Shown in pieces: positions 1-64,000 of a DNA stretch of 64,000 bases. The translations under genes and the position numbers were made by a program. Origin of the DNA: Ruminococcus sp. (GTDB lineage Bacteria; Bacillota; Clostridia; Oscillospirales; Acutalibacteraceae); assembly GCA_017457155.1 (NCBI GenBank), contig JAFTHZ010000020.1, forward strand, positions 1-64,000. The letters are read 5' to 3'. How positions within the stretch are numbered: the first letter of the stretch is position 1; every line of letters begins with the position of its first letter. The notes beneath the pieces are model-generated. The model saw only the letters and a program-made list of their open reading frames with translations. It made no database searches and was not told the origin of the DNA.

Positions 1-1605
1 ATCTGTACTGGCAGATTTAACTATTACATTTCCAAGATTGAACACCATCCGAAAAAATATAGTCGTACATTGGATTTACTCAATGATATGAAAGGTTTTC
101 CTCTTGGTATAGACTTGGATAATTACCCGATAAACAGATCTGTAAAAAAGAAAATAAACAACATCGGAGAATGCTACAAATGTAAAGATAAAGAGAATTG
201 TGATTATATGCTTATGATTAACCGAGTTAGTGGTAGGTGTGACTTGGATTTTCAAGTGGTAAATCATAACTTATATCTTACATCACTAAAGATTAGAGAT
301 TTAAATGATATGTCTATTTATTTATCAAGTTCATTTACCATTATAGATGAAGCACATAAGTTTAAAGAAGCAGCTCAAGAAGTTTTTGGCTTTTCGTTTT
401 CTATTGCAGATATAATACACTATTTAGAAATCAGCAAAGGAAAGTGTATGTTTAAGAGAAACACTGCTAAGTATAATGGCTTGCTTTCACAGTTAAAAAC
501 AATAAGTCAAGAGTTTATGGAATCGGTGAAAAAGAAGTCGAATATAAATGGTTCGGCAGAGAACTATTCAGGAATGGTTAAGTTTGATTCCGGTCTTTCG
601 CTATACTGCAAAAGAATTTTGAATAAGCTAAAGGATATAGAGGATATGAAATTGCCTTATAAAAACGGACAAGCTGGACAATATATAAATCTTAGAAGCA
701 CACTCAATAGTTTTCTTGATTATGAGAATGATCTGACCTGGGTAACAATCAGCGATGATGAAGAAATCGTTTTTCATTGTACTCCTTTGAATATATCAGA
801 ATTGCTTTATAAGTACGTATGGGATCGATGCAGAAGCCATGCGATGACATCGGGAACAATGTCTGATGGTAACGACTTTGAATATTTCAAATTTGAGAAT
901 GGTCTTAACTATGTGCCAACGCATCTTATTTCGGAGTCGGCAACAGAGTCACCTTTTGATTACAAAAATAATTCACGTCTCTATATTCCAAGTGTGCTTC
1001 CAAAATTAAAAGAGAATCCGAATTACATAAAAGAAATATCCGATATCTGCTTGGAATTGATTCATACGACCAACGGACACACGATTATACTATTTACCTC
1101 TTATGAAACTTTAAATTCAGTGTATGCAGAATTAAAGGAGCAACTTAAAGACTATGAGGTTATTAAAATGGCAAGAGGAAATAAAACAGCGATTAGCAGT
1201 TTTAAGCGAGCTGATAATGCTATTTTGTTTGCGGCAGGTTCTATGTGGGAAGGCATAGATATTGCAGGCGATAAACTATCTTCTGTTATAATAGTTCGTT
1301 TGCCATTTCCTCAAAGAAGCATCCTAATGGAAGAAAAGAAAAAAGACTGCTTCAGTACTTACGAGTTTGTTGAACGATACTGTGTACCCAATATGCTGAT
1401 TAAGCTCCGTCAGGGCGTAGGCAGACTTATAAGAAGTGAAACCGATACAGGAGTTGTTACAATTCTTGATGAACGAGTAGCTCGTGGCGGTAGATATCGC
1501 CACAGGGTTTTGCAAACACTAAATAAGTTCGGTAAAGTTGAAAATATAACCGCAATAAGAAGCTTCCTTGAAAAAGTGAAGACCACAGAGTATTGGGGTA
1601 AATAG
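1..1605 (+). CDS. DinG/Rad3-family ATP-dependent DNA helicase, 5' end outside the window
   Basis: The reading frame is open to base 1 with no stop, so the gene begins upstream and the apparent TTG at 70 is internal. A four-Cys cluster (Cys codons from about 172 to 240, spaced like the Fe-S domain of XPD/DinG helicases) is followed by the Walker B box IIDEAH at about 340-357 and a C-terminal helicase domain with motif VI QGVGRLIRS at about 1411-1437. Walker A must lie upstream. Family members unwind DNA 5'-3' using ATP. The AT-rich composition matches the recombinase gene that follows, and together they look like cargo of an integrated element. The role in that element is not known from sequence. 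Confidence 0.8.
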   Translation: MCTGRFNYYISKIEHHPKKYSRTLDLLNDMKGFPLGIDLDNYPINRSVKKKINNIGECYKCKDKENCDYMLMINRVSGRCDLDFQVVNHNLYLTSLKIRDLNDMSIYLSSSFTIIDEAHKFKEAAQEVFGFSFSIADIIHYLEISKGKCMFKRNTAKYNGLLSQLKTISQEFMESVKKKSNINGSAENYSGMVKFDSGLSLYCKRILNKLKDIEDMKLPYKNGQAGQYINLRSTLNSFLDYENDLTWVTISDDEEIVFHCTPLNISELLYKYVWDRCRSHAMTSGTMSDGNDFEYFKFENGLNYVPTHLISESATESPFDYKNNSRLYIPSVLPKLKENPNYIKEISDICLELIHTTNGHTIILFTSYETLNSVYAELKEQLKDYEVIKMARGNKTAISSFKRADNAILFAAGSMWEGIDIAGDKLSSVIIVRLPFPQRSILMEEKKKDCFSTYEFVERYCVPNMLIKLRQGVGRLIRSETDTGVVTILDERVARGGRYRHRVLQTLNKFGKVENITAIRSFLEKVKTTEYWGK

Positions 1606-1651
1606 CAATAAAGAAGATACTGTCAGTTCATATGACAGAGAAAGGACATCT

Positions 1652-1819
1652 ATGAATAAAACAAATGAAAGTTCAAAAATTAAATCCGTACAGTTTGAAT
1701 ATGTAGGAACAGACGAACAGTTTGTTAACTTCTTAAAAAGTGTTTTTAGAGATTACATAACCGGAAGGAAAGTAACATCTGACGAACATATTGGATTTGT
1801 TCGTACAAGTTCGATTTAA
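1652..1819 (+). CDS. Small hypothetical protein (55 aa) preceding the recombinase
   Basis: An ATG at 1652 with a purine-rich site (GAGAAAGG, 1637-1644) opens a 55-codon frame ending in TAA at 1817. The product is charged and aromatic (it contains VQFEYVGTDEQFVNF) and has no signal peptide or membrane segment. I do not recognise a family. It sits between the helicase and the recombinase on the same strand, so it is probably cotranscribed element cargo. Supported by a good start context and sensible codons, but it is short. Confidence 0.5.
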   Translation: MNKTNESSKIKSVQFEYVGTDEQFVNFLKSVFRDYITGRKVTSDEHIGFVRTSSI

Positions 1820-1909
1820 AGCTGGATATTGCAGAACTCTTGTGATATGTTGTTGTTGCACAAAGGTAGTGCGACAACAATATTCTAATTAATCGGAAGG
1901 AGAATGTAT

Positions 1910-3541
1910 ATGGTAAATGAAATTCTACGTACAAAAAGAACTTTACGTGTATGGTTATATTACAGATTATCAAGAGATGAAGATGTAGAACTTAATTCAC
2001 TTAATAATCAGCGTGGAATTCTTGTAGACTTCGTTGACAGTAAAGGATACGATATAGTCGGAGAATCCTTTGATGATAATGTAAGCGGTATGCATTTTGA
2101 AAGAGAGGGCATACATAAACTTTGCGAAGCAGTGGATAAGGGTCTTATTGATGCTGTAATAGTTAAAGACTTATCACGACTTGGCAGACACAGAACTCAG
2201 ACTGCGGTGTTCATAGATTACTTAAGGCAGCACAAAGTCAAGGTGTTATCAGTTACAGAGAACATAGATACAAGTGATGAAAATGATGATTTGCTAGTAG
2301 GATTCAAGGGCATCGTCAATGACTTGTATGCGAAAGATATTTCAAAGAAGATACGTGCAGGATACCTTCAAAAACAGAAAAATGGTATCATAATAACAAC
2401 TCCTATGGGCTATTACAAAGATAAAAACACAGATGAGATTGTGATAGTTGAGGAAGAAGCTCAGATTATCAGAAGAATATACGAACTTTACTTATCCGGT
2501 TATGGTATGAAATCCATTATGAATCTACTCAATAATGAAGGTATTAAAGCTCCTCAGTATTATCAAAATCTGAGGTATAAAAAGAAACTTCCATATACTC
2601 GCCCGGATATATGTAAAAAATATCTGTGGAATGCTACTACGGTAAAGAGGGTTCTGCAAAATGAGTTCTATATGGGAACATTGGTATGTCATAAATACTC
2701 TACAAGTAAAATCAACCATACAAGAACTACCATACCTGAGGAAGAACGATTTGTGCATGAAGATTATGTTCCAGCGATTATCTCAAAAGAAAAGTGGGAA
2801 CAAGTTCAACATATAATAAGTCAGAAAGCGGAAGGACACGTTAGAGCATCGTCTTCAAAGCCGTGTCACAGGTACACAGGATTGATTAAATGCGGTGACT
2901 GCGGATGCATCTTCTCCTGTAAAATAAGAAAAAGAGATGGACAAGCCGACAGAATTGAGTATGTATGTAACGGATATCATCGCTATGGTAGAAATCAATG
3001 CACTCCTCACAGAATCAATGAAGCAGAAATTGATAGATTGATATATGATGAGATTCTCAGAATAAAAGAACTTGCTATGGCAAAATATCAGACAGTTGAA
3101 GATGATATCAAACGTTGGATGAGACAAGAAGGTACAGTCAAAAGCACCATTGACAAGCTAAATATGCAGCTTGAGGTACATAGAGAAGACCTAAAATCCT
3201 TGCTTCTTGAAAGAATAAGAGATAAAGCACATGCCGATATCTATGATGATATGATTGCAAAATGTGAGTCGCAAATTGTATGGTTAGAGAAAGAAATTAA
3301 TTCAATCTTGGACTACAATGCAACAATTAAAAGCAGAAAATCTGATATCAAAAATACTATTGAGTTGCTTGAGAAGATAGTTCAAGAAGGAGAGATAAGC
3401 GATGCGAATATTCGTATGCTAGTAAATAAGATTATTGTGAATGAAGAAAATGGAGAGTTAAGGGTCCTAATTAATCTCAATGCAAAATTCACAAACCACA
3501 TACTAACTTGTGATGGAAAAGTTTCGTTAATGACTGTTTAA
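1910..3541 (+). CDS. Large serine recombinase (site-specific integrase/excisionase)
   Basis: 543 aa. The N-terminal resolvase domain (about residues 12-165) holds the nucleophile in YYRLS (Ser21), then NNQR and the DLSRLGR segment. A recombinase domain follows (about 180-310), then a zinc ribbon (CGDC near residue 327, paired with VCNGYH and NQC near 352-364) and a Lys/Glu-rich coiled coil (about 390-480), the full architecture of large serine recombinases that move conjugative or mobilisable elements. Two ATGs compete: 1904 lies 1 nt after the ribosome site GGAAGGAG (1895-1902), 1910 lies 7 nt after it, so 1910 is chosen. Its AT-rich composition differs from the core genes after 5 kb. Such genes usually lie at an element end, so an attachment site is expected near here. 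Confidence 0.93.
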   Translation: MVNEILRTKRTLRVWLYYRLSRDEDVELNSLNNQRGILVDFVDSKGYDIVGESFDDNVSGMHFEREGIHKLCEAVDKGLIDAVIVKDLSRLGRHRTQTAVFIDYLRQHKVKVLSVTENIDTSDENDDLLVGFKGIVNDLYAKDISKKIRAGYLQKQKNGIIITTPMGYYKDKNTDEIVIVEEEAQIIRRIYELYLSGYGMKSIMNLLNNEGIKAPQYYQNLRYKKKLPYTRPDICKKYLWNATTVKRVLQNEFYMGTLVCHKYSTSKINHTRTTIPEEERFVHEDYVPAIISKEKWEQVQHIISQKAEGHVRASSSKPCHRYTGLIKCGDCGCIFSCKIRKRDGQADRIEYVCNGYHRYGRNQCTPHRINEAEIDRLIYDEILRIKELAMAKYQTVEDDIKRWMRQEGTVKSTIDKLNMQLEVHREDLKSLLLERIRDKAHADIYDDMIAKCESQIVWLEKEINSILDYNATIKSRKSDIKNTIELLEKIVQEGEISDANIRMLVNKIIVNEENGELRVLINLNAKFTNHILTCDGKVSLMTV

Positions 3542-3605
3542 ATACGTTGTAAGTATAAATTAAATGAGTAAAATGAAATTTTAATATAGAAGATGTTTGT
3601 TTTTG

Positions 3606-3634
3606 TTGACAAAATATTACTCGTTTGATATAAT
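3606..3634 (+). promoter_or_regulatory. Consensus sigma-A promoter for the DUF4062 gene
   Basis: TTGACA (3606-3611), 17-nt spacer, TATAAT (3629-3634): both hexamers match consensus exactly. Transcription should start near 3641, giving a leader of about 135 nt before the DUF4062 gene. Such a strong promoter on an accessory gene implies downstream control. Confidence 0.85.
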
Positions 3635-3653
3635 TAAATCATAAAATTAATAT

Positions 3654-3711
3654 GTGCGAAGTATTGCACTTCAATCCCATGCACTTTCCTAATTACAGGG
3701 GGTGCTTTTTT
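3654..3711 (+). terminator. Structured leader with intrinsic terminator upstream of the DUF4062 gene
   Basis: A small hairpin GAAGT (3658-3662)/ACTTC (3668-3672) precedes a terminator-like stem GCACTTTCC (3681-3689)/GGGGGTGC (3698-3705) followed by six T. GTGC at 3654 could instead pair with GCAC at 3666 or 3681, so alternative folds exist. Position between promoter and gene makes it either a transcription attenuator or the 3' end of a roughly 70-nt RNA. Confidence 0.6.
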
Positions 3712-3776
3712 GTTTTTATACATGTTTTCGATATTAATAATTTTACAAGCACTTTACATTCAAAGGAGGAATAGCA

Positions 3777-4886
3777 ATGAATAAGAAGTATCAAGTTTTT
3801 ATTAGTTCAACGCAAAAGGATCTCGTTAATGAGAGAATTGATATTATTCAAGCCTTGTTAGAAAGTAAATGTATTCCTGCTGGAATGGAACTTTTTGTTA
3901 CCGCAAATAAGAAGTCTTGGGAGATCATCAAACAAGATATTGATGAAAGTGACTTTTACCTTCTAGTTATCGCTGGAATGTATGGCTCATTAACAAAGGA
4001 CCATCACGGAAATCAGATTTCATATACAGAAAAAGAATACAACTATGCTATAAGCATAAAAAAACCAATAATGGTATTTATTTACAAGGATATCAATAAT
4101 TTGCCGGCTGGCAAAGTTGAAAGAAGTCAAGCTGGACGAAAAAGGTTAGAAAAGTTTAAAAATCGTATATTAGATAGTCATATACAGGTCGCTTTTTGGA
4201 CTAATACAGGTGAATTGATATCTAAAATGAAGTCATCTATTCAAGAGTTAATTCTTAACAACCCATCAGCAGGTTGGGTTAAAGGAACTGCTATAAGTAG
4301 TGAAGGTATTACCGATGATTTTATGCACAAGATTGACAACGTATGTGATTGGGGACTTGAGAAAATTTTCAAAACCAGAGCAGAAAAGAATGCTGAATCA
4401 GACCCTAAATTAGAAAAACACGATGTGAAGATATTAGATGGCATTGCTTTCGGTTTGAGTTCTTTTAGATGTAATCGTGAATATGATGTTCTTAAATGCC
4501 TGCAAAATGGTATGAATATGAGGTTGCTTGCAATGAATCCCCATTCGGAATTTGCACGGCAACGTGCTGTTGAGGAAAACTCGCACCCTGATAGTATAAA
4601 AGATTCAATTGTGAAATTGGTTTACTGGATCAATAATTTAAACAAGAAGTCTAACAATGGTAAAATAGAAATAAAGTACTATAATGCTATGACTTTAGAT
4701 TTTTATTGGAGAATTGATAATGATTTATATGTTGGTCCTTATATGTACGATATAGTAAGCCAACAAACAGTTACGGCAAAGTTTTCTAAGGGTGGAAAAG
4801 GTTTCAACTTATATACTCGCTATTTTGAAGATTTGTGGAATAATTCTGCCCTTTGCGAATACCCTCCTGAATTCATTAAAGAGTGA
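3777..4886 (+). CDS. DUF4062-domain protein with a PLD/DUF5919-like C-terminal region
   Basis: 369 aa, ATG after AAAGGAGG. Residues 1-110 match the DUF4062 pattern (VFISSTQKDL start, then GMELF, DESDFYLLVIAGMYGS, SYTEKEYNYA). The C-terminal third (about 220-369; MRLLAMNPHSEFARQRA, IEIKYYNAM, YFEDLWN) resembles domains attached to immune-type sensors that I associate with DUF5919/PLD-like folds, though no HKD motif is visible. No signal peptide or membrane segment, so cytoplasmic. DUF4062 is often fused to STAND or other effector modules, so a defence or stress role is plausible but inferred. It lies on the AT-rich element with a recombinase and its own promoter and leader. Confidence 0.7.
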   Translation: MNKKYQVFISSTQKDLVNERIDIIQALLESKCIPAGMELFVTANKKSWEIIKQDIDESDFYLLVIAGMYGSLTKDHHGNQISYTEKEYNYAISIKKPIMVFIYKDINNLPAGKVERSQAGRKRLEKFKNRILDSHIQVAFWTNTGELISKMKSSIQELILNNPSAGWVKGTAISSEGITDDFMHKIDNVCDWGLEKIFKTRAEKNAESDPKLEKHDVKILDGIAFGLSSFRCNREYDVLKCLQNGMNMRLLAMNPHSEFARQRAVEENSHPDSIKDSIVKLVYWINNLNKKSNNGKIEIKYYNAMTLDFYWRIDNDLYVGPYMYDIVSQQTVTAKFSKGGKGFNLYTRYFEDLWNNSALCEYPPEFIKE

Positions 4887-4921
4887 CTAGACCTACACAT
4901 AAAATAACACTTAGAAAATCG

Positions 4922-4953
4922 AAAGCCGCAGACGATAATTCGTATGCGGCTTT
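4922..4953 (+). terminator. Intrinsic terminator after the DUF4062 gene
   Basis: AAAGCCGCA (4922-4930) pairs with TGCGGCTTT (4945-4953), extended inside by ACG/CGT across one mismatch. It marks the end of the accessory transcription unit. Confidence 0.8.
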
Positions 4954-5001
4954 GTTGCTCATTTTTTACCAAAGTTTACATGCTCCGATATAAAGCAAAA
5001 A

Positions 5002-5036
5002 GCTTGAACATTTTACCTTTGGTAAAATGTTCAAGC
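5002..5036 (-). terminator. Intrinsic terminator of tRNA-Leu(UAG)
   Basis: Perfect 16-bp inverted repeat, 5002-5017 against 5021-5036, with a 3-nt loop. On the minus strand it is followed by TTTTTGC, directly downstream of the tRNA. Confidence 0.85.
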
Positions 5037-5046
5037 GATTCTGGCT

Positions 5047-5131
5047 TGGTGCGGGCGACAGGACTTGAACCTGCAAGGATTTCTCCGCAAGAACCTAAAT
5101 CTTGTGCGTGTGCCAATTTCGCCACGCCCGC
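5047..5131 (-). tRNA. tRNA-Leu, anticodon UAG
   Basis: Minus strand. Acceptor stem GCGGGCG/CGCCCGC, D-arm with GG, anticodon stem CAAGA/TCTTG around loop TTTAGGT (anticodon TAG, reads CUN codons), long class II variable arm with GGA/TCC stem, T-arm GGTTCAAGTCC, discriminator A and encoded CCA (5047-5049). It is complete and sits exactly where AT-rich accessory DNA meets core DNA. tRNA-Leu genes are common integration sites, but no duplicated 3' end was found. Confidence 0.95.
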
Positions 5132-5436
5132 ATGTGTGTTTATTGAATTTTAACCTCTTTTTTCTCTGTTGAATGGGGAGAACTTTCGTTGTGAACACAG
5201 AGGAACCGATGAGGTTTGGTGAGTAGTTGTAGGTGATAAATACCCACTAATATATAAAAACAAGCAAAGCTTGATTTTATATCAAAATTAAATTAGAAAA
5301 ACTAATAAAGAAAACATAGTGCGAAATCCGAATTTATGATTTGTCAGAAATTCGGATTTCATCGCTCTATCAGTGCGATGAAATCGCAAAATTATTTGTG
5401 ATTATATAGAAGTTGAAAAGTTGCCAAGTGTCGTGG
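5132..5436. other. Gene-free spacer with three strong hairpins
   Basis: No credible ORF. Three inverted repeats stand out: 5252-5282 (ATATAAAA-CAAGC/GCTTG-TTTTATAT, terminator-like); 5324-5335/5348-5359 (12 bp perfect); 5355-5365/5375-5385 (11 bp perfect). The last two share bases 5355-5359, so they cannot both form fully. They lie downstream of the tRNA-like element in minus-strand transcription and may terminate or process that transcript. Confidence 0.6.
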
Positions 5437-5551
5437 GGTAACAGAACCTATGGTTATGCGTATGCCACGCAGATAATGTTGTGATATAGGTAAGTTCCCT
5501 TAAGGTAGTGTGACCTAAATCTGGCGCGTCTGCCAATTCCGCCACACCCGC
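5437..5551 (-). ncRNA. tRNA-Leu-5'-half-like RNA element, copy 1
   Basis: Minus strand, 115 nt. The first 37-38 nt are a convincing tRNA-Leu(UAG) 5' half: acceptor strand GCGGGTG, D-arm with AATTGGCAGA, anticodon loop TTTAGG. The 3' half is not tRNA: no strand pairs with GCGGGTG, and no T-loop or CCA is present. Instead there is a block shared with copy 2, with hairpins AGGT/ACCT, TGCGT/ACGCA and ACC-ata-GGT. By my ungapped count 99 of 115 positions match copy 2, and homology starts at tRNA position 1. A promoter lies upstream (5615-5643). Could be a pseudo-tRNA, a remnant of recombination in a tRNA gene, or a functional small RNA. Confidence 0.55.
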
Positions 5552-5614
5552 ATGAAATCTGTGTTTATGTTGCTTTTTGCTGTGCCAGAATTCTTATTTG
5601 CGAACCTATCGCTT

Positions 5615-5643
5615 AGTTTAACATCTTTTTAGTGGTTTGTCAA
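5615..5643 (-). promoter_or_regulatory. Sigma-A promoter for tRNA-like element copy 1
   Basis: Minus strand TTGACA (5643-5638), 17-nt spacer, TAAACT (5620-5615). The start would be near 5608, about 57 nt before the tRNA-like 5' end. Confidence 0.7.
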
Positions 5644-5653
5644 TCCAAAAGAG

Positions 5654-5685
5654 AAAGGGTAGTTGGTGTGAACTGACTACCCTTT
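5654..5685 (-). terminator. Terminator of the dockerin-LRR gene
   Basis: AAAGGGTAGT (5654-5663) pairs with ACTACCCTTT (5676-5685), 10 bp, about 50 nt after the stop codon. It separates this gene from the promoter of tRNA-like copy 1. Confidence 0.75.
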
Positions 5686-5732
5686 TTATCGAAATATTTA
5701 AGTTGTGAGGTATAGGAAAATAAGAGTTAGAA

Positions 5733-7046
5733 TTAGAAAGAGATTCCTGCTAAGTATTTTTGAATTGCTGTAGCATCTTTGATATTTACGTCGGAGTTTT
5801 CATCTACGTCTGCAAGAAGCAGAGATATCTCGTGGAACTTTATGATTCCTGCAAGATGTTTCTGAATAGCAGTGGCATCTTTTATGTTAATCTTGCCGTC
5901 GAGATTTGCATCACCAACTCTATATCCTACGTTGGGCGGATAGGGGATCGTTTCGTCAAGAACATAGAAATCAAATCCCATAGAATTAGCATATTTGTGT
6001 GCATAAGAATTTTTATATCCGATAATTTCCAGATTTTCGGGGCAGAGGTTGAATGCACTGTCGCTGATGAATGTAACTGTATCGGGGATGGTTATGCTTT
6101 TGAGTTTATAGCAACATTCGAAAGCTGTCTCTCCTATTACTTTTACTCCATCGGGAACTATGAGGCTTTGCAGGTTATAGCAATATGTGAAAGCGTCTTT
6201 ATCTATATACTCAAGGCTTTCGGGCAGAATGATTGTTGTGAGGTTTTCGCAGCTCTCGAGAGAATACTCACAAAGCATAGTCGTACCTTCTTTGACAACA
6301 AATCCGTCTGCCATTTCATCATCGCTCGTCAGCAGATATGTGTTAAGATATAGGGCGGGACCTTCCCAGTTTTCCGAGTTGTTATAGAAAGCAGTGTTTT
6401 CAACCAGATTATATCCGATATGTGTCATATCATTCGGGAGGGTTATTTTGCTGAGGTTTATGCATTCTGAGAATACGGCATACCCCAATTGTTTTACGTT
6501 TTTAGGAACGATAATGTTTGTGAGGCTTTCACAAGCGTAGAAAGCACACTCTTCGATAACGGTTACGGTATCGGGAATATTAATTTCAGGAAGAGCACTG
6601 CACTTTGAGAAACATCTGTCTTTGATTTCTGTGAGTCCTTCGGGGAGGGTGATGTCTGTGAGTGCACAACAGTAGCGAAATGCGCCGCTACCAATGCTAT
6701 TTATGCTCTCAGGCAAGACAATGCGTTTGAGGCTCGTGCAACGGATAAAAGCATCAGATCCGATAGTCACCACTCCTTCGGGAATGATGATCTCCTCAAT
6801 TTTAGAGCATTCAGCAAAGGCGGAAGAGTCGATATGTTTGACAGGTTTGTTATCTATCTCAGAGGGGACTACAACCTTTGTGGCATCTCCTTTGTAGTCA
6901 ATGATAAATACTTCATCTGCTATAATCACATACTCTAAGCCGTCTGTTGTAGTTTCGTAGGCAGATACATTTAATATGGGCATCGAAATTAATAGCGTCG
7001 CTATCAAAATACATACTATAACTTTTTTAAAAAGATTATTTTTCAT
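5733..7046 (-). CDS. Secreted BspA-type leucine-rich-repeat protein with type I dockerin
   Basis: 437 aa from ATG 7046, which begins a clear signal peptide (Lys-rich start, then IVCILIATLLISM, cleavage near NVSA-YE). The longer open frame to 7247 runs through the tRNA-like RNA and is rejected. Residues about 50-350 are LRR_5/BspA repeats (IPEGVVTIGSDAF type). The C-terminus has two dockerin calcium-loop repeats (DANLDGKINIKDATAIQKHL and DVDENSDVNIKDATAIQKYL). Type I dockerins bind cohesins, so the protein is probably secreted and docked on a scaffoldin, giving a binding rather than catalytic component: no enzyme domain is seen. It follows tRNA-like copy 2 and could share its promoter. It is a shorter relative of the 18,944 gene. 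Confidence 0.9.
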   Translation of the reverse strand: MKNNLFKKVIVCILIATLLISMPILNVSAYETTTDGLEYVIIADEVFIIDYKGDATKVVVPSEIDNKPVKHIDSSAFAECSKIEEIIIPEGVVTIGSDAFIRCTSLKRIVLPESINSIGSGAFRYCCALTDITLPEGLTEIKDRCFSKCSALPEINIPDTVTVIEECAFYACESLTNIIVPKNVKQLGYAVFSECINLSKITLPNDMTHIGYNLVENTAFYNNSENWEGPALYLNTYLLTSDDEMADGFVVKEGTTMLCEYSLESCENLTTIILPESLEYIDKDAFTYCYNLQSLIVPDGVKVIGETAFECCYKLKSITIPDTVTFISDSAFNLCPENLEIIGYKNSYAHKYANSMGFDFYVLDETIPYPPNVGYRVGDANLDGKINIKDATAIQKHLAGIIKFHEISLLLADVDENSDVNIKDATAIQKYLAGISF

Positions 7047-7087
7047 AAGAACTACCGCCCAACTTTGTATGGATTTGTTGTGGTGTA

Positions 7088-7202
7088 GGTAACAGAACCT
7101 ATGGTGTTGCGTATGCCACGCAGATTTTGTTGCTGAACAGGTCTGTTCCCTCAAGGTAGTGTACCCTAAATCTAGTGCGTCTGCCAATTCCGCCACACCC
7201 GC
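7088..7202 (-). ncRNA. tRNA-Leu-5'-half-like RNA element, copy 2
   Basis: Minus strand, 115 nt, same length as copy 1 and aligned without gaps. The 5' half differs from copy 1 at 2 positions in the anticodon stem plus 2 just after the loop. The TGCGT/ACGCA hairpin and the final ATAGGTTCTGTTACC are identical. It has its own strong promoter (7237-7265) and ends about 40 nt before the start codon of the dockerin-LRR gene, so it may also be part of that gene's 5' leader. Sequences outside the 115 nt do not match copy 1, so a simple duplication of the whole neighbourhood is unlikely. Confidence 0.55.
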
Positions 7203-7236
7203 ATATCTGATTGTACTGTGGTTTGCCACGAAGGTT

Positions 7237-7265
7237 ATTATACACAAAAAAGTTTTCTAAGTCAA
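7237..7265 (-). promoter_or_regulatory. Sigma-A promoter for tRNA-like copy 2 and dockerin-LRR gene
   Basis: Minus strand TTGACT (7265-7260), 17-nt spacer, TATAAT (7242-7237). The distance to the tRNA-like 5' end (about 30 nt) resembles a stable-RNA promoter. Confidence 0.8.
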
Positions 7266-7318
7266 CATTATCCTTGAATCCAAAGCTCACTTTTTCAAAG
7301 CACTGCTGATTTGCTTTG

Positions 7319-7347
7319 TTGCAAGTTGATCAAAGATAGAGTATAAT
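7319..7347 (+). promoter_or_regulatory. Sigma-A promoter for the NusG-II/Gx pair
   Basis: TTGCAA (7319-7324), 17-nt spacer, TATAAT (7342-7347), 45 nt before the start codon at 7392. Confidence 0.7.
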
Positions 7348-7391
7348 TATTTGCAAGAGATATTTTTCTATTTGATATATCGGAGATAACT

Positions 7392-7799
7392 ATGAATAAA
7401 AAAAGTTCCGAAAAAAAGAGAAAATACTTTGCGTTCCCCGATGTGTTTGTGCTGTCATTTGTGGTAATCGTTGCTTTGGTTTGTGTATGTATGTCCTTCG
7501 GTATAGGAACAGACGATGACCTGACAGCTGTTGTTTATGTGGATGGAAACGAGTATACCCGCATAACGCTGAACTCTGTGGACGAGCCATATGAAATTAA
7601 TGTTCATGGAGAGCTTGAAACTTCCATCCGTATTTCTTCCGAAGGGGTAGGATTTGTGTCCTCGGACTGTCCCGACAAGCTATGTGTAAACACAGGAACA
7701 CTTACCAAGGCAGGAGAGTCTGCTGTGTGTCTTCCTGCGAGGGTTTCGCTGAAGTTAGTATCCACATCATCCTCAGTTCCTGATGCGGTAGCGGGGTGA
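7392..7799 (+). CDS. NusG domain II-like membrane-anchored protein
   Basis: 135 aa. A basic start is followed by one membrane segment (about residues 17-37) and an extracytoplasmic NusG_II-type beta domain (YVDGNEYTRI...; SSDCPDKLCVNTG; CLPARVSLKL). The conserved CPDKxC segment is typical of the family. The next gene (Gx transporter) starts 4 nt after the stop, so they form an operon. This pair recurs near ApbE-type flavinylation and flavin-dependent extracytoplasmic electron-transfer genes (I recall Listeria EetA/EetB as relatives). An apbE gene lies 9 kb downstream. Exact biochemical role unknown. Confidence 0.75.
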   Translation: MNKKSSEKKRKYFAFPDVFVLSFVVIVALVCVCMSFGIGTDDDLTAVVYVDGNEYTRITLNSVDEPYEINVHGELETSIRISSEGVGFVSSDCPDKLCVNTGTLTKAGESAVCLPARVSLKLVSTSSSVPDAVAG

Positions 7800-7803
7800 T
7801 AAT

Positions 7804-8331
7804 ATGAAAGATAAGCTTAGAATTAATGGTAAAACACTTTTTCTGACTCGTACTGCTATTCTGTCATCAGTTGTGGTGGTGCTGTCTATTGCGGAGAATT
7901 TTATTCCCACCCTGCCTGTTGCTTTGCCTGGGATGAAACTAGGGCTTTCCAACATAGCTGTTATGGCAGCTCTGGATATATGTTCTTTGCCCTGTGCACT
8001 TTGCGTTGTAATAATCAAAGCTTTGTTTGCGCTCGTGACCAGAGGAGCAATGGCGGCTGCTATGAGCTTTGCCGGGACTCTGCTTGCAACACTTGGAATG
8101 TGGTTTCTCATCCGTTGTTCAAAAGTACGTTTCGGTTGTCTGGGCGTTGGAATTGCAGGAGCGTTCCTTCATAATTTCGGACAGATTATTGTGGCATACG
8201 CGCTGATATCCGATGCGGTTTTTGCATATATGGTTGTTCTGTCCTTGGCGTCTTTGGCTACAGGTGCCCTGACAGGACTGGTGTACTATATTGTTATGCC
8301 GCATTTGTACAGAGTGCCCTATATGCACTGA
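7804..8331 (+). CDS. Gx transporter family membrane protein (heptaprenyl diphosphate synthase component I-like)
   Basis: 175 aa with five or so hydrophobic segments. The motif LPGMKLGLSNIAVM is characteristic of the family annotated as Gx transporter or heptaprenyl-PP synthase component I. Despite that name it is a membrane protein with an ECF S-component-like look, not a prenyl synthase. Coupled to the NusG-II gene 4 nt upstream. By analogy with paired genes in flavin-based electron-transfer loci it could support flavin or quinone supply outside the cytoplasm, which is inference. Confidence 0.75.
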   Translation: MKDKLRINGKTLFLTRTAILSSVVVVLSIAENFIPTLPVALPGMKLGLSNIAVMAALDICSLPCALCVVIIKALFALVTRGAMAAAMSFAGTLLATLGMWFLIRCSKVRFGCLGVGIAGAFLHNFGQIIVAYALISDAVFAYMVVLSLASLATGALTGLVYYIVMPHLYRVPYMH

Positions 8332-8343
8332 AAATTGCTCAAT

Positions 8344-8372
8344 TTGCAAATTTGAAGAATATATGGTAGAAT
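8344..8372 (+). promoter_or_regulatory. Sigma-A promoter for the 8,403 gene
   Basis: TTGCAA (8344-8349), 17-nt spacer, TAGAAT (8367-8372). Confidence 0.65.
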
Positions 8373-8402
8373 GGATGTAATTAATCAGAAAGGGGGAGAA
8401 AC

Positions 8403-9242
8403 ATGGACGAAAAGTTTTTTGAAAACATGAACGAAAACCGGGAAACCGATATAGATTTATCCGTTGATAGCGAGTTGGCTTCTGATGAGGCAGCTTTGAC
8501 AGTAAATTCAGAGGATTCTCACAGCAATTCTTTCATTGATGATGACCCCTATGGATTCGAAAAATACGAGGACTCAGGTGACTCCCGTCCCAGACAAAGG
8601 CGAGAGGTAGACCCTGAGCGTCGCCGATTGCGTCAGCAGCAGAGAGCTCAGAGAGCCAAGGAGCTTGCAGAGGACAAGAAAAGAGAGAAGAAGGAGAGGA
8701 AAAATCGTGTAGAAAAGCCTCTGTCTGATTCTTCCGAGAAGTTATCATCTTCTGAGAAAACTCCTCTTAATAAGGGCAGAAAGAACTCAGATGATAAAAA
8801 GAGCGACAAGAACAAAATTTCTTTTGAAGCAATAAAAGGCTTTGTCAGTAAGAAAATGTCCTCCAAAGTAACCAGACGTGTTGTTATTTTGGTGATTGGA
8901 TTCTGTATTGTGCTTTTTGGTGCAATAATCATTTCTGATCTTGTGTCAGACAAAAACGATGGCCCTGATACCATTCCCATTGTCATCCTTGGGGATGAAA
9001 TCCTCATCAACGGGCAGGAGAAGGTCACCTTTGATGAGCTTCGTGATTATCTTGAGGAACTTAATTCAAAGGGCGAGCTTGACCATGTGAGCCTTGTGGA
9101 TGATACACTGAATCCGCCTGATACAGAGCTTTACAACCGGATCGTAGACCTTCTTGCCGAGTATGGAATTGTCATTGACAAAAGAGTCGACGAGGCTACT
9201 TCCGATGAGGTTTTCAGTTCAACTATGGATGAAGCAGCATAA
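8403..9242 (+). CDS. Single-pass membrane protein with charged cytoplasmic region and ExbD-like C-terminal domain
   Basis: 279 aa, ribosome site AGGGGGAG. Residues 1-65 are acidic. Residues 65-155 are an Arg/Lys/Glu-rich low-complexity linker. One membrane helix follows (about 158-182), then a 95-residue outer domain (VILGDEILINGQEKVTFDEL ... ELYNRIVDLLAEYGIVID). That domain has the layout of the periplasmic ExbD/TolR fold (beta-hairpin, helix, strand, helix), but no motor partner (ExbB/TolQ) is nearby, so the likeness is tentative. I do not recognise a named family. Monocistronic, with its own promoter and terminator. Confidence 0.65.
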   Translation: MDEKFFENMNENRETDIDLSVDSELASDEAALTVNSEDSHSNSFIDDDPYGFEKYEDSGDSRPRQRREVDPERRRLRQQQRAQRAKELAEDKKREKKERKNRVEKPLSDSSEKLSSSEKTPLNKGRKNSDDKKSDKNKISFEAIKGFVSKKMSSKVTRRVVILVIGFCIVLFGAIIISDLVSDKNDGPDTIPIVILGDEILINGQEKVTFDELRDYLEELNSKGELDHVSLVDDTLNPPDTELYNRIVDLLAEYGIVIDKRVDEATSDEVFSSTMDEAA

Positions 9243-9259
9243 TCAATTTATTTCGTATT

Positions 9260-9288
9260 AAACCCTCCTCTCGCAGAGATGAGGGTTT
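9260..9288 (+). terminator. Intrinsic terminator
   Basis: AAACCCTC (9260-9267)/GAGGGTTT (9281-9288) with inner TCTC/GAGA, then TTGTTG. Confidence 0.8.
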
Positions 9289-9348
9289 TGTTGTCAATAT
9301 ATACAAATATGTGCTGTTATTTTTATGTGACTAAAAGATTAATAAATC

Positions 9349-9377
9349 TTGAAAAGTGTCAAAAAATCATTTATAAT
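9349..9377 (+). promoter_or_regulatory. Sigma-A promoter of xpt
   Basis: TTGAAA (9349-9354), 17-nt spacer, TATAAT (9372-9377). Only about 30 nt separate it from the start codon, too little for a purine riboswitch. Confidence 0.75.
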
Positions 9378-9410
9378 TTAATAAATGTTATATAAAATTG
9401 AGGTGATTAT

Positions 9411-9989
9411 GTGCAACTTCTGAAGGATAGGATTATTAAAGACGGACAGCTTTTTCCTGGCAATATTCTCAAGGTTGACAGTTTTCTTAATCACCAGATT
9501 GATGTGGATCTGCTCAGAGAGATAGGAGCAGAGTTCAGACGTATATTCAGTGACTGCGAAATAAACAAGATCCTTACCATCGAAGCGTCGGGTATAGGTA
9601 TAGCTTGCATTGTAGCGCAGTTCTTTTCTTGTCCCGTGGTTTTTGCCAAAAAATCCAAGTCCATCAACATCAGCAACGATTTTTATCAGAGTGAGGTCAA
9701 AAGCTACACACACGGTAACACGAATCAGGTTATTGTCTCCAAGGATTTCATCGGAGAAGGGGACAAGGTTCTGGTAGTTGATGATTTTCTTGCACACGGA
9801 TGTGCGCTGAGAGGTCTTATTGACATTATTGTTGGGTCGGGTGCGCAGCTGGTTGGTTGCGGTATTGTTATTGAAAAAGGCTTTCAGCATGGTGGCGATG
9901 AGCTGAGGGAGAAGGGAATCAGAGTAGAGTCTCTGGCTATTGTTGAGAGTATGAATCCCGACACAGGGGATATCATCTTCAGAAACTGA
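9411..9989 (+). CDS. xpt: Xanthine phosphoribosyltransferase
   Basis: 192 aa, GTG start 5 nt after GAGGTG. Converts xanthine plus PRPP to XMP in purine salvage. The PRPP-binding loop is visible as VLVVDDFLAHGCAL (about residues 121-134), and the family start MQLLKDRIIKDGQ and the VIEKGFQHGG segment are typical of Xpt. Length matches Bacillus Xpt (194 aa). It lies just upstream of a BMP-type nucleoside importer, so import and salvage are adjacent. Unlike the Bacillus gene, no guanine riboswitch is present in the short leader. Confidence 0.93.
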   Translation: MQLLKDRIIKDGQLFPGNILKVDSFLNHQIDVDLLREIGAEFRRIFSDCEINKILTIEASGIGIACIVAQFFSCPVVFAKKSKSINISNDFYQSEVKSYTHGNTNQVIVSKDFIGEGDKVLVVDDFLAHGCALRGLIDIIVGSGAQLVGCGIVIEKGFQHGGDELREKGIRVESLAIVESMNPDTGDIIFRN

Positions 9990-10051
9990 TTTTTGCGGTA
10001 ATTGGAGCATAGCTCTGAATTATAAATTTATTTTTATTGGAGGAAAAAACA

Positions 10052-11233
10052 ATGAAAAGATTTCTTTGTGCTCTGCTTGCTTGCATGATGCTTCTGTCAT
10101 TTGCAGCTTGCGGAGAGGATTCTGACGATCTGAAGGTTGGCTTTATCTTCCTTCACGATGAGAACTCCACCTATGACAAGAACTTCATCGATGCAGCTAA
10201 GGCAGCATGTGAAGAGCTGGGTGTAGAGTACTGTCAGAAGACTCAGATCCCTGAGTCCAATGCTTGTAAGGAAGCTGCTATTGAGCTGATAGATGTTGAT
10301 GGTTGTGACATCATCTTTGCAGACAGCTTCGGTCACGAGTCCTTCCTGATGGAGGCAGCTAAGGAGTATCCTGATGTACAGTTCTGCCACGCAACAGGTA
10401 CACAGGCTCACACATCAGAACTTGACAACTTCCACAATGCTTTCGCATCTATCTACGAGGGTAGATATCTGGCAGGTGTTGCTGCAGGTATGAAGCTCAA
10501 CGAGATGATCGAGGCAGGCGAGTTCACTGCTGAAGAGGCAAAGATGGGTTATGTAGGCGCATTCACATTCGCAGAGGTTATCTCCGGCTACACATCCTTC
10601 TATCTTGGTGCAAAGAGCGTATGCCCCACAGTTACAATGGACGTTAAGTTTACAGGTAGCTGGTATGACGAGACTCTTGAGAAAGAGGCAGCAGTTGCTC
10701 TCATCGAGGGCGGTTGTAAGCTCATCTCTCAGCATGCAGACTCCTGGGGTGCTCCCACAGCTTGTGAGGATGCAGGCGTTCCCAACGTATCCTACAACGG
10801 CTCAACTGAGTCCAGATGTCCCGATACATTCATCGTTTCTTCCAGAATTGACTGGACACCTTACTTCAAGCACATGATCCAGAGCGTAATGGACGGCAAG
10901 GCTATTGAGACTGACTGGACAGGTACACTTGACACAGGTTCCGTTGTTCTGACTGATATCAACGAGAACGTAGCTGCAGAAGGCACTGCAGAGAAGATCG
11001 AGGAAGTTAAGGCAATGCTCAAGAGCGGTGAGATCAGCGTATTCGATACAGCAAACTTCACTGTTGGCGGCGAGACCCTGACTACTTATGAGGCTGACGT
11101 TAACACAGATGCAGATTTTACACCTGATACAGAGGCTATCGTTGATGGCGTATTCTGCGAGTCCAAGTTCCGTTCAGCTCCTTACTTCGATCTGAGAATC
11201 GACGGTATTACACTCCTCGACGAGAAATACTAA
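10052..11233 (+). CDS. BMP-family nucleoside-binding lipoprotein of an ABC importer
   Basis: 393 aa. ATG 10052 follows TTGGAGG, while the TTG at 10037 precedes that ribosome site and is rejected. Signal peptide with lipobox SFAAC (Cys about residue 20). The mature part is a periplasmic-binding fold of the BMP/PnrA type (KVGFIFLHDENSTYDKN, then CDIIFADSFGHE, YEGRYLAGVAAG, SQHADSWG, VSYNGSTESR). PnrA-type proteins bind purine nucleosides. The ATPase and two permeases follow. A terminator between this gene and the ATPase probably makes the binding protein more abundant than the membrane parts. Confidence 0.9.
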   Translation: MKRFLCALLACMMLLSFAACGEDSDDLKVGFIFLHDENSTYDKNFIDAAKAACEELGVEYCQKTQIPESNACKEAAIELIDVDGCDIIFADSFGHESFLMEAAKEYPDVQFCHATGTQAHTSELDNFHNAFASIYEGRYLAGVAAGMKLNEMIEAGEFTAEEAKMGYVGAFTFAEVISGYTSFYLGAKSVCPTVTMDVKFTGSWYDETLEKEAAVALIEGGCKLISQHADSWGAPTACEDAGVPNVSYNGSTESRCPDTFIVSSRIDWTPYFKHMIQSVMDGKAIETDWTGTLDTGSVVLTDINENVAAEGTAEKIEEVKAMLKSGEISVFDTANFTVGGETLTTYEADVNTDADFTPDTEAIVDGVFCESKFRSAPYFDLRIDGITLLDEKY

Positions 11234-11252
11234 GATATAATCAAGTCCGTGA

Positions 11253-11275
11253 GGCGGGACTTTCAAAGTCCCGCC
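11253..11275 (+). terminator. Hairpin between binding protein and transporter genes
   Basis: GGCGGGACTTT/AAAGTCCCGCC, nearly perfect, with a T-rich tract 10 nt later (TTTTTT at 11284). Probably a partial terminator or mRNA-stabilising stem. Confidence 0.7.
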
Positions 11276-11360
11276 TTATACTTGTTTTTTCGGATAGGTC
11301 TGAATAATGGACTAATTAGGTTAGTGAATTATTGAGAGCTATTTAGAAGGAGGTTTTACT

Positions 11361-12908
11361 TTGGCTAAACAGGCAGCTATCGAACTGAAGAATATTACCA
11401 AGACCTTCGGTGCAAAGGTAATTGCGAACAAGAACGTAAACCTTACTGCATATCGAGGAGAGATCCTTTCTATTCTTGGTGAGAACGGTTCGGGAAAAAC
11501 TACCCTGATGAATATGATTGCGGGTATATATTTTCCTGATGAGGGACAGATATTTATTGACGGTCAGGAGGCTGTTATTGCATCTCCCAAGGATGCATTC
11601 GCCTACAAAATTGGTATGATTCATCAGCATTTCAAGCTTGTTGATGTGTTTACTGCGGCGGAGAATATCGTGCTTGGTATAAAGGACGGCCCTTATGACC
11701 TGAAGGAATCTACCGCTAAAATCCGTGAGATTTGCGATAAATATGGTTTTGAACTTGACCCTGAGAAAAAGATCTACACCATGTCTGTATCCGAGAAGCA
11801 GACTGTTGAGATTATCAAGGTGCTCTATCGAGGTGCTGACATCCTTATCCTTGATGAGCCTACAGCTGTATTGACTCCTCAGGAGACAGCAAAACTCTTT
11901 GATGTTCTTCGTCGTATGCGTGACGACGGAAAGTGTATCATTATTATTACTCATAAACTCCATGAAGTTCTCTCTCTCTCAGACAGAGTGTCTGTTCTGC
12001 TGAAGGGTGAGTACGTTGGTACTGTCAATACAAGCGAGACCAACGAGTCCCAGCTCACTGAGATGATGGTTGGAAAGAAGATTACTCTGGATATAGAGCG
12101 TACAGAGCCTGAGAATGTGACACCTCGTATTGTGGTTGAGAACATAAGCTGTATCAACCGTGAGGGTGCAAAGGTTCTGGATAATATCTCCTTCACTGCC
12201 AATGCCGGAGAGATCCTTGGTATAGCAGGTATCGCAGGTTCGGGTCAGCGAGAGCTGCTTGAATCTATCGCAGGACTTCAGAAGTTGTCTGAGGGTAACA
12301 TTTTCTATCATAACCCCAAGACAGAGTGTATCGATAATCTGAAGGACAAGACTCCCATAGAAATCAGAAATTTAGGTGTTCGTCTTTCTTTCGTTCCCGA
12401 GGATCGTCTGGGTATGGGTCTTGTTGCGAATATGGACATTACCGACAATATGATGCTGCGCAGCTATCGTAAGGGTAAGTCCTTGTTCCTTGAGAGAAAA
12501 GCTCCCAAGGATCTGGCTCAGAAAATTATCGAGGAGCTGGAGGTTGTTACTCCCGGTGTATCAACTCCCGTTCGTCGTCTCTCCGGTGGTAACGTTCAGA
12601 AGATTCTTGTTGGTCGAGAGATCGCATCATCTCCCACAGTTCTGATGGCGGCATACCCCGTCAGAGGACTTGATATCAACTCCTCGTATCTTATCTATAA
12701 TCTCCTCAACGAGCAGAAGAAACGCGGTGTAGCTGTTATCTTTGTCGGCGAGGACCTGGATGTGCTCCTTGAGCTGTGTGACAGAATAATGGTTATCGGC
12801 TCAGGCAGCATCACCGGTATTGTGGATGGTCGTACCGCCACAAAGGAGCAGGTGGGTCTGCTTATGACAAAGACAAGTGATGAAAGTGTAGGTGACATTA
12901 ATGAGTAA
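11361..12908 (+). CDS. Nucleoside ABC transporter ATP-binding protein (two ABC domains)
   Basis: 515 aa, TTG start 7 nt after AGAAGGAGG. First ABC domain has intact Walker A GENGSGKTT (about 37-45) and Walker B ILILDEPTAVLT, but a degenerate signature (MSVSEKQ). The second has a degenerate Walker A (GIAGSGQRE) and an intact signature RLSGGNVQK. This asymmetry is normal for the RbsA/NupO class, where one composite site hydrolyses ATP. It energises the permeases that follow and overlaps the next gene by 8 nt. Confidence 0.92.
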   Translation: MAKQAAIELKNITKTFGAKVIANKNVNLTAYRGEILSILGENGSGKTTLMNMIAGIYFPDEGQIFIDGQEAVIASPKDAFAYKIGMIHQHFKLVDVFTAAENIVLGIKDGPYDLKESTAKIREICDKYGFELDPEKKIYTMSVSEKQTVEIIKVLYRGADILILDEPTAVLTPQETAKLFDVLRRMRDDGKCIIIITHKLHEVLSLSDRVSVLLKGEYVGTVNTSETNESQLTEMMVGKKITLDIERTEPENVTPRIVVENISCINREGAKVLDNISFTANAGEILGIAGIAGSGQRELLESIAGLQKLSEGNIFYHNPKTECIDNLKDKTPIEIRNLGVRLSFVPEDRLGMGLVANMDITDNMMLRSYRKGKSLFLERKAPKDLAQKIIEELEVVTPGVSTPVRRLSGGNVQKILVGREIASSPTVLMAAYPVRGLDINSSYLIYNLLNEQKKRGVAVIFVGEDLDVLLELCDRIMVIGSGSITGIVDGRTATKEQVGLLMTKTSDESVGDINE

Positions 12909-14016
12909 AGCTGAAGTTGCAAAGCATCACAGAGAGCCTTTGATCCACATCGTCAAGCGAGACGATATGGTGTGGTGGCGTGCTTGGCTCATTCGTGTTG
13001 CTGCTATTGCCATAGCGATCCTTCTTATCGGAGTTATCTCTGTGCTGCTTACAGGCAAAGATTTCTTCTCTATTTTTGAAACTATGTTCAGGGGTGTTTT
13101 CGGACGTCCCGGCAAGAGCTCCAGCAGAATGCTGTGGTATTTTTTACAGAAAACCGCGGTTCTCTTAGGCCTCTCTCTGGCAGTTACTCCTGCGTTCAAG
13201 ATGAAGTTCTGGAACTGCGGAGCTGAGGGTCAGGCTTTGATGGGTGGCCTTGCATCCATGATTTGTATGATAGAGCTGGGAGACAAGCTTCCTTATCCTG
13301 CGCTTATTCTTGTTATCCTTGTCTCCAGTATTGTGGCAGGTGCTCTGTGGGGACTTGTTCCTGCAATCTTCAAGGCACAGTATAATACAAACGAAACCCT
13401 GTTCACACTTATGATGAACTACATAGCTACTCAGATAATAAAGTACTACCTTTACATTGAGGGTGGTGGTACCAATAAAATCAATCCTGTCAAGGAGGGA
13501 AATCTTCCCCAGATTTTTGGTCAGGAGTATGCGCTCAACGTAATTATCGTTCTGGTGCTTGTTCTTGCTATGTATATCTATCTGAATTACAGCAAACAGG
13601 GATACGAGATCAATGTAGTAGGAGAGAGCCAGAACACAGCAAGATACATTGGTATCAATGTTAAGAAGGTTATTATCCGTACAATGATAATCTCCGGTGC
13701 TGTATGTGGTATTATGGGTATGATCCTGGTTGCAGGTACAGACCACTCTATTGACACAAACACTGTCGGCGGACAGGGATTTACCGCAATTATGGTATCC
13801 TGGCTCGGACAGTTCAACCCCTTCATTATGATATTTATGTCAGCATTAGTTGTATTCCTCAATACAGGTTATGCTAAGGTTGCTGACAGCTGCGGACTCG
13901 ATTCTGCATTCTCTGATATTGCTGTCGGACTAGTAATATTCTTTGTTGTAGGATGTGAGTTCTTCATCCGCTATTCAGTGAGATTCCGTCATTCCAGAAA
14001 GGAGGCACAGGTATGA
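12901..14016 (+). CDS. Nucleoside ABC transporter permease 1
   Basis: 371 aa from ATG 12901 (AGGTGA ribosome site). The GTG at 12892 in the same frame is less likely. About 9-10 hydrophobic segments with the BPD_transp_2 pattern (FWNCGAEGQALMGGLAS, VVGESQNTARYIGINVKKV). The second is the conserved EAA-like cytoplasmic loop that contacts the ATPase. NupP-like. Overlaps the ATPase and the next permease. Confidence 0.9.
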   Translation: MSKAEVAKHHREPLIHIVKRDDMVWWRAWLIRVAAIAIAILLIGVISVLLTGKDFFSIFETMFRGVFGRPGKSSSRMLWYFLQKTAVLLGLSLAVTPAFKMKFWNCGAEGQALMGGLASMICMIELGDKLPYPALILVILVSSIVAGALWGLVPAIFKAQYNTNETLFTLMMNYIATQIIKYYLYIEGGGTNKINPVKEGNLPQIFGQEYALNVIIVLVLVLAMYIYLNYSKQGYEINVVGESQNTARYIGINVKKVIIRTMIISGAVCGIMGMILVAGTDHSIDTNTVGGQGFTAIMVSWLGQFNPFIMIFMSALVVFLNTGYAKVADSCGLDSAFSDIAVGLVIFFVVGCEFFIRYSVRFRHSRKEAQV

Positions 14017-15002
14017 TTATTCAGATGATAACCCGTGCGATACTTATTGGAGTACCTATGCTCTACGGTGCTGTAGGCGAGATCGTCACAGAAAAATCAG
14101 GTCATCTTAACCTGGGTATTCCCGGTATTATGTATGTTGGAGCTATCGGCGGAGTTTCGGGAGCATTTCTCTATGAGCGTGCCTGCGGCAACGTAATAGA
14201 AAATATGAATCCCTTCCTTGCTGTGTTTATTCCTCTGCTTTGTTCAATTATCGGTTCTGTTATTATGGGACTTATCTACAGCTTCCTTACAGTAACCCTC
14301 CGTGCAAATCAGAACGTAACAGGTCTTGCGCTGACAACTTTTGGTATCGGACTGGGCAACTTCTTTGGTGCATCACTCATCAAGATTGTTGACAGTGAGG
14401 TTCCCACTGTTGCTGTTAACGACACCAGTGATATCTTCTGTTCTACATTACCTTTTGCTGATAATCTTGGATGGTTCGGTGAGCTTTTCCTTTCATACGA
14501 TTTCCTCACATATCTGTCTGTCATCATCGCAGTGATCACATCCTATGTTCTCAGCCAGACCCGTGTCGGACTTAACCTGCGTGCAGTAGGTGAGAGCCCT
14601 GCCACAGCAGACGCAGCAGGTATCAATGTTACAAAGTATAAGTACCTTGCAACCTGTATCGGTAGTGCTATTGCAGGACTTGGCGGACTTCAGTACGTTA
14701 TGTCCTACGCAGACGGCGGATGGTCAAACGACGCCTTTGGCGACAGAGGATGGATGGCAATTGCGCTGGTAATCTTTGCTCTCTGGAAGCCTCACATGGC
14801 TATCGCAGGAGCATTCCTCTTTGGTGCATTGTGCAACGCAAACAACTATATCAATGGTCTGGGCACAGAAACTCAGGAGCTGTTCAAAATGCTGCCCTAC
14901 ATTGTTACAGTAATCGTTCTGGTTATTACCAGCATGCGTAAGAAACGCGAGCATCAGCCTCCCGCACATCTTGGTCTTGCTTATTTCAGAGAGGAAAGAT
15001 AA
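14013..15002 (+). CDS. Nucleoside ABC transporter permease 2
   Basis: 329 aa, ATGA overlap with the previous stop. Hydrophobic throughout, with BPD_transp_2 features GHLNLGIPGIMYVGA and AVGESPATADAAGINVTKY. Paired with permease 1 as the heterodimeric channel, NupQ-like. Ends the operon just upstream of the metK promoter. Confidence 0.9.
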   Translation: MIIQMITRAILIGVPMLYGAVGEIVTEKSGHLNLGIPGIMYVGAIGGVSGAFLYERACGNVIENMNPFLAVFIPLLCSIIGSVIMGLIYSFLTVTLRANQNVTGLALTTFGIGLGNFFGASLIKIVDSEVPTVAVNDTSDIFCSTLPFADNLGWFGELFLSYDFLTYLSVIIAVITSYVLSQTRVGLNLRAVGESPATADAAGINVTKYKYLATCIGSAIAGLGGLQYVMSYADGGWSNDAFGDRGWMAIALVIFALWKPHMAIAGAFLFGALCNANNYINGLGTETQELFKMLPYIVTVIVLVITSMRKKREHQPPAHLGLAYFREER

Positions 15003-15007
15003 AACAC

Positions 15008-15035
15008 TTGACATTTCGTTTTCGGGTGTTATAAT
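15008..15035 (+). promoter_or_regulatory. Sigma-A promoter of metK
   Basis: TTGACA (15008-15013), 16-nt spacer, TATAAT (15030-15035). Confidence 0.85.
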
Positions 15036-15058
15036 AACTATTGTCAATTGAATAACCG

Positions 15059-15149
15059 CTTATCAAGAGTGACTGAGGGACAGGCCCTGTGAAGTCCGGC
15101 AACCTGCTTGTTGTAAGGTGCCAAATCCTGCGGAATTCCGAAAGATGAG
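15059..15149 (+). promoter_or_regulatory. SAM-I (S-box) riboswitch aptamer
   Basis: Shows the S-box core: CTTATCAAGAGTGACTGAGG, then CCGGCAACC, GGTGCCAAATCC and GAAAGATGAG, with P1 formed by CTTATC (15059-15064) and GATGAG (15144-15149). SAM binding should favour the terminator immediately downstream, shutting off the SAM synthetase gene. Confidence 0.95.
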
Positions 15150-15155
15150 TTTTAT

Positions 15156-15187
15156 ACCGCTGTCGGTTTCCGACAGCGGTTTTTTTA
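15156..15187 (+). terminator. Riboswitch-controlled terminator
   Basis: 11-bp stem ACCGCTGTCGG (15156-15166)/CCGACAGCGGT (15170-15180) followed by a run of T, between the S-box and metK. Confidence 0.93.
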
Positions 15188-15223
15188 TTCATAAATTATA
15201 AGGAATTGGAAGGAGTTTTTATT

Positions 15224-16414
15224 ATGGCAAGATATCTTTTTACATCAGAGTCCGTTACAGAGGGACATCCTGATAAACTTTGTGACCAGATTTCTGACGC
15301 AGTGCTTGATGCTATCCTTGAGAATGACAAGTCTGCTCATGTTGCTTGTGAGACAACAGCTACAACAGGGGTTATCAATGTTATGGGTGAGATCACAGCA
15401 AACTGTGATATAGATGTTGAGGCTATTGCTCGTCAGGTTACCTGTGATATCGGATATGACAACGAGGGCTGTGGATTTGATGGCAAAACCTGCAAGGTGA
15501 ACGTGCTTCTTGATAAGCAGTCTGCTGATATTGCGATGGGTGTTGACAATTCTCTGGAGCTTAAAGACGGCGAGAGCGATACTCTCAACCAGCTGGGCGC
15601 AGGTGACCAGGGTATGATGTTTGGTTTTGCTTGTGACGAGACCGAGGAGCTTATGCCTATGCCCATCTCTCTGGCACAGAAGCTGGCTCTCAGACTCACT
15701 CAGGTCAGAAAGGACGGTACTCTGGATTATCTCTATCCTGACGGAAAGACCCAGGTATCAGTTGAGTATGACGGTGACAAGCCTGTACGAATCGACACAG
15801 TTGTTATCTCCACTCAGCACACAGCTGATGTTTCTCTTGAGACAATCCGCGAGGACCTTAAGAAGCACGTAATCGCTCCCATTATTCCGAAGGAGCTTCT
15901 CGATGATAATACAAAGTATTTTATTAACCCCACAGGTCGTTTCGTTATCGGCGGTCCCTGCGGTGACTCAGGTCTGACAGGAAGAAAGATTATCGTTGAT
16001 ACATACGGTGGCTACTCTCGTCACGGCGGCGGTGCATTCTCCGGAAAAGACCCCACAAAGGTAGACCGCAGTGCTGCATACTACTGCAGATACATCGCAA
16101 AGAACATTGTTGCAGCAGGCCTTGCAAAGAAGTGTGAGGTTCAGCTTGCATACGCAATCGGTGTTGCAAAGCCCGTTTCTGTATTTGTTGATACTTTCGG
16201 CACATCTGAGTACTGTGATGAGGTAATCAGCAAGGCTGTTGACAAGGTGTTTGATTGTCGTCCCAGTTCTATCATCAGTGATCTGGATCTGCTCAATACC
16301 AAGTACAGACCTCTGGCTGCTTATGGTCATATGGGTCGTGAGGATCTTCCTGTTAAGTGGGAAGATACCGACCGCACAGAGGCTCTCAAGACAGCTGTTA
16401 ATGAGTTAGTATAA
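15224..16414 (+). CDS. metK: S-adenosylmethionine synthase
   Basis: 396 aa from ATG 15224, 7 nt after GGAAGGAG. The upstream TTG (15206) contains that site and is rejected. Makes SAM from methionine and ATP in the cytoplasm. Family signatures: [13 protein letters not shown] near the start, [12 protein letters not shown] (ATP site) and [16 protein letters not shown]. Length is normal. Regulated by the S-box upstream and closed by a terminator. Confidence 0.97.
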
Positions 16415-16420
16415 GATAAT

Positions 16421-16455
16421 AAGGCTACGGACCACGTTATGTGATCTGTAGCCTT
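16421..16455 (+). terminator. Terminator between metK and mazF (convergent)
   Basis: AAGGCTAC (16421-16428)/GTAGCCTT (16448-16455) followed by TTTG. It may serve both converging genes. Confidence 0.8.
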
Positions 16456-16461
16456 TTTGTT

Positions 16462-16809
16462 TTATATATTCAATCCAAATGATATGGATATAGCCTGATC
16501 AATAAGACTCATGGCGCTTTGGCTTACACAGCCCATTTTTTCTTTCAGTCGTCTTTTGTCAAGTGTTCTTACCTGTTCAAGCAGCACCACGCTATTCTTG
16601 GACAATCCGCTTGTTTCGCTTCCGATGGATATGTGGGTTGGGATGTTTGCTTTGGATTGTTGGCTGGTGATTGCTGCGGCAATTACCGTGGGACTGTGCT
16701 TGTTGCCTACGTCGTTCTGTACGATCAGTACAGGTCTGATTCCTCCCTGTTCCGACCCTACAACAGGGCTCAGGTCAGCATAATATATATCTCCTCGTTT
16801 TATGTTCAT
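16462..16809 (-). CDS. mazF: MazF/PemK-type endoribonuclease toxin (no antitoxin gene adjacent)
   Basis: 115 aa, the usual length. Begins [20 protein letters not shown], followed by [12 protein letters not shown] and VIAAAITSQ, the MazF/NdoA pattern. MazF toxins cut mRNA at short single-stranded sites. No MazE-like gene fits in the roughly 120 nt upstream. The only upstream frame is a 14-codon ORF (16806-16850) whose stop overlaps the toxin start as ATGA; it may aid translational coupling or be a remnant. Antitoxin may be encoded elsewhere. Confidence 0.9.
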
Positions 16810-16930
16810 AGTTCACACTCCGACGCTTTATTTGTTAATATTTTTGCCATGATAAAAAAACTTTATACCGTGACAGTATATTTTATTTCACGAGTCCAAG
16901 ATGTGTGAACAGAATAAAACATCAGTAAAA

Positions 16931-16961
16931 AAAGAGGAGTGACAAATGGTCATTCCTCTTT
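16931..16961 (-). terminator. Terminator of apbE
   Basis: 13-bp stem with one G-A mismatch, 16931-16943 against 16949-16961. Minus strand ends in TTTTTTT. Confidence 0.85.
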
Positions 16962-16964
16962 GAC

Positions 16965-17996
16965 TTATTTATATTTAATTTTCAGGTCTGAATAACCTTC
17001 GGATAAAGAGAAGCTGTCCCTAAGCTCTTTTGATACAACAACTGTGCTGTCATTCCTGAGTATGATGTAATCAAATTCAGGATGCTTTTTCTGTAGTGTT
17101 TCTGCATAGTTACTGCCCCCTATAAAGATGGCAGTGGATAGGGCATCACACATTGCACCGTCTTTTCCGATAATCGTTACAGACTTAGCATCGCTGGTTG
17201 CAGGATGTCCTGTTGCAGGATCGATGATATGATGATATGTCTTTCCGTTTTCTGTGAAGTTACGCTGATATGCTCCTGAGGTGATTACAGACAGATCATC
17301 TGTGTTGATAGTTGCAAAGTAATCGTTACTCTCGGGGGCTTTGATACCGACAGAGAAGCTCTCACCCGATGATTTATGTCCTACTGTACGGACGTTTCCG
17401 CCCAGTGAGATGATTCCGTAATCTATGCCACAGGCTTCCATAGCCTGGGCGGCTTTGTCTGCGATGTATCCTTTGGCGATACCGCCCAGATCTATCTGAG
17501 AAGAGTTTGTTACTGAGATGGTATTATCCTTTTTCAGCTGTATGTTCTTATAATTGACACTTGTCAGCGCTTCGTCCAGGTCTTTCTCATTTGGTACAGA
17601 GTGATTGCCGGTTGTGAATCCCCATAGCTTCAGTACATTGTAAATGGTAGGGTCAAATCTTCCCTCTGTGAGCTTTGCGCAAAGAACGGCTTTCTTTATC
17701 AGTTCATATGTATCTTCAGATACAGCTGTGGCCTCTCCGTTGGCCAGGTTGAGTTTGCTGATGTCACTTTCTTCATTTGTGACAGAGAAAAGCTTTTCTA
17801 ATCTGTAAATCTCTTTTTTTGCTGCATCCAAGGCGGTGGTACAGTTGTTTCCGTATGCCGAGAGAGTGATGACTGTGTCCATAGCAAAAATCTCTGCTGA
17901 AGCTGATTCTAGATTCTTAGAGCAACCTGTGAACAGCGAAATAACAAGTATTAGTATTATTGATAATATTCTCTTTGAGAAATTAGATTTGTTCAT
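16965..17996 (-). CDS. apbE: FAD:protein FMN transferase (ApbE), lipoprotein
   Basis: 343 aa from ATG 17996. Earlier in-frame codons lack a ribosome site and a signal peptide. Lipobox ISLFTGC. ApbE uses FAD to attach FMN covalently to Thr/Ser of electron-transfer proteins outside the cytoplasm. Diagnostic features: FAMDTVITL, EGRFDPTIYNV, DLGGIAKGYIADKA, and HHIIDPATGHP with the metal/FAD-site residues. Alone between terminators. Its targets (for example RNF subunits or flavinylated reductases) are not in this window, though the NusG-II/Gx pair at 7.4 kb belongs to the same functional class. Confidence 0.92.
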   Translation of the reverse strand: MNKSNFSKRILSIILILVISLFTGCSKNLESASAEIFAMDTVITLSAYGNNCTTALDAAKKEIYRLEKLFSVTNEESDISKLNLANGEATAVSEDTYELIKKAVLCAKLTEGRFDPTIYNVLKLWGFTTGNHSVPNEKDLDEALTSVNYKNIQLKKDNTISVTNSSQIDLGGIAKGYIADKAAQAMEACGIDYGIISLGGNVRTVGHKSSGESFSVGIKAPESNDYFATINTDDLSVITSGAYQRNFTENGKTYHHIIDPATGHPATSDAKSVTIIGKDGAMCDALSTAIFIGGSNYAETLQKKHPEFDYIILRNDSTVVVSKELRDSFSLSEGYSDLKIKYK

Positions 17997-18109
17997 AATC
18001 TGTCCTCTGATGTTATTATTTATCCTAAGGATACCACAGCTGAGTGGTAATTTCAATACAAGTGTTGCAGACCATTTTTTTGGATTAAGCAAAATATAAT
18101 AAAATAGTA

Positions 18110-18138
18110 TTGACAAGTATACTTGGCAGGTGTATTAT
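18110..18138 (+). promoter_or_regulatory. Promoter with embedded palindromic operator for the DUF6442/XRE pair
   Basis: TTGACA (18110-18115), 17-nt spacer, TATTAT (18133-18138). The spacer contains the palindrome AAGTATACTT (18115-18124), and ACTTGGCA occurs at 18121 and again near 18154. Placement suits autorepression by the XRE protein encoded downstream. Confidence 0.65.
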
Positions 18139-18174
18139 ATATCTGCAAAGAAAACTTGGCAAAGGAGAATGATT

Positions 18175-18504
18175 ATGAATAAAGATGAAATCCTCAGAAG
18201 AAGTCAGCAGGAGAACAAGGGCAAGCTCGATGAGCGGGAGAGGGATGTGTTTGGAAAAGCCTCCCGAGTTGGAATGCTTGTTGGTGCGTTGCTTTGTGTT
18301 GCGCTGGTTCTTGTCAGCGAGTTTCTGCTCGATGTTCCTGAGCTGGGACTTGCAGGATGGATGGTGTATTTTGCAATGCAGGGAAGCAGCAATATTGTAC
18401 TTTTTCTGAATCTGAAGAACCGTTCCAAGCTTATCTATGGAATAGTTGAAATTATCTTTTCTGTAGCTTTTGCGGTTGCTGTTATTATGAAGGCAGGGGC
18501 ATAA
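18175..18504 (+). CDS. DUF6442-like small membrane protein
   Basis: 109 aa. Of two ATGs (18169, 18175), the second lies 7 nt after AAGGAG and is chosen. A charged N-terminus (ILRRSQQENKGKLDERERD) is followed by three hydrophobic segments (about 31-50, 58-75, 84-106). Arrangement and length match membrane proteins paired with XRE regulators and labelled DUF6442. Function unknown. The regulator starts 1 nt after this stop, so the two are cotranscribed. Confidence 0.7.
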   Translation: MNKDEILRRSQQENKGKLDERERDVFGKASRVGMLVGALLCVALVLVSEFLLDVPELGLAGWMVYFAMQGSSNIVLFLNLKNRSKLIYGIVEIIFSVAFAVAVIMKAGA

Positions 18505-18505
18505 T

Positions 18506-18712
18506 ATGGACGATAAGCTACTGCTGAGAAACAACCTGAAAGAAGCGAGAACCGAAAGGGGACTCTCCCAACAGCAACTGGCGGATATGGTTGGTGTCTC
18601 CCGAAACACCATCAGTTCCATTGAGACAGGACAGTTTAATCCAACTGCTAAACTTGCCCTTGTGCTGTGTATAGCTCTGGATAAAAAGTTCGAAGATCTG
18701 TTTTATTTTTAA
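18506..18712 (+). CDS. XRE-family helix-turn-helix regulator
   Basis: 68 aa, essentially one HTH_3 domain: RTERGLSQQQLADMVGVSRN followed by TISSIETGQFNPTAKLAL. No effector domain, as in Cro/YozG-type mini-regulators. It probably represses its own promoter at 18110, where a palindrome lies between -35 and -10. Confidence 0.9.
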   Translation: MDDKLLLRNNLKEARTERGLSQQQLADMVGVSRNTISSIETGQFNPTAKLALVLCIALDKKFEDLFYF

Positions 18713-18799
18713 TTCTTTCGCTTCGGATTTTTCACATTTCGTATTTTTATCTTGTGTTTATTTTTGCTGTCAGATATTAAGTAACTATGAACAGTATAT

Positions 18800-18829
18800 G
18801 GACTGCTATTCATACAAATAGTCCGTTTT
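18800..18829 (+). terminator. Terminator after the XRE gene
   Basis: GGACT (18800-18804)/AGTCC (18820-18824), inner ATT/AAT, then GTTTTT. Confidence 0.65.
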
Positions 18830-18881
18830 TGCTTTAGTGTGTTTATTTGTGGTGCATAATAGGCCTCTTGCTCAATAGGTG

Positions 18882-18910
18882 TTGACTTTACGGATCAAAT
18901 TGATTAGAGT
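18882..18910 (+). promoter_or_regulatory. Promoter of the 18,944 dockerin-LRR gene
   Basis: TTGACT (18882-18887), 17-nt spacer, TAGAGT (18905-18910). Confidence 0.6.
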
Positions 18911-18943
18911 AAGCGTGCTTCAAATAAAGAGGAGGTAATTAAT

Positions 18944-21283
18944 ATGAAAAAAACATGTAGTAAAATTCTTGCTTGTGTGCTCAGCCTTCTTATGATTCTG
19001 AGCTGTGTCCCTCTGATGAACGCGGCTGCTGCAGAGTCCGAGGAGTCGGATTTTGAGTACGTAATACTGAAGGGAAACGCAGTGGTGTTAAACTACACAG
19101 GAACTGCTGACGAGGTAGTTATTCCCGATACTCTCGGTGGCTGTCCTGTTGCTGCAGTTTATGCCTATGCTGTTTCTTCCAACGAAGGTATCAGAAGCGT
19201 GTATATTCCTGCAGGGGTAACCCATATTCTCCCCGGCGCGTTCACAGGTAACTTCAATATGGAGTCTGTGACTGTAGCTGATGATAATCCCAACTATTGT
19301 TCTGTTGACGGAGCATTATTTACAAAAGATATGACCGAGATTATGGCATATCCCATCGGATGTACTGCGGATGAATATACTATTCCCGAGGGTGTAGTCA
19401 GCATTGGTACAGGAGCCTTTGCTTCCTGCATTAATCTCCAAAAAATTAATTTCCCTTCAACTCTTACTTACATAGGGGACAGCGCCTTTGAATATCTTGG
19501 CACAATCACTTCTATGACAATTCCCGAGGGCGTAGTCAGTATCGGCAGAAACTCCTTCTGCACAACCCTGAAGATGGAAAGCATAACCCTGCCCGAGAGT
19601 CTTGAGACCATTGGGGTCAGTGCTTTTGAGGGAAGTGTCAGACTTAAGGATATCAACATTCCTTCGAAGATAAAAAGAATCGAAAACAGTACATTTGACA
19701 GTTGTGGCAGTCTTGAGAGTATTTATCTTCCTGATGGAATAGAGTATATCGGCGAATATGCATTTGCAAATAATAATTCCTTCAGAAGTATCAATTTCCC
19801 GGATTCGCTAAAAACAATTGACCATTTTGCATTTTCCTATGACAGACATCTTGAGAGCGTCGTACTCAACGAAGGCTTGGAGTCAATCGGTGAATATGCA
19901 TTCTACTCATGTCAGGGTATGACAGAGTGTGTCATTCCCGATACAGTTGTTTCTATCGGAAACAGCGCCTTCACGGATTGCTCATCTATGAAGAGTGTGG
20001 ATGTTCCCGCAAGTGTCGAGAACCTCGGGAACTTCTTCTTTGCAGGAAGCAAAAGCCTTACGGAAATTAAAGTAGATGAGAATAATAAGAATTATGTTGA
20101 CGTGGATGGTGTTCTGTATAACAAGGATGTAACAAAGCTTCTTGTTTATCCTGCAGGAAGAGAAGAGACCATGTTCGCTATCCCTGATACTGTCAAAGAG
20201 ATTGATGTGAGAGCATTCTCATACGCATCCGCTCTCACTGATATTGAAATACCCGAGAGTGTTGAGGTTATCAGCGACGGAGCTTTCCTTTACTGCACAT
20301 CTCTCAGAAGTATTACTTTCCCCGAAAAGGTTACCTCGATCTACGGCAACACCCTGATGGGTTGTATGGCTCTGGAGACAATCAATGTTCACGATCATAT
20401 TGAGCTTATTGACTCTGCTGCATTGATGAGCACGGCTTTCTATAACAATGAGGAAAACTGGGAGGATGGAAATCTCTATCTTGATAAATATCTCATCAGT
20501 GTTAGTCCTGAGCACAGCGGAACATTCACTGTCAAAGATGGCACAACTCTCATCGCAGGTTATGCATTTGACAGCTGCAGAAATCTTGAGGAAATTCAGC
20601 TTCCTGATACACTTAAGTATATATGTAAAGGCGCTTTTTTTGGCTGCAGCTCCATGGACGAGATTACGATTCCCGATAGTGTAGAGAGACTGGATAACCT
20701 TGCATTCCTTATGTGTTCATCTCTTGAGAAAGTCACATTATCCGAGAATATTGATACCATAACAATGATGACATTCTCCAGAACAGGACTCAAGGAGTTT
20801 ACCGTTCCATCTACCGTAAAGACCATTGAGGCCTCTGCGTTTGGTTTTTGTGCTGAGCTTGAGAGTGTTGTTATCAGCGAGGGCGTAACAACTCTGTGTG
20901 ACGGCATATTTGAGAGCTGCCCTAAACTGAGAAGTGTCACAATCCCTGCAAGCGTAAATGACATCGACAGCATTGCTTTTCTTGATACTCCCGAGGATAT
21001 GGTGCTGTATGTGACAGAGGGATCCTATGCAGAACAGTTTGCAAAGGATTTTGACTACAACTATGTTTCCGTATCAGCGGGGGAGACAACACCCGATGAG
21101 GCAGGAGATGTGGATCGTAACGGAGAGGTAAATGTCCAGGATGCAACTGCTATCCAGAAGCATGTGGCAATGCTCACAATTCTCGATGATGAGTCTGTTC
21201 TTTATGCTGATTATGACAAGGATACCCGTGTCACCGTAAAGGACGCAACTGCCATTCAGAAGTTTGTGGCAGGTCTTGTATGA
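18944..21283 (+). CDS. Large secreted BspA-type LRR protein with type I dockerin
   Basis: 779 aa, ribosome site AGGAGGTAATT. Signal peptide (ILACVLSLLMILSCVPLM, cut near NAAAAES). After a short N-terminal region shared with the 5,733 gene (FEYVILKGNAVVLNYTG compare LEYVIIADEVFIIDYKG), about 20 LRR_5/BspA repeats run to about residue 700. A dockerin with two Ca-loop repeats (DVDRNGEVNVQDATAIQKHV; DYDKDTRVTVKDATAIQKFV) closes the protein. Probable cohesin-bound surface or cellulosome component with an adhesive role; no catalytic domain seen. Confidence 0.92.
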   Translation: MKKTCSKILACVLSLLMILSCVPLMNAAAAESEESDFEYVILKGNAVVLNYTGTADEVVIPDTLGGCPVAAVYAYAVSSNEGIRSVYIPAGVTHILPGAFTGNFNMESVTVADDNPNYCSVDGALFTKDMTEIMAYPIGCTADEYTIPEGVVSIGTGAFASCINLQKINFPSTLTYIGDSAFEYLGTITSMTIPEGVVSIGRNSFCTTLKMESITLPESLETIGVSAFEGSVRLKDINIPSKIKRIENSTFDSCGSLESIYLPDGIEYIGEYAFANNNSFRSINFPDSLKTIDHFAFSYDRHLESVVLNEGLESIGEYAFYSCQGMTECVIPDTVVSIGNSAFTDCSSMKSVDVPASVENLGNFFFAGSKSLTEIKVDENNKNYVDVDGVLYNKDVTKLLVYPAGREETMFAIPDTVKEIDVRAFSYASALTDIEIPESVEVISDGAFLYCTSLRSITFPEKVTSIYGNTLMGCMALETINVHDHIELIDSAALMSTAFYNNEENWEDGNLYLDKYLISVSPEHSGTFTVKDGTTLIAGYAFDSCRNLEEIQLPDTLKYICKGAFFGCSSMDEITIPDSVERLDNLAFLMCSSLEKVTLSENIDTITMMTFSRTGLKEFTVPSTVKTIEASAFGFCAELESVVISEGVTTLCDGIFESCPKLRSVTIPASVNDIDSIAFLDTPEDMVLYVTEGSYAEQFAKDFDYNYVSVSAGETTPDEAGDVDRNGEVNVQDATAIQKHVAMLTILDDESVLYADYDKDTRVTVKDATAIQKFVAGLV

Positions 21284-21327
21284 TAGGATAATACTCACCA
21301 CAGAAATATATTTTCAGTATATAAAAC

Positions 21328-21368
21328 AAACACCGCAGTTTCAGAAATGTTCTGAGATTGCGGTGTTT
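21328..21368 (+). terminator. Terminator of the dockerin-LRR gene
   Basis: AAACACCGCA paired with TGCGGTGTTT followed by more T, with an inner imperfect stem. Confidence 0.85.
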
Positions 21369-21403
21369 TTTTGTAAAAAAAAGAGAGCCTAAACTCTCGG
21401 TTT

Positions 21404-22090
21404 TTACATATGTAACATGTTAATCAGAATAATCCAGGAAAGACCATAATATGTAATTACAGCCACAAGATCGTTTATTGTTGTGATGAGCGGACCTGAA
21501 GCTACAGCAGGATCGATGCCAACCCGCTGGAATATCAGGGGGATAACAGTTCCTGACAATGCAGAGGCCACCATAGCAACCACCATTGCGATTCCCAGAC
21601 AGCCTGAAATGCTGAAAGCAGAGAAGGGATCGTTACCTGTAAGGCAAAGATAACCCCCGATGGCCACAAAGGATAGTACCCCAAGTATAGCCCCGTTGAT
21701 AAGCCCTATGCGGCATTCCTTGCAGATAAGTGAAAACTTCTTCTGTGCTGAAATATTGTTATCCATAAGTACCCTGATGGCAACTGCCAGTGATTGGGTT
21801 CCAACATTTCCTGCCATATCAAGTATAAGTGACTGAAAACACATAATAACAGGAAGATGTGCGACTATTGATTCAAACAGTCCCACAGTAGCCGAAACCC
21901 CTGTGCCTAATAAAAGCAAAACTGCAAGCCATGGGAGTCTCTTGCTGATGCTCTTTTTCATGGGTTCACACAGATCTGAGTTGGTCTCGTTGGTCATAAC
22001 CTCAGGGGAGGAAGAGAGGGAGGAGCTGTGTGCGAATTTTTCGGATGTAGCTACAGCAAAAATGCTGTGTCTTTTCAAAGTCTTGTTCAT
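21404..22090 (-). CDS. MgtE-type divalent cation (Mg2+) transporter, membrane domain only
   Basis: 228 aa, ribosome site AAGGAGG. After about 50 polar residues comes the MgtE membrane domain with five hydrophobic segments and its key patterns LDMAGNVGTQSLAV and GIDPAVASGPLITTIND followed by LVAVITYYG, whose Asp lines the Mg2+ pore in MgtE. Ordinary MgtE (about 450 aa) has a cytosolic N domain and CBS pair that gate the channel; both are absent here, so regulation may depend on the long leader upstream. The gene probably works as a dimer. Confidence 0.88.
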   Translation of the reverse strand: MNKTLKRHSIFAVATSEKFAHSSSLSSSPEVMTNETNSDLCEPMKKSISKRLPWLAVLLLLGTGVSATVGLFESIVAHLPVIMCFQSLILDMAGNVGTQSLAVAIRVLMDNNISAQKKFSLICKECRIGLINGAILGVLSFVAIGGYLCLTGNDPFSAFSISGCLGIAMVVAMVASALSGTVIPLIFQRVGIDPAVASGPLITTINDLVAVITYYGLSWIILINMLHM

Positions 22091-22379
22091 AGTGAGTGCC
22101 TCCTTTACACAAATTCAGTAAAGGCGGTGAGAGCATTCTGCTAACTAAAAATGGGCATAAAAATACCACTGTCGACAGAATAACAGTTTTCTTCTACACC
22201 GCCTCAAAAAGCTTGTGTAGCGTCGTTATTCACAGACAATGGCTCTCTATACTATGGAATAAGCAGAGTTAAACCGCAGACGCAGTAAATCTGTCTGCAA
22301 AATCAGAGTATAAGAAAACCTTTGTCTTACTTCGACTACTACTGCCGTCCATGGTTTCACCTCGCAATCATAAATTTCT
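22091..22379 (-). promoter_or_regulatory. Long structured 5' leader of the MgtE gene
   Basis: About 290 nt from the predicted start (near 22379) to the coding region, carrying a 27-codon uORF and several inverted repeats. CTACAC/GTGTAG encloses GAGGCGG. GGCGGTG can instead pair with CACCGCC further on. CTTTAC/GTAAAG lies next to the ribosome site. I could not match it to the M-box consensus. Looks like a uORF-coupled or ion-sensing attenuator. Confidence 0.55.
22269..22352 (-). CDS. Leader peptide (uORF, 27 aa) upstream of the MgtE gene
   Basis: ATG at 22352 after GAGGTGA, ending TAA at 22269. The peptide starts MDGSSSRSKTKVFLYSDF and ends FTASAV. Excellent ribosome site and position just after the promoter suggest it is translated. 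Its last codons overlap the first hairpin region, as in translation-coupled leaders. Confidence 0.55.
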   Translation of the reverse strand: MDGSSSRSKTKVFLYSDFADRFTASAV

Positions 22380-22385
22380 GCATGA

Positions 22386-22413
22386 ATTCTAGCACAGTGC
22401 CGGCCGGAAAACA
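22386..22413 (-). promoter_or_regulatory. Promoter of the MgtE leader
   Basis: Minus strand TTGTTT (22413-22408), 16-17-nt spacer, extended -10 TGCTAGAAT (hexamer 22391-22386). Confidence 0.65.
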
Positions 22414-22604
22414 ACCCCTTTGGCGATATTCTCGCAAAAGGCTCAAAAAAATAAGTATATATTACGTTTTTTCAGCAATCTTATCCGTAACAATTTGTGG
22501 AGAGTAACAAGATAGCAGTACTTACTGTTGAAACTGTTTATTTGCCTGTGGTTGCAGGCACTTAAGATCCTTACACTGCCTGTTCAAGAACAATCGCACT
22601 TACA

Positions 22605-22641
22605 AATAAATATCCCCCCGTTTTACGGGGGGATATTTATT
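22605..22641. terminator. 16-bp perfect palindromic hairpin, probable bidirectional terminator
   Basis: AATAAATATCCCCCCG (22605-22620) pairs with 22626-22641 around a 5-nt loop. Very strong G-C core. No gene on either side needs it except the tRNA, which already has its own terminator. Confidence 0.55.
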
Positions 22642-22712
22642 CGGCTTCGGTGTATCACCTACGCTTCGGCACAGTCGCCTCAAGTCCCGTCACGCTCATA
22701 AGGCATAGAAAA

Positions 22713-22736
22713 AAGGGATACCATTTGGTATCCCTT
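22713..22736 (-). terminator. Terminator of tRNA-Leu(GAG)
   Basis: AAGGGATACC (22713-22722)/GGTATCCCTT (22727-22736), followed on the minus strand by TTTTTTC. Confidence 0.85.
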
Positions 22737-22743
22737 ATTCCTA

Positions 22744-22828
22744 TGGTGCGAGTGACGGGACTTGAACCCGTACGCGTCTCCACACACGCCCCTCAAACGT
22801 GCCTGTCTGCCTATTCCAGCACACTCGC
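22744..22828 (-). tRNA. tRNA-Leu, anticodon GAG
   Basis: Minus strand. Acceptor GCGAGTG/CACTCGC, D-arm GGAATAGGCAGAC, anticodon stem CACGT/GCGTG (one G-U) around TTGAGGG, class II variable arm, T-arm GGGTTCAAGTCCC and encoded CCA (22744-22746). Own promoter and terminator. Confidence 0.95.
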
Positions 22829-22858
22829 ATTTTCAACACTTTTTTCACGTGCTTGAGT

Positions 22859-22887
22859 ATTATAACATCATAAAATTCATATGTCAA
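22859..22887 (-). promoter_or_regulatory. Promoter of tRNA-Leu(GAG)
   Basis: Minus strand TTGACA (22887-22882), 17-nt spacer, TATAAT (22864-22859), both consensus. Confidence 0.88.
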
Positions 22888-23089
22888 GATTAATTTTGAA
22901 ATTTATTAAAAATTTCTTTCATAGTATATGAGGAAGGTGCTAAATACCGAGTGTAAGTGTGTTTTGGTATTTAGATCTGACATATCAAAAACATAATGAC
23001 CATCGCATAATTATCCTTCATATATTCATTGATTAACTATAACGATGGGCGTTATCAGTAATATTGATGGTTTTTTATTCAAAAAATTA
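22888..23089. other. AT-rich spacer with inverted repeats, no gene seen
   Basis: CTAAATACC (22940-22948)/GGTATTTAG (22966-22974) forms a hairpin. CCATCG and CGATGG bracket about 38 nt, and a later GATGGTTTTTT could compete for the same partner. No ORF with a ribosome site. May hold regulatory structure linked to the aromatic operon promoter. Confidence 0.4.
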
Positions 23090-23118
23090 TTGACATCAAT
23101 AATTTAGTGTGATAAAAT
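23090..23118 (+). promoter_or_regulatory. Promoter of the aromatic amino acid operon
   Basis: TTGACA (23090-23095), 17-nt spacer, TAAAAT (23113-23118). Confidence 0.8.
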
Positions 23119-23148
23119 ATTAACAAATTTTTCAGGAGATCAAAAGTT

Positions 23149-23208
23149 ATGAACAAGAATACTTTCGCAGCATATTACTTTTACTTTTACTTTTTTAGCC
23201 AGGACTAA
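23149..23208 (+). CDS. Phe/Tyr-rich leader peptide (attenuator), 19 aa
   Basis: MNKNTFAAYYFYFYFFSQD: eight consecutive Tyr/Phe codons (4 Tyr, 4 Phe) after a CAGGAG ribosome site. Ribosome stalling there when charged tRNA-Tyr or tRNA-Phe is short would free bases 23218-23232 to form an antiterminator. The layout is that of classical leader-peptide attenuators. Confidence 0.88.
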   Translation: MNKNTFAAYYFYFYFFSQD

Positions 23209-23217
23209 AATAGTAGA

Positions 23218-23301
23218 AGTGATTTGAGCTGCAATTTTTTTGGGATTAATTTTTTGGATAACAACTTTTCCGTCGCAGTGAATAATCACTGCGACGTTTT
23301 T
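23218..23301 (+). terminator. Phe/Tyr attenuator: antiterminator and terminator
   Basis: Terminator stem CGTCGCAGTGA (23271-23281)/TCACTGCGACG (23286-23296) followed by TTTTTG. Competing pairing: AGTGATT (23218-23224) with AATCACT (23284-23290), and CTGC (23229-23232) with GCAG (23275-23278). The two folds exclude each other. Confidence 0.88.
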
Positions 23302-23337
23302 GTTTTTCTGTTGATTTTCGATTTCGGAGGTTTTATT

Positions 23338-24342
23338 ATGATCGCAGTATTAAAGTCAGGAGTGCCTCAGGCACAGCAGGAGAATCTTATTAATTGGCTT
23401 GAGGGTATGGACATCAGAGTTCATATCTCAGAGGGTGATTTCCACACAGTTCTGGGTCTTATAGGCGACACAAGCAAGGTTGATATTGACTTGCTTGAGG
23501 GTCTTGAAATTGTTGAGAGTGTTCGTCGTATCAGCGAGCCATACAAAAAAGCCAACCGTAAATTTTTCCCTGATGACAGCGTTATTGATGTATCAGGAGT
23601 TAAAATCGGCAAGGGCAATTTTGTGAAGATTGCAGGTCCCTGCTCTGTTGAGAGCGAAGAGCAGATTATCCTTGTTGCTCAGCAGGTCAAAGCAGCCGGT
23701 GCCAATATTCTCCGCGGCGGAGCTTTCAAACCCCGTACATCACCCTATGATTTCCAGGGACTTAAGGCTGACGGCATTGAACTGCTTCTGAAGGCAAAAA
23801 AGGCAACAGGTCTTCCTATCGTCAGCGAGATCATGAATGCTAACCATCTTCCTCTTTTTGAAGAGGTTGATATGATTCAGGTTGGTGCACGTAATATGCA
23901 GAACTTTGAATTGCTTAAGGAGCTCGGCAAAACTCAGAAGCCTATTCTCCTCAAGCGTGGACTTGCAAACACTCTGAAGGAACTTCTTATGTCTGCTGAG
24001 TATATTATGGCTGGTGGAAACGAGAATGTTATTCTCTGTGAGCGCGGTATCCGCACATTTGAAACCTACACCAGAAATACTCTGGATGTTGCAGCTGTTC
24101 CTTCTCTCAAGGAAATGTCTCATCTTCCTGTTATTATCGACCCCTCTCACGCATGCGGTCATTCCCGTATGGTTCCTTCTCTGGCATATGCAGCAACAGC
24201 CTGCGGATGCGATGGACTAATTATTGAGGTTCATAACGATCCGAAAAATGCCATGTGCGATGGTGCTCAGTCCCTGACATTTGAGCAGTTTGAGAAGGTC
24301 TCCAAGAAGGTAGACCAGATCCGCAAGGTCGTTACAGAGTAA
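23338..24342 (+). CDS. aroF: 3-deoxy-7-phosphoheptulonate (DAHP) synthase
   Basis: 334 aa from ATG 23338 after GGAGG. The open frame back to 23224 crosses the attenuator and is rejected. Condenses PEP and erythrose-4-phosphate, the first shikimate step. Residues 1-70 form the ferredoxin-like regulatory domain of the AroA-beta type. The catalytic barrel carries GPCSVES (Cys about 102, metal ligand), LRGGAFKPRTSPYDFQG, KRGL and IDPSHACGHS. The ferredoxin-like domain often mediates Tyr inhibition. First gene behind the Phe/Tyr attenuator. Confidence 0.95.
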   Translation: MIAVLKSGVPQAQQENLINWLEGMDIRVHISEGDFHTVLGLIGDTSKVDIDLLEGLEIVESVRRISEPYKKANRKFFPDDSVIDVSGVKIGKGNFVKIAGPCSVESEEQIILVAQQVKAAGANILRGGAFKPRTSPYDFQGLKADGIELLLKAKKATGLPIVSEIMNANHLPLFEEVDMIQVGARNMQNFELLKELGKTQKPILLKRGLANTLKELLMSAEYIMAGGNENVILCERGIRTFETYTRNTLDVAAVPSLKEMSHLPVIIDPSHACGHSRMVPSLAYAATACGCDGLIIEVHNDPKNAMCDGAQSLTFEQFEKVSKKVDQIRKVVTE

Positions 24343-24381
24343 GTTTTTTATTCTTCCTGTTTGTTTAAGGAGTGACTTGAT

Positions 24382-25218
24382 ATGTTGAATATCGGTATAG
24401 TTGGGTTGGGACTTATTGGTGGCTCTATGGCAAAGTCCGCAAAGAAGAATACAGACTCAAGAATTTTCGGATATGATCTGCAGCATAGCGTTACCGAGTA
24501 TGCGCTGCTGTCAGGAATCATTGATGAGGAGCTGAGTCAGAGCAATCTGTCACAATGTGATGTAGTCTTCGTTTGTCTTTATCCTAAAGCATCCGTTGAC
24601 TATATCTCAGAGAATGCAGGCTTCTTCAAGAAGGATTCCATTGTACTGGATTGTGCAGGTGTCAAGCGCAGTGTCTGCGAGCCTTGCTACAAGCTTGCAC
24701 AGGATAATAACTTCAACTTTGTTGGAGGCCATCCTATGGCAGGTACCCAGTTCAGCGGTATAAAAAACTCCAAGGACACAATGTTTTATAATGCGTGTTT
24801 TGTGCTTGTTCCCAAGCATGCAGAGAATGTAGAGATTATTGCACGAGCCAGAGAAGCGGTGTTGGCTGTGGGCTTTTCCCGCGTATCGGTTATGACTGCA
24901 GAGCGACATGATGAGCTTATAGCCTTTACATCTCAGCTTGCTCATGTGGTTTCCAATGCATACGTCAAGAGTCCCTCTGCCAAGTCTCACAAAGGAATCT
25001 CGGCAGGCAGCTATCGTGATCTGACAAGAGTTGCGTATCTGAATGAGAATATGTGGACGGAACTTTTTATAGATAACAGAGATAATCTGATCAGAGAGAT
25101 TGATTGTCTGATCGACAATCTCAAGGAATACTCTCAGGCGTTGAAAGACAGTGACGAAGAAAAAATGCGTCATATATTGTTAGAAGGTAAACTTGCAAAG
25201 GAGGCAATCGGAAAATGA
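24382..25218 (+). CDS. tyrA: Prephenate dehydrogenase
   Basis: 278 aa. Oxidatively decarboxylates prephenate to 4-hydroxyphenylpyruvate for tyrosine. Rossmann motif GLGLIGGS (8-15), acidic residue in GYDLQ indicating NAD, catalytic HPMAGT (117-122) and ERHDELIAFTSQLAHVVS. No C-terminal ACT domain, so Tyr control probably rests on the attenuator and the first enzyme. Overlaps aroB by 4 nt (ATGA). Confidence 0.93.
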   Translation: MLNIGIVGLGLIGGSMAKSAKKNTDSRIFGYDLQHSVTEYALLSGIIDEELSQSNLSQCDVVFVCLYPKASVDYISENAGFFKKDSIVLDCAGVKRSVCEPCYKLAQDNNFNFVGGHPMAGTQFSGIKNSKDTMFYNACFVLVPKHAENVEIIARAREAVLAVGFSRVSVMTAERHDELIAFTSQLAHVVSNAYVKSPSAKSHKGISAGSYRDLTRVAYLNENMWTELFIDNRDNLIREIDCLIDNLKEYSQALKDSDEEKMRHILLEGKLAKEAIGK

Positions 25219-26276
25219 AAACTGTTAACATTTGTGCCTCTTCAAATTATAATGTATATATCGAGAAAGGTCTGCTGGATCGCAGTGGAACAATAGTAGC
25301 CAAGCTGGTATCAGGCAGACGTGCTGTTATTATTTCTGATTCCAACGTGGCACCTTTGTATGGAGACAGAGTGAAGAAAAGTCTTGAGGAAAGCGGATTT
25401 ACTGCCTCTCTGTTTGTGGTCAAAGCAGGAGAGGAGTCAAAGAATCCCGAGAACCTCATTTGTTGTGCCGACTATTGTATTGATTCAGAACTCACCCGCA
25501 GTGATGTTATTGTTGCACTTGGAGGTGGAGTTATCACTGATATGGCGGGGTTGTGCGGAGCTCTCTATCAGAGAGGAATTGCAGTTGTACAGATTCCAAC
25601 CTCTCTGCTTGCTATGGTAGATTCTTCAGTAGGCGGAAAAACCGCCGTCAATCTTTCAAAAGGTAAGAATATGTTCGGTGCCTTTTATCAGCCTTCAGCG
25701 GTGCTGTGTGATACTGATGTCCTGCAGACGCTCCCTGCTGAGGAGATGTCAAACGGATTTGCAGAGATTATCAAGTACGCAGTCCTGCGTTCAGGAAAGC
25801 TCACAGAAATGCTTCAGGATGATGTTGTTTCTCATATGGATGAGATCGTAGAGGAATGTGTGAAGATAAAACGTGACTATGTCTGTGCAGATGAGTTTGA
25901 CAGGGGAGAGAGACAGTTTCTTAATCTCGGCCACACAGTAGGTCATGCCATTGAGCGTTCCAGTAATTTCTCTGTGGCACATGGCAGTGCAGTTGCGGCG
26001 GGTATGTGTATCGTTGCCAGAGCTTGTACCCGTATGAATATATGTGACAGCAGTACAACAGCTCTTATAGAGGAGCTTTGCAGAAAATACAGCTTGCCTA
26101 CAAATAGTGAAATTCCCACAGAAGAATTATATGGTTCTTCTTTATCAGATAAAAAGCGTGAAGGTGCAGAAATCTCCCTTGTAATGATAAAAGGAATCGG
26201 AAATTGCTACCTCCACAGAACAAAAACAGATTTTCTTATGGAAGTAATCAGCAAGGGAAAGGAAGAAACCTTATGA
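25215..26276 (+). CDS. aroB: 3-dehydroquinate synthase
   Basis: 353 aa. Cyclises DAHP to dehydroquinate using NAD and a divalent metal. Shows GGGVITDMAG (NAD loop), VDSSVGGKTAVN, EIIKYAVL (metal Glu) and NLGHTVGHAIE plus AHGSAVAAGM (metal His residues). Translationally coupled at both ends by ATGA overlaps. Confidence 0.95.
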   Translation: MKTVNICASSNYNVYIEKGLLDRSGTIVAKLVSGRRAVIISDSNVAPLYGDRVKKSLEESGFTASLFVVKAGEESKNPENLICCADYCIDSELTRSDVIVALGGGVITDMAGLCGALYQRGIAVVQIPTSLLAMVDSSVGGKTAVNLSKGKNMFGAFYQPSAVLCDTDVLQTLPAEEMSNGFAEIIKYAVLRSGKLTEMLQDDVVSHMDEIVEECVKIKRDYVCADEFDRGERQFLNLGHTVGHAIERSSNFSVAHGSAVAAGMCIVARACTRMNICDSSTTALIEELCRKYSLPTNSEIPTEELYGSSLSDKKREGAEISLVMIKGIGNCYLHRTKTDFLMEVISKGKEETL

Positions 26277-27526
26277 TAGCAACAGTATATCCTTCTCAGC
26301 TTTCGGGTACTGTCAGTGCTATCCCTTCCAAGTCTATGGCACACAGATTGCTTATCTGTGCAGCAATGACCGAGGGTGTGACACGAGTCAGATGTCCTGC
26401 TTCTTCTGAGGATATAGATGCGACTATTGCCTGCCTGAGAGCCATGGGCAGTAATATTGTGCGAATCGGAAGCTATTATCTTGTTCCCAAGATAACTCTT
26501 CTTCCCGGTTTCTCTGTAACATTACCCTGCAACGAGAGTGGTACTACCCTCAGACTTATGATGTGTATTTCGGCAGGTATGGGTTACTGTGCAAGATTTG
26601 AGGGCGCTGACAGATTGTTTTCCAGACCTCTGGAGCCACTGATTGATGAGCTTACTGCTCACGGCGTTGTTATCAGCCGTGATGATGATAATCGCATTAT
26701 CCAGAGCGGCAGAGCAATTCCCGGAGATTATACAATCACAGGTCAGGTCAGCTCTCAGTTTATCAGCGGACTTCTTTTGATGTTACCTTTGTGTGGCGGA
26801 GGAACAGTCACAGTTACAGATAAGTTTGAGTCCAGACCTTATGTTGATTTGACGGTATCTGCTCTGAGAAGTTCAGATGTGCAGGTTGAGGAGGAAGACA
26901 ACAAATATACCGTCCACGGCAGATACGACCTTCGTAATTGCAACGTGGAAGGGGATTGGTCCAATTCAGCCTTCTGGCTTGCGGCATCAGCCCTGGGAAA
27001 TGAAGTTGCAGTTTCGGGACTTGATAAAGAGTCAGCACAAGGAGACAGAAGAGTTGTTGCTGTGCTTGAGGAGTTTGGTGCGAAATTTGCAGATAATGAT
27101 AACGAAGTTACCTGCAAGGGAAGTAACCTCTCTTCCACAGTAATTGATGTTACTCATATTCCTGATCTGGTCCCTGTTCTTGCAGTTTGTGCCGCAGGTG
27201 CACAGGGCGTCACCCGTATCACAGGTGCTTCAAGACTCAGACTCAAAGAAAGCGACAGACTGGTTACTGTTACTGAAATGATAAATGCTCTGGGTGGAAA
27301 CGCATACATTGAAAATGATGATATAATTATTAATGGACAAGGAAGCCTCACAGGCGGTGTGGTTGATGCTTGTCGCGACCATCGGATAGCTATGTCGGCG
27401 GCGGTTGCCGCTGTTATCTGCAATTCTCCCGTAGTTATTCAGGGAGCAGAAGCAGTGAATAAATCATATCCTGGATTTTTTGAGGACCTTATAAATCTTG
27501 GAGGAAAGGTAGAACTGGAGGGATAA
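26273..27526 (+). CDS. aroA: 3-phosphoshikimate 1-carboxyvinyltransferase (EPSP synthase)
   Basis: 417 aa from ATG 26273, overlapping the aroB stop. The longer frame to 26204 lies inside aroB and is rejected. Adds enolpyruvyl from PEP to shikimate-3-phosphate. Signature residues: PSKSMAHR (Lys/Ser of the substrate site), NESGTTLRLM, RPYVDLT and RLRLKESDRL. The NESGTTLRL segment reads Glu-Ser where many bacteria have Asn-Ala-Gly-Thr, so inhibitor sensitivity class cannot be called by eye. Stop is 2 nt before aroC. Confidence 0.95.
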   Translation: MIATVYPSQLSGTVSAIPSKSMAHRLLICAAMTEGVTRVRCPASSEDIDATIACLRAMGSNIVRIGSYYLVPKITLLPGFSVTLPCNESGTTLRLMMCISAGMGYCARFEGADRLFSRPLEPLIDELTAHGVVISRDDDNRIIQSGRAIPGDYTITGQVSSQFISGLLLMLPLCGGGTVTVTDKFESRPYVDLTVSALRSSDVQVEEEDNKYTVHGRYDLRNCNVEGDWSNSAFWLAASALGNEVAVSGLDKESAQGDRRVVAVLEEFGAKFADNDNEVTCKGSNLSSTVIDVTHIPDLVPVLAVCAAGAQGVTRITGASRLRLKESDRLVTVTEMINALGGNAYIENDDIIINGQGSLTGGVVDACRDHRIAMSAAVAAVICNSPVVIQGAEAVNKSYPGFFEDLINLGGKVELEG

Positions 27527-27528
27527 TA

Positions 27529-28623
27529 ATGTCCGCAACATTTGGCAGTAAAGTCAAGGTGACTATCTTCGGTCAGTCTCACGCACCTGCTATCGGTGCC
27601 ATTGTGGATTGTTTGCCTGCAGGTATGAAGATAGATGAAGAGAGCCTGCAGGTTTTTATGGACAGGAGAAGAGCCAAAGGCGAGCTTGCTACCAAGCGTC
27701 ACGAGGGAGACAGAGTTCTGTTTAAATCTGGCGTTGTTGATGGTGTGACCTGTGGAGCTCCTGTGTGCTTGATGATAGAGAATTCTGACACTCGTTCTAC
27801 TGATTACTCTGATCTTGCCCGTGTGCCTCGTCCGTCTCACTCTGATTACGCAGCGTGGTTGAAGTACGGCGGTCACAATGATATCCGAGGCGGAGGACAG
27901 TTTTCCGGCAGACTTACAGCAGCTATGTGTGCTGCAGGATTTCTCTGTCTGGAACTTCTGAAGGCCCAGGGGGTTGAGGTTGTGTCTCATGTTATTTCCA
28001 TCGGAGGAATACGGGACAAATCTCTTGATTGCCTGATGGCTGACCCTGAACTAAATGATAGACTGAGGGCATCGGCTTTCCCTGTTATTGACAGTGATGC
28101 CAAGCAGAAGATGACAGATGCTATTCTTGAGAAAAAGCAACTGGGAGACTCTCTGGGTGGAGAGATCGAGTGTGCCATATATAATCTTCCCTCGGGGCTC
28201 GGTAGCGACTTCTTTGGCGGTCTTGAGGCACTTATTGCTCAGACAGTTTTTTCTGTTCCTGCAGTCAAGGGGCTTCAGTTTGGCGCAGGATTTGATTTTG
28301 CATCTATGAGCGGGTCTGAGGCCAACGACTTCTTTGACGTGGATTGTGAAGGGAATATCGTCACTTCTACCAACAATTGCGGTGGAATTTTGGGTGGTAT
28401 CTCATCCGGAATGCCCCTGACCTTCAGTGCTGCGTTCAAACCCACCCCCTCTATAGCCATGGCACAGCAAAGTGTTGATCTGAACACTAAGGCAAAATCA
28501 GACCTTGTCATAAAAGGCAGACATGATCCTTGCATTGTACCCAGAGCTACTGCAGTAATCGAGGCTGCGGCCGCTATAGCAATTGTAAATGCAGACGGAT
28601 TTGAAATAAAGATAGCTAATTAA
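27529..28623 (+). CDS. aroC: Chorismate synthase
   Basis: 364 aa. Converts EPSP to chorismate with reduced FMN. Family signatures GQSHAPAIGAIVDCLPAG at the N-terminus, RRRAKGELATKRHEGD, and RPSHSDYAAWLKYGG followed by GGGQFSGRLTAA. Requires a reduced flavin supplied by another protein in monofunctional enzymes. Central in the operon. Confidence 0.96.
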   Translation: MSATFGSKVKVTIFGQSHAPAIGAIVDCLPAGMKIDEESLQVFMDRRRAKGELATKRHEGDRVLFKSGVVDGVTCGAPVCLMIENSDTRSTDYSDLARVPRPSHSDYAAWLKYGGHNDIRGGGQFSGRLTAAMCAAGFLCLELLKAQGVEVVSHVISIGGIRDKSLDCLMADPELNDRLRASAFPVIDSDAKQKMTDAILEKKQLGDSLGGEIECAIYNLPSGLGSDFFGGLEALIAQTVFSVPAVKGLQFGAGFDFASMSGSEANDFFDVDCEGNIVTSTNNCGGILGGISSGMPLTFSAAFKPTPSIAMAQQSVDLNTKAKSDLVIKGRHDPCIVPRATAVIEAAAAIAIVNADGFEIKIAN

Positions 28624-28637
28624 GCGGAGGTATAGTT

Positions 28638-29777
28638 ATGAGTATTGAAAACTACAGACAGGAAATTGATAAAATCGATGAGGAATTAGTCAACCTTTTC
28701 AATCGTCGTATGGAGATAGTAAAGGGTGTTGCAGACTATAAAAAAGAGACAGGAGCACCTTTGTATGATGGACAGCGTGAGCGTCAGCTTATCGCCAAAG
28801 CAGCAGGGAACTCTCCTGAGGATACAGAGCTTTACACAAGAGTTCTGTTCTCAACTCTCACAAACGTCAGCCGTGCATACCAGAGCAAACTTCTCAACAG
28901 CGACAAGAAGCTTGCTGAGACTATCAACACAGCTCTTGAGACAACCCCCAAGCTCTTTCCCGAGAAGGCTATGGTAGCCTGCCAGGGCACAGAGGGTGCA
29001 TATTCTCAGCAGGCTTGCGAAAAGATTTTCAAGCTGCCCCAGATTATGTATATGGGCAACTTTGAGTCTGTTTTCAAGGCGGTTGACTCAGGTCTGTGTC
29101 AGTATGGTATTCTCCCTCTGGAGAATTCTACTGCAGGTTCCGTTAATATGGTTTATGACCTGATGTCTCAGTATAACTTCTATATCGTTCGCAGCGTCAG
29201 ATGTCGCATCAACCATGCTTTGCTGGCACGCAACAACGACCTGTCAAAGATCAAGGAGATCTGGTCTCATGAGCAGGCAATCAGCCAGTGTTCACAGTTT
29301 TTGGCTGCTAACAAGGATATTAAGGTGATTCCTTTTGAGAATACGGCTTCTGCTGCAAAGGCTGTTTCTGAATCAAACAGAACAGATGTGGCAGTAATCG
29401 CATCTCCTGATTGTGCTGAGCTTTACTCTCTCAATGTTCTTAAACGCAACATCAGAGACAACGCAGCCAACGATACCAGATTCATCTGTATCTCAAAGAA
29501 GCTTGAGGTGTTCCCCGGAGCAGACCGCACAAGTGTCAAGCTTACTCTCCCTCACAGACCTGGTTCACTCTATCATATCCTTGCCAAGTTCTTTGCTTCA
29601 GGCATCAATCTTGTAAAGCTCGAGAGCCGTCCGCTGCCCGGTTCTGATTTTGAGTTCATGTTCTATTTTGATGTGTCAGAGTCAGTGTACTCTCCTGTTC
29701 TTGCATCTCTGTTGTGTGAGCTTGATGCAGAGGTTGAGGATTTCGAGTATCTTGGAAGCTACACAGAGCTGGTGTGA
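28638..29777 (+). CDS. pheA: Bifunctional chorismate mutase/prephenate dehydratase (P-protein)
   Basis: 379 aa. Residues 1-85 are an AroQ-type chorismate mutase (YRQEIDKIDEELVNLFNRRM). About 108-290 are prephenate dehydratase (CQGTEGAYSQQA, LPLENSTAGSVN, NDTRFICISK with the catalytic Thr in a variant TRF motif). Residues 298-379 are an ACT domain (HRPGSLYHIL, KLESRP) that binds Phe for feedback inhibition. Supplies phenylpyruvate, and its mutase also supplies prephenate to TyrA. Confidence 0.95.
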   Translation: MSIENYRQEIDKIDEELVNLFNRRMEIVKGVADYKKETGAPLYDGQRERQLIAKAAGNSPEDTELYTRVLFSTLTNVSRAYQSKLLNSDKKLAETINTALETTPKLFPEKAMVACQGTEGAYSQQACEKIFKLPQIMYMGNFESVFKAVDSGLCQYGILPLENSTAGSVNMVYDLMSQYNFYIVRSVRCRINHALLARNNDLSKIKEIWSHEQAISQCSQFLAANKDIKVIPFENTASAAKAVSESNRTDVAVIASPDCAELYSLNVLKRNIRDNAANDTRFICISKKLEVFPGADRTSVKLTLPHRPGSLYHILAKFFASGINLVKLESRPLPGSDFEFMFYFDVSESVYSPVLASLLCELDAEVEDFEYLGSYTELV

Positions 29778-29780
29778 TTT

Positions 29781-31031
29781 ATGGACTACATAAAAGGTTT
29801 TTCTGACAGAAAGTACGGTCTCCTTGGAGAGCATTTGTCCCATAGCTTCTCTCCGCAGATACACGCCTCTATGGCAGATTATCCCTATGATCTGTATGAG
29901 GTTGAGAGAGAGAATCTCGGCAGTTGGGTTAAGTCCTGCGGGCTCAGCGGATATAACGTAACCATTCCCTATAAGCATGAGATAATCAAGTATTGCGATA
30001 CACTCTCTCCTGCAGCACAGAAGATTGGTGCGGTCAATACCGTCAAGGTGCTCTCTGACGGAAGTCTTCTGGGAGATAATACAGATTACTACGGATTCAG
30101 ATATATGGTGGAGGCCCTGAATCTGGATCTTAGGGGCAAGAAGGCTATTGTCCTCGGTAACGGCGGCGCATCAAAAACTGTTCAGGTTGTGCTTTCTGAG
30201 GAAGGTGCAGAGGTTGTGGTTTTTGATCTGGCAGGGGAGAACCGCTACTCTGATCTGGGGCTTCATACTGATGCAGTACTTATAGTTAATGCTACCCCTG
30301 TGGGAATGTATCCCAACACAGGAGTATCTCTTGCTGACCTTAGTATGTTCACTGAGTGCAAGGGTGTGCTGGATCTGATATATAATCCCGCTCATACTGC
30401 TTTGCTTCAGCAGGCAGAGCATCTTGGAATACCTTGTATGAACGGACTGTCTATGCTGGTTGCACAGGCGAAGCGAGCCTGCGAGATTTTCACTGATATA
30501 ACACTATCTGATAGTGTTATTGAGAGTATACGCAGGGATGTGTCAGCACAGACAGAGAATCTGATTCTTGTTGGAATGCCCGGTTGCGGAAAAACAACCA
30601 TTGGCACCCTTCTGGCACAGAAGCTTGGACGGAAGTTTATGGATGCTGACGAAGAGATACTCTCTTCAACAGGCAGGACACCATCCCGGATAATCAAGGA
30701 GGATGGCGAGGCTGCCTTCAGACTGGTGGAGTCACAGGTGCTCAGAGATATCTGCAAGCAGAGCGGACTCATCATCGCCACAGGAGGCGGTGCTGTTACT
30801 GTCAGCGAGAATTATGACGTGCTCAGACAAAACGGCAAGGTTATATTCCTTCAGAGAAATATAGATATCCTTGCAACAGATGACAGACCTCTGTCTGTCA
30901 ATCTTCCGCAGCTGTACGAGAAGCGACTGCCCATGTACAGGGAGTTTTCGCATGCAGAGGTTGATGGGAACTGCACTCCTGAGGAGGCGGCAGAGAGAGT
31001 TTACAGAGCTTTTTCGGAGGCGATAGTATGA
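29781..31031 (+). CDS. aroEK: Fused shikimate dehydrogenase-shikimate kinase
   Basis: 416 aa. Residues 1-250 are shikimate dehydrogenase: GEHLSHSFSPQIH, NVTIPYK with catalytic Lys (about 65), GNGGASKTV nucleotide loop, NATPVGMYPN. Residues 258-416 are shikimate kinase: Walker A GMPGCGKTT (265-273), DADEEI (metal/shikimate), GGGAVTVSEN and a lid with Arg near DDRPLS. The fusion catalyses two consecutive steps, dehydroshikimate to shikimate to shikimate-3-phosphate. A single frame without internal start signals supports a true fusion. Overlaps aroQ by 4 nt. Confidence 0.95.
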   Translation: MDYIKGFSDRKYGLLGEHLSHSFSPQIHASMADYPYDLYEVERENLGSWVKSCGLSGYNVTIPYKHEIIKYCDTLSPAAQKIGAVNTVKVLSDGSLLGDNTDYYGFRYMVEALNLDLRGKKAIVLGNGGASKTVQVVLSEEGAEVVVFDLAGENRYSDLGLHTDAVLIVNATPVGMYPNTGVSLADLSMFTECKGVLDLIYNPAHTALLQQAEHLGIPCMNGLSMLVAQAKRACEIFTDITLSDSVIESIRRDVSAQTENLILVGMPGCGKTTIGTLLAQKLGRKFMDADEEILSSTGRTPSRIIKEDGEAAFRLVESQVLRDICKQSGLIIATGGGAVTVSENYDVLRQNGKVIFLQRNIDILATDDRPLSVNLPQLYEKRLPMYREFSHAEVDGNCTPEEAAERVYRAFSEAIV

Positions 31032-31459
31032 AGATAATGGTGATCAACGGTCCCAACCTTAATATGTTGGGCATCCGTGAACCTGATGTTTACGGCAAAA
31101 GTACCTATGCGGATCTGGAGAATTTTGTAACGGAGTGTTGTGCACAGCAGGGTGTAGAGTGCAGTATATTCCAGAGCAACAGCGAGGGTGATATAGTCAC
31201 TCAGATTCAGTCCTGCTATGGCACCTATGATGCTATTGTCATAAACCCCGCAGCATATACACACACAAGCGTAGCCATTCTGGACGCTCTGAAGGCTGTG
31301 GCGCTTCCTACTGTTGAGGTGCATCTGTCAGAGGTGTCTCAGCGGGAGGAGTTTCGTCATTTCTCCTATGTTTCGCTTTATGCCTGCAAGGTTATTACAG
31401 GAAAAGGCTTTGATGGATACAAAGAAGCTATAGAGTATCTTGTTTCAACAAACAACTGA
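31028..31459 (+). CDS. aroQ: Type II 3-dehydroquinate dehydratase
   Basis: 143 aa, usual length. INGPNLNMLGIREPDVYG holds the catalytic Tyr and Arg; NPAAYTHTSVAI and VEVHLS complete the active site. Dehydrates dehydroquinate to dehydroshikimate, the substrate of the fused enzyme encoded just upstream. Last gene of the operon. Confidence 0.95.
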   Translation: MKIMVINGPNLNMLGIREPDVYGKSTYADLENFVTECCAQQGVECSIFQSNSEGDIVTQIQSCYGTYDAIVINPAAYTHTSVAILDALKAVALPTVEVHLSEVSQREEFRHFSYVSLYACKVITGKGFDGYKEAIEYLVSTNN

Positions 31460-31466
31460 ATGATAG

Positions 31467-31506
31467 AGCCGTGAGTATACCTATGTGTGCACTCATGGCT
31501 TTTTTA
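31467..31506 (+). terminator. Terminator of the aromatic operon
   Basis: AGCCGTGAGT (31467-31476)/ACTCATGGCT (31491-31500), one G-U, then TTTTT. Confidence 0.85.
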
Positions 31507-31517
31507 TATTAACAATG

Positions 31518-31534
31518 TTTTAACTTTTCTGACC
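31518..31534 (-). promoter_or_regulatory. Probable CtsR operator upstream of htpG
   Basis: Minus strand reads GGTCAGA-AAA-GTTAAAA, a CtsR-type direct repeat with 3-nt spacing. The first heptad is identical to that at the ctsR promoter; the second has two mismatches. Just upstream of the -35 box. Confidence 0.5.
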
Positions 31535-31539
31535 TTTTC

Positions 31540-31568
31540 TTGACATTCCTTTTTAAGGAGACTAAAAT
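31540..31568 (+). promoter_or_regulatory. Promoter of htpG
   Basis: TTGACA (31540-31545), 17-nt spacer, TAAAAT (31563-31568). Confidence 0.8.
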
Positions 31569-31607
31569 AGTCATATTGTGTTTTGCACAGACAGGAGGAA
31601 TATAGTT

Positions 31608-33506
31608 ATGGCAAAAAGACAATTCAAAACCGAATCCAGAAAAATGCTGGATATGATGATAAACTCTGTTTATACAAACAAGGAGATTTTTCTTCGCGAG
31701 CTTATCTCCAATGCATCGGATGCTATCGATAAGCGTTACTTCCGCTCTCTGACAAATCCTTCTCTGGGCCTTGGCCGTGAGGAGTATGGTATCACAATCG
31801 ACGTGGACAAAGACTCACGTACCATCACCATCACAGACAATGGTTGCGGTATGACCGACAAGGAGTTGAATGACAACCTTGGCACTATCGCAAAGAGCGG
31901 TTCCGGTGAATTCAAAAGTGATAACAAGGACGATAACATCAGTATCATCGGACAGTTTGGTGTAGGATTCTACTCTGCTTTTATGGTGAGCAGAAGGATT
32001 ACTGTTACTACTCGTGCTCTGGAGTCAGACACAGCGTATCTGTGGGAGTCTGAGGGGGTTGACGGATACACCGTCACAGAAACCGAGAAGGCACAGCCCG
32101 GCACAGTGATCGTAATGTATCTCAAGGATGACTCAGAGAACGAGAATTACAGCGAGTTCCTTGACGGATATCGTATCCAGGAGCTGGTGAGGAAGTACTC
32201 TGACTATATCAGATATCCCATCAGAATGGATATGGAGACCACCCGTCCTGTGGAGAATGCAGACGACTCTGATGACAAGGCTCCCAAGTATGAGACTGTG
32301 ATGGAGACACGCACCCTCAACAGTATGGTCCCCCTGTGGCATCGCAAGGCTGCGGATGTAACAGAGGAGGAGTATAGCAACTTCTATAAAAGTCATTTCT
32401 ATGATTCAGAAGCACCCGTCCGCACCATCCACTCCCGTATGGAGGGAAGTGTGGAATATGAAATGCTTCTGTTTATCCCAAAAAACGCTCCCTATAACTA
32501 CCACTCCAAAGATTATGAGAAGGGCCTGCAGCTTTATTGCAACGGAGTTATGATCATGGAGAAATGCTCCGATCTGCTTCCTGATTACTTCAACTTTGTC
32601 CGTGGTGTTGTGGACAGCTCTGACCTTACTCTCAACATTTCCCGAGAGACTCTTCAGCAGAATTATCAGGTCAGAACCATCGCCAAGAGCATAGAGAAGA
32701 AGATAAAGAACGAGCTGATGAAGCTTCAGAAAGAGGACAGAGAGAAGTACGAGGAGTTCTTCAAGGCTTTTGGTACACAGCTTAAGTTCGGGGTATACAA
32801 TGACTTTGGAATCCACAAGGATGTGCTCAAGGATCTGCTTGTGTTCCGCTGTACTTCAGGGGAGAGGTACATAACCCTCAAGGAATACACAGAGGCCATG
32901 CCTGAAGCTCAAAGTGAGATCTACTATGCATTTGCTGATACTGCCGAGCTTGCTGCGGCACTTCCCCGTACACAGGCAGTCACAAGCAAGGGTTATGATG
33001 TACTTCTTCTGTCAGATGACATAGATGAGTTTGCTCTCAGCGCTATCGAAAGTTACAGCGATAAGAAGTTCAGAAATGTTACCTCGGGTGAGCTGGACCT
33101 TTCTTCTCAGGAGGAGAAGGACAGCGTCAAAAAAGCAAACGAGGAAAACAGCTCTATGCTTACCCTTATGCAGGAGACTCTCGGAGACAAGGTGAAGGCT
33201 GTGCGATTCTCATCATCTCTTGGTGATAACCCTGTCAGCCTTTCAAGCGAGGGGTACATATCTGCGGAGATGGCACGCATCCTAAGCCGTATGCCCGGTA
33301 ACGAGGCTTTTGCTCATGCCGATACAGCTCTGGAGATTAACATCAACCACAAGCTGAAGGACAGCCTTGTTAAGCTCTACGATGAAGATAAGGAAAAACT
33401 CGGTCTGTATACAAAAATTCTGTATGCACAGGCACGCCAGATAAGCGGTCTGGAAATCGAGAATCCTGTAGAGTTGTCCAATATGATTTGTCAGCTTATG
33501 GTATGA
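31608..33506 (+). CDS. htpG: Hsp90-family chaperone HtpG
   Basis: 632 aa from ATG 31608 after AGGAGG (upstream TTG-type extension rejected). GHKL ATPase motifs: ELISNASDAIDK, DNGCGMT, IGQFGVGFYSAFMV. Middle domain with VDSSDLTLNISRETLQQ and a C-terminal dimerisation region. Cytoplasmic ATP-dependent chaperone. Monocistronic and next to the ctsR operon; a CtsR-like site before its promoter suggests shared heat control. Confidence 0.96.
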   Translation: MAKRQFKTESRKMLDMMINSVYTNKEIFLRELISNASDAIDKRYFRSLTNPSLGLGREEYGITIDVDKDSRTITITDNGCGMTDKELNDNLGTIAKSGSGEFKSDNKDDNISIIGQFGVGFYSAFMVSRRITVTTRALESDTAYLWESEGVDGYTVTETEKAQPGTVIVMYLKDDSENENYSEFLDGYRIQELVRKYSDYIRYPIRMDMETTRPVENADDSDDKAPKYETVMETRTLNSMVPLWHRKAADVTEEEYSNFYKSHFYDSEAPVRTIHSRMEGSVEYEMLLFIPKNAPYNYHSKDYEKGLQLYCNGVMIMEKCSDLLPDYFNFVRGVVDSSDLTLNISRETLQQNYQVRTIAKSIEKKIKNELMKLQKEDREKYEEFFKAFGTQLKFGVYNDFGIHKDVLKDLLVFRCTSGERYITLKEYTEAMPEAQSEIYYAFADTAELAAALPRTQAVTSKGYDVLLLSDDIDEFALSAIESYSDKKFRNVTSGELDLSSQEEKDSVKKANEENSSMLTLMQETLGDKVKAVRFSSSLGDNPVSLSSEGYISAEMARILSRMPGNEAFAHADTALEININHKLKDSLVKLYDEDKEKLGLYTKILYAQARQISGLEIENPVELSNMICQLMV

Positions 33507-33580
33507 TAGTCAGATTGTATACATAGTCTCAAAATTGAGAAAATCAAAGAAAAATTAAGATAAATAGAGAAAAACAAAGA

Positions 33581-33616
33581 AAACTCCGTCATAGCTTTTG
33601 TGCTGTGGCGGAGTTT
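33581..33616 (+). terminator. Terminator of htpG
   Basis: AAACTCCG (33581-33588)/CGGAGTTT (33609-33616) with inner AGC/GCT. Confidence 0.8.
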
Positions 33617-33630
33617 GACTTTTACTGACT

Positions 33631-33659
33631 TTGACTTTCTCTGACTAAATAGGTAGAAT
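33631..33659 (+). promoter_or_regulatory. Promoter of the ctsR operon
   Basis: TTGACT (33631-33636), 17-nt spacer, TAGAAT (33654-33659). Confidence 0.8.
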
Positions 33660-33667
33660 ATAACCAA

Positions 33668-33684
33668 GGTCAGAAAAGGTCAAA
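33668..33684 (+). promoter_or_regulatory. CtsR operator
   Basis: GGTCAGA-AAA-GGTCAAA, the CtsR tandem heptad with 3-nt spacing, placed over the expected transcription start. CtsR repression is relieved on heat or protein stress. Confidence 0.85.
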
Positions 33685-33728
33685 TACACATAGACCTATA
33701 TCAGAAAAATCAAAACAGAGGTGATCCT

Positions 33729-34175
33729 ATGAGAATCAGTGATCTGCTGACTCAGTATATAATGGAAATGATGGAAGAGGAGGGTAACGCCGAGATTCGT
33801 CGCAACGAGCTTGCGGACAGATTCGGTTGTGTTCCCAGCCAGATAAACTATGTCATAACCTCACGATTCACCCCCGAGCAGGGATATATTGTTGAATCCC
33901 GCAGAGGCGGTGGGGGATATATCCGCATCAGCCGTATCAGAGGAGATAAATCCGCAACCCTTATGCATATAATAAACTCCATTGGTACAGAGCTTGATAA
34001 TATTACTGCGCAGATAATGATTAAGAACCTTCAGTCCGGGTCAATAATCAGTAATGAAGAATCCAGACTTATGCTCTCAGCAGGGTCAGACCGAAGCCTG
34101 GCACTTGTTCCTCCTTCTTTGCGGGACAAGGTCAGAGCCTCAATATTCAAGAATATGCTTTTGTCAATAATTTGA
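33729..34175 (+). CDS. ctsR: Class III stress repressor CtsR
   Basis: 148 aa. Winged-HTH part RRNELADRFGCVPSQINYVI followed by the wing SRRGGGGYIRI, the glycine-rich loop that senses heat in CtsR. The C-terminal dimer domain is normal length. Represses its own operon (operator at 33668) and probably htpG. The McsA/McsB genes that control its activity follow. Confidence 0.95.
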   Translation: MRISDLLTQYIMEMMEEEGNAEIRRNELADRFGCVPSQINYVITSRFTPEQGYIVESRRGGGGYIRISRIRGDKSATLMHIINSIGTELDNITAQIMIKNLQSGSIISNEESRLMLSAGSDRSLALVPPSLRDKVRASIFKNMLLSII

Positions 34176-34189
34176 TAGGAGGAGATTAT

Positions 34190-34708
34190 ATGAAATGTCA
34201 GAAATGTAAGGCGGCAGACGCCACAACTCAGGTAAAGCGAGTTGTAAACGGAGAGTACGAGGAGTATATGCTCTGTAGCGAGTGTGCACACCAGATGGGA
34301 TTTGACAATGTGTTCGATACTTCTGTACCCGATATGTTCGGAGGTCTTATGAAGAGTATCTTCGGAGCAGCGCTTCCCTCCAGAAGTCAGGCCACCAGAT
34401 GCCCTGTATGCGGAAGCACCTATGGTGATATTACCAACACAGGCAAAGTAGGTTGTGCTAAATGTTACGAGGTGTTTCTCAATGAGCTGATGCCCTCTGT
34501 CAGACGTATCCACGGCAATACCACTCACTGTGGCAAACGACAGAATATGGCTATTGCAGAGAAGACCGAAACATCCAAGACTCAGAATGATAATAAAGCA
34601 GAGATAGAAAAACTCAAGTCTGAGCTTGACGCTGCAGTCAGTACTCAGAACTTTGAGCTTGCAGCGAAACTTCGTGATATGATAAAAGAGAAGGAGGCTC
34701 AGTTGTAA
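34190..34708 (+). CDS. mcsA: McsA, zinc-binding activator of the arginine kinase
   Basis: 172 aa from ATG 34190 after AGGAGG. Two CXXC zinc pairs in the first half (CQKC, CSEC) and more at CPVC and CAKC; a UVR-type helical motif near the C-terminus (NFELAAKLRDMIKEKEAQ). McsA activates McsB and releases CtsR. Stop overlaps the mcsB start by 1 nt. Confidence 0.93.
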   Translation: MKCQKCKAADATTQVKRVVNGEYEEYMLCSECAHQMGFDNVFDTSVPDMFGGLMKSIFGAALPSRSQATRCPVCGSTYGDITNTGKVGCAKCYEVFLNELMPSVRRIHGNTTHCGKRQNMAIAEKTETSKTQNDNKAEIEKLKSELDAAVSTQNFELAAKLRDMIKEKEAQL

Positions 34709-35688
34709 TGAAAGATTCAATTGTTATTTCTTCCAGAGTACGTCTCGCACGAAACCTGAGAGACTATCCTTTTCCTTGCAGAATGGATGAGCAACAGCGC
34801 TTGCAGGTTATAGAAAAAATCAAATCAGCACTCAAAAACTGTGACGAGAAGTTTATGTTTGTATCCATGGAGGATATCGGCGAACTGGACGCTGTAACCA
34901 TGGTTGAGCGTCATCTTATCAGTCCCGAGTTTGCAGACGGAAAACCCGGCAGGGCTCTGGCTGTGACCGAGGATGAGACTGTGAGCATTATGATAAACGA
35001 GGAGGATCATCTGCGTATTCAGGTTATCAAGCCCGGACTCTCCATTCGGGAGGCATATGAGATTGCAGACAGGATAGACACACAGCTGGACAAGGAACTT
35101 CATTTTGCTTTTGACGGCAGCCTTGGATATCTCACCCAGTGTCCCACCAATCTGGGAACAGGAATGAGAGCTTCGGTGATGATGCATCTGGCAGCTCTGA
35201 GTAATAATCATTCAGTTCACAGAATCACATCCAATTTGTCAAAGCTCGGATTTGCTGTCAGAGGAACTTACGGAGAAGGAACAGAGGTTTCCAGCTGTAT
35301 GTATCAGCTCAGCAATCAGGTGACTCTGGGAATATCCGAAAAATCCGCCATCGAGAATCTGCAGAATATCTGCACTCAGCTTTCTCAGTCTGAGCTTAGT
35401 GCAAGGAGTTCTCTTATGCAGAGTATGGAGTATCAGGACAAGATAAGCCGCAGTATGGGAATACTCCTGACAGCGAAGCTTATCTCTCACGCAGAGGCAA
35501 TGAAGCTGCTATCCAATGTGCGTGTGGGAATAACAGAGGGGCTGATTGATGATGTGAGCCTTGATACTGTTGATGAGCTGACACTCTCGATTCAGCCTGC
35601 AAGCCTGATGCGAGCCAAGGGTAAGAGACTCACTCCCGTAGAAAGAGACGAGGCGAGAGCTGAGCTTATTAAGAATACACTCAGATAA
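34708..35688 (+). CDS. mcsB: Protein arginine kinase McsB
   Basis: 326 aa phosphagen-kinase-type catalytic domain. SSRVRLARNLRDYPFP binds nucleotide phosphates, and CPTNLGTGMRASVMMHL contains the catalytic Cys loop. Marks proteins by phosphorylating arginine for ClpCP degradation. Coupled to mcsA (TAATG) and part of the ctsR operon. Confidence 0.95.
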   Translation: MKDSIVISSRVRLARNLRDYPFPCRMDEQQRLQVIEKIKSALKNCDEKFMFVSMEDIGELDAVTMVERHLISPEFADGKPGRALAVTEDETVSIMINEEDHLRIQVIKPGLSIREAYEIADRIDTQLDKELHFAFDGSLGYLTQCPTNLGTGMRASVMMHLAALSNNHSVHRITSNLSKLGFAVRGTYGEGTEVSSCMYQLSNQVTLGISEKSAIENLQNICTQLSQSELSARSSLMQSMEYQDKISRSMGILLTAKLISHAEAMKLLSNVRVGITEGLIDDVSLDTVDELTLSIQPASLMRAKGKRLTPVERDEARAELIKNTLR

Positions 35689-35724
35689 AAGCTGAGTACA
35701 TTTTGATTATGGTATATGAAAGAT

Positions 35725-35748
35725 AGGGTTATTTTGGAAGGTAACCCT
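35725..35748 (+). other. Intercistronic hairpin mcsB-clpC
   Basis: AGGGTTA (35725-35731)/TAACCCT (35742-35748) without a T tract: more likely an mRNA-processing or stability stem than a terminator. Confidence 0.45.
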
Positions 35749-35782
35749 GAACAAAGCAATTGTTTTGAAAGGGATGAATTAT

Positions 35783-38233
35783 ATGTACAGCTTCAAAGGT
35801 TTTACACAGAAAGCAAACGATGCCCTCAATATCTCAATTGAGCAGGCAGGAAGTATGGGTCATACCTATGTTGGTACAGAACATATTCTCCTGGGACTCA
35901 TTATGGAGGGCAGCGGTGTAGCCGCTGCAACGCTGACAGAGTGTGGTCTGTCTGAACAGGCCATGCAAGATAAAATCAAAGAATACGTAGGTGTTGGAGA
36001 GCAGATATCGCTTTCTCCCGATGATTTTACCCCAAGAACAAAAAGGGTCCTTCAGGCGGCAGTTGTTGTCTCAGCAAAAATAGGACACAGCTTTGTGGGC
36101 ACAGAGCATCTGTTGATTGCTGTGCTTTCAGAGCAGGATAGCTATGCTGTGCGTTTTCTGGAGGAATTGGGTGTGAGCCCATCGACTTTGATGACAACCC
36201 TGCGTCAGAGTCTCAACGAGGGTTCATCGGAGGGATTTCCTTCCGAAAAAGGTGACCCTGTGTCTCGCTCGGGAGCAAACAGCAAGCACAAAACCCTTGA
36301 TCAGTTCGGCAGAGATCTGACTCAGGCCGCCAAGAATGGGGAGATCGACCCTGTTATAGGCAGAGAGGACGAGATTCTGCGAGTTATCCAGATACTCTCC
36401 CGACGCACAAAGAACAATCCTGTACTCATCGGCGAGCCCGGTGTGGGCAAAACAGCAGTAGCAGAGGGACTGGCACTGAAAATTGCAGAAGGAGAGGTTC
36501 CTGATTTACTGAAGGATAAGAGGGTCATCAGCCTGAATCTGACGGGAATGATAGCGGGCACCAAGTATCGTGGAGATTTTGAGGACAGGATCAAGAATGT
36601 TATCGATGAACTGAAGTCATCGGGGGATGTGATTCTTTTTATTGATGAGCTTCATACAATTGTTGGTGCAGGTTCTGCAGAGGGATCAGCCGACGCAGCA
36701 AACATCCTCAAACCCTCCCTAGCAAAAGGAGATTTTCGTGTTATAGGTGCCACCACTTTAGAGGAATACAGAAAGTATATCGAGAAGGACGCTGCACTTG
36801 AAAGGCGTTTCCAGCCTGTCAGAGTAGAGGAGCCTACCCAGGAGGAATCAGTGCTGATACTTCAGGGGCTTCGGGACAGATACGAGGCACATCACAAGGT
36901 TTCTATTTCGGATGAGGCCATCAGAGCCTCCGTCGAATTATCCGCAAGATATATTGCAGATCGATATCTCCCTGATAAAGCCATCGATCTGATAGATGAG
37001 TCAGCCTCGCGAATCAGCCTTCAGACTCACACCGCTCCCGATACGGTCAAGGATACCCTCCAACGCATTGAGGATATTGACAAAGAGATGTCAGAGGCAG
37101 TCAGTGAGCAGGATTTTGAGAGAGCAGCTACGCTCAGAGATGAGCAGAAGACCCTTCGCAGTCAGCTTGAAAAACAGAAGAAGCAATGGGAGGAAGATTC
37201 GTCAAATACCAGAGCACAGGTTACTGCAGAGGATATTGCCAAAACCGTCTCTGACTGGTCAGGTATCCCTGTTTCTGAATTGAGCAAGGAAGAGTCAGAT
37301 CGACTTCTTGCTCTGGAGGATGAGCTTCACAGCAGAGTTATCGGACAGGATGAGGCTGTTGTGTCTGTTGCCAGAGCAGTCCGTCGCAGCCGTGCAGGCC
37401 TCAAGGATCCCAATCGTCCCATCGGTTCCTTCATCTTTCTTGGACCCACCGGAGTAGGCAAAACAGAGCTTACAAAGGCGCTTGCACACTCTATGTTCGG
37501 GGATGATAATGCTATGCTGAGACTGGATATGAGTGAATATATGGAGAAACATACGGTTGCAAAGCTTATCGGTTCTCCTCCCGGATATGTTGGATATGAC
37601 GAGGGGGGACAGTTGACAGAGAGAGTTCGTCGCAAACCCTATTCCGTAATATTGTTTGATGAGATCGAAAAAGCGCATCCCGATGTTTTCAATATGTTGT
37701 TGCAGATTCTCGAGGACGGAAGACTCACCGATTCTCAGGGAAGAACAGTCAGCTTCAGAAACACCATCATTATTATGACCTCAAACGTGGGGGCGAGACT
37801 CATCACCTCTGATTCCACCTCTTTGGGATTTACTCCCGATAGCAAAGCTGTGTCAGAGGATAAGCTGAGAGAAACTGTTATGTCAGAGCTCAAAAAAGTG
37901 TTCAGACCGGAGTTTCTTAACCGTGTTGATGATATAATAGTATTCAAGAAACTCAAATCCGAGGAGATAGAGCAGATTGCAACCCTTATGCTCTCCACCC
38001 TGAGTGATCGACTGGAGGCACTGGGAACAAAGCTTCAGGTTACTCCTGCAGCAGTATCTCAGATTGCCAAGGAAGGTTTTGACGATGCTTATGGTGCCCG
38101 ACCTCTGCGTCGAGCTATCACAACAAAAATAGAGGACCCCTTGTCAGAGAAGCTTCTCAGAGGGGATCTGAAGGACACAAAAATGCTTATCTGTGACTAT
38201 ACAGAAGATGGCTATGTATTTCGAAGTGAATAA
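35783..38233 (+). CDS. clpC: ClpC AAA+ unfoldase
   Basis: 816 aa from ATG 35783, 9 nt after GAAAGGG (the ATG at 35774 lacks spacing). Two Clp_N repeats (2-140), D1 AAA with Walker A GEPGVGKTA (about 217) and DELHTIVGAG, a UVR/M-domain (about 435-466; DFERAATLRDEQKTLRSQ), and D2 AAA with GPTGVGKTE (about 553). Unfolds substrates, including arginine-phosphorylated ones, for the ClpP protease (gene not in window). Ends the ctsR operon. Confidence 0.96.
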   Translation: MYSFKGFTQKANDALNISIEQAGSMGHTYVGTEHILLGLIMEGSGVAAATLTECGLSEQAMQDKIKEYVGVGEQISLSPDDFTPRTKRVLQAAVVVSAKIGHSFVGTEHLLIAVLSEQDSYAVRFLEELGVSPSTLMTTLRQSLNEGSSEGFPSEKGDPVSRSGANSKHKTLDQFGRDLTQAAKNGEIDPVIGREDEILRVIQILSRRTKNNPVLIGEPGVGKTAVAEGLALKIAEGEVPDLLKDKRVISLNLTGMIAGTKYRGDFEDRIKNVIDELKSSGDVILFIDELHTIVGAGSAEGSADAANILKPSLAKGDFRVIGATTLEEYRKYIEKDAALERRFQPVRVEEPTQEESVLILQGLRDRYEAHHKVSISDEAIRASVELSARYIADRYLPDKAIDLIDESASRISLQTHTAPDTVKDTLQRIEDIDKEMSEAVSEQDFERAATLRDEQKTLRSQLEKQKKQWEEDSSNTRAQVTAEDIAKTVSDWSGIPVSELSKEESDRLLALEDELHSRVIGQDEAVVSVARAVRRSRAGLKDPNRPIGSFIFLGPTGVGKTELTKALAHSMFGDDNAMLRLDMSEYMEKHTVAKLIGSPPGYVGYDEGGQLTERVRRKPYSVILFDEIEKAHPDVFNMLLQILEDGRLTDSQGRTVSFRNTIIIMTSNVGARLITSDSTSLGFTPDSKAVSEDKLRETVMSELKKVFRPEFLNRVDDIIVFKKLKSEEIEQIATLMLSTLSDRLEALGTKLQVTPAAVSQIAKEGFDDAYGARPLRRAITTKIEDPLSEKLLRGDLKDTKMLICDYTEDGYVFRSE

Positions 38234-38238
38234 TTGAC

Positions 38239-38268
38239 AAAAGGCGGCAGTAAATTCTGTCGCCTTTT
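38239..38268 (+). terminator. Terminator of the ctsR operon
   Basis: AAAAGGCGGCAG/CTGTCGCCTTTT with one G-T pair, then AATTTTA. Confidence 0.82.
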
Positions 38269-38348
38269 AATTTTAGTATTGCAAAATAGAAGAAAACATA
38301 GTAAAATGGTTTATAAAGTTAAACTCATATAATATGGAGATGTTTGAT

Positions 38349-39035
38349 ATGAAAAAGTTTATTGCTCTTTTAATGATTGTTATGTGTGTGTTTACTCTTG
38401 CTGCATGTAAGGGTGCTCCCGGTGCATATATGCTGGATACTTCCGATAAGGCTAATTATTTTGACGGCGAGCTGGGAGATCTTTTAGGCGATTTCGGCGA
38501 GGGTGCATATGCTGAGGATGATACATACGGCGGAGTTCTTACAGGTGTTGCAGTTGTTCGTCTTCTTGATTTCACAGGTGACGGCAAGAACGAGCTCTAT
38601 GTTGCATATGCAGACGGCACCAAGCCTTATGCCAACAGACAGGTTGTTTACGGCTTCGATAACGGCCCCAAGAACCTGATTTATGATGAGATGGCAGCTT
38701 CTTATGATGAGGATTATGTTGAGTCCAGCGTTCCCGAGGAGATCACATCCAAGTCATCTGCAAGTTCAGTTGCTCCCTGTGTATGGCTTTATACCGATAA
38801 CACAGGTCGCTCATATATCGTAACAGGCGATGATATGTCCAACGTTGCAGAGTATCATACCTACAAGGGCGACGGCGTATACGCATTCGTCAAGGAGTTT
38901 GAGGAGCTTGGCGGCAAGGAGCTTGCAGGTACCTATGAGAAGATAGAACTCACAGGTGTTTCTGAGGCAGAAGCAGAGAAGCTCTTCGATATCAATAAGG
39001 AAGTTTTCGAAAGCATCAGCGCAGTCAAAAAGTAA
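38349..39035 (+). CDS. Hypothetical lipoprotein
   Basis: 228 aa from ATG 38349 (GGAG 10 nt upstream; ATG 38334 overlaps that site). Signal peptide with lipobox FTLAAC. The mature part has an FG-GAP/VCBS-like stretch (VVRLLDFTGDGKNELYVAYADG), often a Ca-binding beta-propeller blade, then WLYTDNTGRSYIVTGDD. Acidic overall. Surface-anchored; function not recognisable. Own terminator. Confidence 0.75.
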   Translation: MKKFIALLMIVMCVFTLAACKGAPGAYMLDTSDKANYFDGELGDLLGDFGEGAYAEDDTYGGVLTGVAVVRLLDFTGDGKNELYVAYADGTKPYANRQVVYGFDNGPKNLIYDEMAASYDEDYVESSVPEEITSKSSASSVAPCVWLYTDNTGRSYIVTGDDMSNVAEYHTYKGDGVYAFVKEFEELGGKELAGTYEKIELTGVSEAEAEKLFDINKEVFESISAVKK

Positions 39036-39059
39036 TCTGATAAGCAAATAATAATTAAT

Positions 39060-39085
39060 GCCCGAAAGGTAAAGACCTTTCGGGC
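39060..39085. terminator. Bidirectional terminator between lipoprotein and his operon
   Basis: Perfect 11-bp GCCCGAAAGGT/ACCTTTCGGGC. T tract on the plus strand; serves convergent genes. Confidence 0.85.
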
Positions 39086-39095
39086 GTTTTGTTAT

Positions 39096-39905
39096 TTATA
39101 TAGCAGTGTATTGGATTTTACCTTTGCTCAGGTATGCAATTCTTTCGAATCCGCATTCGCGGACAAGCTGAAGCGCTTTGTCAAATCCAAAGTCAAGGAA
39201 GTTTCTGTCGTGACAATCAGAGTTGATAATTACGTCACAACCACATTCCCTGATGAATATCAGAAGTTCTTTCTGAGGATAGGGTGTTGTACGCAGACCT
39301 CTTGTCATGGCTCCTGTGTTAATCTCAAAGAGTACATTACTTTCTGAAAGCTTCTTGATGGCAGTTTTTGCATAGGTCAGGTACTGATGATTTTGTGTGT
39401 CAAAGATAGGGGACAGCTCATCAAATTTTGTGATAAGGTCAAAGTGTCCCACTATCTGACATCCTGTTTTGTTGACTACATCTGATATAGTATCGTAGTA
39501 AACCTGAGCCAGCTTCAATGAGTTACCGTCAAAGTATCTGTTAATTCCGTCCTTCAGAATTTCAGCTGAGTCATCAAGTGGCAGGTAACCATCCTGCGTC
39601 TTCAGACAGTGTACCGACCCGATGATGTAGTCGAATCCTTTGGTGGAGTTAGAGCTGTAATAATCGTGCTCAATACCACAGAGTATTTCGATCTTGTCTT
39701 TGTACTTCTCTTTGAGAACATTCAGGTCCTCGCAGTATCTCTGCAGGTTGTCACCGTTCATTCCCCAGTCTGTGTCCAATAGGGGACTGTGACCTGAAAA
39801 ACCCAGGATTTCAAAGCCTTTTTCAATGGCAGATATAATCATATCCTCAGGAGAATCTTTTCCGTCACAATAGTAGGTATGAGTGTGGTAGTTTGTCTTT
39901 ATCAT
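39096..39905 (-). CDS. hisK: Histidinol-phosphatase, PHP family
   Basis: 269 aa. PHP metal-site motifs YHTHTYYCDG, GFSGHSP, GIEHDYY, GSVHCL and NSDCHDRNF. Hydrolyses histidinol phosphate to histidinol, the step missing from the monofunctional HisB upstream. Last gene of the operon, overlapping hisIE by 4 nt. Confidence 0.92.
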   Translation of the reverse strand: MIKTNYHTHTYYCDGKDSPEDMIISAIEKGFEILGFSGHSPLLDTDWGMNGDNLQRYCEDLNVLKEKYKDKIEILCGIEHDYYSSNSTKGFDYIIGSVHCLKTQDGYLPLDDSAEILKDGINRYFDGNSLKLAQVYYDTISDVVNKTGCQIVGHFDLITKFDELSPIFDTQNHQYLTYAKTAIKKLSESNVLFEINTGAMTRGLRTTPYPQKELLIFIRECGCDVIINSDCHDRNFLDFGFDKALQLVRECGFERIAYLSKGKIQYTAI

Positions 39906-40549
39906 ACCATTTTTTCCTGCTTGACCTTGTGGTCTATGATGTGGCGTGATGCAAGCTCTGTTTTGATATCCTCAACAGTTATTCCCATCTCTGCCATCAG
40001 TACCATCACATGATAGGCAAGGTCAGCGATTTCGTATACAGTTTCAGCCTTATCATCGGACTTTGCGCCTATAATAACCTCTGTGCACTCCTCGCCGACT
40101 TTTTTGAGAATCTTGTCTCTGCCCTTCTGGAAGAGGTATGTAGTGTATGATCCCTCAGGAAGCTGCTCTTTTCTGCCCATAAGAAGGGTATAGAGACCTT
40201 CCATAGAGAATGCTTCGGGCTCGTCACCCTCGAATACCTGATTGGTAAAGCAGGAGTCTGTGCCTGTGTGGCATGCAGGACCGTCTTTTCTGACAACTAC
40301 ATTCAGAGCGTCATAGTCACAATCAGCGGTGATGGAAACGATGTGCTGATAGTTTCCGCTTGTCTCGCCCTTGAGCCAGAGCTCCTGTCTGCTTCTGCTG
40401 AAGAAGCAGGTCAGGCCTTTCTCCATAGAGATTCGAAGGCTTTCCTCGTTCATATATGCAAGAGTCAGTACCTTGCCTGTTTCTACGTCTGTAACAATAG
40501 CAGGGATAAGGCCCTTCTCGTCAAATTTAAGTTTACTGATATCTAACAT
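39902..40549 (-). CDS. hisIE: Bifunctional phosphoribosyl-AMP cyclohydrolase/phosphoribosyl-ATP pyrophosphatase
   Basis: 215 aa. HisI half (1-115) with metal-binding residues in DCDYDAL and CHTGTDSCF. HisE half (120-215) with KKVGEECTEVIIGAK, a MazG-like helical pattern. Carries out steps 2 and 3 of the pathway. Confidence 0.95.
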   Translation of the reverse strand: MLDISKLKFDEKGLIPAIVTDVETGKVLTLAYMNEESLRISMEKGLTCFFSRSRQELWLKGETSGNYQHIVSITADCDYDALNVVVRKDGPACHTGTDSCFTNQVFEGDEPEAFSMEGLYTLLMGRKEQLPEGSYTTYLFQKGRDKILKKVGEECTEVIIGAKSDDKAETVYEIADLAYHVMVLMAEMGITVEDIKTELASRHIIDHKVKQEKMV

Positions 40550-40552
40550 TTC

Positions 40553-41311
40553 TCATAACCTCACATTAATATTATTCTCTCTGAGAACTTTTTTCAGATC
40601 AGGGATCTGAACCTCTCCAAAGTGGAAGATAGAAGCTGCAAGACCTGCATCAACCTTGGGAAGAGTATGAAACAGGGTTACAAAGTCTTCTATACAACCT
40701 GCTCCGCCTGATGCAATAACCGGAACATTAACTGCGTCTGATACAGCCTTGAGCATCTCAAGGTCAAATCCGCCTTTGACTCCATCTGTGTCGATAGAGT
40801 TAAGAACAACCTCACCTGCTCCTCTGTCCACACAGGATTTGATCCAGCTGATTGCTTCCATGCCTGTGTTTTCTCTTCCGCCTTTGGCAAATACACGGAA
40901 CACTCCGTCAACTCTCTTTACATCAGCTGAGATGACAACGCACTGGTCGCCGTATTTCTGTGCAGCTTCAGTGATGAGACCGGGGTTTCTTATTGCGCCT
41001 GAATTTACGCTTACTTTGTCGGCACCGCACTTGAGCACTCTGTCAAAGTCATCCAGCGTGTTGATACCGCCGCCGACTGTCAGGGGGATAAAGATGGTTT
41101 TTGCCACCTGGGTAAGTATATCTGTGAACAGAGCTCTGCCCTCTGCAGAAGCAGTTATATCATAGAACACAAGCTCATCAGCACCACAGTCGCTGTAGTA
41201 CTTTCCAAGCTCAACAGGAGAGGATACATCTGAGAGTCCCTCAAAGTTCACACCTTTTACAACGCGACCGTTTCTGACATCCAGACAAGGGATAATTCTC
41301 TTAGTTATCAT
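40553..41311 (-). CDS. hisF: Imidazole glycerol phosphate synthase, cyclase subunit
   Basis: 252 aa (beta-alpha)8 barrel. IPCLDVRNGRVVKG start with catalytic Asp, PLTVGGGINTLDD phosphate site, and VPVIASGGAG. Partner of HisH. Overlaps hisA by 4 nt. Confidence 0.96.
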   Translation of the reverse strand: MITKRIIPCLDVRNGRVVKGVNFEGLSDVSSPVELGKYYSDCGADELVFYDITASAEGRALFTDILTQVAKTIFIPLTVGGGINTLDDFDRVLKCGADKVSVNSGAIRNPGLITEAAQKYGDQCVVISADVKRVDGVFRVFAKGGRENTGMEAISWIKSCVDRGAGEVVLNSIDTDGVKGGFDLEMLKAVSDAVNVPVIASGGAGCIEDFVTLFHTLPKVDAGLAASIFHFGEVQIPDLKKVLRENNINVRL

Positions 41312-42021
41312 CTTGTCACCTCTATCGCTTCCTTAAGGTCAATGGCGCCGATGTAGTATGCCTTTCCGATGATTGCACCATACATTCCCATATCTGAAAG
41401 AGTTTTTATGTCGTCCATAGTGGAAACTCCGCCGGATGCGATGAAATCAATGTTGTACTCTGTAGAAAGCTTTTTGTAGAGCTGATTGTTGCTGCCCTGC
41501 ATAGCTCCGTCGCGAGAGATATCTGTGCATATGACAGTTCTGACACCCAGATTCTCCATCTTGGTTAGAAACTCCTCGGCGGACAGAGCTGACTTCTCGG
41601 TCCATCCTTTGATGGCAACGTAGCCATCCTTCAGGTCAACACCTACGGCGATTTTCTCTCCGTATAATCTCAGAGCTTCCTTGAGAAACTCCTCGTCATT
41701 TACGGCGGCAGTGCCAAGGATAACTCTGTCAACACCTATGGAGATGTATGCCTGAACAGTTTCGATGTTGCGGATTCCGCCTCCAACCTCTGTGAACAGG
41801 TCAGTTTTGTCAATTATTCTTTTGATGGTTTCAAGATTTCCTGGATGTCCCAGCTTTGCTCCCTCAAGGTCAACAAGGTGCAGATGTGTAGCACCTGCCT
41901 CAGAGAACTTCTGGGCAACCTCGGCGGGATTTTCGCTGTAAACCGTCATCTGGTCGTAGTCACCTTTGTACAGTCGTACAGCTTTTCCATCATATAAATC
42001 AATAGCAGGATATATTATCAT
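41308..42021 (-). CDS. hisA: ProFAR isomerase (HisA)
   Basis: 237 aa barrel related to HisF. IYPAIDLYDGKAVRLYKGD with catalytic Asp, TEVGGGIRN, CTDISRDGAM with second catalytic Asp, FIASGGVS. 13 nt after the hisH stop. Confidence 0.96.
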   Translation of the reverse strand: MIIYPAIDLYDGKAVRLYKGDYDQMTVYSENPAEVAQKFSEAGATHLHLVDLEGAKLGHPGNLETIKRIIDKTDLFTEVGGGIRNIETVQAYISIGVDRVILGTAAVNDEEFLKEALRLYGEKIAVGVDLKDGYVAIKGWTEKSALSAEEFLTKMENLGVRTVICTDISRDGAMQGSNNQLYKKLSTEYNIDFIASGGVSTMDDIKTLSDMGMYGAIIGKAYYIGAIDLKEAIEVTR

Positions 42022-42034
42022 AGTGGCCTCTTAT

Positions 42035-42658
42035 TTACGCATTTTTACTAATATTACTGAAAGTTCTGAGGATCTCAAGTCCTACAGTGCCGCTCTTTTC
42101 GGGATGGAACTGGCATCCGTAAACGTTGCCCTTTGCAACTGCAGCGGTCAGCTCTTTTCCGTACTCAGTGGTAGCAGCCAGAGAATCCTCGCATCCTTCT
42201 GCATAGAAGGAATGCACAAAGTATACACAGTCACCGTCCTTGATATTTCTGAACAGGGGACAGGTGTTATCTGCGATGTTCAGTCCGTTCCATCCTATGT
42301 GAGGGATCTTAAGATCAGAAGGCAGAGAACCGTTCATGGGTACTACCTGTCCTTTCAGTAGTCCCAAACCCTCATGTTCTCCATACTCAAAGCTTTTCTC
42401 AAACAAAAGCTGCATTCCGAGACATATTCCCATCAGGGGAGTGCCATTCTGTGCTGCTTCTCTGACAAATTTATCAAGTCCTGAGTCTCTGAGCTTCTGT
42501 GCAGCATCGGCGAAAGCTCCCACACCTGGGAGAATCAGTCCGTCTGCACGGGAAAGTTCTGTGGTGTCTCCTGATACAAATACTTCTTCTCCGATTGCCT
42601 CAAAGGATGATTTGAGGGAGAAGAGGTTGCCTACTCCGTAATCAATAATACCTATCAT
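42035..42658 (-). CDS. hisH: Imidazole glycerol phosphate synthase, glutaminase subunit
   Basis: 207 aa class I glutamine amidotransferase. Nucleophile in MGICLGMQLLF, His/Glu in QFHPEKS. Supplies ammonia to HisF. Overlaps hisB by 1 nt. Confidence 0.96.
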   Translation of the reverse strand: MIGIIDYGVGNLFSLKSSFEAIGEEVFVSGDTTELSRADGLILPGVGAFADAAQKLRDSGLDKFVREAAQNGTPLMGICLGMQLLFEKSFEYGEHEGLGLLKGQVVPMNGSLPSDLKIPHIGWNGLNIADNTCPLFRNIKDGDCVYFVHSFYAEGCEDSLAATTEYGKELTAAVAKGNVYGCQFHPEKSGTVGLEILRTFSNISKNA

Positions 42659-43245
42659 CAGAGCACACCCTTTGTAGACGGAATCTGATCACCAAGTGCA
42701 GGGTCAATAGCCACAGCAGCTTTGAGTGCTCGGGCCACAGATTTGAAGACACCTTCTGCAATGTGGTGAGAGTTACTTCCTGCCATCATTCTGATGTGCA
42801 GGCTCATAGGACAGTTTCTTGCAAAGCTTATGAAGAATTCCTCAACAAGCTCAGTGTCAAAATCACCGATTTTCTCGGTGGGGTAGGTTACATCATAACA
42901 TAAGCAGGTTCTGCCTGAGATATCAACAGCGCTGAGTATGAGCGTTTCGTCCATGGGCAATGTCATGCTGCCGTAGCGTGTGATACCCTTTTTCTCTCCC
43001 AGAGCAGCCTCGAAGGCTTTTCCCAGGCATATTCCGATATCTTCTGCAGAGTGGTGTCCGTCAACCTTTGTATCTCCCTTGCAGTTGATGTCAAGGTCAA
43101 ATCTACCGTGAGAGGCAAACAATGTCAGCATGTGATCCAGAAAACCAATGCCTGTATCAATGTTTGATTTGCCTGTGCCATCAAGATTTACAGCAAGTGT
43201 GATATCTGTCTCTGCTGTTTTACGTGTGATTTCGTATGTTCTCAT
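42658..43245 (-). CDS. hisB: Imidazoleglycerol-phosphate dehydratase
   Basis: 195 aa, monofunctional form (no phosphatase domain). Manganese-binding HHxxE repeats GHHSAEDIGI and SNSHHIAEGVFK, with GIGFLDHML. Phosphatase activity is provided by the PHP protein at the operon end. Confidence 0.96.
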   Translation of the reverse strand: MRTYEITRKTAETDITLAVNLDGTGKSNIDTGIGFLDHMLTLFASHGRFDLDINCKGDTKVDGHHSAEDIGICLGKAFEAALGEKKGITRYGSMTLPMDETLILSAVDISGRTCLCYDVTYPTEKIGDFDTELVEEFFISFARNCPMSLHIRMMAGSNSHHIAEGVFKSVARALKAAVAIDPALGDQIPSTKGVL

Positions 43246-44306
43246 ATTGAACCTCCTTCGAGTATCTCTCTGACAGCGTCAAGGAGCTTGTTCATCTGTT
43301 CTTCCGTGCCGATGGTGATTCGGTTGAAGTCCTTGATTTTGTCTTTGCTGAAGTGTCTCACAAGAATGTGTCGCTCTTTAAGTTTTCTATATAGTGTCTC
43401 TCCGTCTATAGAAGAGCTCTTTGCAAAGAGGAAGTTAGCCTTAGAGGGCAACACCTCAAATCCCATATTGCGCAGTTTCTCTTCTGTGATGGTGCGGACA
43501 CGGATGATTTCTTTACATTTTTCGCTGTAGTACTCCTCAGCATCAACAGTTGCTTCGCCCAATATACCTGTCAGACGATTGATGTTGTATGGGTTAGTAG
43601 AGTACTTGAGCTTTTCCAGATCGCTGATAAGCCCCTTGGGTCCTATGGCATAACCGAGTCTTGCTCCTGCCATACTGCGAGATTTTGAGAAGGTGCGTAC
43701 AACCAACAGGTTGTCGTATTTCTCTGTGAGAGGATAGCAGCTTTCACCTCCGAAGTCCACATAGGCCTCATCAATGACAACAACATTGTCAGGATTAGAG
43801 GAAACTATTTTTTCGATTTCCTCAACAGGTCTGCAGTCTCCTGTAGGAGCATTGGGGTTGGCAATTACAATGAGCTTGTTCTTGCTGATATAGTCCTTGT
43901 AATCAACAGTGAAGTCCTCCCTGAGGGGGATCTCATCGTACTCGACATTATGCAGCTCACAGAAGACTTTGTAGAATCCGTATGTGATCTCAGGGAAGAT
44001 GGCTCCATTCTGTGCGAACGCCATGAACACAAAGTTCAGGATATCATCAGAACCGTTTGACAGGTAAATATTATCCTTATCAACACCATAGAGAGCTCCT
44101 AACTTTTCTCTGAGGTTGCTCATTGTGGGGTCAGAGTACAGACGAAGATTCTCTATATCCTGAGATGTAAGTTTTTCTACCACAGAGGGAGCAGGGGGGA
44201 AGGGGGACTCGTTGGTGTTGAGTTTTATGTACTCTCCGTCCTTGGGCTGCTCGCCCGGAGTATATGCATCAAGTTTCTGATATATTTCTTTAAGGTATCT
44301 GCTCAT
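43242..44306 (-). CDS. hisC: Histidinol-phosphate aminotransferase
   Basis: 354 aa, PLP fold type I. KLNTNESPFPP start, NPNAPTG, DEAYVDF, Schiff-base Lys in RTFSKSRSMAGARLGY. Overlaps hisB by 4 nt. Confidence 0.95.
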   Translation of the reverse strand: MSRYLKEIYQKLDAYTPGEQPKDGEYIKLNTNESPFPPAPSVVEKLTSQDIENLRLYSDPTMSNLREKLGALYGVDKDNIYLSNGSDDILNFVFMAFAQNGAIFPEITYGFYKVFCELHNVEYDEIPLREDFTVDYKDYISKNKLIVIANPNAPTGDCRPVEEIEKIVSSNPDNVVVIDEAYVDFGGESCYPLTEKYDNLLVVRTFSKSRSMAGARLGYAIGPKGLISDLEKLKYSTNPYNINRLTGILGEATVDAEEYYSEKCKEIIRVRTITEEKLRNMGFEVLPSKANFLFAKSSSIDGETLYRKLKERHILVRHFSKDKIKDFNRITIGTEEQMNKLLDAVREILEGGSI

Positions 44307-44310
44307 TATA

Positions 44311-45585
44311 TCATTCCTCGGTTCTCACTGTGACACTTCTTGCGTGTGCAGTGAGACCTTCTTTCTCTGCGAAGAACGCAACCTGATCTCCAACAGCCTT
44401 GAGTGCATCTTCTGTGTAGTATGTGTACTGACTCTTCTTCACAAAGTCATCTACAGAGAGGGGACTGGAGAATCTGGCTGTACCGCTTGTGGGCAGAGTG
44501 TGGTTAGGTCCTGCAAAGTAGTCGCCCAGAGCCTCGGGACAGTTTCTGCCCATGAAGATAGAGCCTGCATTGTCAATAGCATCCAGATAGTCAAAGGGAT
44601 TGTCTACCATCAGTTCCAGGTGCTCAGGGGCAATTTCGTTGGATATTGCAATTACATCACGCAGGTTGTCCGCTATGATGATCTTGCCGTTGTTATCAAT
44701 GGATGCGCGGGCAATTTCTGCTCTGGAGAGCAGAGGTATCTGACGCTCAAGCTCACAGGATACTGCCTGAGCCAGCTCCTCGCTGTCGGTTACAAGTACA
44801 GCACTGGCCATCTTGTCGTGCTCTGCCTGTGACAGAAGGTCTGCAGCTGCGTGAGCGGGGTTGCTCTTGCCATCAGCTATTACAAGTATTTCACTGGGGC
44901 CTGCAATCATATCTATGGAGACCTGACCGAATACCTGTCTCTTTGCTTCAGCAACAAAAGCATTTCCGGGTCCGACAATCTTGTCAACCTTCAGGATTGT
45001 TTCTGTGCCGTATGCCAGCGCTGCAACAGCCTGTGCACCGCCGACCTTGTATATGCGTCCTACTCCTGCGATTTTTGCAGCAGCAAGAATAACAGGGTTT
45101 ACCTTGCCGTTCTTTGAGGGAGGTGTAACCATAACGATATCCTTGCATCCTGCAATCTGCGCAGGAATGCTGTCCATCAGTACGGTGGAGGGATATGCAG
45201 CTGTGCCGCCGGGAACATACAGACCGACCTTCTCAATGGGAGTGATCTTCTGTCCTGTTACTACACCCTTGTGCTCGTTGATAATAAAGCTGGTGCGGAC
45301 CTGATTCTGGTGGAAGTTGCGGATGTTCTCAGCCGCATTTCTCAGGATATCAAGGAACTTGGGCTCAACTAATCCGAAAGCCTCCTCGATTTCTTCTTCG
45401 GATACCTCCAGCGAGTCAAGCTGTGCCCCGTCAAATTTAAGGTTGTATTCGAGTACGGCTTTGTCACCGTTTTTGCGTACATTATCAATGATGTCTCTTA
45501 CAATTTGAGAGACGTCAATAGTCTGTTCCTGTCTTGCGAAGATCTCGTCCTTGGAGATCTCCCCGTATTTCATTATCTTTATCAT
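44311..45585 (-). CDS. hisD: Histidinol dehydrogenase
   Basis: 424 aa, zinc enzyme that makes histidine in two NAD-dependent oxidations. VGLYVPGGTAAYPSTVLM, VGPGNAFVAEAKRQVFG, IDMIAGPSEI, AEHDKMASA and IAPEHLELM carry substrate and metal residues. Overlaps hisG by 4 nt. Confidence 0.96.
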   Translation of the reverse strand: MIKIMKYGEISKDEIFARQEQTIDVSQIVRDIIDNVRKNGDKAVLEYNLKFDGAQLDSLEVSEEEIEEAFGLVEPKFLDILRNAAENIRNFHQNQVRTSFIINEHKGVVTGQKITPIEKVGLYVPGGTAAYPSTVLMDSIPAQIAGCKDIVMVTPPSKNGKVNPVILAAAKIAGVGRIYKVGGAQAVAALAYGTETILKVDKIVGPGNAFVAEAKRQVFGQVSIDMIAGPSEILVIADGKSNPAHAAADLLSQAEHDKMASAVLVTDSEELAQAVSCELERQIPLLSRAEIARASIDNNGKIIIADNLRDVIAISNEIAPEHLELMVDNPFDYLDAIDNAGSIFMGRNCPEALGDYFAGPNHTLPTSGTARFSSPLSVDDFVKKSQYTYYTEDALKAVGDQVAFFAEKEGLTAHARSVTVRTEE

Positions 45586-46211
45586 CCCTGTAACCTCACT
45601 TGTTCCTCAAGACTCTTTCTGATGTTGAGGATCTCTTCGTTCTTGAACTTGTATCCTGATTTGTTGGCGATGAGACGCGCGCTGATGGGGACGATAGTCT
45701 CCACAACCTCAAGGTCATTTTCTTTCAGGGTTGTTCCTGTTTCGACTATATCTACTATGACATCTGACAGCTCCAGAATAGGAGCAATCTCGATGGAGCC
45801 GTTCAGTTTGATAATATCAATGTCACGGCATTTCTCTGCGTAGAAGTTACCGGCAATATTGGGGAATTTTGTTGCAACCCTCAGGGTAGTACCCTTGGAG
45901 TCTCTGAAATCCTTTTTTGCGGCAACTGCCATTCTGCATTTTCCCATGTTAAGGTCAAGCAGCTCGTAAACATCAGGTTCATACTCAAGCAGGATATCCT
46001 TGCCGGCAACGCCGATGTCTGCGGCACCTCTCTCAACATATATAGGAACGTCGGAGGGCTTTACCCAGAAGTACCTGACGCCTTTGTCAGGGTTTTCGAA
46101 TATCAGTTTACGGTTGGTCTCCTCGATAGAAGGACACTCATAACCTGCATTCTTGAAGTATCTGTATACTTTCTCTCCCAGTCTGCCTTTGGGCAGAGCA
46201 ACATTAATCAT
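45582..46211 (-). CDS. hisG: ATP phosphoribosyltransferase, short catalytic subunit
   Basis: About 209 aa from ATG 46211 (MINVALPKGRLGEKVY). TTG codons at 46220 or 46229 in the same frame are possible starts. Short-form HisG without the C-terminal ACT-like domain, which needs HisZ, encoded immediately upstream. DIGVAGKDILLE and the phosphate loop near VDIVETGTTLKEN fit. First committed step of the pathway. Confidence 0.93.
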   Translation of the reverse strand: MINVALPKGRLGEKVYRYFKNAGYECPSIEETNRKLIFENPDKGVRYFWVKPSDVPIYVERGAADIGVAGKDILLEYEPDVYELLDLNMGKCRMAVAAKKDFRDSKGTTLRVATKFPNIAGNFYAEKCRDIDIIKLNGSIEIAPILELSDVIVDIVETGTTLKENDLEVVETIVPISARLIANKSGYKFKNEEILNIRKSLEEQVRLQG

Positions 46212-47328
46212 TGTTTTCAAGGGTCTCAATCCTTCCGTCGGTGAATTTCATCAGTCTGCGCCACTTGACCTGTTCGGGAACATTGGAGCTGATAAGCACA
46301 CTGCCTTTCTCGGAGAGTTTCTCAGCAGCCTGTGCCAGCAGAACTGTATCTGCATCAGCCTCATGAATCAACACTGTGTCAATATCATAGCTTTCCTCGG
46401 TAGTCTCCATTCTTTCCAGCAGGTCCAGATACAGAGCAAAACCGATGGCGTTGCTCTTTCTGCCCATTTTCTTCAGGAGTCGGTCATACTGACCACCTGA
46501 CAGGATGCTTGCGGGAATACCCTCGATGTATCCTTTGAACACAACACCGGAGTAGTATTTCATATCGTTTCCCACAGAGAAGTCGACTCTGACAGCTTTT
46601 GAGAAGCCGCTGATTTCGATGATTTTGCACAGACTTGCAAATTCAGCGAAGGCTGTTTTTTCGTCCTCAGTTGTCAGCAGGGGAGCGATGGATGAGAGAA
46701 CAGCCACGATGTTGCCGCTGTTTTCGATGAGAGCACAGAGTTTGTCGGTTTTCTCCGGAGCAATTTCTTCCTTGGTGCAGATATCTCTCAGCTCATGGGC
46801 GTTTTTCTGATGCAGACATGCATGAGCAGAAGCCTTGCCGTCGTGGCTGAGTCCGCTGTCATCGAGCATTGCTGCTATGAGTCCCATGTGTGAAATGTCC
46901 AGAACGTACTTGTTGTTTATAAGTGCCAGACTTTTGACCGCAAGAAGTACCACCTCGGCAATATCGTAGCTGTGCAGATCTCCTACACATTCAAGGCCTG
47001 CCTGCATAATCTCCTTGAAGGAGTGGGTGCCTTTTGCGACTCTGTATACATTCTCGTTATAGTAAAGCTTCTGCTTTTCTCCCTGACGGTCCACGGTGTT
47101 CTTGATTATGGATAGTGTTACATCAGGCTTGAGAGCCATGAGTTTTCCGCTTCTGTCAGTGAAGGTAATAACTTCATCAGATACAAGGAAGTCCTTGTTC
47201 TTTACATACAGGTCATATTCCTCAAAACGGCTCATCTTGAACTGAGAGTATCCGTACTGTCTGTACAGAGCACGCAGGGCAAAGATGGCACGCTCGTCGT
47301 TTTTTATGATCTTATCATCATTTATCAT
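46204..47328 (-). CDS. hisZ: ATP phosphoribosyltransferase regulatory subunit
   Basis: 374 aa HisRS-like protein without the tRNA-binding domain. ALRALYRQYGYSQFKMSRFE, RSGKLMALKPDVT, YYSGVVFKGY and SGGQYDRL resemble class II synthetase motifs 1-3. Forms an octamer with short HisG and mediates histidine inhibition. Overlaps the regulator upstream by 11 nt and hisG by 8 nt. Confidence 0.93.
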   Translation of the reverse strand: MINDDKIIKNDERAIFALRALYRQYGYSQFKMSRFEEYDLYVKNKDFLVSDEVITFTDRSGKLMALKPDVTLSIIKNTVDRQGEKQKLYYNENVYRVAKGTHSFKEIMQAGLECVGDLHSYDIAEVVLLAVKSLALINNKYVLDISHMGLIAAMLDDSGLSHDGKASAHACLHQKNAHELRDICTKEEIAPEKTDKLCALIENSGNIVAVLSSIAPLLTTEDEKTAFAEFASLCKIIEISGFSKAVRVDFSVGNDMKYYSGVVFKGYIEGIPASILSGGQYDRLLKKMGRKSNAIGFALYLDLLERMETTEESYDIDTVLIHEADADTVLLAQAAEKLSEKGSVLISSNVPEQVKWRRLMKFTDGRIETLENND

Positions 47329-47626
47329 TGATGGTGATTCCTTTCTCGGTTATTCTGTCAATGGCTGTGCGGTATCCGCCGTCTCCGTAGTTGAGACACT
47401 TGTTTACACGACAGATGGTGGCTGTGCTGACGCCTGTCTTTGCGTTTATTTCCTGGTAATTCTGTCCGTCTGCAAGCAGTCTTGCAACATAGAATCTCTG
47501 GGAAATATCCTTGACTTCCTTGATAGTGCATGCATCCTCAAAGAACTGATAACATTCCTCAAGACTTTGCAAGGAGAGTATAGCTTCAAACAGAGCATCT
47601 GTATCAGGATTCTTAAAGTTACTCAT
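47318..47626 (-). CDS. hisR: TrpR-like regulator of the YerC/HisR type
   Basis: 102 aa, single TrpR/YerC-YecD domain. ISQRFYVARLLADGQNYQEI and TGVSTATICRVNKCL form the HTH. Comparative work has proposed this family as histidine-responsive repressors in Firmicutes. Position as first gene of the his operon and a palindrome at the promoter support that here. Overlaps hisZ by 11 nt. Confidence 0.85.
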   Translation of the reverse strand: MSNFKNPDTDALFEAILSLQSLEECYQFFEDACTIKEVKDISQRFYVARLLADGQNYQEINAKTGVSTATICRVNKCLNYGDGGYRTAIDRITEKGITINDK

Positions 47627-47652
47627 GGTTTGCCGTTCCTTTCTGCTGAATC

Positions 47653-47667
47653 TTACACAGTGTGTAA
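47653..47667 (-). promoter_or_regulatory. Putative HisR operator
   Basis: Perfect 7-bp inverted repeat TTACACA-N-TGTGTAA lying at about +1 to +20 of the his promoter. Confidence 0.7.
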
Positions 47668-47676
47668 TATATAGAT

Positions 47677-47704
47677 ATTATATTACAAAATAATATGTCT
47701 GCAA
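47677..47704 (-). promoter_or_regulatory. Promoter of the his operon
   Basis: Minus strand TTGCAG (47704-47699), 16-nt spacer, TATAAT (47682-47677). Confidence 0.75.
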
Positions 47705-47856
47705 TTTTAACACTTTAGCTTTCTAAAGTCAAGCTGTTTAAAAAAGTATGGATGATTTGACCAAATATGAGTTGATAATATTAAAATATTATATTCACTT
47801 TAGCACAGTAGAGTGATAAAACACCTGGAGATTTATATGTGTTGCATAAGTTTATA

Positions 47857-48552
47857 TCAGAGCACAACAGGGACAGGAGAGTCGATTGTCATGGAATCGG
47901 GTTCAATTTTACAGTCCATAGCAAGAATTCTGACTCCTGAATCCTGAGCTTTTCTGAGGGCCTCACCAAAGGCTGGGTGGGTCTCGTCATTGGGCACAAG
48001 CTGTGATATTTCTTTCATCTGAATAACAAAGAGGATGTATGCTTCAAACCCCGCATCCTGACAGGCTATCAGCTCCTCAATGTGTTTAACTCCACGCTCT
48101 GTGGGAGCATCAGGAAATTTGGCGGTTCCATCGGTTTCCTGAGTGACTCCTTTTACCTCCAGATATGCCTTTCTATCTCCGTCTTCTATGTAGAAATCAA
48201 AGCGTGAATTTCCGAATCTGACTTCTCTTCTGATAATGGCATTTTTTGAGAAAAGCTCTCCCTTTCGCAGCCATTCTTCGGCAGCATCGTTGGGGGTCTG
48301 TGAGTCCATATTTACCAGCAGGGGAGCCTTATCATTTCGTATCTTTGAGACTGCAATCAAGTCATATTTGGTTTTTCTCTGAGGATTGTCAGAAACGCTC
48401 AGATATACAGTCACACCGGGACGCAGAAGCTCTCTGCATCTTCCTGTGTTTTTGACATGCACTGTGTGTTCAGTATTGTCGATCTCAACCTGTGCTATGA
48501 ACCGATTGGGTCTGCTCAGGAACTTTGCTTCAATTACGTTTTTATATCTCAT
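47857..48552 (-). CDS. sfsA: SfsA family nuclease-like protein
   Basis: 231 aa from ATG 48552, 9 nt after ACAGGA (ATG 48561 abuts that site). N-terminal OB-like part (KFLSRPNRFIAQVEID, HVKNTGRCRELL) and a C-terminal PD-(D/E)XK-like core (SRFDFYIEDG, AYLEVKGVT with Glu/Lys, FPDAPTERGVKHIEEL). Named for sugar fermentation stimulation in E. coli; DNA binding or nuclease activity is the family expectation. Monocistronic. Confidence 0.92.
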   Translation of the reverse strand: MRYKNVIEAKFLSRPNRFIAQVEIDNTEHTVHVKNTGRCRELLRPGVTVYLSVSDNPQRKTKYDLIAVSKIRNDKAPLLVNMDSQTPNDAAEEWLRKGELFSKNAIIRREVRFGNSRFDFYIEDGDRKAYLEVKGVTQETDGTAKFPDAPTERGVKHIEELIACQDAGFEAYILFVIQMKEISQLVPNDETHPAFGEALRKAQDSGVRILAMDCKIEPDSMTIDSPVPVVL

Positions 48553-48713
48553 TTTGTTCATTCCTGTCTATCCGTGAGTTTGTCTGAAAAAGTTAATAAC
48601 ACGTGTTTATATCCAATAATTAGTTTAATTATAAAACATTGGTCGAATAATTATATAGTATTATATAAAATAAATCAATGACATAAAGTGATTTTTGTTA
48701 TATGTAGAAAACT

Positions 48714-48731
48714 TTGTTTAAAATTTAACAA
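48714..48731. promoter_or_regulatory. Rex-type redox operator upstream of the dehydrogenase-fumarase genes
   Basis: TTGTTTAAAATTTAACAA differs at one position from the clostridial Rex pattern TTGTTAA-N4-TTAACAA. It ends 15 nt before the -35 box. Rex leaves DNA when NADH rises, which would switch on NADH-consuming genes. No rex gene in the window. Confidence 0.55.
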
Positions 48732-48746
48732 AGATGTTCTGTTTAC

Positions 48747-48775
48747 TTGCAACATCACAGAATTTATGTTATAAT
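48747..48775 (+). promoter_or_regulatory. Promoter of the succinate-pathway genes
   Basis: TTGCAA (48747-48752), 17-nt spacer, TATAAT (48770-48775). The roughly 120-nt leader contains a hairpin, GCGAGAAAAAACT (48802-48814) with AGTTTTTCTTGC (48836-48847). Confidence 0.78.
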
Positions 48776-48904
48776 GCTACAAGTTGTAATATGGGATTTA
48801 TGCGAGAAAAAACTCTGATTTAGTCAGTTTTTCTTGCTCTTAATACCTATGTTTAACTATATTTGTGGTAATAATTTTTATCAACTGATAAAAGGAGAAG
48901 TATT

Positions 48905-49849
48905 ATGAATAAAATCACAGTGGTAGGTTCAGGCAGTGTAGGTGCAACTCTTGCATATACATTCACTGTTGCAGGACTTTGTTCTGAGGTAGTAATGATT
49001 GATATCAACAAGGAGAAAGCTCTGGGCGAAGCCATGGACATCCGTCAGGGAACACCTTTCTGTCATTCATGCTCTGTTTATGCAGGCAGCTTCCAGGATG
49101 CAGCAGGCTCTGATATTGTTGTTATTACATCAGGTGTTGCACGTGCTCCCGGCCAGTCCAGACTGGACCTTGCCCAGACCAATGTGGATGTTACAAAGAG
49201 CATCATACCCGAGATTACCCGCTACGCACCTGATGCTATCTATGTTATCGTCAGCAATCCCGTTGATGTTCTGACCTATGTGTTCTGCAAGGTTTCGGGA
49301 CTTCCTCAGGAGAGAGTAATTGGTTCAGGTACCATTCTTGATACCTCTCGTCTTCGTGCAAGACTTTCCGAGTACTACTTCCTCAATCAGCGCAATGTTC
49401 ATGCTTATGTACTGGGCGAGCACGGCAACTCAGGTTTTATTCCCTGGTCACTGTGTAACATCTCAAACGTTCCTGTTGAGGAGTACCGCAAGAGTGTTCA
49501 TCGTACAGACGTTGTTTATCCTGAACTCAATCTTCAGGAGGTTGAGGACTACGTAAAGAAGTCAGGAGCATCAATCATCAACAGCAAGGGTGCAACCTAC
49601 TATGCTGTTTCTGCTTCTGTATGCCATCTTTGCAAGTGCATCCTCAGCGGTGTTGATACAACACTCACGGTTTCTACTATGCTCAACGGTGAGTACGGCA
49701 TCAGCGATATTTGCCTGAGCCTTCTGAATGTAGTAGGTAATAACGGCGCTCACAGCAAGGTTTTACTCCCTATGACAGACGATGAGATTGCAAAGCTCCA
49801 CAAGAGTGCTGATACTCTCAGAGAAGTTATAAATAGCGTTAACTTCTGA
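48905..49849 (+). CDS. LDH/MDH-family dehydrogenase, predicted malate dehydrogenase
   Basis: 314 aa. Overall likeness is to L-lactate dehydrogenase ([27 protein letters not shown], Asp33 for NAD, catalytic Asp146, Arg149 and His173 in GEHG). But the specificity loop reads [14 protein letters not shown], so Arg80 stands where lactate dehydrogenases have Gln (Gln102 of the Bacillus enzyme). Arg at this site selects the dicarboxylate malate/oxaloacetate. GEHG is followed by Asn rather than the usual Asp. The next gene is fumarase, 35 nt on, and the neighbourhood leads to succinate. Automated annotation would probably say ldh. Rex-like control fits an NADH-oxidising enzyme of either type. Confidence 0.75.
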
Positions 49850-49883
49850 TTTGTTTGATAATAACCGAAAGGATAGGATTGAT

Positions 49884-51260
49884 ATGGATTATCGTATAGA
49901 ACACGATTCAATGGGTGAGGTTAAGGTTCCCGCAGATAAACTTTGGGGAGCACAGACCCAGCGTTCAAGTGAGAATTTTCTTATCGGAGCAGGAATTGAG
50001 ACAATGCCTGCAGAGATAGTTTCTGCTTTCGCTATTCTCAAGAAGGCAGCGGCTATGACTAATAGTACCCTCAGACCAGAGAAGATGACAGAAGCTAAGC
50101 TTTCTGCAATTTCTCAGGCATGCGATGAGGTGCTGGAGGGCAAGCTTTCAGGACACTTTCCTCTTGTTGTGTGGCAGACAGGCTCAGGCACACAGTCAAA
50201 TATGAATATGAACGAGGTTGTTGCTAACCGCGGCAATCAGATTGCAGGGGAGAAGCTTCTGCATCCCAACGATGATATCAACATGAGTCAGTCCTCCAAC
50301 GATACATTTCCCACGGCAATGCACATTGCAGCTGTCACAATGATCGAGGACAGACTTATCCCCGCAGCAGAGACTCTCATCAACACCTTTATCCGACTGG
50401 AAGAGGAAAACAAAGGCATCGTCAAGAGCGGCCGTACTCATCTTCAGGATGCAACTCCAATTACCTTCAGTCAGGAGATCAGCGGATGGCGCTCAAGCCT
50501 CGAGAGAGATGTTGAACTTCTGAAGGTTGCTGTCAAGCCTCTTTATGAGCTGGCACTGGGCGGTACAGCTGTGGGTACAGGGCTCAATACTCCTTCTGGA
50601 TTTGCTGAGCTTGTGGCAGAGAATGTTGCAAAGCTTACAGGAAAGCCCTTTGTAACCGCACAGAACAAGTTTCACGCTCTTACCTCCAAGGATGAGTTGG
50701 TTTTTGCTCATGGTGCAATCAAGGCTCTTGCCTGTGATATGATGAAGATTGCCAACGATATCCGTTGGCTTGCAAGCGGTCCCCGTGATGGTTTGGGAGA
50801 AATTTTCATTCCCGAGAACGAACCCGGTTCCTCAATTATGCCCGGCAAGGTCAATCCTACTCAGTGTGAGGCTGTGACCATGGTTGCCGTTCAGGTTATG
50901 GGCAACGATGTGGCTGTGGGAGTGGCAGCATCACAGGGTAACTTTGAACTTAATGTTTTCATGCCTGTGTGCATCTATAATTTCCTCCAGTCCGGAAGAC
51001 TTCTTTCCGAGGCAATTGTTTCATTCAATAAGAATTGTGCAGTTGGAATTACTGCCAATAAGGAGAAGATGCATCATAATCTCCACAATTCTCTTATGCT
51101 TGTCACAGCTCTCAACCCATATATCGGATATGAGAACGCTGCAAAAACAGCAAAGAAAGCATACAAGGAGAACATTTCTCTCAAGGAGGCCTGTGTTCAG
51201 CTGGGATTCTTGACAGAGGAAAGATTCGACGAGGTTTTCCATCCTGAAGAGATGGTGTAA
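49884..51260 (+). CDS. fumC: Class II fumarate hydratase
   Basis: 458 aa from ATG 49884 after GAAAGGATAGG. Interconverts malate and fumarate. [45 protein letters not shown] and the loop [13 protein letters not shown] are diagnostic. No Fe-S cluster, oxygen-stable class. Presumably runs malate to fumarate here, feeding the reductase encoded downstream. Confidence 0.95.
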
Positions 51261-51310
51261 ACCATAAACCGTAATTAACTTAAATTTTGATTTTCCAAGG
51301 AGCGATACGT

Positions 51311-52111
51311 ATGAAGGTATCCTACTTTCCCGGATGTACCCTGAAGAACAAGGCAAAAGATCTTGATGTATATGCAAGAAAGTGTGCCGAGATTCTCGGA
51401 GTAACTCTGGAAGAAATAGAAAACTGGCAGTGTTGCGGCGGTGTTTTTACATCTAAGGATGAGGTAGCAACCAAGCTGTCATCTCTGAGAGCCCTCAGAT
51501 ATGCACAGGACAGGTCCCAGCCTTTGGTGTCTGTGTGTTCTGCCTGTCATAATGTGCTCAAGCAGACAAACTATCTCATGCAGAATGATCAGGCTTTTGC
51601 TAACAAAGCAAACCTGTATATGACTTCTAACGAGTCTTGCGACCCTTATGATGGTACAACAGCCGTATATCATTATCTGGAGCTTCTTCGTGACGTTGTT
51701 GGCTTTGATAAAATCGCTGAGAAAGTCACAAACCCTCTCACAGGCAGAAAGATTGCTCCTTACTACGGTTGTCTTCTGCTCAGACCCAACAGCGTTATGC
51801 AGATGGATGACCCTGAGAATCCCACAATTTTTGAGGATTTTATCCGTGCACTGGGTGCTGAGCCTGTGGTGTATTCTATGCGCAATGAGTGTTGCGGCGG
51901 ATACGTCACAATGGAGGATCCCGACTTCTCAAAGTCAAAGAGCAACGCAGTGGTCAATAATGCCGTCAGTTTCGGAGCAGAGTGTGTTGTCACTGCCTGC
52001 CCCCTGTGTAAGTACAACCTCGACAAGAATACCCATACAATTCCCGTTGTTTATTTCACAGAACTTCTTGCAGAGGCTCTGGGTATAAAGGAGGATTGTG
52101 ACAATGCATAA
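51311..52111 (+). CDS. hdrB: HdrB-like CCG-domain protein (disulfide reductase subunit B)
   Basis: 266 aa from ATG 51311 after AAGGAGCG. Two CCG domains, each with Cys, CC and CXXC: Cys9, 41-42, 76, 79, and Cys154, 194-195, 230, 233. In methanogens these bind two unusual [4Fe-4S] clusters that reduce the CoM-CoB heterodisulfide. In bacteria the substrate is unknown (DsrC in some sulfate reducers). All ten Cys are present, so both clusters should form. First gene of the Hdr-Flx run, 50 nt after fumC. Confidence 0.92.
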   Translation: MKVSYFPGCTLKNKAKDLDVYARKCAEILGVTLEEIENWQCCGGVFTSKDEVATKLSSLRALRYAQDRSQPLVSVCSACHNVLKQTNYLMQNDQAFANKANLYMTSNESCDPYDGTTAVYHYLELLRDVVGFDKIAEKVTNPLTGRKIAPYYGCLLLRPNSVMQMDDPENPTIFEDFIRALGAEPVVYSMRNECCGGYVTMEDPDFSKSKSNAVVNNAVSFGAECVVTACPLCKYNLDKNTHTIPVVYFTELLAEALGIKEDCDNA

Positions 52112-52496
52112 TGATAACAGAAAAATTGCAGACGAGATTATTCTCAGAAGCGGAGTCAATCCCCGCAAATGTATGAAGTGCGGCAAATGTACTGCCACGT
52201 GTCCTGCATTTGACAGAATGGAGTATCATCCCCATCAGTTTGTTTATATGGTAGAGACAGGGGATATTGAGCCTCTTCTTGAGTCGAAGTCTCTGTACAC
52301 ATGCCTTTCCTGTTTTGCTTGTGTGGACCGATGTCCCCGTGGCGTTGAGCCTGCAAAGCTTGTGGAGGGTGTGCGTAATGCAGTCATCAGACAGCAGGGC
52401 AAAAACCACATGACCGCTGATGATGTGCCGGGTAAGCTTGATTCTGATCTGCCTCAGCAGGCCATTGTCAGCGCGTTCAGAAAGTATACAAAGTAA
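52104..52496 (+). CDS. hdrC: HdrC-like iron-sulfur subunit
   Basis: 130 aa from ATG 52104, 9 nt after AAAGGAGG, overlapping hdrB by 8 nt. Two [4Fe-4S] motifs, CMKCGKCTATCPA and CLSCFACVDRCPRG. Passes electrons between HdrA and HdrB. No membrane part. Confidence 0.92.
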   Translation: MHNDNRKIADEIILRSGVNPRKCMKCGKCTATCPAFDRMEYHPHQFVYMVETGDIEPLLESKSLYTCLSCFACVDRCPRGVEPAKLVEGVRNAVIRQQGKNHMTADDVPGKLDSDLPQQAIVSAFRKYTK

Positions 52497-52511
52497 GGAG
52501 GAGAAAACACA

Positions 52512-54506
52512 ATGCAGAGAATAGGCGTATTCGTATGCTGGTGCGGAAGCAATATTGCCGGTACGGTTGATGTACAGGCGGTATCTGATGCTCTCAGAAA
52601 TGAGCCGGGAGTTGTTTTCTCCACCAACTATCAATATATGTGTTCACAGGCGGGTCAGGATATTATCATCCAGGCGGTCAAGGAGCATAATCTGACAGGA
52701 ATCGTAGTGTGTTCCTGTTCACCCCGTATGCACGAGGCAACCTTCCGAAAGACTGCAGCCGCTGCAGGTCTCAATCCTTATATGGTAGAGATTGCTAATA
52801 TTCGTGAGCAGTGTTCATGGGTACATAAGGATATGGCATCAGGCACAGAGAAGGCCATCATCCTTGGCAAGGCTGCTGTTGCGAAGGTAAACCTCAACGC
52901 ACCTCTTACCCCCGGAGAGACCCCTGTCACAAAGCGCGCACTGGTTATTGGTGGCGGTATAGCGGGTATCCAGACAGCTCTGGATATTGCAGATGCAGGT
53001 TTCCCTGTTGATATTGTTGAGAAAAATCCTACTATCGGTGGAAAGATGGCGCAGCTTGACAAGACTTTTCCCACACTGGATTGTGCGGCCTGTATCCTGA
53101 CTCCCAAAATGGTAGATGTTGCCCAGAATGACAATATCCGTATTTTCTCATACAGTGAGGTAGAAGATATCAAGGGCTTTGTAGGCAATTTTGACGTAAA
53201 GATCAGAAAAAAGGCCCGTTTTGTCAAAGAGGATATATGTACAGGATGCGGACTCTGTACAGAGAAGTGTCCCGTAAGGAAAGTCCCCAATGAGTTTAAT
53301 CTGGGAATGGATAACCGCAGAGCTATCTATATTCCTTTTGCACAGGCAGTTCCCAAGGTTGCAACCATCGACCCTGATGCCTGTAATATGCTGAAGTCCG
53401 GCAAGTGCGGCGTGTGCTCAAAGGTATGTACTGCAGGTGCCATTGATTACAAACAACAGGACGAGATATTGGATGAGAAGTATGGTGCTATTGTTGTTGC
53501 CACAGGCTTCAATCCAATCAGCATGGACAAGTTTGACGAGTATGCCTACAATCAGTCCAAGGATGTCATCACCTCATTGGAGTTTGAGCGTCTGACAAAT
53601 GCTGCAGGTCCCACACAGGGCAAGCTCCTGCGTCCTTCTGACCTGAAGCATCCCCACACCATAGTTTTCGTACAGTGTGTGGGTTCACGTTGTGCCTCCT
53701 GTGCCGAAAAAGGCAAGGAGTACTGCTCCAAAATTTGCTGTATGTATACCGCAAAGCACGCAATGCTTATCAGAGACAAATACCCTGACACAGAGGTGTA
53801 TGTCTTCTATATTGATGTTCGTACTCCCGGAAAGAATTTTGATGAGTTCTATCGTCGTGCTGTGGAGGAGTACGGAGTAAAGTACATCAAGGGTATGGTA
53901 GGTAAGGTAGTTCCCGAGGGCGACAAGCTCAAGGTTCAGGCATCTGACCTTATAGCAGGCAAGCAGCTTCATATTGATGCTGACCTTGTTGTACTTGCAG
54001 CTGCTATCGAACCCGACAAATCTGCCCGTCCTCTGGCAACAATGCTAACTGCCAGTATGGATACCAACGATTTCTTCACAGAAGCACATCCTAAGCTTCG
54101 TCCTGTAGAGAGTCCTACAGCAGGCGTGTTCCTCTCAGGTGCATGTCAGGGACCCAAGGATATCCCTGAGACAGTTTCTCAGGCATCTGCTGCGGCAGCT
54201 AAGGTCATTGGCCTTCTTGTGAAGGACAAGCTTACAGGTAACCCCTGTGTTGCTTCTGCCAACGAGATGATGTGCAACGGCTGTTCTACTTGTGAGAGAG
54301 TATGTCCCTACGGAGCAATTACCTATATAGACAAGGAGTTCCGTATGCCTGACAGAACAGTGGCTACCCGACGTGTTGCACAGGTCAATCCTGCCGTGTG
54401 TCAGGGTTGCGGCGCATGTACCGTTGCATGTATGTCAGGCGCTATGGATCTGCGTGGATTTATGAGTTCACAGATTATTGCGGAGGTGGATGCAATATGC
54501 AAGTAA
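52512..54506 (+). CDS. hdrA: HdrA-like FAD/iron-sulfur subunit, candidate electron-bifurcating centre
   Basis: 664 aa, full-length HdrA. N-terminal Cys region (GVFVCWCGSNIAG), FAD Rossmann loop VIGGGIAGIQTALD (about 143-156), inserted ferredoxin with CTGCGLCTEKCPV and a further Cys set near GKCGVCSKVC, and C-terminal double ferredoxin CNGCSTCERVCPYG and CQGCGACTVACMSG. The FAD of HdrA is the established bifurcation site in HdrABC-MvhAGD. Here NADH would replace H2 through FlxA. Overlaps flxD by 10 nt. Confidence 0.93.
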   Translation: MQRIGVFVCWCGSNIAGTVDVQAVSDALRNEPGVVFSTNYQYMCSQAGQDIIIQAVKEHNLTGIVVCSCSPRMHEATFRKTAAAAGLNPYMVEIANIREQCSWVHKDMASGTEKAIILGKAAVAKVNLNAPLTPGETPVTKRALVIGGGIAGIQTALDIADAGFPVDIVEKNPTIGGKMAQLDKTFPTLDCAACILTPKMVDVAQNDNIRIFSYSEVEDIKGFVGNFDVKIRKKARFVKEDICTGCGLCTEKCPVRKVPNEFNLGMDNRRAIYIPFAQAVPKVATIDPDACNMLKSGKCGVCSKVCTAGAIDYKQQDEILDEKYGAIVVATGFNPISMDKFDEYAYNQSKDVITSLEFERLTNAAGPTQGKLLRPSDLKHPHTIVFVQCVGSRCASCAEKGKEYCSKICCMYTAKHAMLIRDKYPDTEVYVFYIDVRTPGKNFDEFYRRAVEEYGVKYIKGMVGKVVPEGDKLKVQASDLIAGKQLHIDADLVVLAAAIEPDKSARPLATMLTASMDTNDFFTEAHPKLRPVESPTAGVFLSGACQGPKDIPETVSQASAAAAKVIGLLVKDKLTGNPCVASANEMMCNGCSTCERVCPYGAITYIDKEFRMPDRTVATRRVAQVNPAVCQGCGACTVACMSGAMDLRGFMSSQIIAEVDAICK

Positions 54507-54931
54507 ACAAGTACAGACCCCTTATCGTTGCATTCTGCTGCAACTGGTGTTCTTATGCAGGCGCAGACTTGGCAGGTAACAATCGACTGAATTATCCTGC
54601 AGACGTTAAGATTATCCGTGTGCCCTGCTCCTGCAGAGTTAATCCTTCATTTGTGCTACGTGCTTTCCAGCGTGGTGCTGATGGAGTTATCATCTGCGGA
54701 TGTCACCCCGGAGATTGTCACTATACATCAGGTAACTACTACACCCGTCGTCGTATGGCACTGCTTTTTTCAATGCTTGATTATCTTGGCATTGAGCGGG
54801 AGCGTACCCGTCTTGAGTGGGTGTCTGCTGCCGAAGGCGCAAAGTTTGCGGCTACTATGAATGATTTTGCAGAGCAGGTTGCTGCTCTGGGAGAGAACAA
54901 GAGACTGGAGGACCTGCGATGCAAAAGATAA
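54497..54931 (+). CDS. flxD: FlxD/MvhD-like [2Fe-2S] subunit
   Basis: 144 aa from ATG 54497 with GGAGGTGG upstream. The longer open frame starts inside hdrA and is rejected. Conserved Cys pattern CCNWCSYAGAD, VPCSCR and CGCHPGDCHY typical of MvhD, which links an electron input module to HdrA. Overlaps hdrA (10 nt) and flxC (13 nt). Confidence 0.92.
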   Translation: MQVNKYRPLIVAFCCNWCSYAGADLAGNNRLNYPADVKIIRVPCSCRVNPSFVLRAFQRGADGVIICGCHPGDCHYTSGNYYTRRRMALLFSMLDYLGIERERTRLEWVSAAEGAKFAATMNDFAEQVAALGENKRLEDLRCKR

Positions 54932-55914
54932 ATCGAGATGTTCTGATCGACAGAGCGATTTCTCTGCTGAACTCAGGACAGGTCAGCTCTGTACTGGGAT
55001 GGCGTCAGGGAGAGTTCTTCTATGATGTGACCCCTGCAGTCTTTACTGATGAGAATGATATCAGAGAAAATTTTGTATGGAATGATTTCTGCGGTGCTAA
55101 TTTTTCCAAATATCTTGTCTCAAAGACAAAGGCTTCTGATGGAAAGATTCTTGTTTTCCTCAAGCCCTGTGACACATATAGCTTCAACCAGCTGTTGACA
55201 GAGCACAGGTTTGACCGCGAAAAGGTATATGTAATAGGAATCCCTTGTGAGGGAATGGTTGATACTGGCAAACTGAAGGCTCAGGTAGGAGATGGTCTTG
55301 TTTCTGCACAGAGCACAGAGGAAGGACTTCTGGTCACAACTCTGTATTCAGATGAGCCTGTGAATGTTGATATAAAAAGTGTTCTTGCAGAGAGATGTAT
55401 TAACTGCAAGAGCAAAAAGCACGTTGCCTATGATGAGCTTCTTGGCGATGAGGGTCAGATTGAGGACTCTGACCGATTTGATGAAGTAGCAAGGATCGAG
55501 GCTATGTCCCCTGATGAGAGGTTTGCGTTCTGGCAGGGAGAATTGTCCCGTTGCATCCGATGCAATGCATGCCGTGATGTGTGTCCTGCCTGCACCTGTG
55601 AGAAATGTGTGTTTGACAATCCTGTCTCAGGAGTAGAGAACAAGGCTCCCGTCAACAGCTTTGAGGAGAAGATGTTCCATATTATCCGAGCTTTCCACGT
55701 GGCAGGAAGATGTACAGACTGCGGAGAATGCTCCAGAGTTTGTCCCCAGAATATTCCTCTGCATCTGCTCAACAGAAAGTTTATCAAGGATATCAACGGC
55801 TTCTACGGAGAATACCAGGCAGGAGAGTGTGTGGGAAGTCGTGCACCTCTTGTTGATTATAATCTTGAGGATTTAGAGGCATCCGATGTTTTTGAGGGGA
55901 GGGATACACAGTGA
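54919..55914 (+). CDS. flxC: FlxC-like iron-sulfur protein
   Basis: 331 aa. An N-terminal region of about 190 residues (FLKPCDTYSFNQLL, VIGIPCEGMVD) related to the beta subunit of F420 hydrogenase/dehydrogenase, then a two-cluster ferredoxin domain (CIRCNACRDVCPAC, CTDCGECSRVCPQN). Matches FlxC of the FlxABCD-HdrABC systems described in anaerobes. Stop overlaps the flxB GTG (GTGA). Confidence 0.85.
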   Translation: MQKINRDVLIDRAISLLNSGQVSSVLGWRQGEFFYDVTPAVFTDENDIRENFVWNDFCGANFSKYLVSKTKASDGKILVFLKPCDTYSFNQLLTEHRFDREKVYVIGIPCEGMVDTGKLKAQVGDGLVSAQSTEEGLLVTTLYSDEPVNVDIKSVLAERCINCKSKKHVAYDELLGDEGQIEDSDRFDEVARIEAMSPDERFAFWQGELSRCIRCNACRDVCPACTCEKCVFDNPVSGVENKAPVNSFEEKMFHIIRAFHVAGRCTDCGECSRVCPQNIPLHLLNRKFIKDINGFYGEYQAGECVGSRAPLVDYNLEDLEASDVFEGRDTQ

Positions 55915-56936
55915 TTCGCAAGTGTTCCTTAACTAAGCTGAACGATTTTTTTGCAGCAATCGCAGGTGACAAAACCCTCTACATCCCTGCATCTGACGGT
56001 GCAGGCGGTGCTGTGTACAAAAAATGGGACAGCAACACACAGTATCTTGATGTTCTCAATACTGTGAAAAGCCCCAAGGACTTTTTCTTTCCTCATACAG
56101 AGGATCTGATGGAGTTTAAGGTCAAGGGCAAGAATATAGAACTTCTTGATATCAGACAGGAGTCCGAGGATTTTGTGGTTTTCGGAGTACGTCCCTGTGA
56201 CGTCAAGAGCTTTGATATTCTCGACAGAGTATTCCTTTCTGAACCTGTAGACAGCTATTATGCGTCACGCAGAGAGCATGGGATTATCATCTCCTTGGCA
56301 TGCAGCAAGCCTTCAGAGACCTGCTTCTGCACTACTTTCGATATTGACCCCACAGAGCCTGAGGGAGATATCTCTGCATGGAAGACAGATGATGCACTGT
56401 ATCTGCGTGCCAATACCGAGAAAGGCGAGGCCCTTATGGCTTTGGTTGAGCACCTGACCGAGGAGTGCGACGATGCTCCCGTAGTGGCTCAGAAGCAGAA
56501 TGTAAAGAAGATTCTTGACAAACTTCCTTTGGCAGGTTTGAAGCTTGACGTTTTTGGAAAAGGCAAAACCGAAGAGTTATTTGATGATCCTGCTTGGGAT
56601 ACACTCTCTGAGGCTTGTCTCGGATGTGGCACATGTACCTTTGTGTGTCCTACCTGTCAGTGCTACGATATAAAAGATTTTGATACAGGAAACGGCGTGA
56701 TTCGTTATCGATGCTGGGATTCCTGTATGTTCAGCGAGTTTACAAAGATGGCTCACGGCAATCCGCGTCTGACTCAAAAAGAGCGTTTTCGTCAGCGTTT
56801 TATGCACAAGCTTGTGTATTATCCTGACAACAACGATGGCCTTTTCAGCTGTGTAGGTTGCGGACGTTGCCTTGCAAAATGTCCTGTTTCTATGAATATA
56901 GCAAAGGTCATGAAGAAACTTGGAGGTGAGAAGTAA
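55911..56936 (+). CDS. flxB: FlxB-like iron-sulfur protein (AsrA/hydrogenase-beta type)
   Basis: 341 aa, GTG start after GAGGGGAGGG. N-terminal domain with FGVRPCDVKSFDILD and a Cys-rich patch (CSKPSETCFCTTF), C-terminal double [4Fe-4S] (CLGCGTCTFVCPTC, CVGCGRCLAKCPVS). Related to AsrA and sulfhydrogenase beta subunits, which relay electrons from the flavin subunit. Overlaps flxA by 1 nt. Confidence 0.88.
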   Translation: MIRKCSLTKLNDFFAAIAGDKTLYIPASDGAGGAVYKKWDSNTQYLDVLNTVKSPKDFFFPHTEDLMEFKVKGKNIELLDIRQESEDFVVFGVRPCDVKSFDILDRVFLSEPVDSYYASRREHGIIISLACSKPSETCFCTTFDIDPTEPEGDISAWKTDDALYLRANTEKGEALMALVEHLTEECDDAPVVAQKQNVKKILDKLPLAGLKLDVFGKGKTEELFDDPAWDTLSEACLGCGTCTFVCPTCQCYDIKDFDTGNGVIRYRCWDSCMFSEFTKMAHGNPRLTQKERFRQRFMHKLVYYPDNNDGLFSCVGCGRCLAKCPVSMNIAKVMKKLGGEK

Positions 56937-57769
56937 TGAACAATCGTCCCGAGACACTTATCCCTGTGATAGGAGTAATTACAGATGTTCGTATTGACAC
57001 CCCTGATGTAAAGACTTTTCGTGTTGTAACCCCCGATGGAAAGAAAGCGTTTGACCACAAACCCGGTCAGTGTGCCATGCTCTCCATTCCCGGTGTGGGT
57101 GAGGCAATGTTTTCAATTACCTCCTCACCCACAAACACAGAGTTTATGGAGTTTTCTATCAAAAAATGCGGTTGTGTGACCGATTGGTTGCATCAGGCAG
57201 AGGTTGGTCAGCAGCTTACTATCAGAGGACCCTACGGAAGACCTTTCCCTGTTGATGATGAATTTGCGGGCAAGGACCTGTTGTTTATTGCGGGTGGTAT
57301 TGGATTGGCTCCTCTGCGTTCAGTTATCAACTATTGTCGTCACTATCGTGACAGATATGGAGAGATAGATATTGTCTATGGCTCCCGTAGTAGTGCAGAC
57401 CTTGTTGATTATCAGGAGATTATCGAGGAATGGACAAAGGACACCGGTGTCCGAGTTCACCTGACAATCGATAATCCCGAGGAGGGATGGGATGGTCATG
57501 TAGGCTTTGTTCCCTCCTATGTGAAGGAGCTCTCATTCGAGACCAACAAGACTGCCATTATTTGCGGACCTCCCATTATGATCAAGTTCACCCTTGATGC
57601 CATGATTGAGATGGGCTTTGCCAAGGAGCAGGTATATACCACTATGGAGCTTCGTATGAAGTGCGGAGTAGGCAAGTGCGGCAGATGTAACATCGGCTCT
57701 AAATATGTTTGCAAGGATGGTCCCGTATTCCGTTGTGACGAGCTTTCAGAGCTTCCCGACGAGTACTGA
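56936..57769 (+). CDS. flxA: FlxA-like NAD(P)H-binding flavoprotein
   Basis: 277 aa ferredoxin-reductase fold. FAD domain (KPGQCAMLSIPGVG, FSITSSPT), NAD domain (FIAGGIGLAPLRSVI, YGSRSSADLVD, CGPPIMIKF) and a C-terminal [2Fe-2S] motif MKCGVGKCGRCNIG plus YVCKDGP, as in PyrK/AsrB. Expected to oxidise NADH and feed FlxB/C/D and HdrA. Confidence 0.92.
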   Translation: MNNRPETLIPVIGVITDVRIDTPDVKTFRVVTPDGKKAFDHKPGQCAMLSIPGVGEAMFSITSSPTNTEFMEFSIKKCGCVTDWLHQAEVGQQLTIRGPYGRPFPVDDEFAGKDLLFIAGGIGLAPLRSVINYCRHYRDRYGEIDIVYGSRSSADLVDYQEIIEEWTKDTGVRVHLTIDNPEEGWDGHVGFVPSYVKELSFETNKTAIICGPPIMIKFTLDAMIEMGFAKEQVYTTMELRMKCGVGKCGRCNIGSKYVCKDGPVFRCDELSELPDEY

Positions 57770-57784
57770 TTGGAGGATATGAAA

Positions 57785-58459
57785 ATGGAAAATATGGTAA
57801 ACGTTTTTCTGTTCGGAAAGAAGTACGCTGTTCCGGACAATCTGACAATAATGCGTGCCATGGAGTATGCAGGCTATGAGCTTGTCCGTGGCTGTGGTTG
57901 CCGCAACGGTTTCTGCGGAGCATGTGCCACTATTTATCGCATTAAGGGCGACAGAGAGCTCAAGGCTTGTCTTGCTTGCCAGACCAAGGTAGAGGATAAT
58001 ATGTATATCGCAACTCTGCCTTTCTTTCCTCTGGTCAAGCAGGTCTATGATATCGAGAATATACCCACCACCGAGCAGGTGATGATGCAGCTTTATCCTG
58101 AGATTTATGCCTGTATCGGTTGTAATGCCTGCACAAAGTCCTGTACTCAGGGGCTGAATGTTATGCAGTATATCTCTTATGCACAGAGAGGTGACTTTGC
58201 AGCTTGTGCAGAGGAGTCCTTTGACTGTGTAATGTGCGGAGTATGTTCTTCCCGCTGTCCTGCAGGAATCTCTCATCCTCAGGTTGGTATGCTTGCAAGA
58301 CGTATCAACGGCAAGTATCTTGCTCCAGGATGTGACCATCTGGAGAATAGGGTCAGAGAGATTCAGGACGGAACCTTCACAGAGCTTATTGAGTCACTTA
58401 TGCAGAAGCCTGTAGAAGAGATGAAAGAACTTTATAACAATAGAGATATAGAGAAGTAA
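57785..58459 (+). CDS. frdB: Fumarate reductase iron-sulfur subunit, TfrB-like without CCG domain
   Basis: 224 aa from ATG 57785, 8 nt after GGAGG. An N-terminal [2Fe-2S] domain (RGCGCRNGFCGACATIY and KACLAC) and two cluster motifs, CIGCNACTKSCTQG and CVMCGVCSSRCPAG. Quinone-linked FrdB has a [3Fe-4S] cluster at the last site, with the second Cys replaced; here that Cys is present, predicting [4Fe-4S]. Methanogen TfrB has a fused C-terminal CCG (HdrB-like) part, absent here, while a separate hdrB lies in the same cluster. Confidence 0.85.
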   Translation: MENMVNVFLFGKKYAVPDNLTIMRAMEYAGYELVRGCGCRNGFCGACATIYRIKGDRELKACLACQTKVEDNMYIATLPFFPLVKQVYDIENIPTTEQVMMQLYPEIYACIGCNACTKSCTQGLNVMQYISYAQRGDFAACAEESFDCVMCGVCSSRCPAGISHPQVGMLARRINGKYLAPGCDHLENRVREIQDGTFTELIESLMQKPVEEMKELYNNRDIEK

Positions 58460-58472
58460 GGAGGGCTATTAC

Positions 58473-60071
58473 ATGTATTCAGAACAGTTTCAGAAATCTC
58501 TGCAGGCTGTGGCTGATGCCAGAGAGGCAAACATCGCCTACGAGCCTCAGCGAATGACAGCCCAGCAGAAGGAGGACCTCCTGAAGGAGTATCATCCCGA
58601 CTACAAGACTTCCGAGTTCACAGAGCTTCTGATAGGCCCCAACAAGGGCGACAAAGTGCCCCACGAGCTTGCCGAGACTCTGCAGGCTCACTCAAGAATC
58701 AAGGCAGAGGACGTAGACCTAGCAACCCCTGACTACGATGTTGATGTGCTCATCATCGGTGGTGGCGGAGCAGGTGCTTCTGCTGCAATTGAGGCACATA
58801 ACTCAGGCGCCAGCGTAATGATAGTTACAAAACTTCGCATCGGTGATGCCAACACTATGATGGCAGAGGGCGGTATTCAGGCAGCTGACAAGGAGAATGA
58901 CTCTCCTGCAATCCACTTTGTGGATGCTTTCGGTGGCGGTCACTTTGCAGCCAAGCGAGAGCTTCTGAGTAAGCTTGTGTGCGATGCCCCCGAGGCTATT
59001 CAATGGCTTTCTGGGCTGGGTGTTGAGTTTGACAAAGACCCACAGGGCAATATGATCACCACCCACGGCGGAGGTACATCACGCAAGCGTATGCATGCGG
59101 CAAAGGACTACTCAGGTGCCGAGATAATGCGTACTCTCCGTGATGAGGTGCTCAATCGTCAGATTCCTGTTGTAGATTTTACTTCCGCAATCGAGCTTAT
59201 TCTTGATACTAACGGCAACGCAGCCGGTGCAGTGCTTATGAACATGGAGACAAAGGAACTCCTTGTTGCAAGGGCAAAGACCGTTATCATCGCTACCGGC
59301 GGTGCAGGACGTATGCACTATCAGGGATTCCCCACATCAAACCATTATGGAGCTACAGCCGATGGCCTTGTGCTGGGATACAGAGTCGGCGCAAAGCTTC
59401 TCTATGCTGAGACACTTCAGTACCATCCCACAGGAGCTGCTTTCCCCGAGCAGATTTTCGGTGCTCTCGTTACCGAGAAAGTCCGCTCTCTGGGAGCAAA
59501 GCTTGTCAATGAAAAAGGCGAGGTGTTCATGCATCCCCTGGAGACCCGTGATGTTGCAGCAGCTTCTATCATCCGTGAATGTTCCGACAGAGACAACGGC
59601 ATTGATACAGGAAGCGGCAAGGGTGTATGGCTTGATACTCCCATGATCGAAAAAATCGGCGGAGAGGGAACAATCGAAAAAAGAATTCCAGCTATGATGC
59701 GTATGTTTGAGAAGTACGGCATCGATATTCGCAAGGAGCCTATCCTCGTATATCCCACACTTCACTACCAGAACGGTGGTCTCGATATTACTGAGGACTG
59801 TATGACCACCAATGTGGAGAACTTATATGTTGCAGGAGAGGCAATAGGAGGTATCCACGGCAGAAACCGTCTCATGGGTAACTCTCTCCTTGATATCATC
59901 GTTTTCGGTCGCTCAGCAGGCAAAAACGCCGCACAGAAGAGCAAGGATGTCACTATTGGTGAGCTTACTCTCGACCATATAGAGAAGTTTGAGCAGGAGA
60001 TTAAGGACGCAGGTATTGTTACTGACAGTGTTTCTCCCAAGCTTCTGCCTAAGTATACCAGAGATGTGTGA
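58473..60071 (+). CDS. frdA: Fumarate reductase flavoprotein subunit, soluble TfrA-like type
   Basis: 532 aa, AGGAGGG ribosome site. FAD loop DVLIIGGGGAGASAA starts near residue 91, leaving an 88-residue N-terminal extension without Cys that I do not recognise. Catalytic pattern of the family is kept: HPTG, Arg in TEKVRSLG, LHYQNGG, ETRD, and GNSLLDIIVFGR. The His that binds FAD covalently in membrane Sdh/Frd is Asn127 here (ANTMMAEGG), predicting non-covalent FAD. No anchor subunit genes follow. Most likely reduces fumarate to succinate with electrons from FrdB/Hdr-Flx. Could also be another acrylate-type reductase of this superfamily. Confidence 0.85.
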   Translation: MYSEQFQKSLQAVADAREANIAYEPQRMTAQQKEDLLKEYHPDYKTSEFTELLIGPNKGDKVPHELAETLQAHSRIKAEDVDLATPDYDVDVLIIGGGGAGASAAIEAHNSGASVMIVTKLRIGDANTMMAEGGIQAADKENDSPAIHFVDAFGGGHFAAKRELLSKLVCDAPEAIQWLSGLGVEFDKDPQGNMITTHGGGTSRKRMHAAKDYSGAEIMRTLRDEVLNRQIPVVDFTSAIELILDTNGNAAGAVLMNMETKELLVARAKTVIIATGGAGRMHYQGFPTSNHYGATADGLVLGYRVGAKLLYAETLQYHPTGAAFPEQIFGALVTEKVRSLGAKLVNEKGEVFMHPLETRDVAAASIIRECSDRDNGIDTGSGKGVWLDTPMIEKIGGEGTIEKRIPAMMRMFEKYGIDIRKEPILVYPTLHYQNGGLDITEDCMTTNVENLYVAGEAIGGIHGRNRLMGNSLLDIIVFGRSAGKNAAQKSKDVTIGELTLDHIEKFEQEIKDAGIVTDSVSPKLLPKYTRDV

Positions 60072-60123
60072 TAATTCTCTTGAAGAATTAAATTTTATAT
60101 ATGAAAAATAAGGAGATGGCGTA

Positions 60124-61383
60124 ATGTCTTTGTTCGGAGGGGTAATCTCCATCACAGGAGTTTCCTTCTTTCTGTTCTGTGTGTTTGCGATATTGGTTGT
60201 CGGATACGCATTAGGCAGAATCACTATCAAGGGTGTATCTCTTGGTGATGCAGGTGTATTTATTGTGGCACTTCTCTTCGGAGCTCTGTTCTGCTCAAGC
60301 TTTGTGACTGATGCTTTTGGCGCAGAACCCGTTGTATTCGACGCTAAATGGATGGAGCTTATAGAGAGTTTCGGTCTGGTGCTGTTTGTCACAAGCGTTG
60401 GATTTATTGCAGGCCCCAAGTTCTTTGCCAATATGAAGAAGAACTTCAAGTCCTATGTACTTCTGGGTTTGATCATTATCGTCGCAGGCGGATTGTCAGC
60501 TCTGGGTTGTATAGCTCTTGGTAAGTATGTTTTCGGATTTGGTGCAGATACAATAACCGATATTGACGGATTTGTTGCCATGATTGTTGGTTTGCTTTCA
60601 GGCTCTCTGACCTCAACCCCTGCTTTCTCAGCTGCCAAGGCAACTGTTGCGCCCGAGTACCAGAGTCTTGTTTCAGTGGGTCATGGTATTGCATACATAT
60701 TCGGAGTTGTGGGTGTTGTACTTTTTGTTCAGCTTATTCCCAAGCTCTCCAAAGCAGATATGGAGAGAGAACGTGCGTTGATTGCTGTTAAGGAGACAGA
60801 AACAGCAAAGAAAAAGAAGGAGAGAACCTTCCACTTTGATCATATGGGTCTTTGTGTATTCTCGCTTGCTGCTATCCTTGGTACAGTTGTAGGAAAAATC
60901 AAAATTCCCATGAGTTCCCAGGGCCTTGACGGCACATGCTTCTCACTGACAACCACAGGTGGTTGTTTGCTTGTGTCCCTTCTTATCGGACACTTCGGTG
61001 GAGTAGGCAAGGTGAGCCTTATGCCTGCAGAAACTACCCTCAAGCTTTTCCGCGAGCTTGGTCTTGTGCTCTTCCTTGTAGGTGCAGGTATTCCCGGCGG
61101 AATGGACTTTGTAGCCAACTTTAACGCAATGTACTTTGTTTATGGTATAATTATGACCATCATTCCCATGGTTCTTGGATACCTGTTTGCAAAGTATGTG
61201 CTGAAGCTTAATCTTCTCAACAATCTTGGTTCCATCACAGGCGGAATGACCAGTACCCCTGCGCTTGGTACACTTATTGGTGTTGCAGGAACAGAGGATG
61301 TTGCAGCAGCATATGCCGCAACATATCCCATAGCCCTCATCTCTGTAGTGCTGGTATCTCAGTTCCTGATACTTGTTTTCTAA
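60124..61383 (+). CDS. AspT/SucE-like (AAEx family) transporter, predicted succinate exporter
   Basis: 419 aa with about ten membrane segments in two homologous halves. Each half carries the GLLSGSLTSTPAFSAA or SITGGMTSTPALG signature of the aspartate:alanine exchanger family. The usual cytoplasmic TrkA_C domains between halves are replaced by a short Lys/Glu-rich loop (about residues 213-240). Family members include aspartate-alanine exchangers and the succinate exporter SucE of Corynebacterium. Position right after the fumarate reductase genes, 52 nt on, makes succinate or another C4-dicarboxylate the best guess. Confidence 0.82.
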   Translation: MSLFGGVISITGVSFFLFCVFAILVVGYALGRITIKGVSLGDAGVFIVALLFGALFCSSFVTDAFGAEPVVFDAKWMELIESFGLVLFVTSVGFIAGPKFFANMKKNFKSYVLLGLIIIVAGGLSALGCIALGKYVFGFGADTITDIDGFVAMIVGLLSGSLTSTPAFSAAKATVAPEYQSLVSVGHGIAYIFGVVGVVLFVQLIPKLSKADMERERALIAVKETETAKKKKERTFHFDHMGLCVFSLAAILGTVVGKIKIPMSSQGLDGTCFSLTTTGGCLLVSLLIGHFGGVGKVSLMPAETTLKLFRELGLVLFLVGAGIPGGMDFVANFNAMYFVYGIIMTIIPMVLGYLFAKYVLKLNLLNNLGSITGGMTSTPALGTLIGVAGTEDVAAAYAATYPIALISVVLVSQFLILVF

Positions 61384-61404
61384 AAAAATCTGTTATAAAC
61401 ATCA

Positions 61405-61430
61405 GACCCTTTCTGTTCACAGAGAGGGTC
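61405..61430 (+). terminator. Weak terminator hairpin after the transporter
   Basis: GACCCTTTCT/AGAGAGGGTC with one mismatch, followed by ACTTTATTT. Confidence 0.5.
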
Positions 61431-61519
61431 ACTTTATTTGCAAAAAAATATGTCAGTTATCGAAAAATTTTAGTAAAAAATAACATACAATTCTATATTC
61501 GCATTATAATATTTATTAA

Positions 61520-61547
61520 TTGTTATATAATTATTAACAATTATAAT
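61520..61547 (+). promoter_or_regulatory. Promoter of the FHA-ABC operon
   Basis: TTGTTA (61520-61525), 16-nt spacer, TATAAT (61542-61547) in a very AT-rich spacer. Confidence 0.55.
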
Positions 61548-61579
61548 ACCTATAAGTATTTTCAAGGGGACTCAATCTT

Positions 61580-63118
61580 ATGGATGAAAGAACACAAAGT
61601 GTTTCCATGGTGGAAACCAAACCTGCTACCTTGCTCATTGTTGATTCAAGAAGACAGCCCATGATCATTCCGCTCAATGGAAGTATGTCTCTGGGCAGAG
61701 ATTATCCCGAGGCAAAGACTCACATCAGAGTCAAGTCCTCCATCACAGGACGCAGACAGGGTGAGTTTATTTTTAACCCTGCCGATGGAAACTACTACTA
61801 CATAGACAACAACAGCACAAACGGTACCTATGTGAATGGAGTGAAGCTCCCTTATTTCAACGAGAGGGGAACAAGAGCTCATCGTTTGTCAGATGGTGAT
61901 ATACTTCGTATTGACCGACGTACACTCAATGATCCTCATCCTGAGTCTGTGCTCATTATTTTCAGCCTCAGCTTTTCTTTGGATCAGAAGTGGATGTCTG
62001 CAGCTATCCCTCCCGGAGATATGACAATCGGACGTGGACACCAGAACGCTCTTCCTCTGGAGGATCTGGCTGCCTCCAGAAATCATGCGTTGCTGCGCAA
62101 TACTCCTCAGGGCCTTTTGCTGTATGATTGCAACAGCACAAACGGTATCCGTGTCAACAACATCCCCATTACAGGCGGAGTACATATATATGACCACGAT
62201 GTGTTCAGAATAGCAAATACTATTTTCATCGTATTGGGAAATACCCTTGTATATAACTATCTGGGTGAGCGTTCAGGTACGCTTTCGGTGCATATCAAGC
62301 GCAAGACCGTCAACATGGGACGAAAAACTCTTCTTCGTGATATCAAGTTCGATGCAGATAACGGCGAGTTTATTCTCATTCTGGGCGGTTCCGGTGCAGG
62401 TAAGACCACTCTGGTCAATGCTATCCTCGGTGATGGCAAGGCTGAGGGCGAGGTTATCCTTGACGGACAGAACCTGTACACTAACTTCAAGACTATGAAA
62501 TCCCAGATTGGTCTTGTTCCTCAGTTCTTGAACCTGAGAGTCAACGATAAGGTTAAGCAGACTCTTATGGATATTGCTGATATCAAGCTTCCCGGAAGCT
62601 CCTACTCTAGGGAAGAGAAGCTCAAGAGAGTTGACGCTATAATGGATAAGGTTGGTATCACCAATCTGCAGAATCATCTTCTCAGACAGCTTTCCGGCGG
62701 CCAGAAGAAGAAGGTCTCGGTTGCAGCACAGCTGGTAGGTTTCCAGAAGGTGTTTATCTGTGATGAGCCTGATTCGGGTCTTGATGCAGCTTCCCGTATG
62801 CAGCAGATGGAGATCCTCAAGGAGATTGCAGATAACGGAAAGATCGTTATGGTTATCTCTCACGAGCCTGATGATGCTGTGGATGAGAAGACCCGCAAGA
62901 TCCTTTTCACCAAGGTTATCGTTCTTGCCAGAAGCTCTACAGACTTGTGCGGACGTCTTGCCTTCTACGGTAGCCCCGAGATGGCACTGAGCTACTTTGG
63001 CGTTAACAGACTTCAGGATATTATGCTTGAGATCAATCCTCCTCACGAGGGAGGACGTGGTCGTGCAGACCATTATATAGAAAAATACATCAACACAATC
63101 GGAGGAGGACAAGTCTGA
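61580..63118 (+). CDS. ABC transporter ATPase with two N-terminal FHA domains
   Basis: 512 aa, GGGGA ribosome site. FHA 1 (about 20-130: MSLGRDYPEA, NSTNGTYVNG) and FHA 2 (about 145-235: MTIGRGHQNALPLE, AASRNHALL, NSTNGIRVNN) bind phosphothreonine peptides. The ABC domain (about 250-470) has Walker A GGSGAGKTT (about 268), signature LSGGQKKKV and Walker B VFICDEPDSGLD, of the ABCG type. Phospho-dependent control by a Ser/Thr kinase is implied but no kinase gene is here. Stop overlaps the permease start (TGATG). Confidence 0.9.
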   Translation: MDERTQSVSMVETKPATLLIVDSRRQPMIIPLNGSMSLGRDYPEAKTHIRVKSSITGRRQGEFIFNPADGNYYYIDNNSTNGTYVNGVKLPYFNERGTRAHRLSDGDILRIDRRTLNDPHPESVLIIFSLSFSLDQKWMSAAIPPGDMTIGRGHQNALPLEDLAASRNHALLRNTPQGLLLYDCNSTNGIRVNNIPITGGVHIYDHDVFRIANTIFIVLGNTLVYNYLGERSGTLSVHIKRKTVNMGRKTLLRDIKFDADNGEFILILGGSGAGKTTLVNAILGDGKAEGEVILDGQNLYTNFKTMKSQIGLVPQFLNLRVNDKVKQTLMDIADIKLPGSSYSREEKLKRVDAIMDKVGITNLQNHLLRQLSGGQKKKVSVAAQLVGFQKVFICDEPDSGLDAASRMQQMEILKEIADNGKIVMVISHEPDDAVDEKTRKILFTKVIVLARSSTDLCGRLAFYGSPEMALSYFGVNRLQDIMLEINPPHEGGRGRADHYIEKYINTIGGGQV

Positions 63119-63969
63119 TGAATAGTGTATCAACACTGAAACAAACTCAGGTTTACTTCAGAAAAGTAGCCCGTATATCTATGCGAGAGAAAGCATGGAA
63201 GTATATTATTTTTGCTGTGATTATTGCAGGTATCGTTGCTTTTGTTATCAGCGATAATATGCTCGAGACCTTTGAGGGTACAAAATCAGGTTTCTTTACA
63301 ATTGCTTCTGCTTGTATCTGGGTTGGCATTTTCAACTCTATCCAGAGCATCTGTAAGGAGCACGATATTATCCGTTCTGAGTACAGACAGGGTATGAAAA
63401 TGACAGCCTATGTGCTGGCAAACGTTATCTGGCAGTTTATTCTCAGCCTTGTTCAGAGTGCAATCATCTTTATCCTCTGTATCATTCTTGTTGATGTTGA
63501 GAGCGATGCACTACTTTTCAATCCTTATGTTGAATATTTTATTACCATCCTTCTGCTCACTTTCGGTTCTTCCGTTCTTGGACTGATGGTTTCCTCAATT
63601 GCAGGCAACCCCACAACAGCTATGACAATTATGCCTTTCGTTCTTATTGTTCAGCTCATCCTCAGCGGTGTTCTCTTTGAGCTGGAAGGTGCTATGGAGA
63701 TTTTTGCATGGATCACCTTCAGTAAATGGGGTATGTCCGCCTTTGGTAGTATTGCCGATATGAACGACATCGAGATGTCTCTGCTGGCTGATGACAAGGA
63801 GCTCAAGCAGCAGCTGGAGCTTATGGGCAAGGACATCAGCTCCAACAACGATATGTATGACCATGATGAGTGGAATCTTATCGGTGCATGGCTTATGTGT
63901 CTCGCAATTACACTGGTGTGTATCATTGTCAGCACAATCAGCCTCAAGCTCAAGAACAGAGATTCTTAA
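63118..63969 (+). CDS. ABC-2 type permease (ABCG-like)
   Basis: 283 aa. Six hydrophobic segments, with the ABC2_membrane pattern (SIQSICKEHDIIRSEYRQGM is the characteristic coupling region; later LSGVLFELEGAMEIFAWITF). Coupled to the FHA-ABC ATPase by a 1-nt overlap. Likely export; substrate unknown. A polar loop of about 45 residues precedes the last helix. Confidence 0.85.
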   Translation: MNSVSTLKQTQVYFRKVARISMREKAWKYIIFAVIIAGIVAFVISDNMLETFEGTKSGFFTIASACIWVGIFNSIQSICKEHDIIRSEYRQGMKMTAYVLANVIWQFILSLVQSAIIFILCIILVDVESDALLFNPYVEYFITILLLTFGSSVLGLMVSSIAGNPTTAMTIMPFVLIVQLILSGVLFELEGAMEIFAWITFSKWGMSAFGSIADMNDIEMSLLADDKELKQQLELMGKDISSNNDMYDHDEWNLIGAWLMCLAITLVCIIVSTISLKLKNRDS

Positions 63970-64000
63970 TGTGTAATTAACTTTTGTTTTCGCTCTGTGT

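Follow-up and report, generated by a model that had tools for sequence, protein, structure and literature searches.

The analysed window, a stretch of 64,000 nucleotides from a Ruminococcus sp. contig, contains an operon at 48905-61383 on the + strand, with the gene order mdh-fumC-hdrBCA-flxDCBA-frdBA followed by a gene for an AspT/SucE-family exporter. Its product is most likely a soluble enzyme that reduces fumarate with NADH and, in a coupled process, reduces ferredoxin at HdrA. This gut bacterium probably turns malate into succinate intracellularly with NADH, some of the energy being kept in the form of reduced ferredoxin. All 12 reading frames are intact and the spacing at the gene junctions ranges from −14 to +52 bases. 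The order, single strand, overlaps or short gaps and Rex-like site of the original prediction were confirmed. The starts in the ORF list were too long for several genes, flxD, fumC and hdrB among them; those picked from the reading frames are most likely 54497, 49884 and 51311, respectively.

The operon is preceded by a Rex-like site and a promoter-like site and followed by a hairpin resembling an intrinsic terminator. The predicted Rex-like operator (NADH/NAD+ sensor site; 48714..48731, TTGTTTAAAATTTAACAA) has one mismatch to TTGTTAANNNNTTAACAA, which we take to be the clostridial Rex consensus. The only other one-mismatch site in the window is at 1722, and sites with up to three mismatches number 10 against 4.1 expected. 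The upstream regions of orthologous operons (76, drawn from 100 loci looked at) carried a site with up to two mismatches in 14 cases, compared with 0.92 expected from resampled sequence; with copies removed, the values were 13/70 and 0.79. One Rex-type N-terminal domain over the cut-off was found in the genome. The predicted promoter-like site (48747..48775, + strand; TTGCAA-N17-TATAAT, 10/12 matches) lies 15 bases downstream of the Rex-like site, with TG preceding its second hexamer, and the hairpin (61405..61430, + strand) has 11 pairs, six of them G-C; both are consensus matches only. The operon is probably a single transcription unit under Rex control.

The first gene (48905..49849) matches the N- and C-terminal Ldh_1 domains, and its HMM scores lie above the cut-off of L-lactate dehydrogenase models. 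That identity was rejected despite the scores, since Gln is expected at the specificity position and Arg80 is seen (50/50 rows, window sequence included). Arg at this position of the LDH-like family marks the malate type. Of the chains aligned to Mdh, the first has Arg and the second, annotated as an L-lactate dehydrogenase, has Gln. The gene, originally called a dehydrogenase, is therefore predicted more sharply to encode an NAD-type malate dehydrogenase by its specificity residue. The class II fumarase gene fumC (49884..51260; ATG start chosen, open frame from 49851) scored 716 bits against fumC_II TIGR00979 (cut-off 665). The exporter (60124..61383) matches PF06826 (Asp-Al_Ex) in two stretches and belongs to the AspT family, which is presumably tied to SucE; it is predicted to carry succinate out. 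By tblastn, at least 75% of its length was matched in 60 of 102 loci; some loci of this set are too short to reach the exporter position.

All seven linked genes of the FlxABCD-HdrABC system are present. HdrB (51311..52111; frame from 51287) matches PF02754 (CCG) twice and is predicted to hold two noncubane [4Fe-4S] clusters; its ten CCG cysteines, two sets of five, are kept in 78/79 rows. It scored 153 bits against the CoB-CoM HdrB model. HdrC (52098..52496), a two-[4Fe-4S] relay subunit, matches Fer4, dicluster 4Fe-4S and, below cut-off, TIGR03290, with eight cysteines conserved in 79-80 of 80 rows. HdrA (52512..54506), the FAD and [4Fe-4S] subunit, matches HdrA of solved Hdr complexes end to end (5odc_A, 692 bits, residues 3-661; 8rvu_a) and has the FAD site, the N-terminal domain and the C-terminal ferredoxin-type clusters. 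The cysteines of these clusters (588/591/594/598 and 630/633/636/640) are kept in 85/85 rows. By this homology, HdrA is predicted to be the site of bifurcation, with ferredoxin-reducing clusters. Its score against the HdrA2 model (790 bits) is under the cut-off of 1100; FlxD, a separate gene in the operon, aligns to the C-terminal portion of this fused model. FlxD (54497..54931) is an MvhD-like [2Fe-2S] subunit (FlpD PF02662, 187 bits) with Cys 47/48/51/77/79/102/107 in 35/35 rows. FlxC (54919..55914) was assigned as a 4Fe-4S dicluster subunit by family matches and its conserved position across loci. FlxB (55911..56936) is a 4Fe-4S subunit akin to sulfhydrogenase beta/AsrA, with sulfhydrogenase beta as the nearest model (NF040833, 174 bits, below cut-off). 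FlxA (56936..57769), a FAD/NAD subunit with a DHODB-type Fe-S domain (PF00175, PF00970, PF10418), is the predicted entry point for NADH.

The FrdB subunit (57770..58459; 229 aa) carries Fer2 and Fer4/dicluster domains for one [2Fe-2S] and two [4Fe-4S] clusters. Cys 44/49/52/70, 115/118/121/125 and 153/156/159/163 are present in 38/38 rows (the window and 37 relatives under 65% identity), and the AF2 model has a pLDDT of 87. The flavoprotein FrdA (58473..60071) belongs to the FrdA/SdhA superfamily by FAD_binding_2 (PF00890) and its dicarboxylate-site residues. His318, Glu335, Arg338, Arg359, His431 and Arg466 are invariant (45/45 rows); we take them to form the dicarboxylate/fumarate site by their roles in E. 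coli FrdA. The protein has a family-specific N-terminal extension of ~88 aa, and its AF2 model (pLDDT 84.8) is closest in fold to FrdA of the E. coli quinol:fumarate reductase. In line with the original idea of succinate formation without a membrane Frd, a search with the Sdh_cyt model found no anchor in the operon or in the 89%-complete host genome, the completeness that applies to all genome-wide absences here.

The linkage of the module was examined across genomes. Among named relatives, the closest are MAGs from gut Oscillospiraceae/Clostridia, and Ruminococcus flavefaciens FD-1 carries the block. All nine genes hdrBCA-flxDCBA-frdBA were found in 58 of 80 named loci; 21 were cut by contig ends, and one had frdBA alone despite 10 kb of upstream sequence. 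Among the family loci fetched, 18/20 had all nine genes. Within 250 family genomes, FrdA (E<=1e-120) was found in 34 and HdrA (E<=1e-80) in 27, all 27 being among the 34, and HdrA was found in none of the 216 FrdA-less genomes (Fisher 4.5e-30, uncorrected for kinship). Linkage (also in distant families, in another gene order), co-occurrence, fumarate-site residues and the lack of an Sdh_cyt match or a recognised menaquinone-type prenyltransferase give good support, at the level of sequence, to the predicted fumarate reductase, soluble and driven by NADH that enters through Flx-Hdr. The synteny expected in relatives was borne out for many family loci but not for two other same-genus genomes of the sample, both 100% complete, in which FrdA was not found; this counts against our explanation. 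Seven of the 34 FrdA genomes had no HdrA match, which counts against obligate coupling; in one of the seven, frdA begins at a contig edge. Among the phylum loci fetched, 14/33 contain frdA but yielded no hdr gene in the stretch retrieved. FrdA without HdrA in some genomes and loci suggests that FrdAB of this type can probably also use a donor other than Hdr. A permuted block, frdBA-hdrBCA-flxDCBA, occurs at four loci in two other families; three of the four are followed by a Dcu C4-dicarboxylate transporter gene (TIGR00770, 565 and 569 bits against a cut-off of 331, in the two loci scanned; the third by tblastn). At four loci hdrBC adjoins frdBA and hdrA is absent.

Elsewhere in the genome, RnfC and an [FeFe] hydrogenase gene are present. 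RnfC is found in 31/34 FrdA genomes; the lack of a match in the other three, two of them 99% complete, counts against our explanation. A search for prenyltransferases recognised none of the menaquinone type, as the two UbiA proteins best match decaprenyl-phosphate phosphoribosyltransferase models. PEPCK_ATP was looked for in the genome and not found; this bears on the supply of oxaloacetate and also counts against our explanation.

We propose the following mechanism. Oxaloacetate would be converted to fumarate via MDH and FumC. NADH would be oxidised at FlxA, with electrons passing via FlxB, FlxC and FlxD to the FAD of HdrA, where the pairs would most likely be split. The uphill electron would pass through the C-terminal [4Fe-4S] clusters of HdrA to ferredoxin, and the downhill electron via HdrC and then HdrB's noncubane clusters to FrdB and FrdA with no carrier between, reducing fumarate. 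The net reaction would be 2 NADH + fumarate + 2 Fd(ox) -> 2 NAD+ + succinate + 2 Fd(red). The [FeFe] hydrogenase may re-oxidise the ferredoxin, as may Rnf, which would build an ion gradient, and succinate would exit through the AspT-family exporter. The midpoint potentials are about +30 mV for fumarate/succinate, -320 mV for NADH and -420 to -500 mV for ferredoxin, so the coupled reaction would be exergonic. Bifurcation by HdrA2B2C2, with electron flow from HdrA through HdrC to HdrB, is reported in PMC5296606. No biochemical test of such an operon was found in the literature, and this too counts against our explanation.

Flx-Hdr might instead be a mere wire from NADH to FrdAB, with all electrons going to fumarate and the low-potential branch of HdrA idle. 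Reductases of the same FrdA type exist without an HdrA match, so the reductase does not depend on bifurcation, and the function of HdrA is inferred from homology alone. Against this, the C-terminal [4Fe-4S] ligands of HdrA (588-598, 630-640) show no exception in the alignment, nine subunits would be a costly path for a plain wire, and RnfC accompanies most FrdA genomes; we consider such a wire unlikely. To a similar degree we doubt that a small or protein dithiol runs between HdrB and FrdAB, as methanogen Hdr and Tfr pair via a disulfide. HdrB retains every cluster ligand of a disulfide-reducing enzyme; a subunit that only relayed electrons might do without them, and this counts against our explanation. 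PMC7282089 has Flx-Hdr electrons going to ferredoxin "(and thiols)". FrdB itself gave no CCG match in domain and HMM searches, and hdrBC beside frdBA without hdrA fits direct contact. TfrB oxidises thiols through its CCG domain. Apart from HdrB, the 89%-complete genome yielded no CCG protein. A second, Tfr-like thiol-oxidising CCG subunit was therefore not found, which makes a free dithiol shuttle less likely and weakens the HdrB-dependent dithiol link of the original prediction.

Reverse, confurcating operation as a succinate dehydrogenase has very little probability in our judgement. Hdr-linked complexes can be reversible, and one locus, L209, is close to a malic-enzyme-like gene and to genes that resemble 2-oxoacid:ferredoxin oxidoreductase, judged by eye only. 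In FrdA the covalent-FAD histidine is replaced by Asn127 in 45/45 and 102/103 rows of two alignments, and mdh, fumC, the exporter and the Rex-like site fit reduction. In E. coli FrdA, the lack of this histidine impairs succinate oxidation more than fumarate reduction. We judge it equally improbable that FrdAB acts on something else than fumarate, for instance a different alpha,beta-unsaturated acid. Characterised enzymes are only distantly related to FrdA (31% identity to E. coli FrdA) and no Succ_DH_flav_C match was found at its C-terminus, but its catalytic residues are kept, the operon holds fumC and a malate-type mdh, and in three distant loci Dcu follows the module.

The bifurcating fumarate reductase can be extended to a wider proposal, the chances of which we judge to be even. 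A soluble nine-subunit NADH:ferredoxin/fumarate complex, with HdrB passing electrons directly to FrdB, would use fumarate instead of a disulfide as the high-potential acceptor in Hdr bifurcation. Quinone-free gut Oscillospiraceae, R. flavefaciens among them, would depend on it as their chief way of conserving energy while forming succinate, and FrdBA would be an exchangeable module joined to varied donors across Bacillota (HdrABC-Flx, HdrABC with doubled HdrA, HdrBC alone, or none). Succinate is a major gut and rumen fermentation product and a precursor of propionate, and the literature found does not settle how bacteria that lack a membrane fumarate reductase conserve energy at the fumarate step. 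Should the coupling prove real, models of succinate formation would need other yields and redox balances, R. flavefaciens FD-1 would be a ready test organism, and Flx-Hdr would gain a defined acceptor beyond the sulfate reducers. FrdA relatives that lack Hdr are a natural control.

The operon was compared with known systems. E. coli quinol:fumarate reductase FrdABCD shares the FrdA fold and substrate residues; this identity was rejected by the lack of a detected Sdh_cyt anchor and of the covalent-FAD histidine. The [4Fe-4S] ligands of FrdB presumably occupy the place of the quinone-side [3Fe-4S] of that enzyme. In 8-methylmenaquinol:fumarate reductase SdhABE, the Fe-S subunit receives electrons from SdhE, a CCG protein. 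A CCG protein is likewise present here, but HdrB scored 148 bits against SdhE (cut-off 500), and HdrC, HdrA and Flx stand in place of quinol, so SdhABE was rejected. For methanogen TfrAB, TfrA is the best NCBIfam model for FrdA (344 bits, cut-off 718), and FrdB, HdrC and HdrB cover separate parts of the single TfrB model, all far below cut-off (37 against 385 bits on FrdB); as a fusion argument, this speaks for our explanation. TfrAB was rejected by these scores and because no CCG is fused to FrdB; FrdB and HdrB are separate, the genome search gave no CCG protein besides HdrB, and nothing points to a thiol donor.

Desulfovibrio vulgaris FlxABCD-HdrABC (Ramos 2015) has the same seven electron-transfer subunits. 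According to PMC4759654, it is proposed to serve DsrC in ethanol/sulfate metabolism, which counts against our explanation, whereas in the Ruminococcus operon fumarate reductase genes adjoin. The same idea was already proposed for the heat-loving succinate producer Pseudoclostridium thermosuccinogenes in PMC7282089 and the 2019 preprint it cites (Koendjbiharie and van Kranenburg). As described in the passage of PMC7282089, and compared by gene content only, its "succinate operon" also joins fumarate hydratase, Flx-Hdr, fumarate reductase and a transporter that may carry succinate, with the same proposed ferredoxin coupling; mdh heads the Ruminococcus operon, and none is named in that passage. 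PMC7282089 reports that the operon rose ~4-fold under CO2 limitation, which speaks for our explanation. Counting against it are that the rise was not significant for all subunits and that the physiology was mixed: added H2 nearly abolished succinate, which the authors judged fitting, but Na2S acted oppositely. What is new beyond the PMC7282089 proposal is the wider comparative support, another operon of the same kind and many gut relatives.

Twelve open frames on the + strand (48905–61383) matched, in order, the families of mdh, fumC, hdrB, hdrC, hdrA, flxD, flxC, flxB, flxA, frdB, frdA and an AspT-family membrane protein, which bears out the gene content, order and strand of the original prediction. 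The gene junctions range from −14 to +52 bases, and the operon is real. A Rex-like site (48714–48731, one mismatch to the clostridial consensus) and a promoter-like site after it (48747–48775) lie in front of the operon, and a terminator-like hairpin of 11 pairs (61405–61430) lies 3′ of the last gene, so the operon is most simply read as a single transcription unit. The genes around it look unrelated: sfsA and his genes, both on the opposite strand, and an FHA-ABC transporter downstream. The his genes form one run upstream of it (42658–47328, −; hisZ-like, hisG, hisD, aminotransferase, hisB), and an FHA-domain ABC ATPase and an ABC-2 membrane protein are encoded immediately 3′ of it (61580–63969, +).

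At two mismatches or fewer, the Rex-like site was found in 14 of 76 orthologous upstream regions against 0.92 expected, and was not seen in the other 62. After removal of copies, it was found in 13 of 70 (0.79 expected). The genome has a Rex-type gene. At up to 3 mismatches the window holds 10 Rex-like sites against 4.1 in shuffles, and this surplus of loose sites makes a single site weak evidence. A second one-mismatch site lies at 1722–1739, before an open frame starting at 1904. The operon may plausibly respond to the NADH/NAD+ ratio, as would suit genes whose products consume NADH.

The first gene scored above the L-lactate dehydrogenase cut-off (NCBIfam). At the specificity position, Gln directs the enzyme to lactate and Arg to malate. 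All 50 aligned rows, among them the window and a duplicate, have Arg80 here. Both solved chains in the alignment are annotated as L-lactate dehydrogenases; 1y6j has Arg and 4m1q has Gln. An L-lactate dehydrogenase was rejected on account of Arg80, the HMM score notwithstanding, and we read the gene as a predicted malate dehydrogenase. With this reading, the operon would span oxaloacetate to succinate.

FrdA His318, Glu335, Arg338, Arg359, His431 and Arg466 were kept in 45/45 rows, and we take these six to correspond to the dicarboxylate and proton-delivery residues of E. coli. In place of the covalent-FAD histidine, 102 of 103 rows have Asn127 (the remaining row has His), and so do all of the 45. 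L043 and L077, two loci on the same contig, both stand in the counts over 50, 79 and 103 rows and in the 76 upstream regions (one duplicate in 102). The best fold match of the FrdA AF2 model (pLDDT 84.8) was E. coli FrdA (E 4e-31 to 6e-31, 31% identity). Members of the FrdA family share an extra N-terminal stretch of about 88 residues, and the domain search found no Succ_DH_flav_C match at the C-terminus. The frdA match of one relative (L020, G080:C9:43353-44945) contains one in-frame TGA. The second FrdA-like gene of the genome was rejected as a fumarate reductase. It is NadB, over the L-aspartate oxidase cut-off, and by eye it adjoins frames resembling NadA and NadC.

In FrdB, the [2Fe-2S] ligands C44, C49, C52 and C70 and two complete CxxCxxCxxxC motifs were conserved in 38/38 rows (the window and 37 relatives below 65% identity; rows with stops or below 80% coverage left out). 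The complete second motif gives a full ligand set for a [4Fe-4S] cluster, whereas quinone-linked FrdB has a [3Fe-4S] cluster at this position. Foldseek with the FrdB model gave 4 matches at E ≤ 0.001, with low TM, and HdrC chains ranked 10, 18, 20 and 45 among the best 50. A membrane quinol fumarate reductase was rejected, as the covalent FAD site is missing and no Sdh_cyt anchor was found in the genome (88.95% complete); the soluble enzyme of the original prediction is the most likely reading. A menaquinone role was rejected for the two UbiA proteins of this genome, as both best matched decaprenyl-phosphate phosphoribosyltransferase models, one over the cut-off. Of the menaquinone genes this concerns UbiA only, which reached the cut-off in none of the other 33 FrdA genomes and matched more weakly in two.

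At least 560 relatives were found and 80 named loci were retained; most are MAGs whose titles give Oscillospiraceae or Clostridia, and many are of herbivore-gut origin. L099 was left out of one pass by the coverage or stop filter, and the final count covers all 80. By tblastn, with loci counted among the matches listed, all nine genes hdrBCA-flxDCBA-frdBA were present in 58 of the 80, contig ends interrupted 21, and frdBA stood alone in one (L097), with 10 kb of upstream sequence present. Synteny of hdr, flx and frd in other Ruminococcus was found in part: Ruminococcus flavefaciens FD-1 (L136), one of the 80, carries the block, and FrdA was not found in two other sampled members of the genus. 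L126, a contig assigned to an uncultured Treponema bin (Spirochaetota), carries a full module with FrdA 78% identical, by transfer or misbinning.

FrdA matched in 34 of 250 family genomes (E ≤ 1e-120, own genome included) and HdrA in 27 (E ≤ 1e-80), all within the 34 (Fisher 4.5e-30, kinship ignored). Of these 34 genomes, 31 gave an RnfC match; Rnf was rejected as an operon member, since it sits on a different contig. In the phylum sample, FrdA matched in 39 of 398 genomes (own genome within the 39), 32 of which gave 33 loci: 4 full modules, 6 HdrABC, 4 HdrBC, 1 cut HdrA, 14 without hdr in the fetched stretch and 4 too short. One HdrABC locus (L221) was full once extended (L257), giving 5 full modules and 5 HdrABC. 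Unlike the window, L253, L254, L255 and L257, from two families, have the order frdBA-hdrBCA-flxDCBA, with a Dcu transporter downstream in three of the four; the fifth distant full module (L231) has hdrCBA-flxDCBA-frdBA. At the sequence level, a role of Flx-Hdr in serving fumarate is best supported by the persistence of this linkage despite rearrangement, beside members of a fumarate/succinate antiporter family. In the tree of FrdA (98 rows, near-identical rows taken out by k-mer similarity), the full-module label changed 6 times against 23 in shuffles, with seven 'HdrA_cut' rows merged and L221 set full by hand, a setting that its extension then confirmed. The Hdr-Flx link was thus gained or lost several times.

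No HdrA match was found in 7 of the 34 family FrdA genomes (G047, G062, G166, G176, G180, G182, G244); G062 is 81% complete, frdA of G182 begins at a contig edge, and the other five are 93–99% complete. G180 (1.2 Mb, 99% complete), represented by L097, is nested in a module-bearing FrdA clade (branch support 90), and its reductase seems either to have outlived Hdr-Flx or to use a different donor. L241, the same stretch of the same contig as L097, has frdBA alone, with FrdA 80% identical. RnfC was not found in 3 of the 34, including G007 and G188 (99% complete), and PEPCK_ATP was not found in the window's own genome. Together with the FrdA-less genus members, these results weaken the claim of obligatory coupling; the reading as a soluble fumarate reductase is untouched.

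Other arrangements were also seen. In L209 (6932–10144, −), a 1070-aa protein with two HdrA-like parts lies beside hdrCBA, flxD and frdBA, next to a gene resembling malic enzyme and to frames that by eye resemble 2-oxoacid oxidoreductases; we regard this as the same FrdBA joined to another donor module. L210, L211, L212 and L246 have similar matches. In L213, L217, L223 and L226, a single FrdA-tree clade (SH-aLRT 99), hdrC-hdrB adjoin frdBA without hdrA or flx, and L217 additionally has a TRAP-type DctM gene. In L240 (9838–14666, +) of G176, which gave no HdrA match, oxaloacetate decarboxylase beta- and alpha-like genes directly precede frdBA, which suggests another energy coupling for fumarate reduction.

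The operon type is already proposed in print, and the window operon joins it as a further member. PMC7282089 describes, for Pseudoclostridium thermosuccinogenes (locus tags CDQ83_RS03315-RS03365), a 'succinate operon' that encodes fumarate hydratase, Flx-Hdr, a fumarate reductase and a putative succinate transporter and was up about 4-fold under CO2 limitation (significance not for every subunit). Ferredoxin-linked fumarate reduction is assumed there, citing a 2019 preprint; added H2 nearly abolished succinate, which was judged fitting, and Na2S had the opposite effect. In the accessible text of the literature searched, we found no biochemical test of Flx-Hdr/fumarate coupling and no description of the operon in Ruminococcus. 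New here are the distribution of the module, its linkage in another order beside Dcu, the assignment of the dehydrogenase to the malate type, the failure to find a thiol partner and, as natural controls, the relatives without Hdr.

We consider NADH-driven soluble fumarate reduction highly likely. The full mechanism, with coupling to ferredoxin reduction but leaving aside exactly how HdrB and FrdB meet, is reasonably probable. Over its full length, HdrA aligned to the HdrA chains 5odc_A (692 bits) and 8rvu_a (670 bits) from solved Hdr complexes. In methanogen HdrA2B2C2, bifurcation and an electron path from HdrA through HdrC to HdrB are described in PMC5296606. The FlxD cysteines were conserved in 35/35 rows (matched stretches; rows with stops or below 80% coverage left out), and HdrB has both CCG sets, with ten Cys in 78/79 rows.

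In methanogens, HdrB reduces a thiol carrier that the CCG domain of TfrB oxidises. HdrB was the sole CCG protein found in the genome (88.95% complete), and a second, thiol-oxidising CCG site was not found, which weakens the dithiol route offered in the original prediction. FrdB, HdrC and HdrB each matched parts of a single TfrB model, all far below the cut-off. TfrB as a natural fusion of such parts argues for the other predicted route, direct HdrB-FrdB contact, and direct transfer from HdrB to FrdB is slightly favoured. SdhE, the CCG subunit of methylmenaquinol:fumarate reductase, feeds an FrdB-like protein. The operon HdrB scored 148 bits to SdhE and 153 bits to CoB-CoM HdrB, both below the cut-off, and is thus about as near to the one as to the other.
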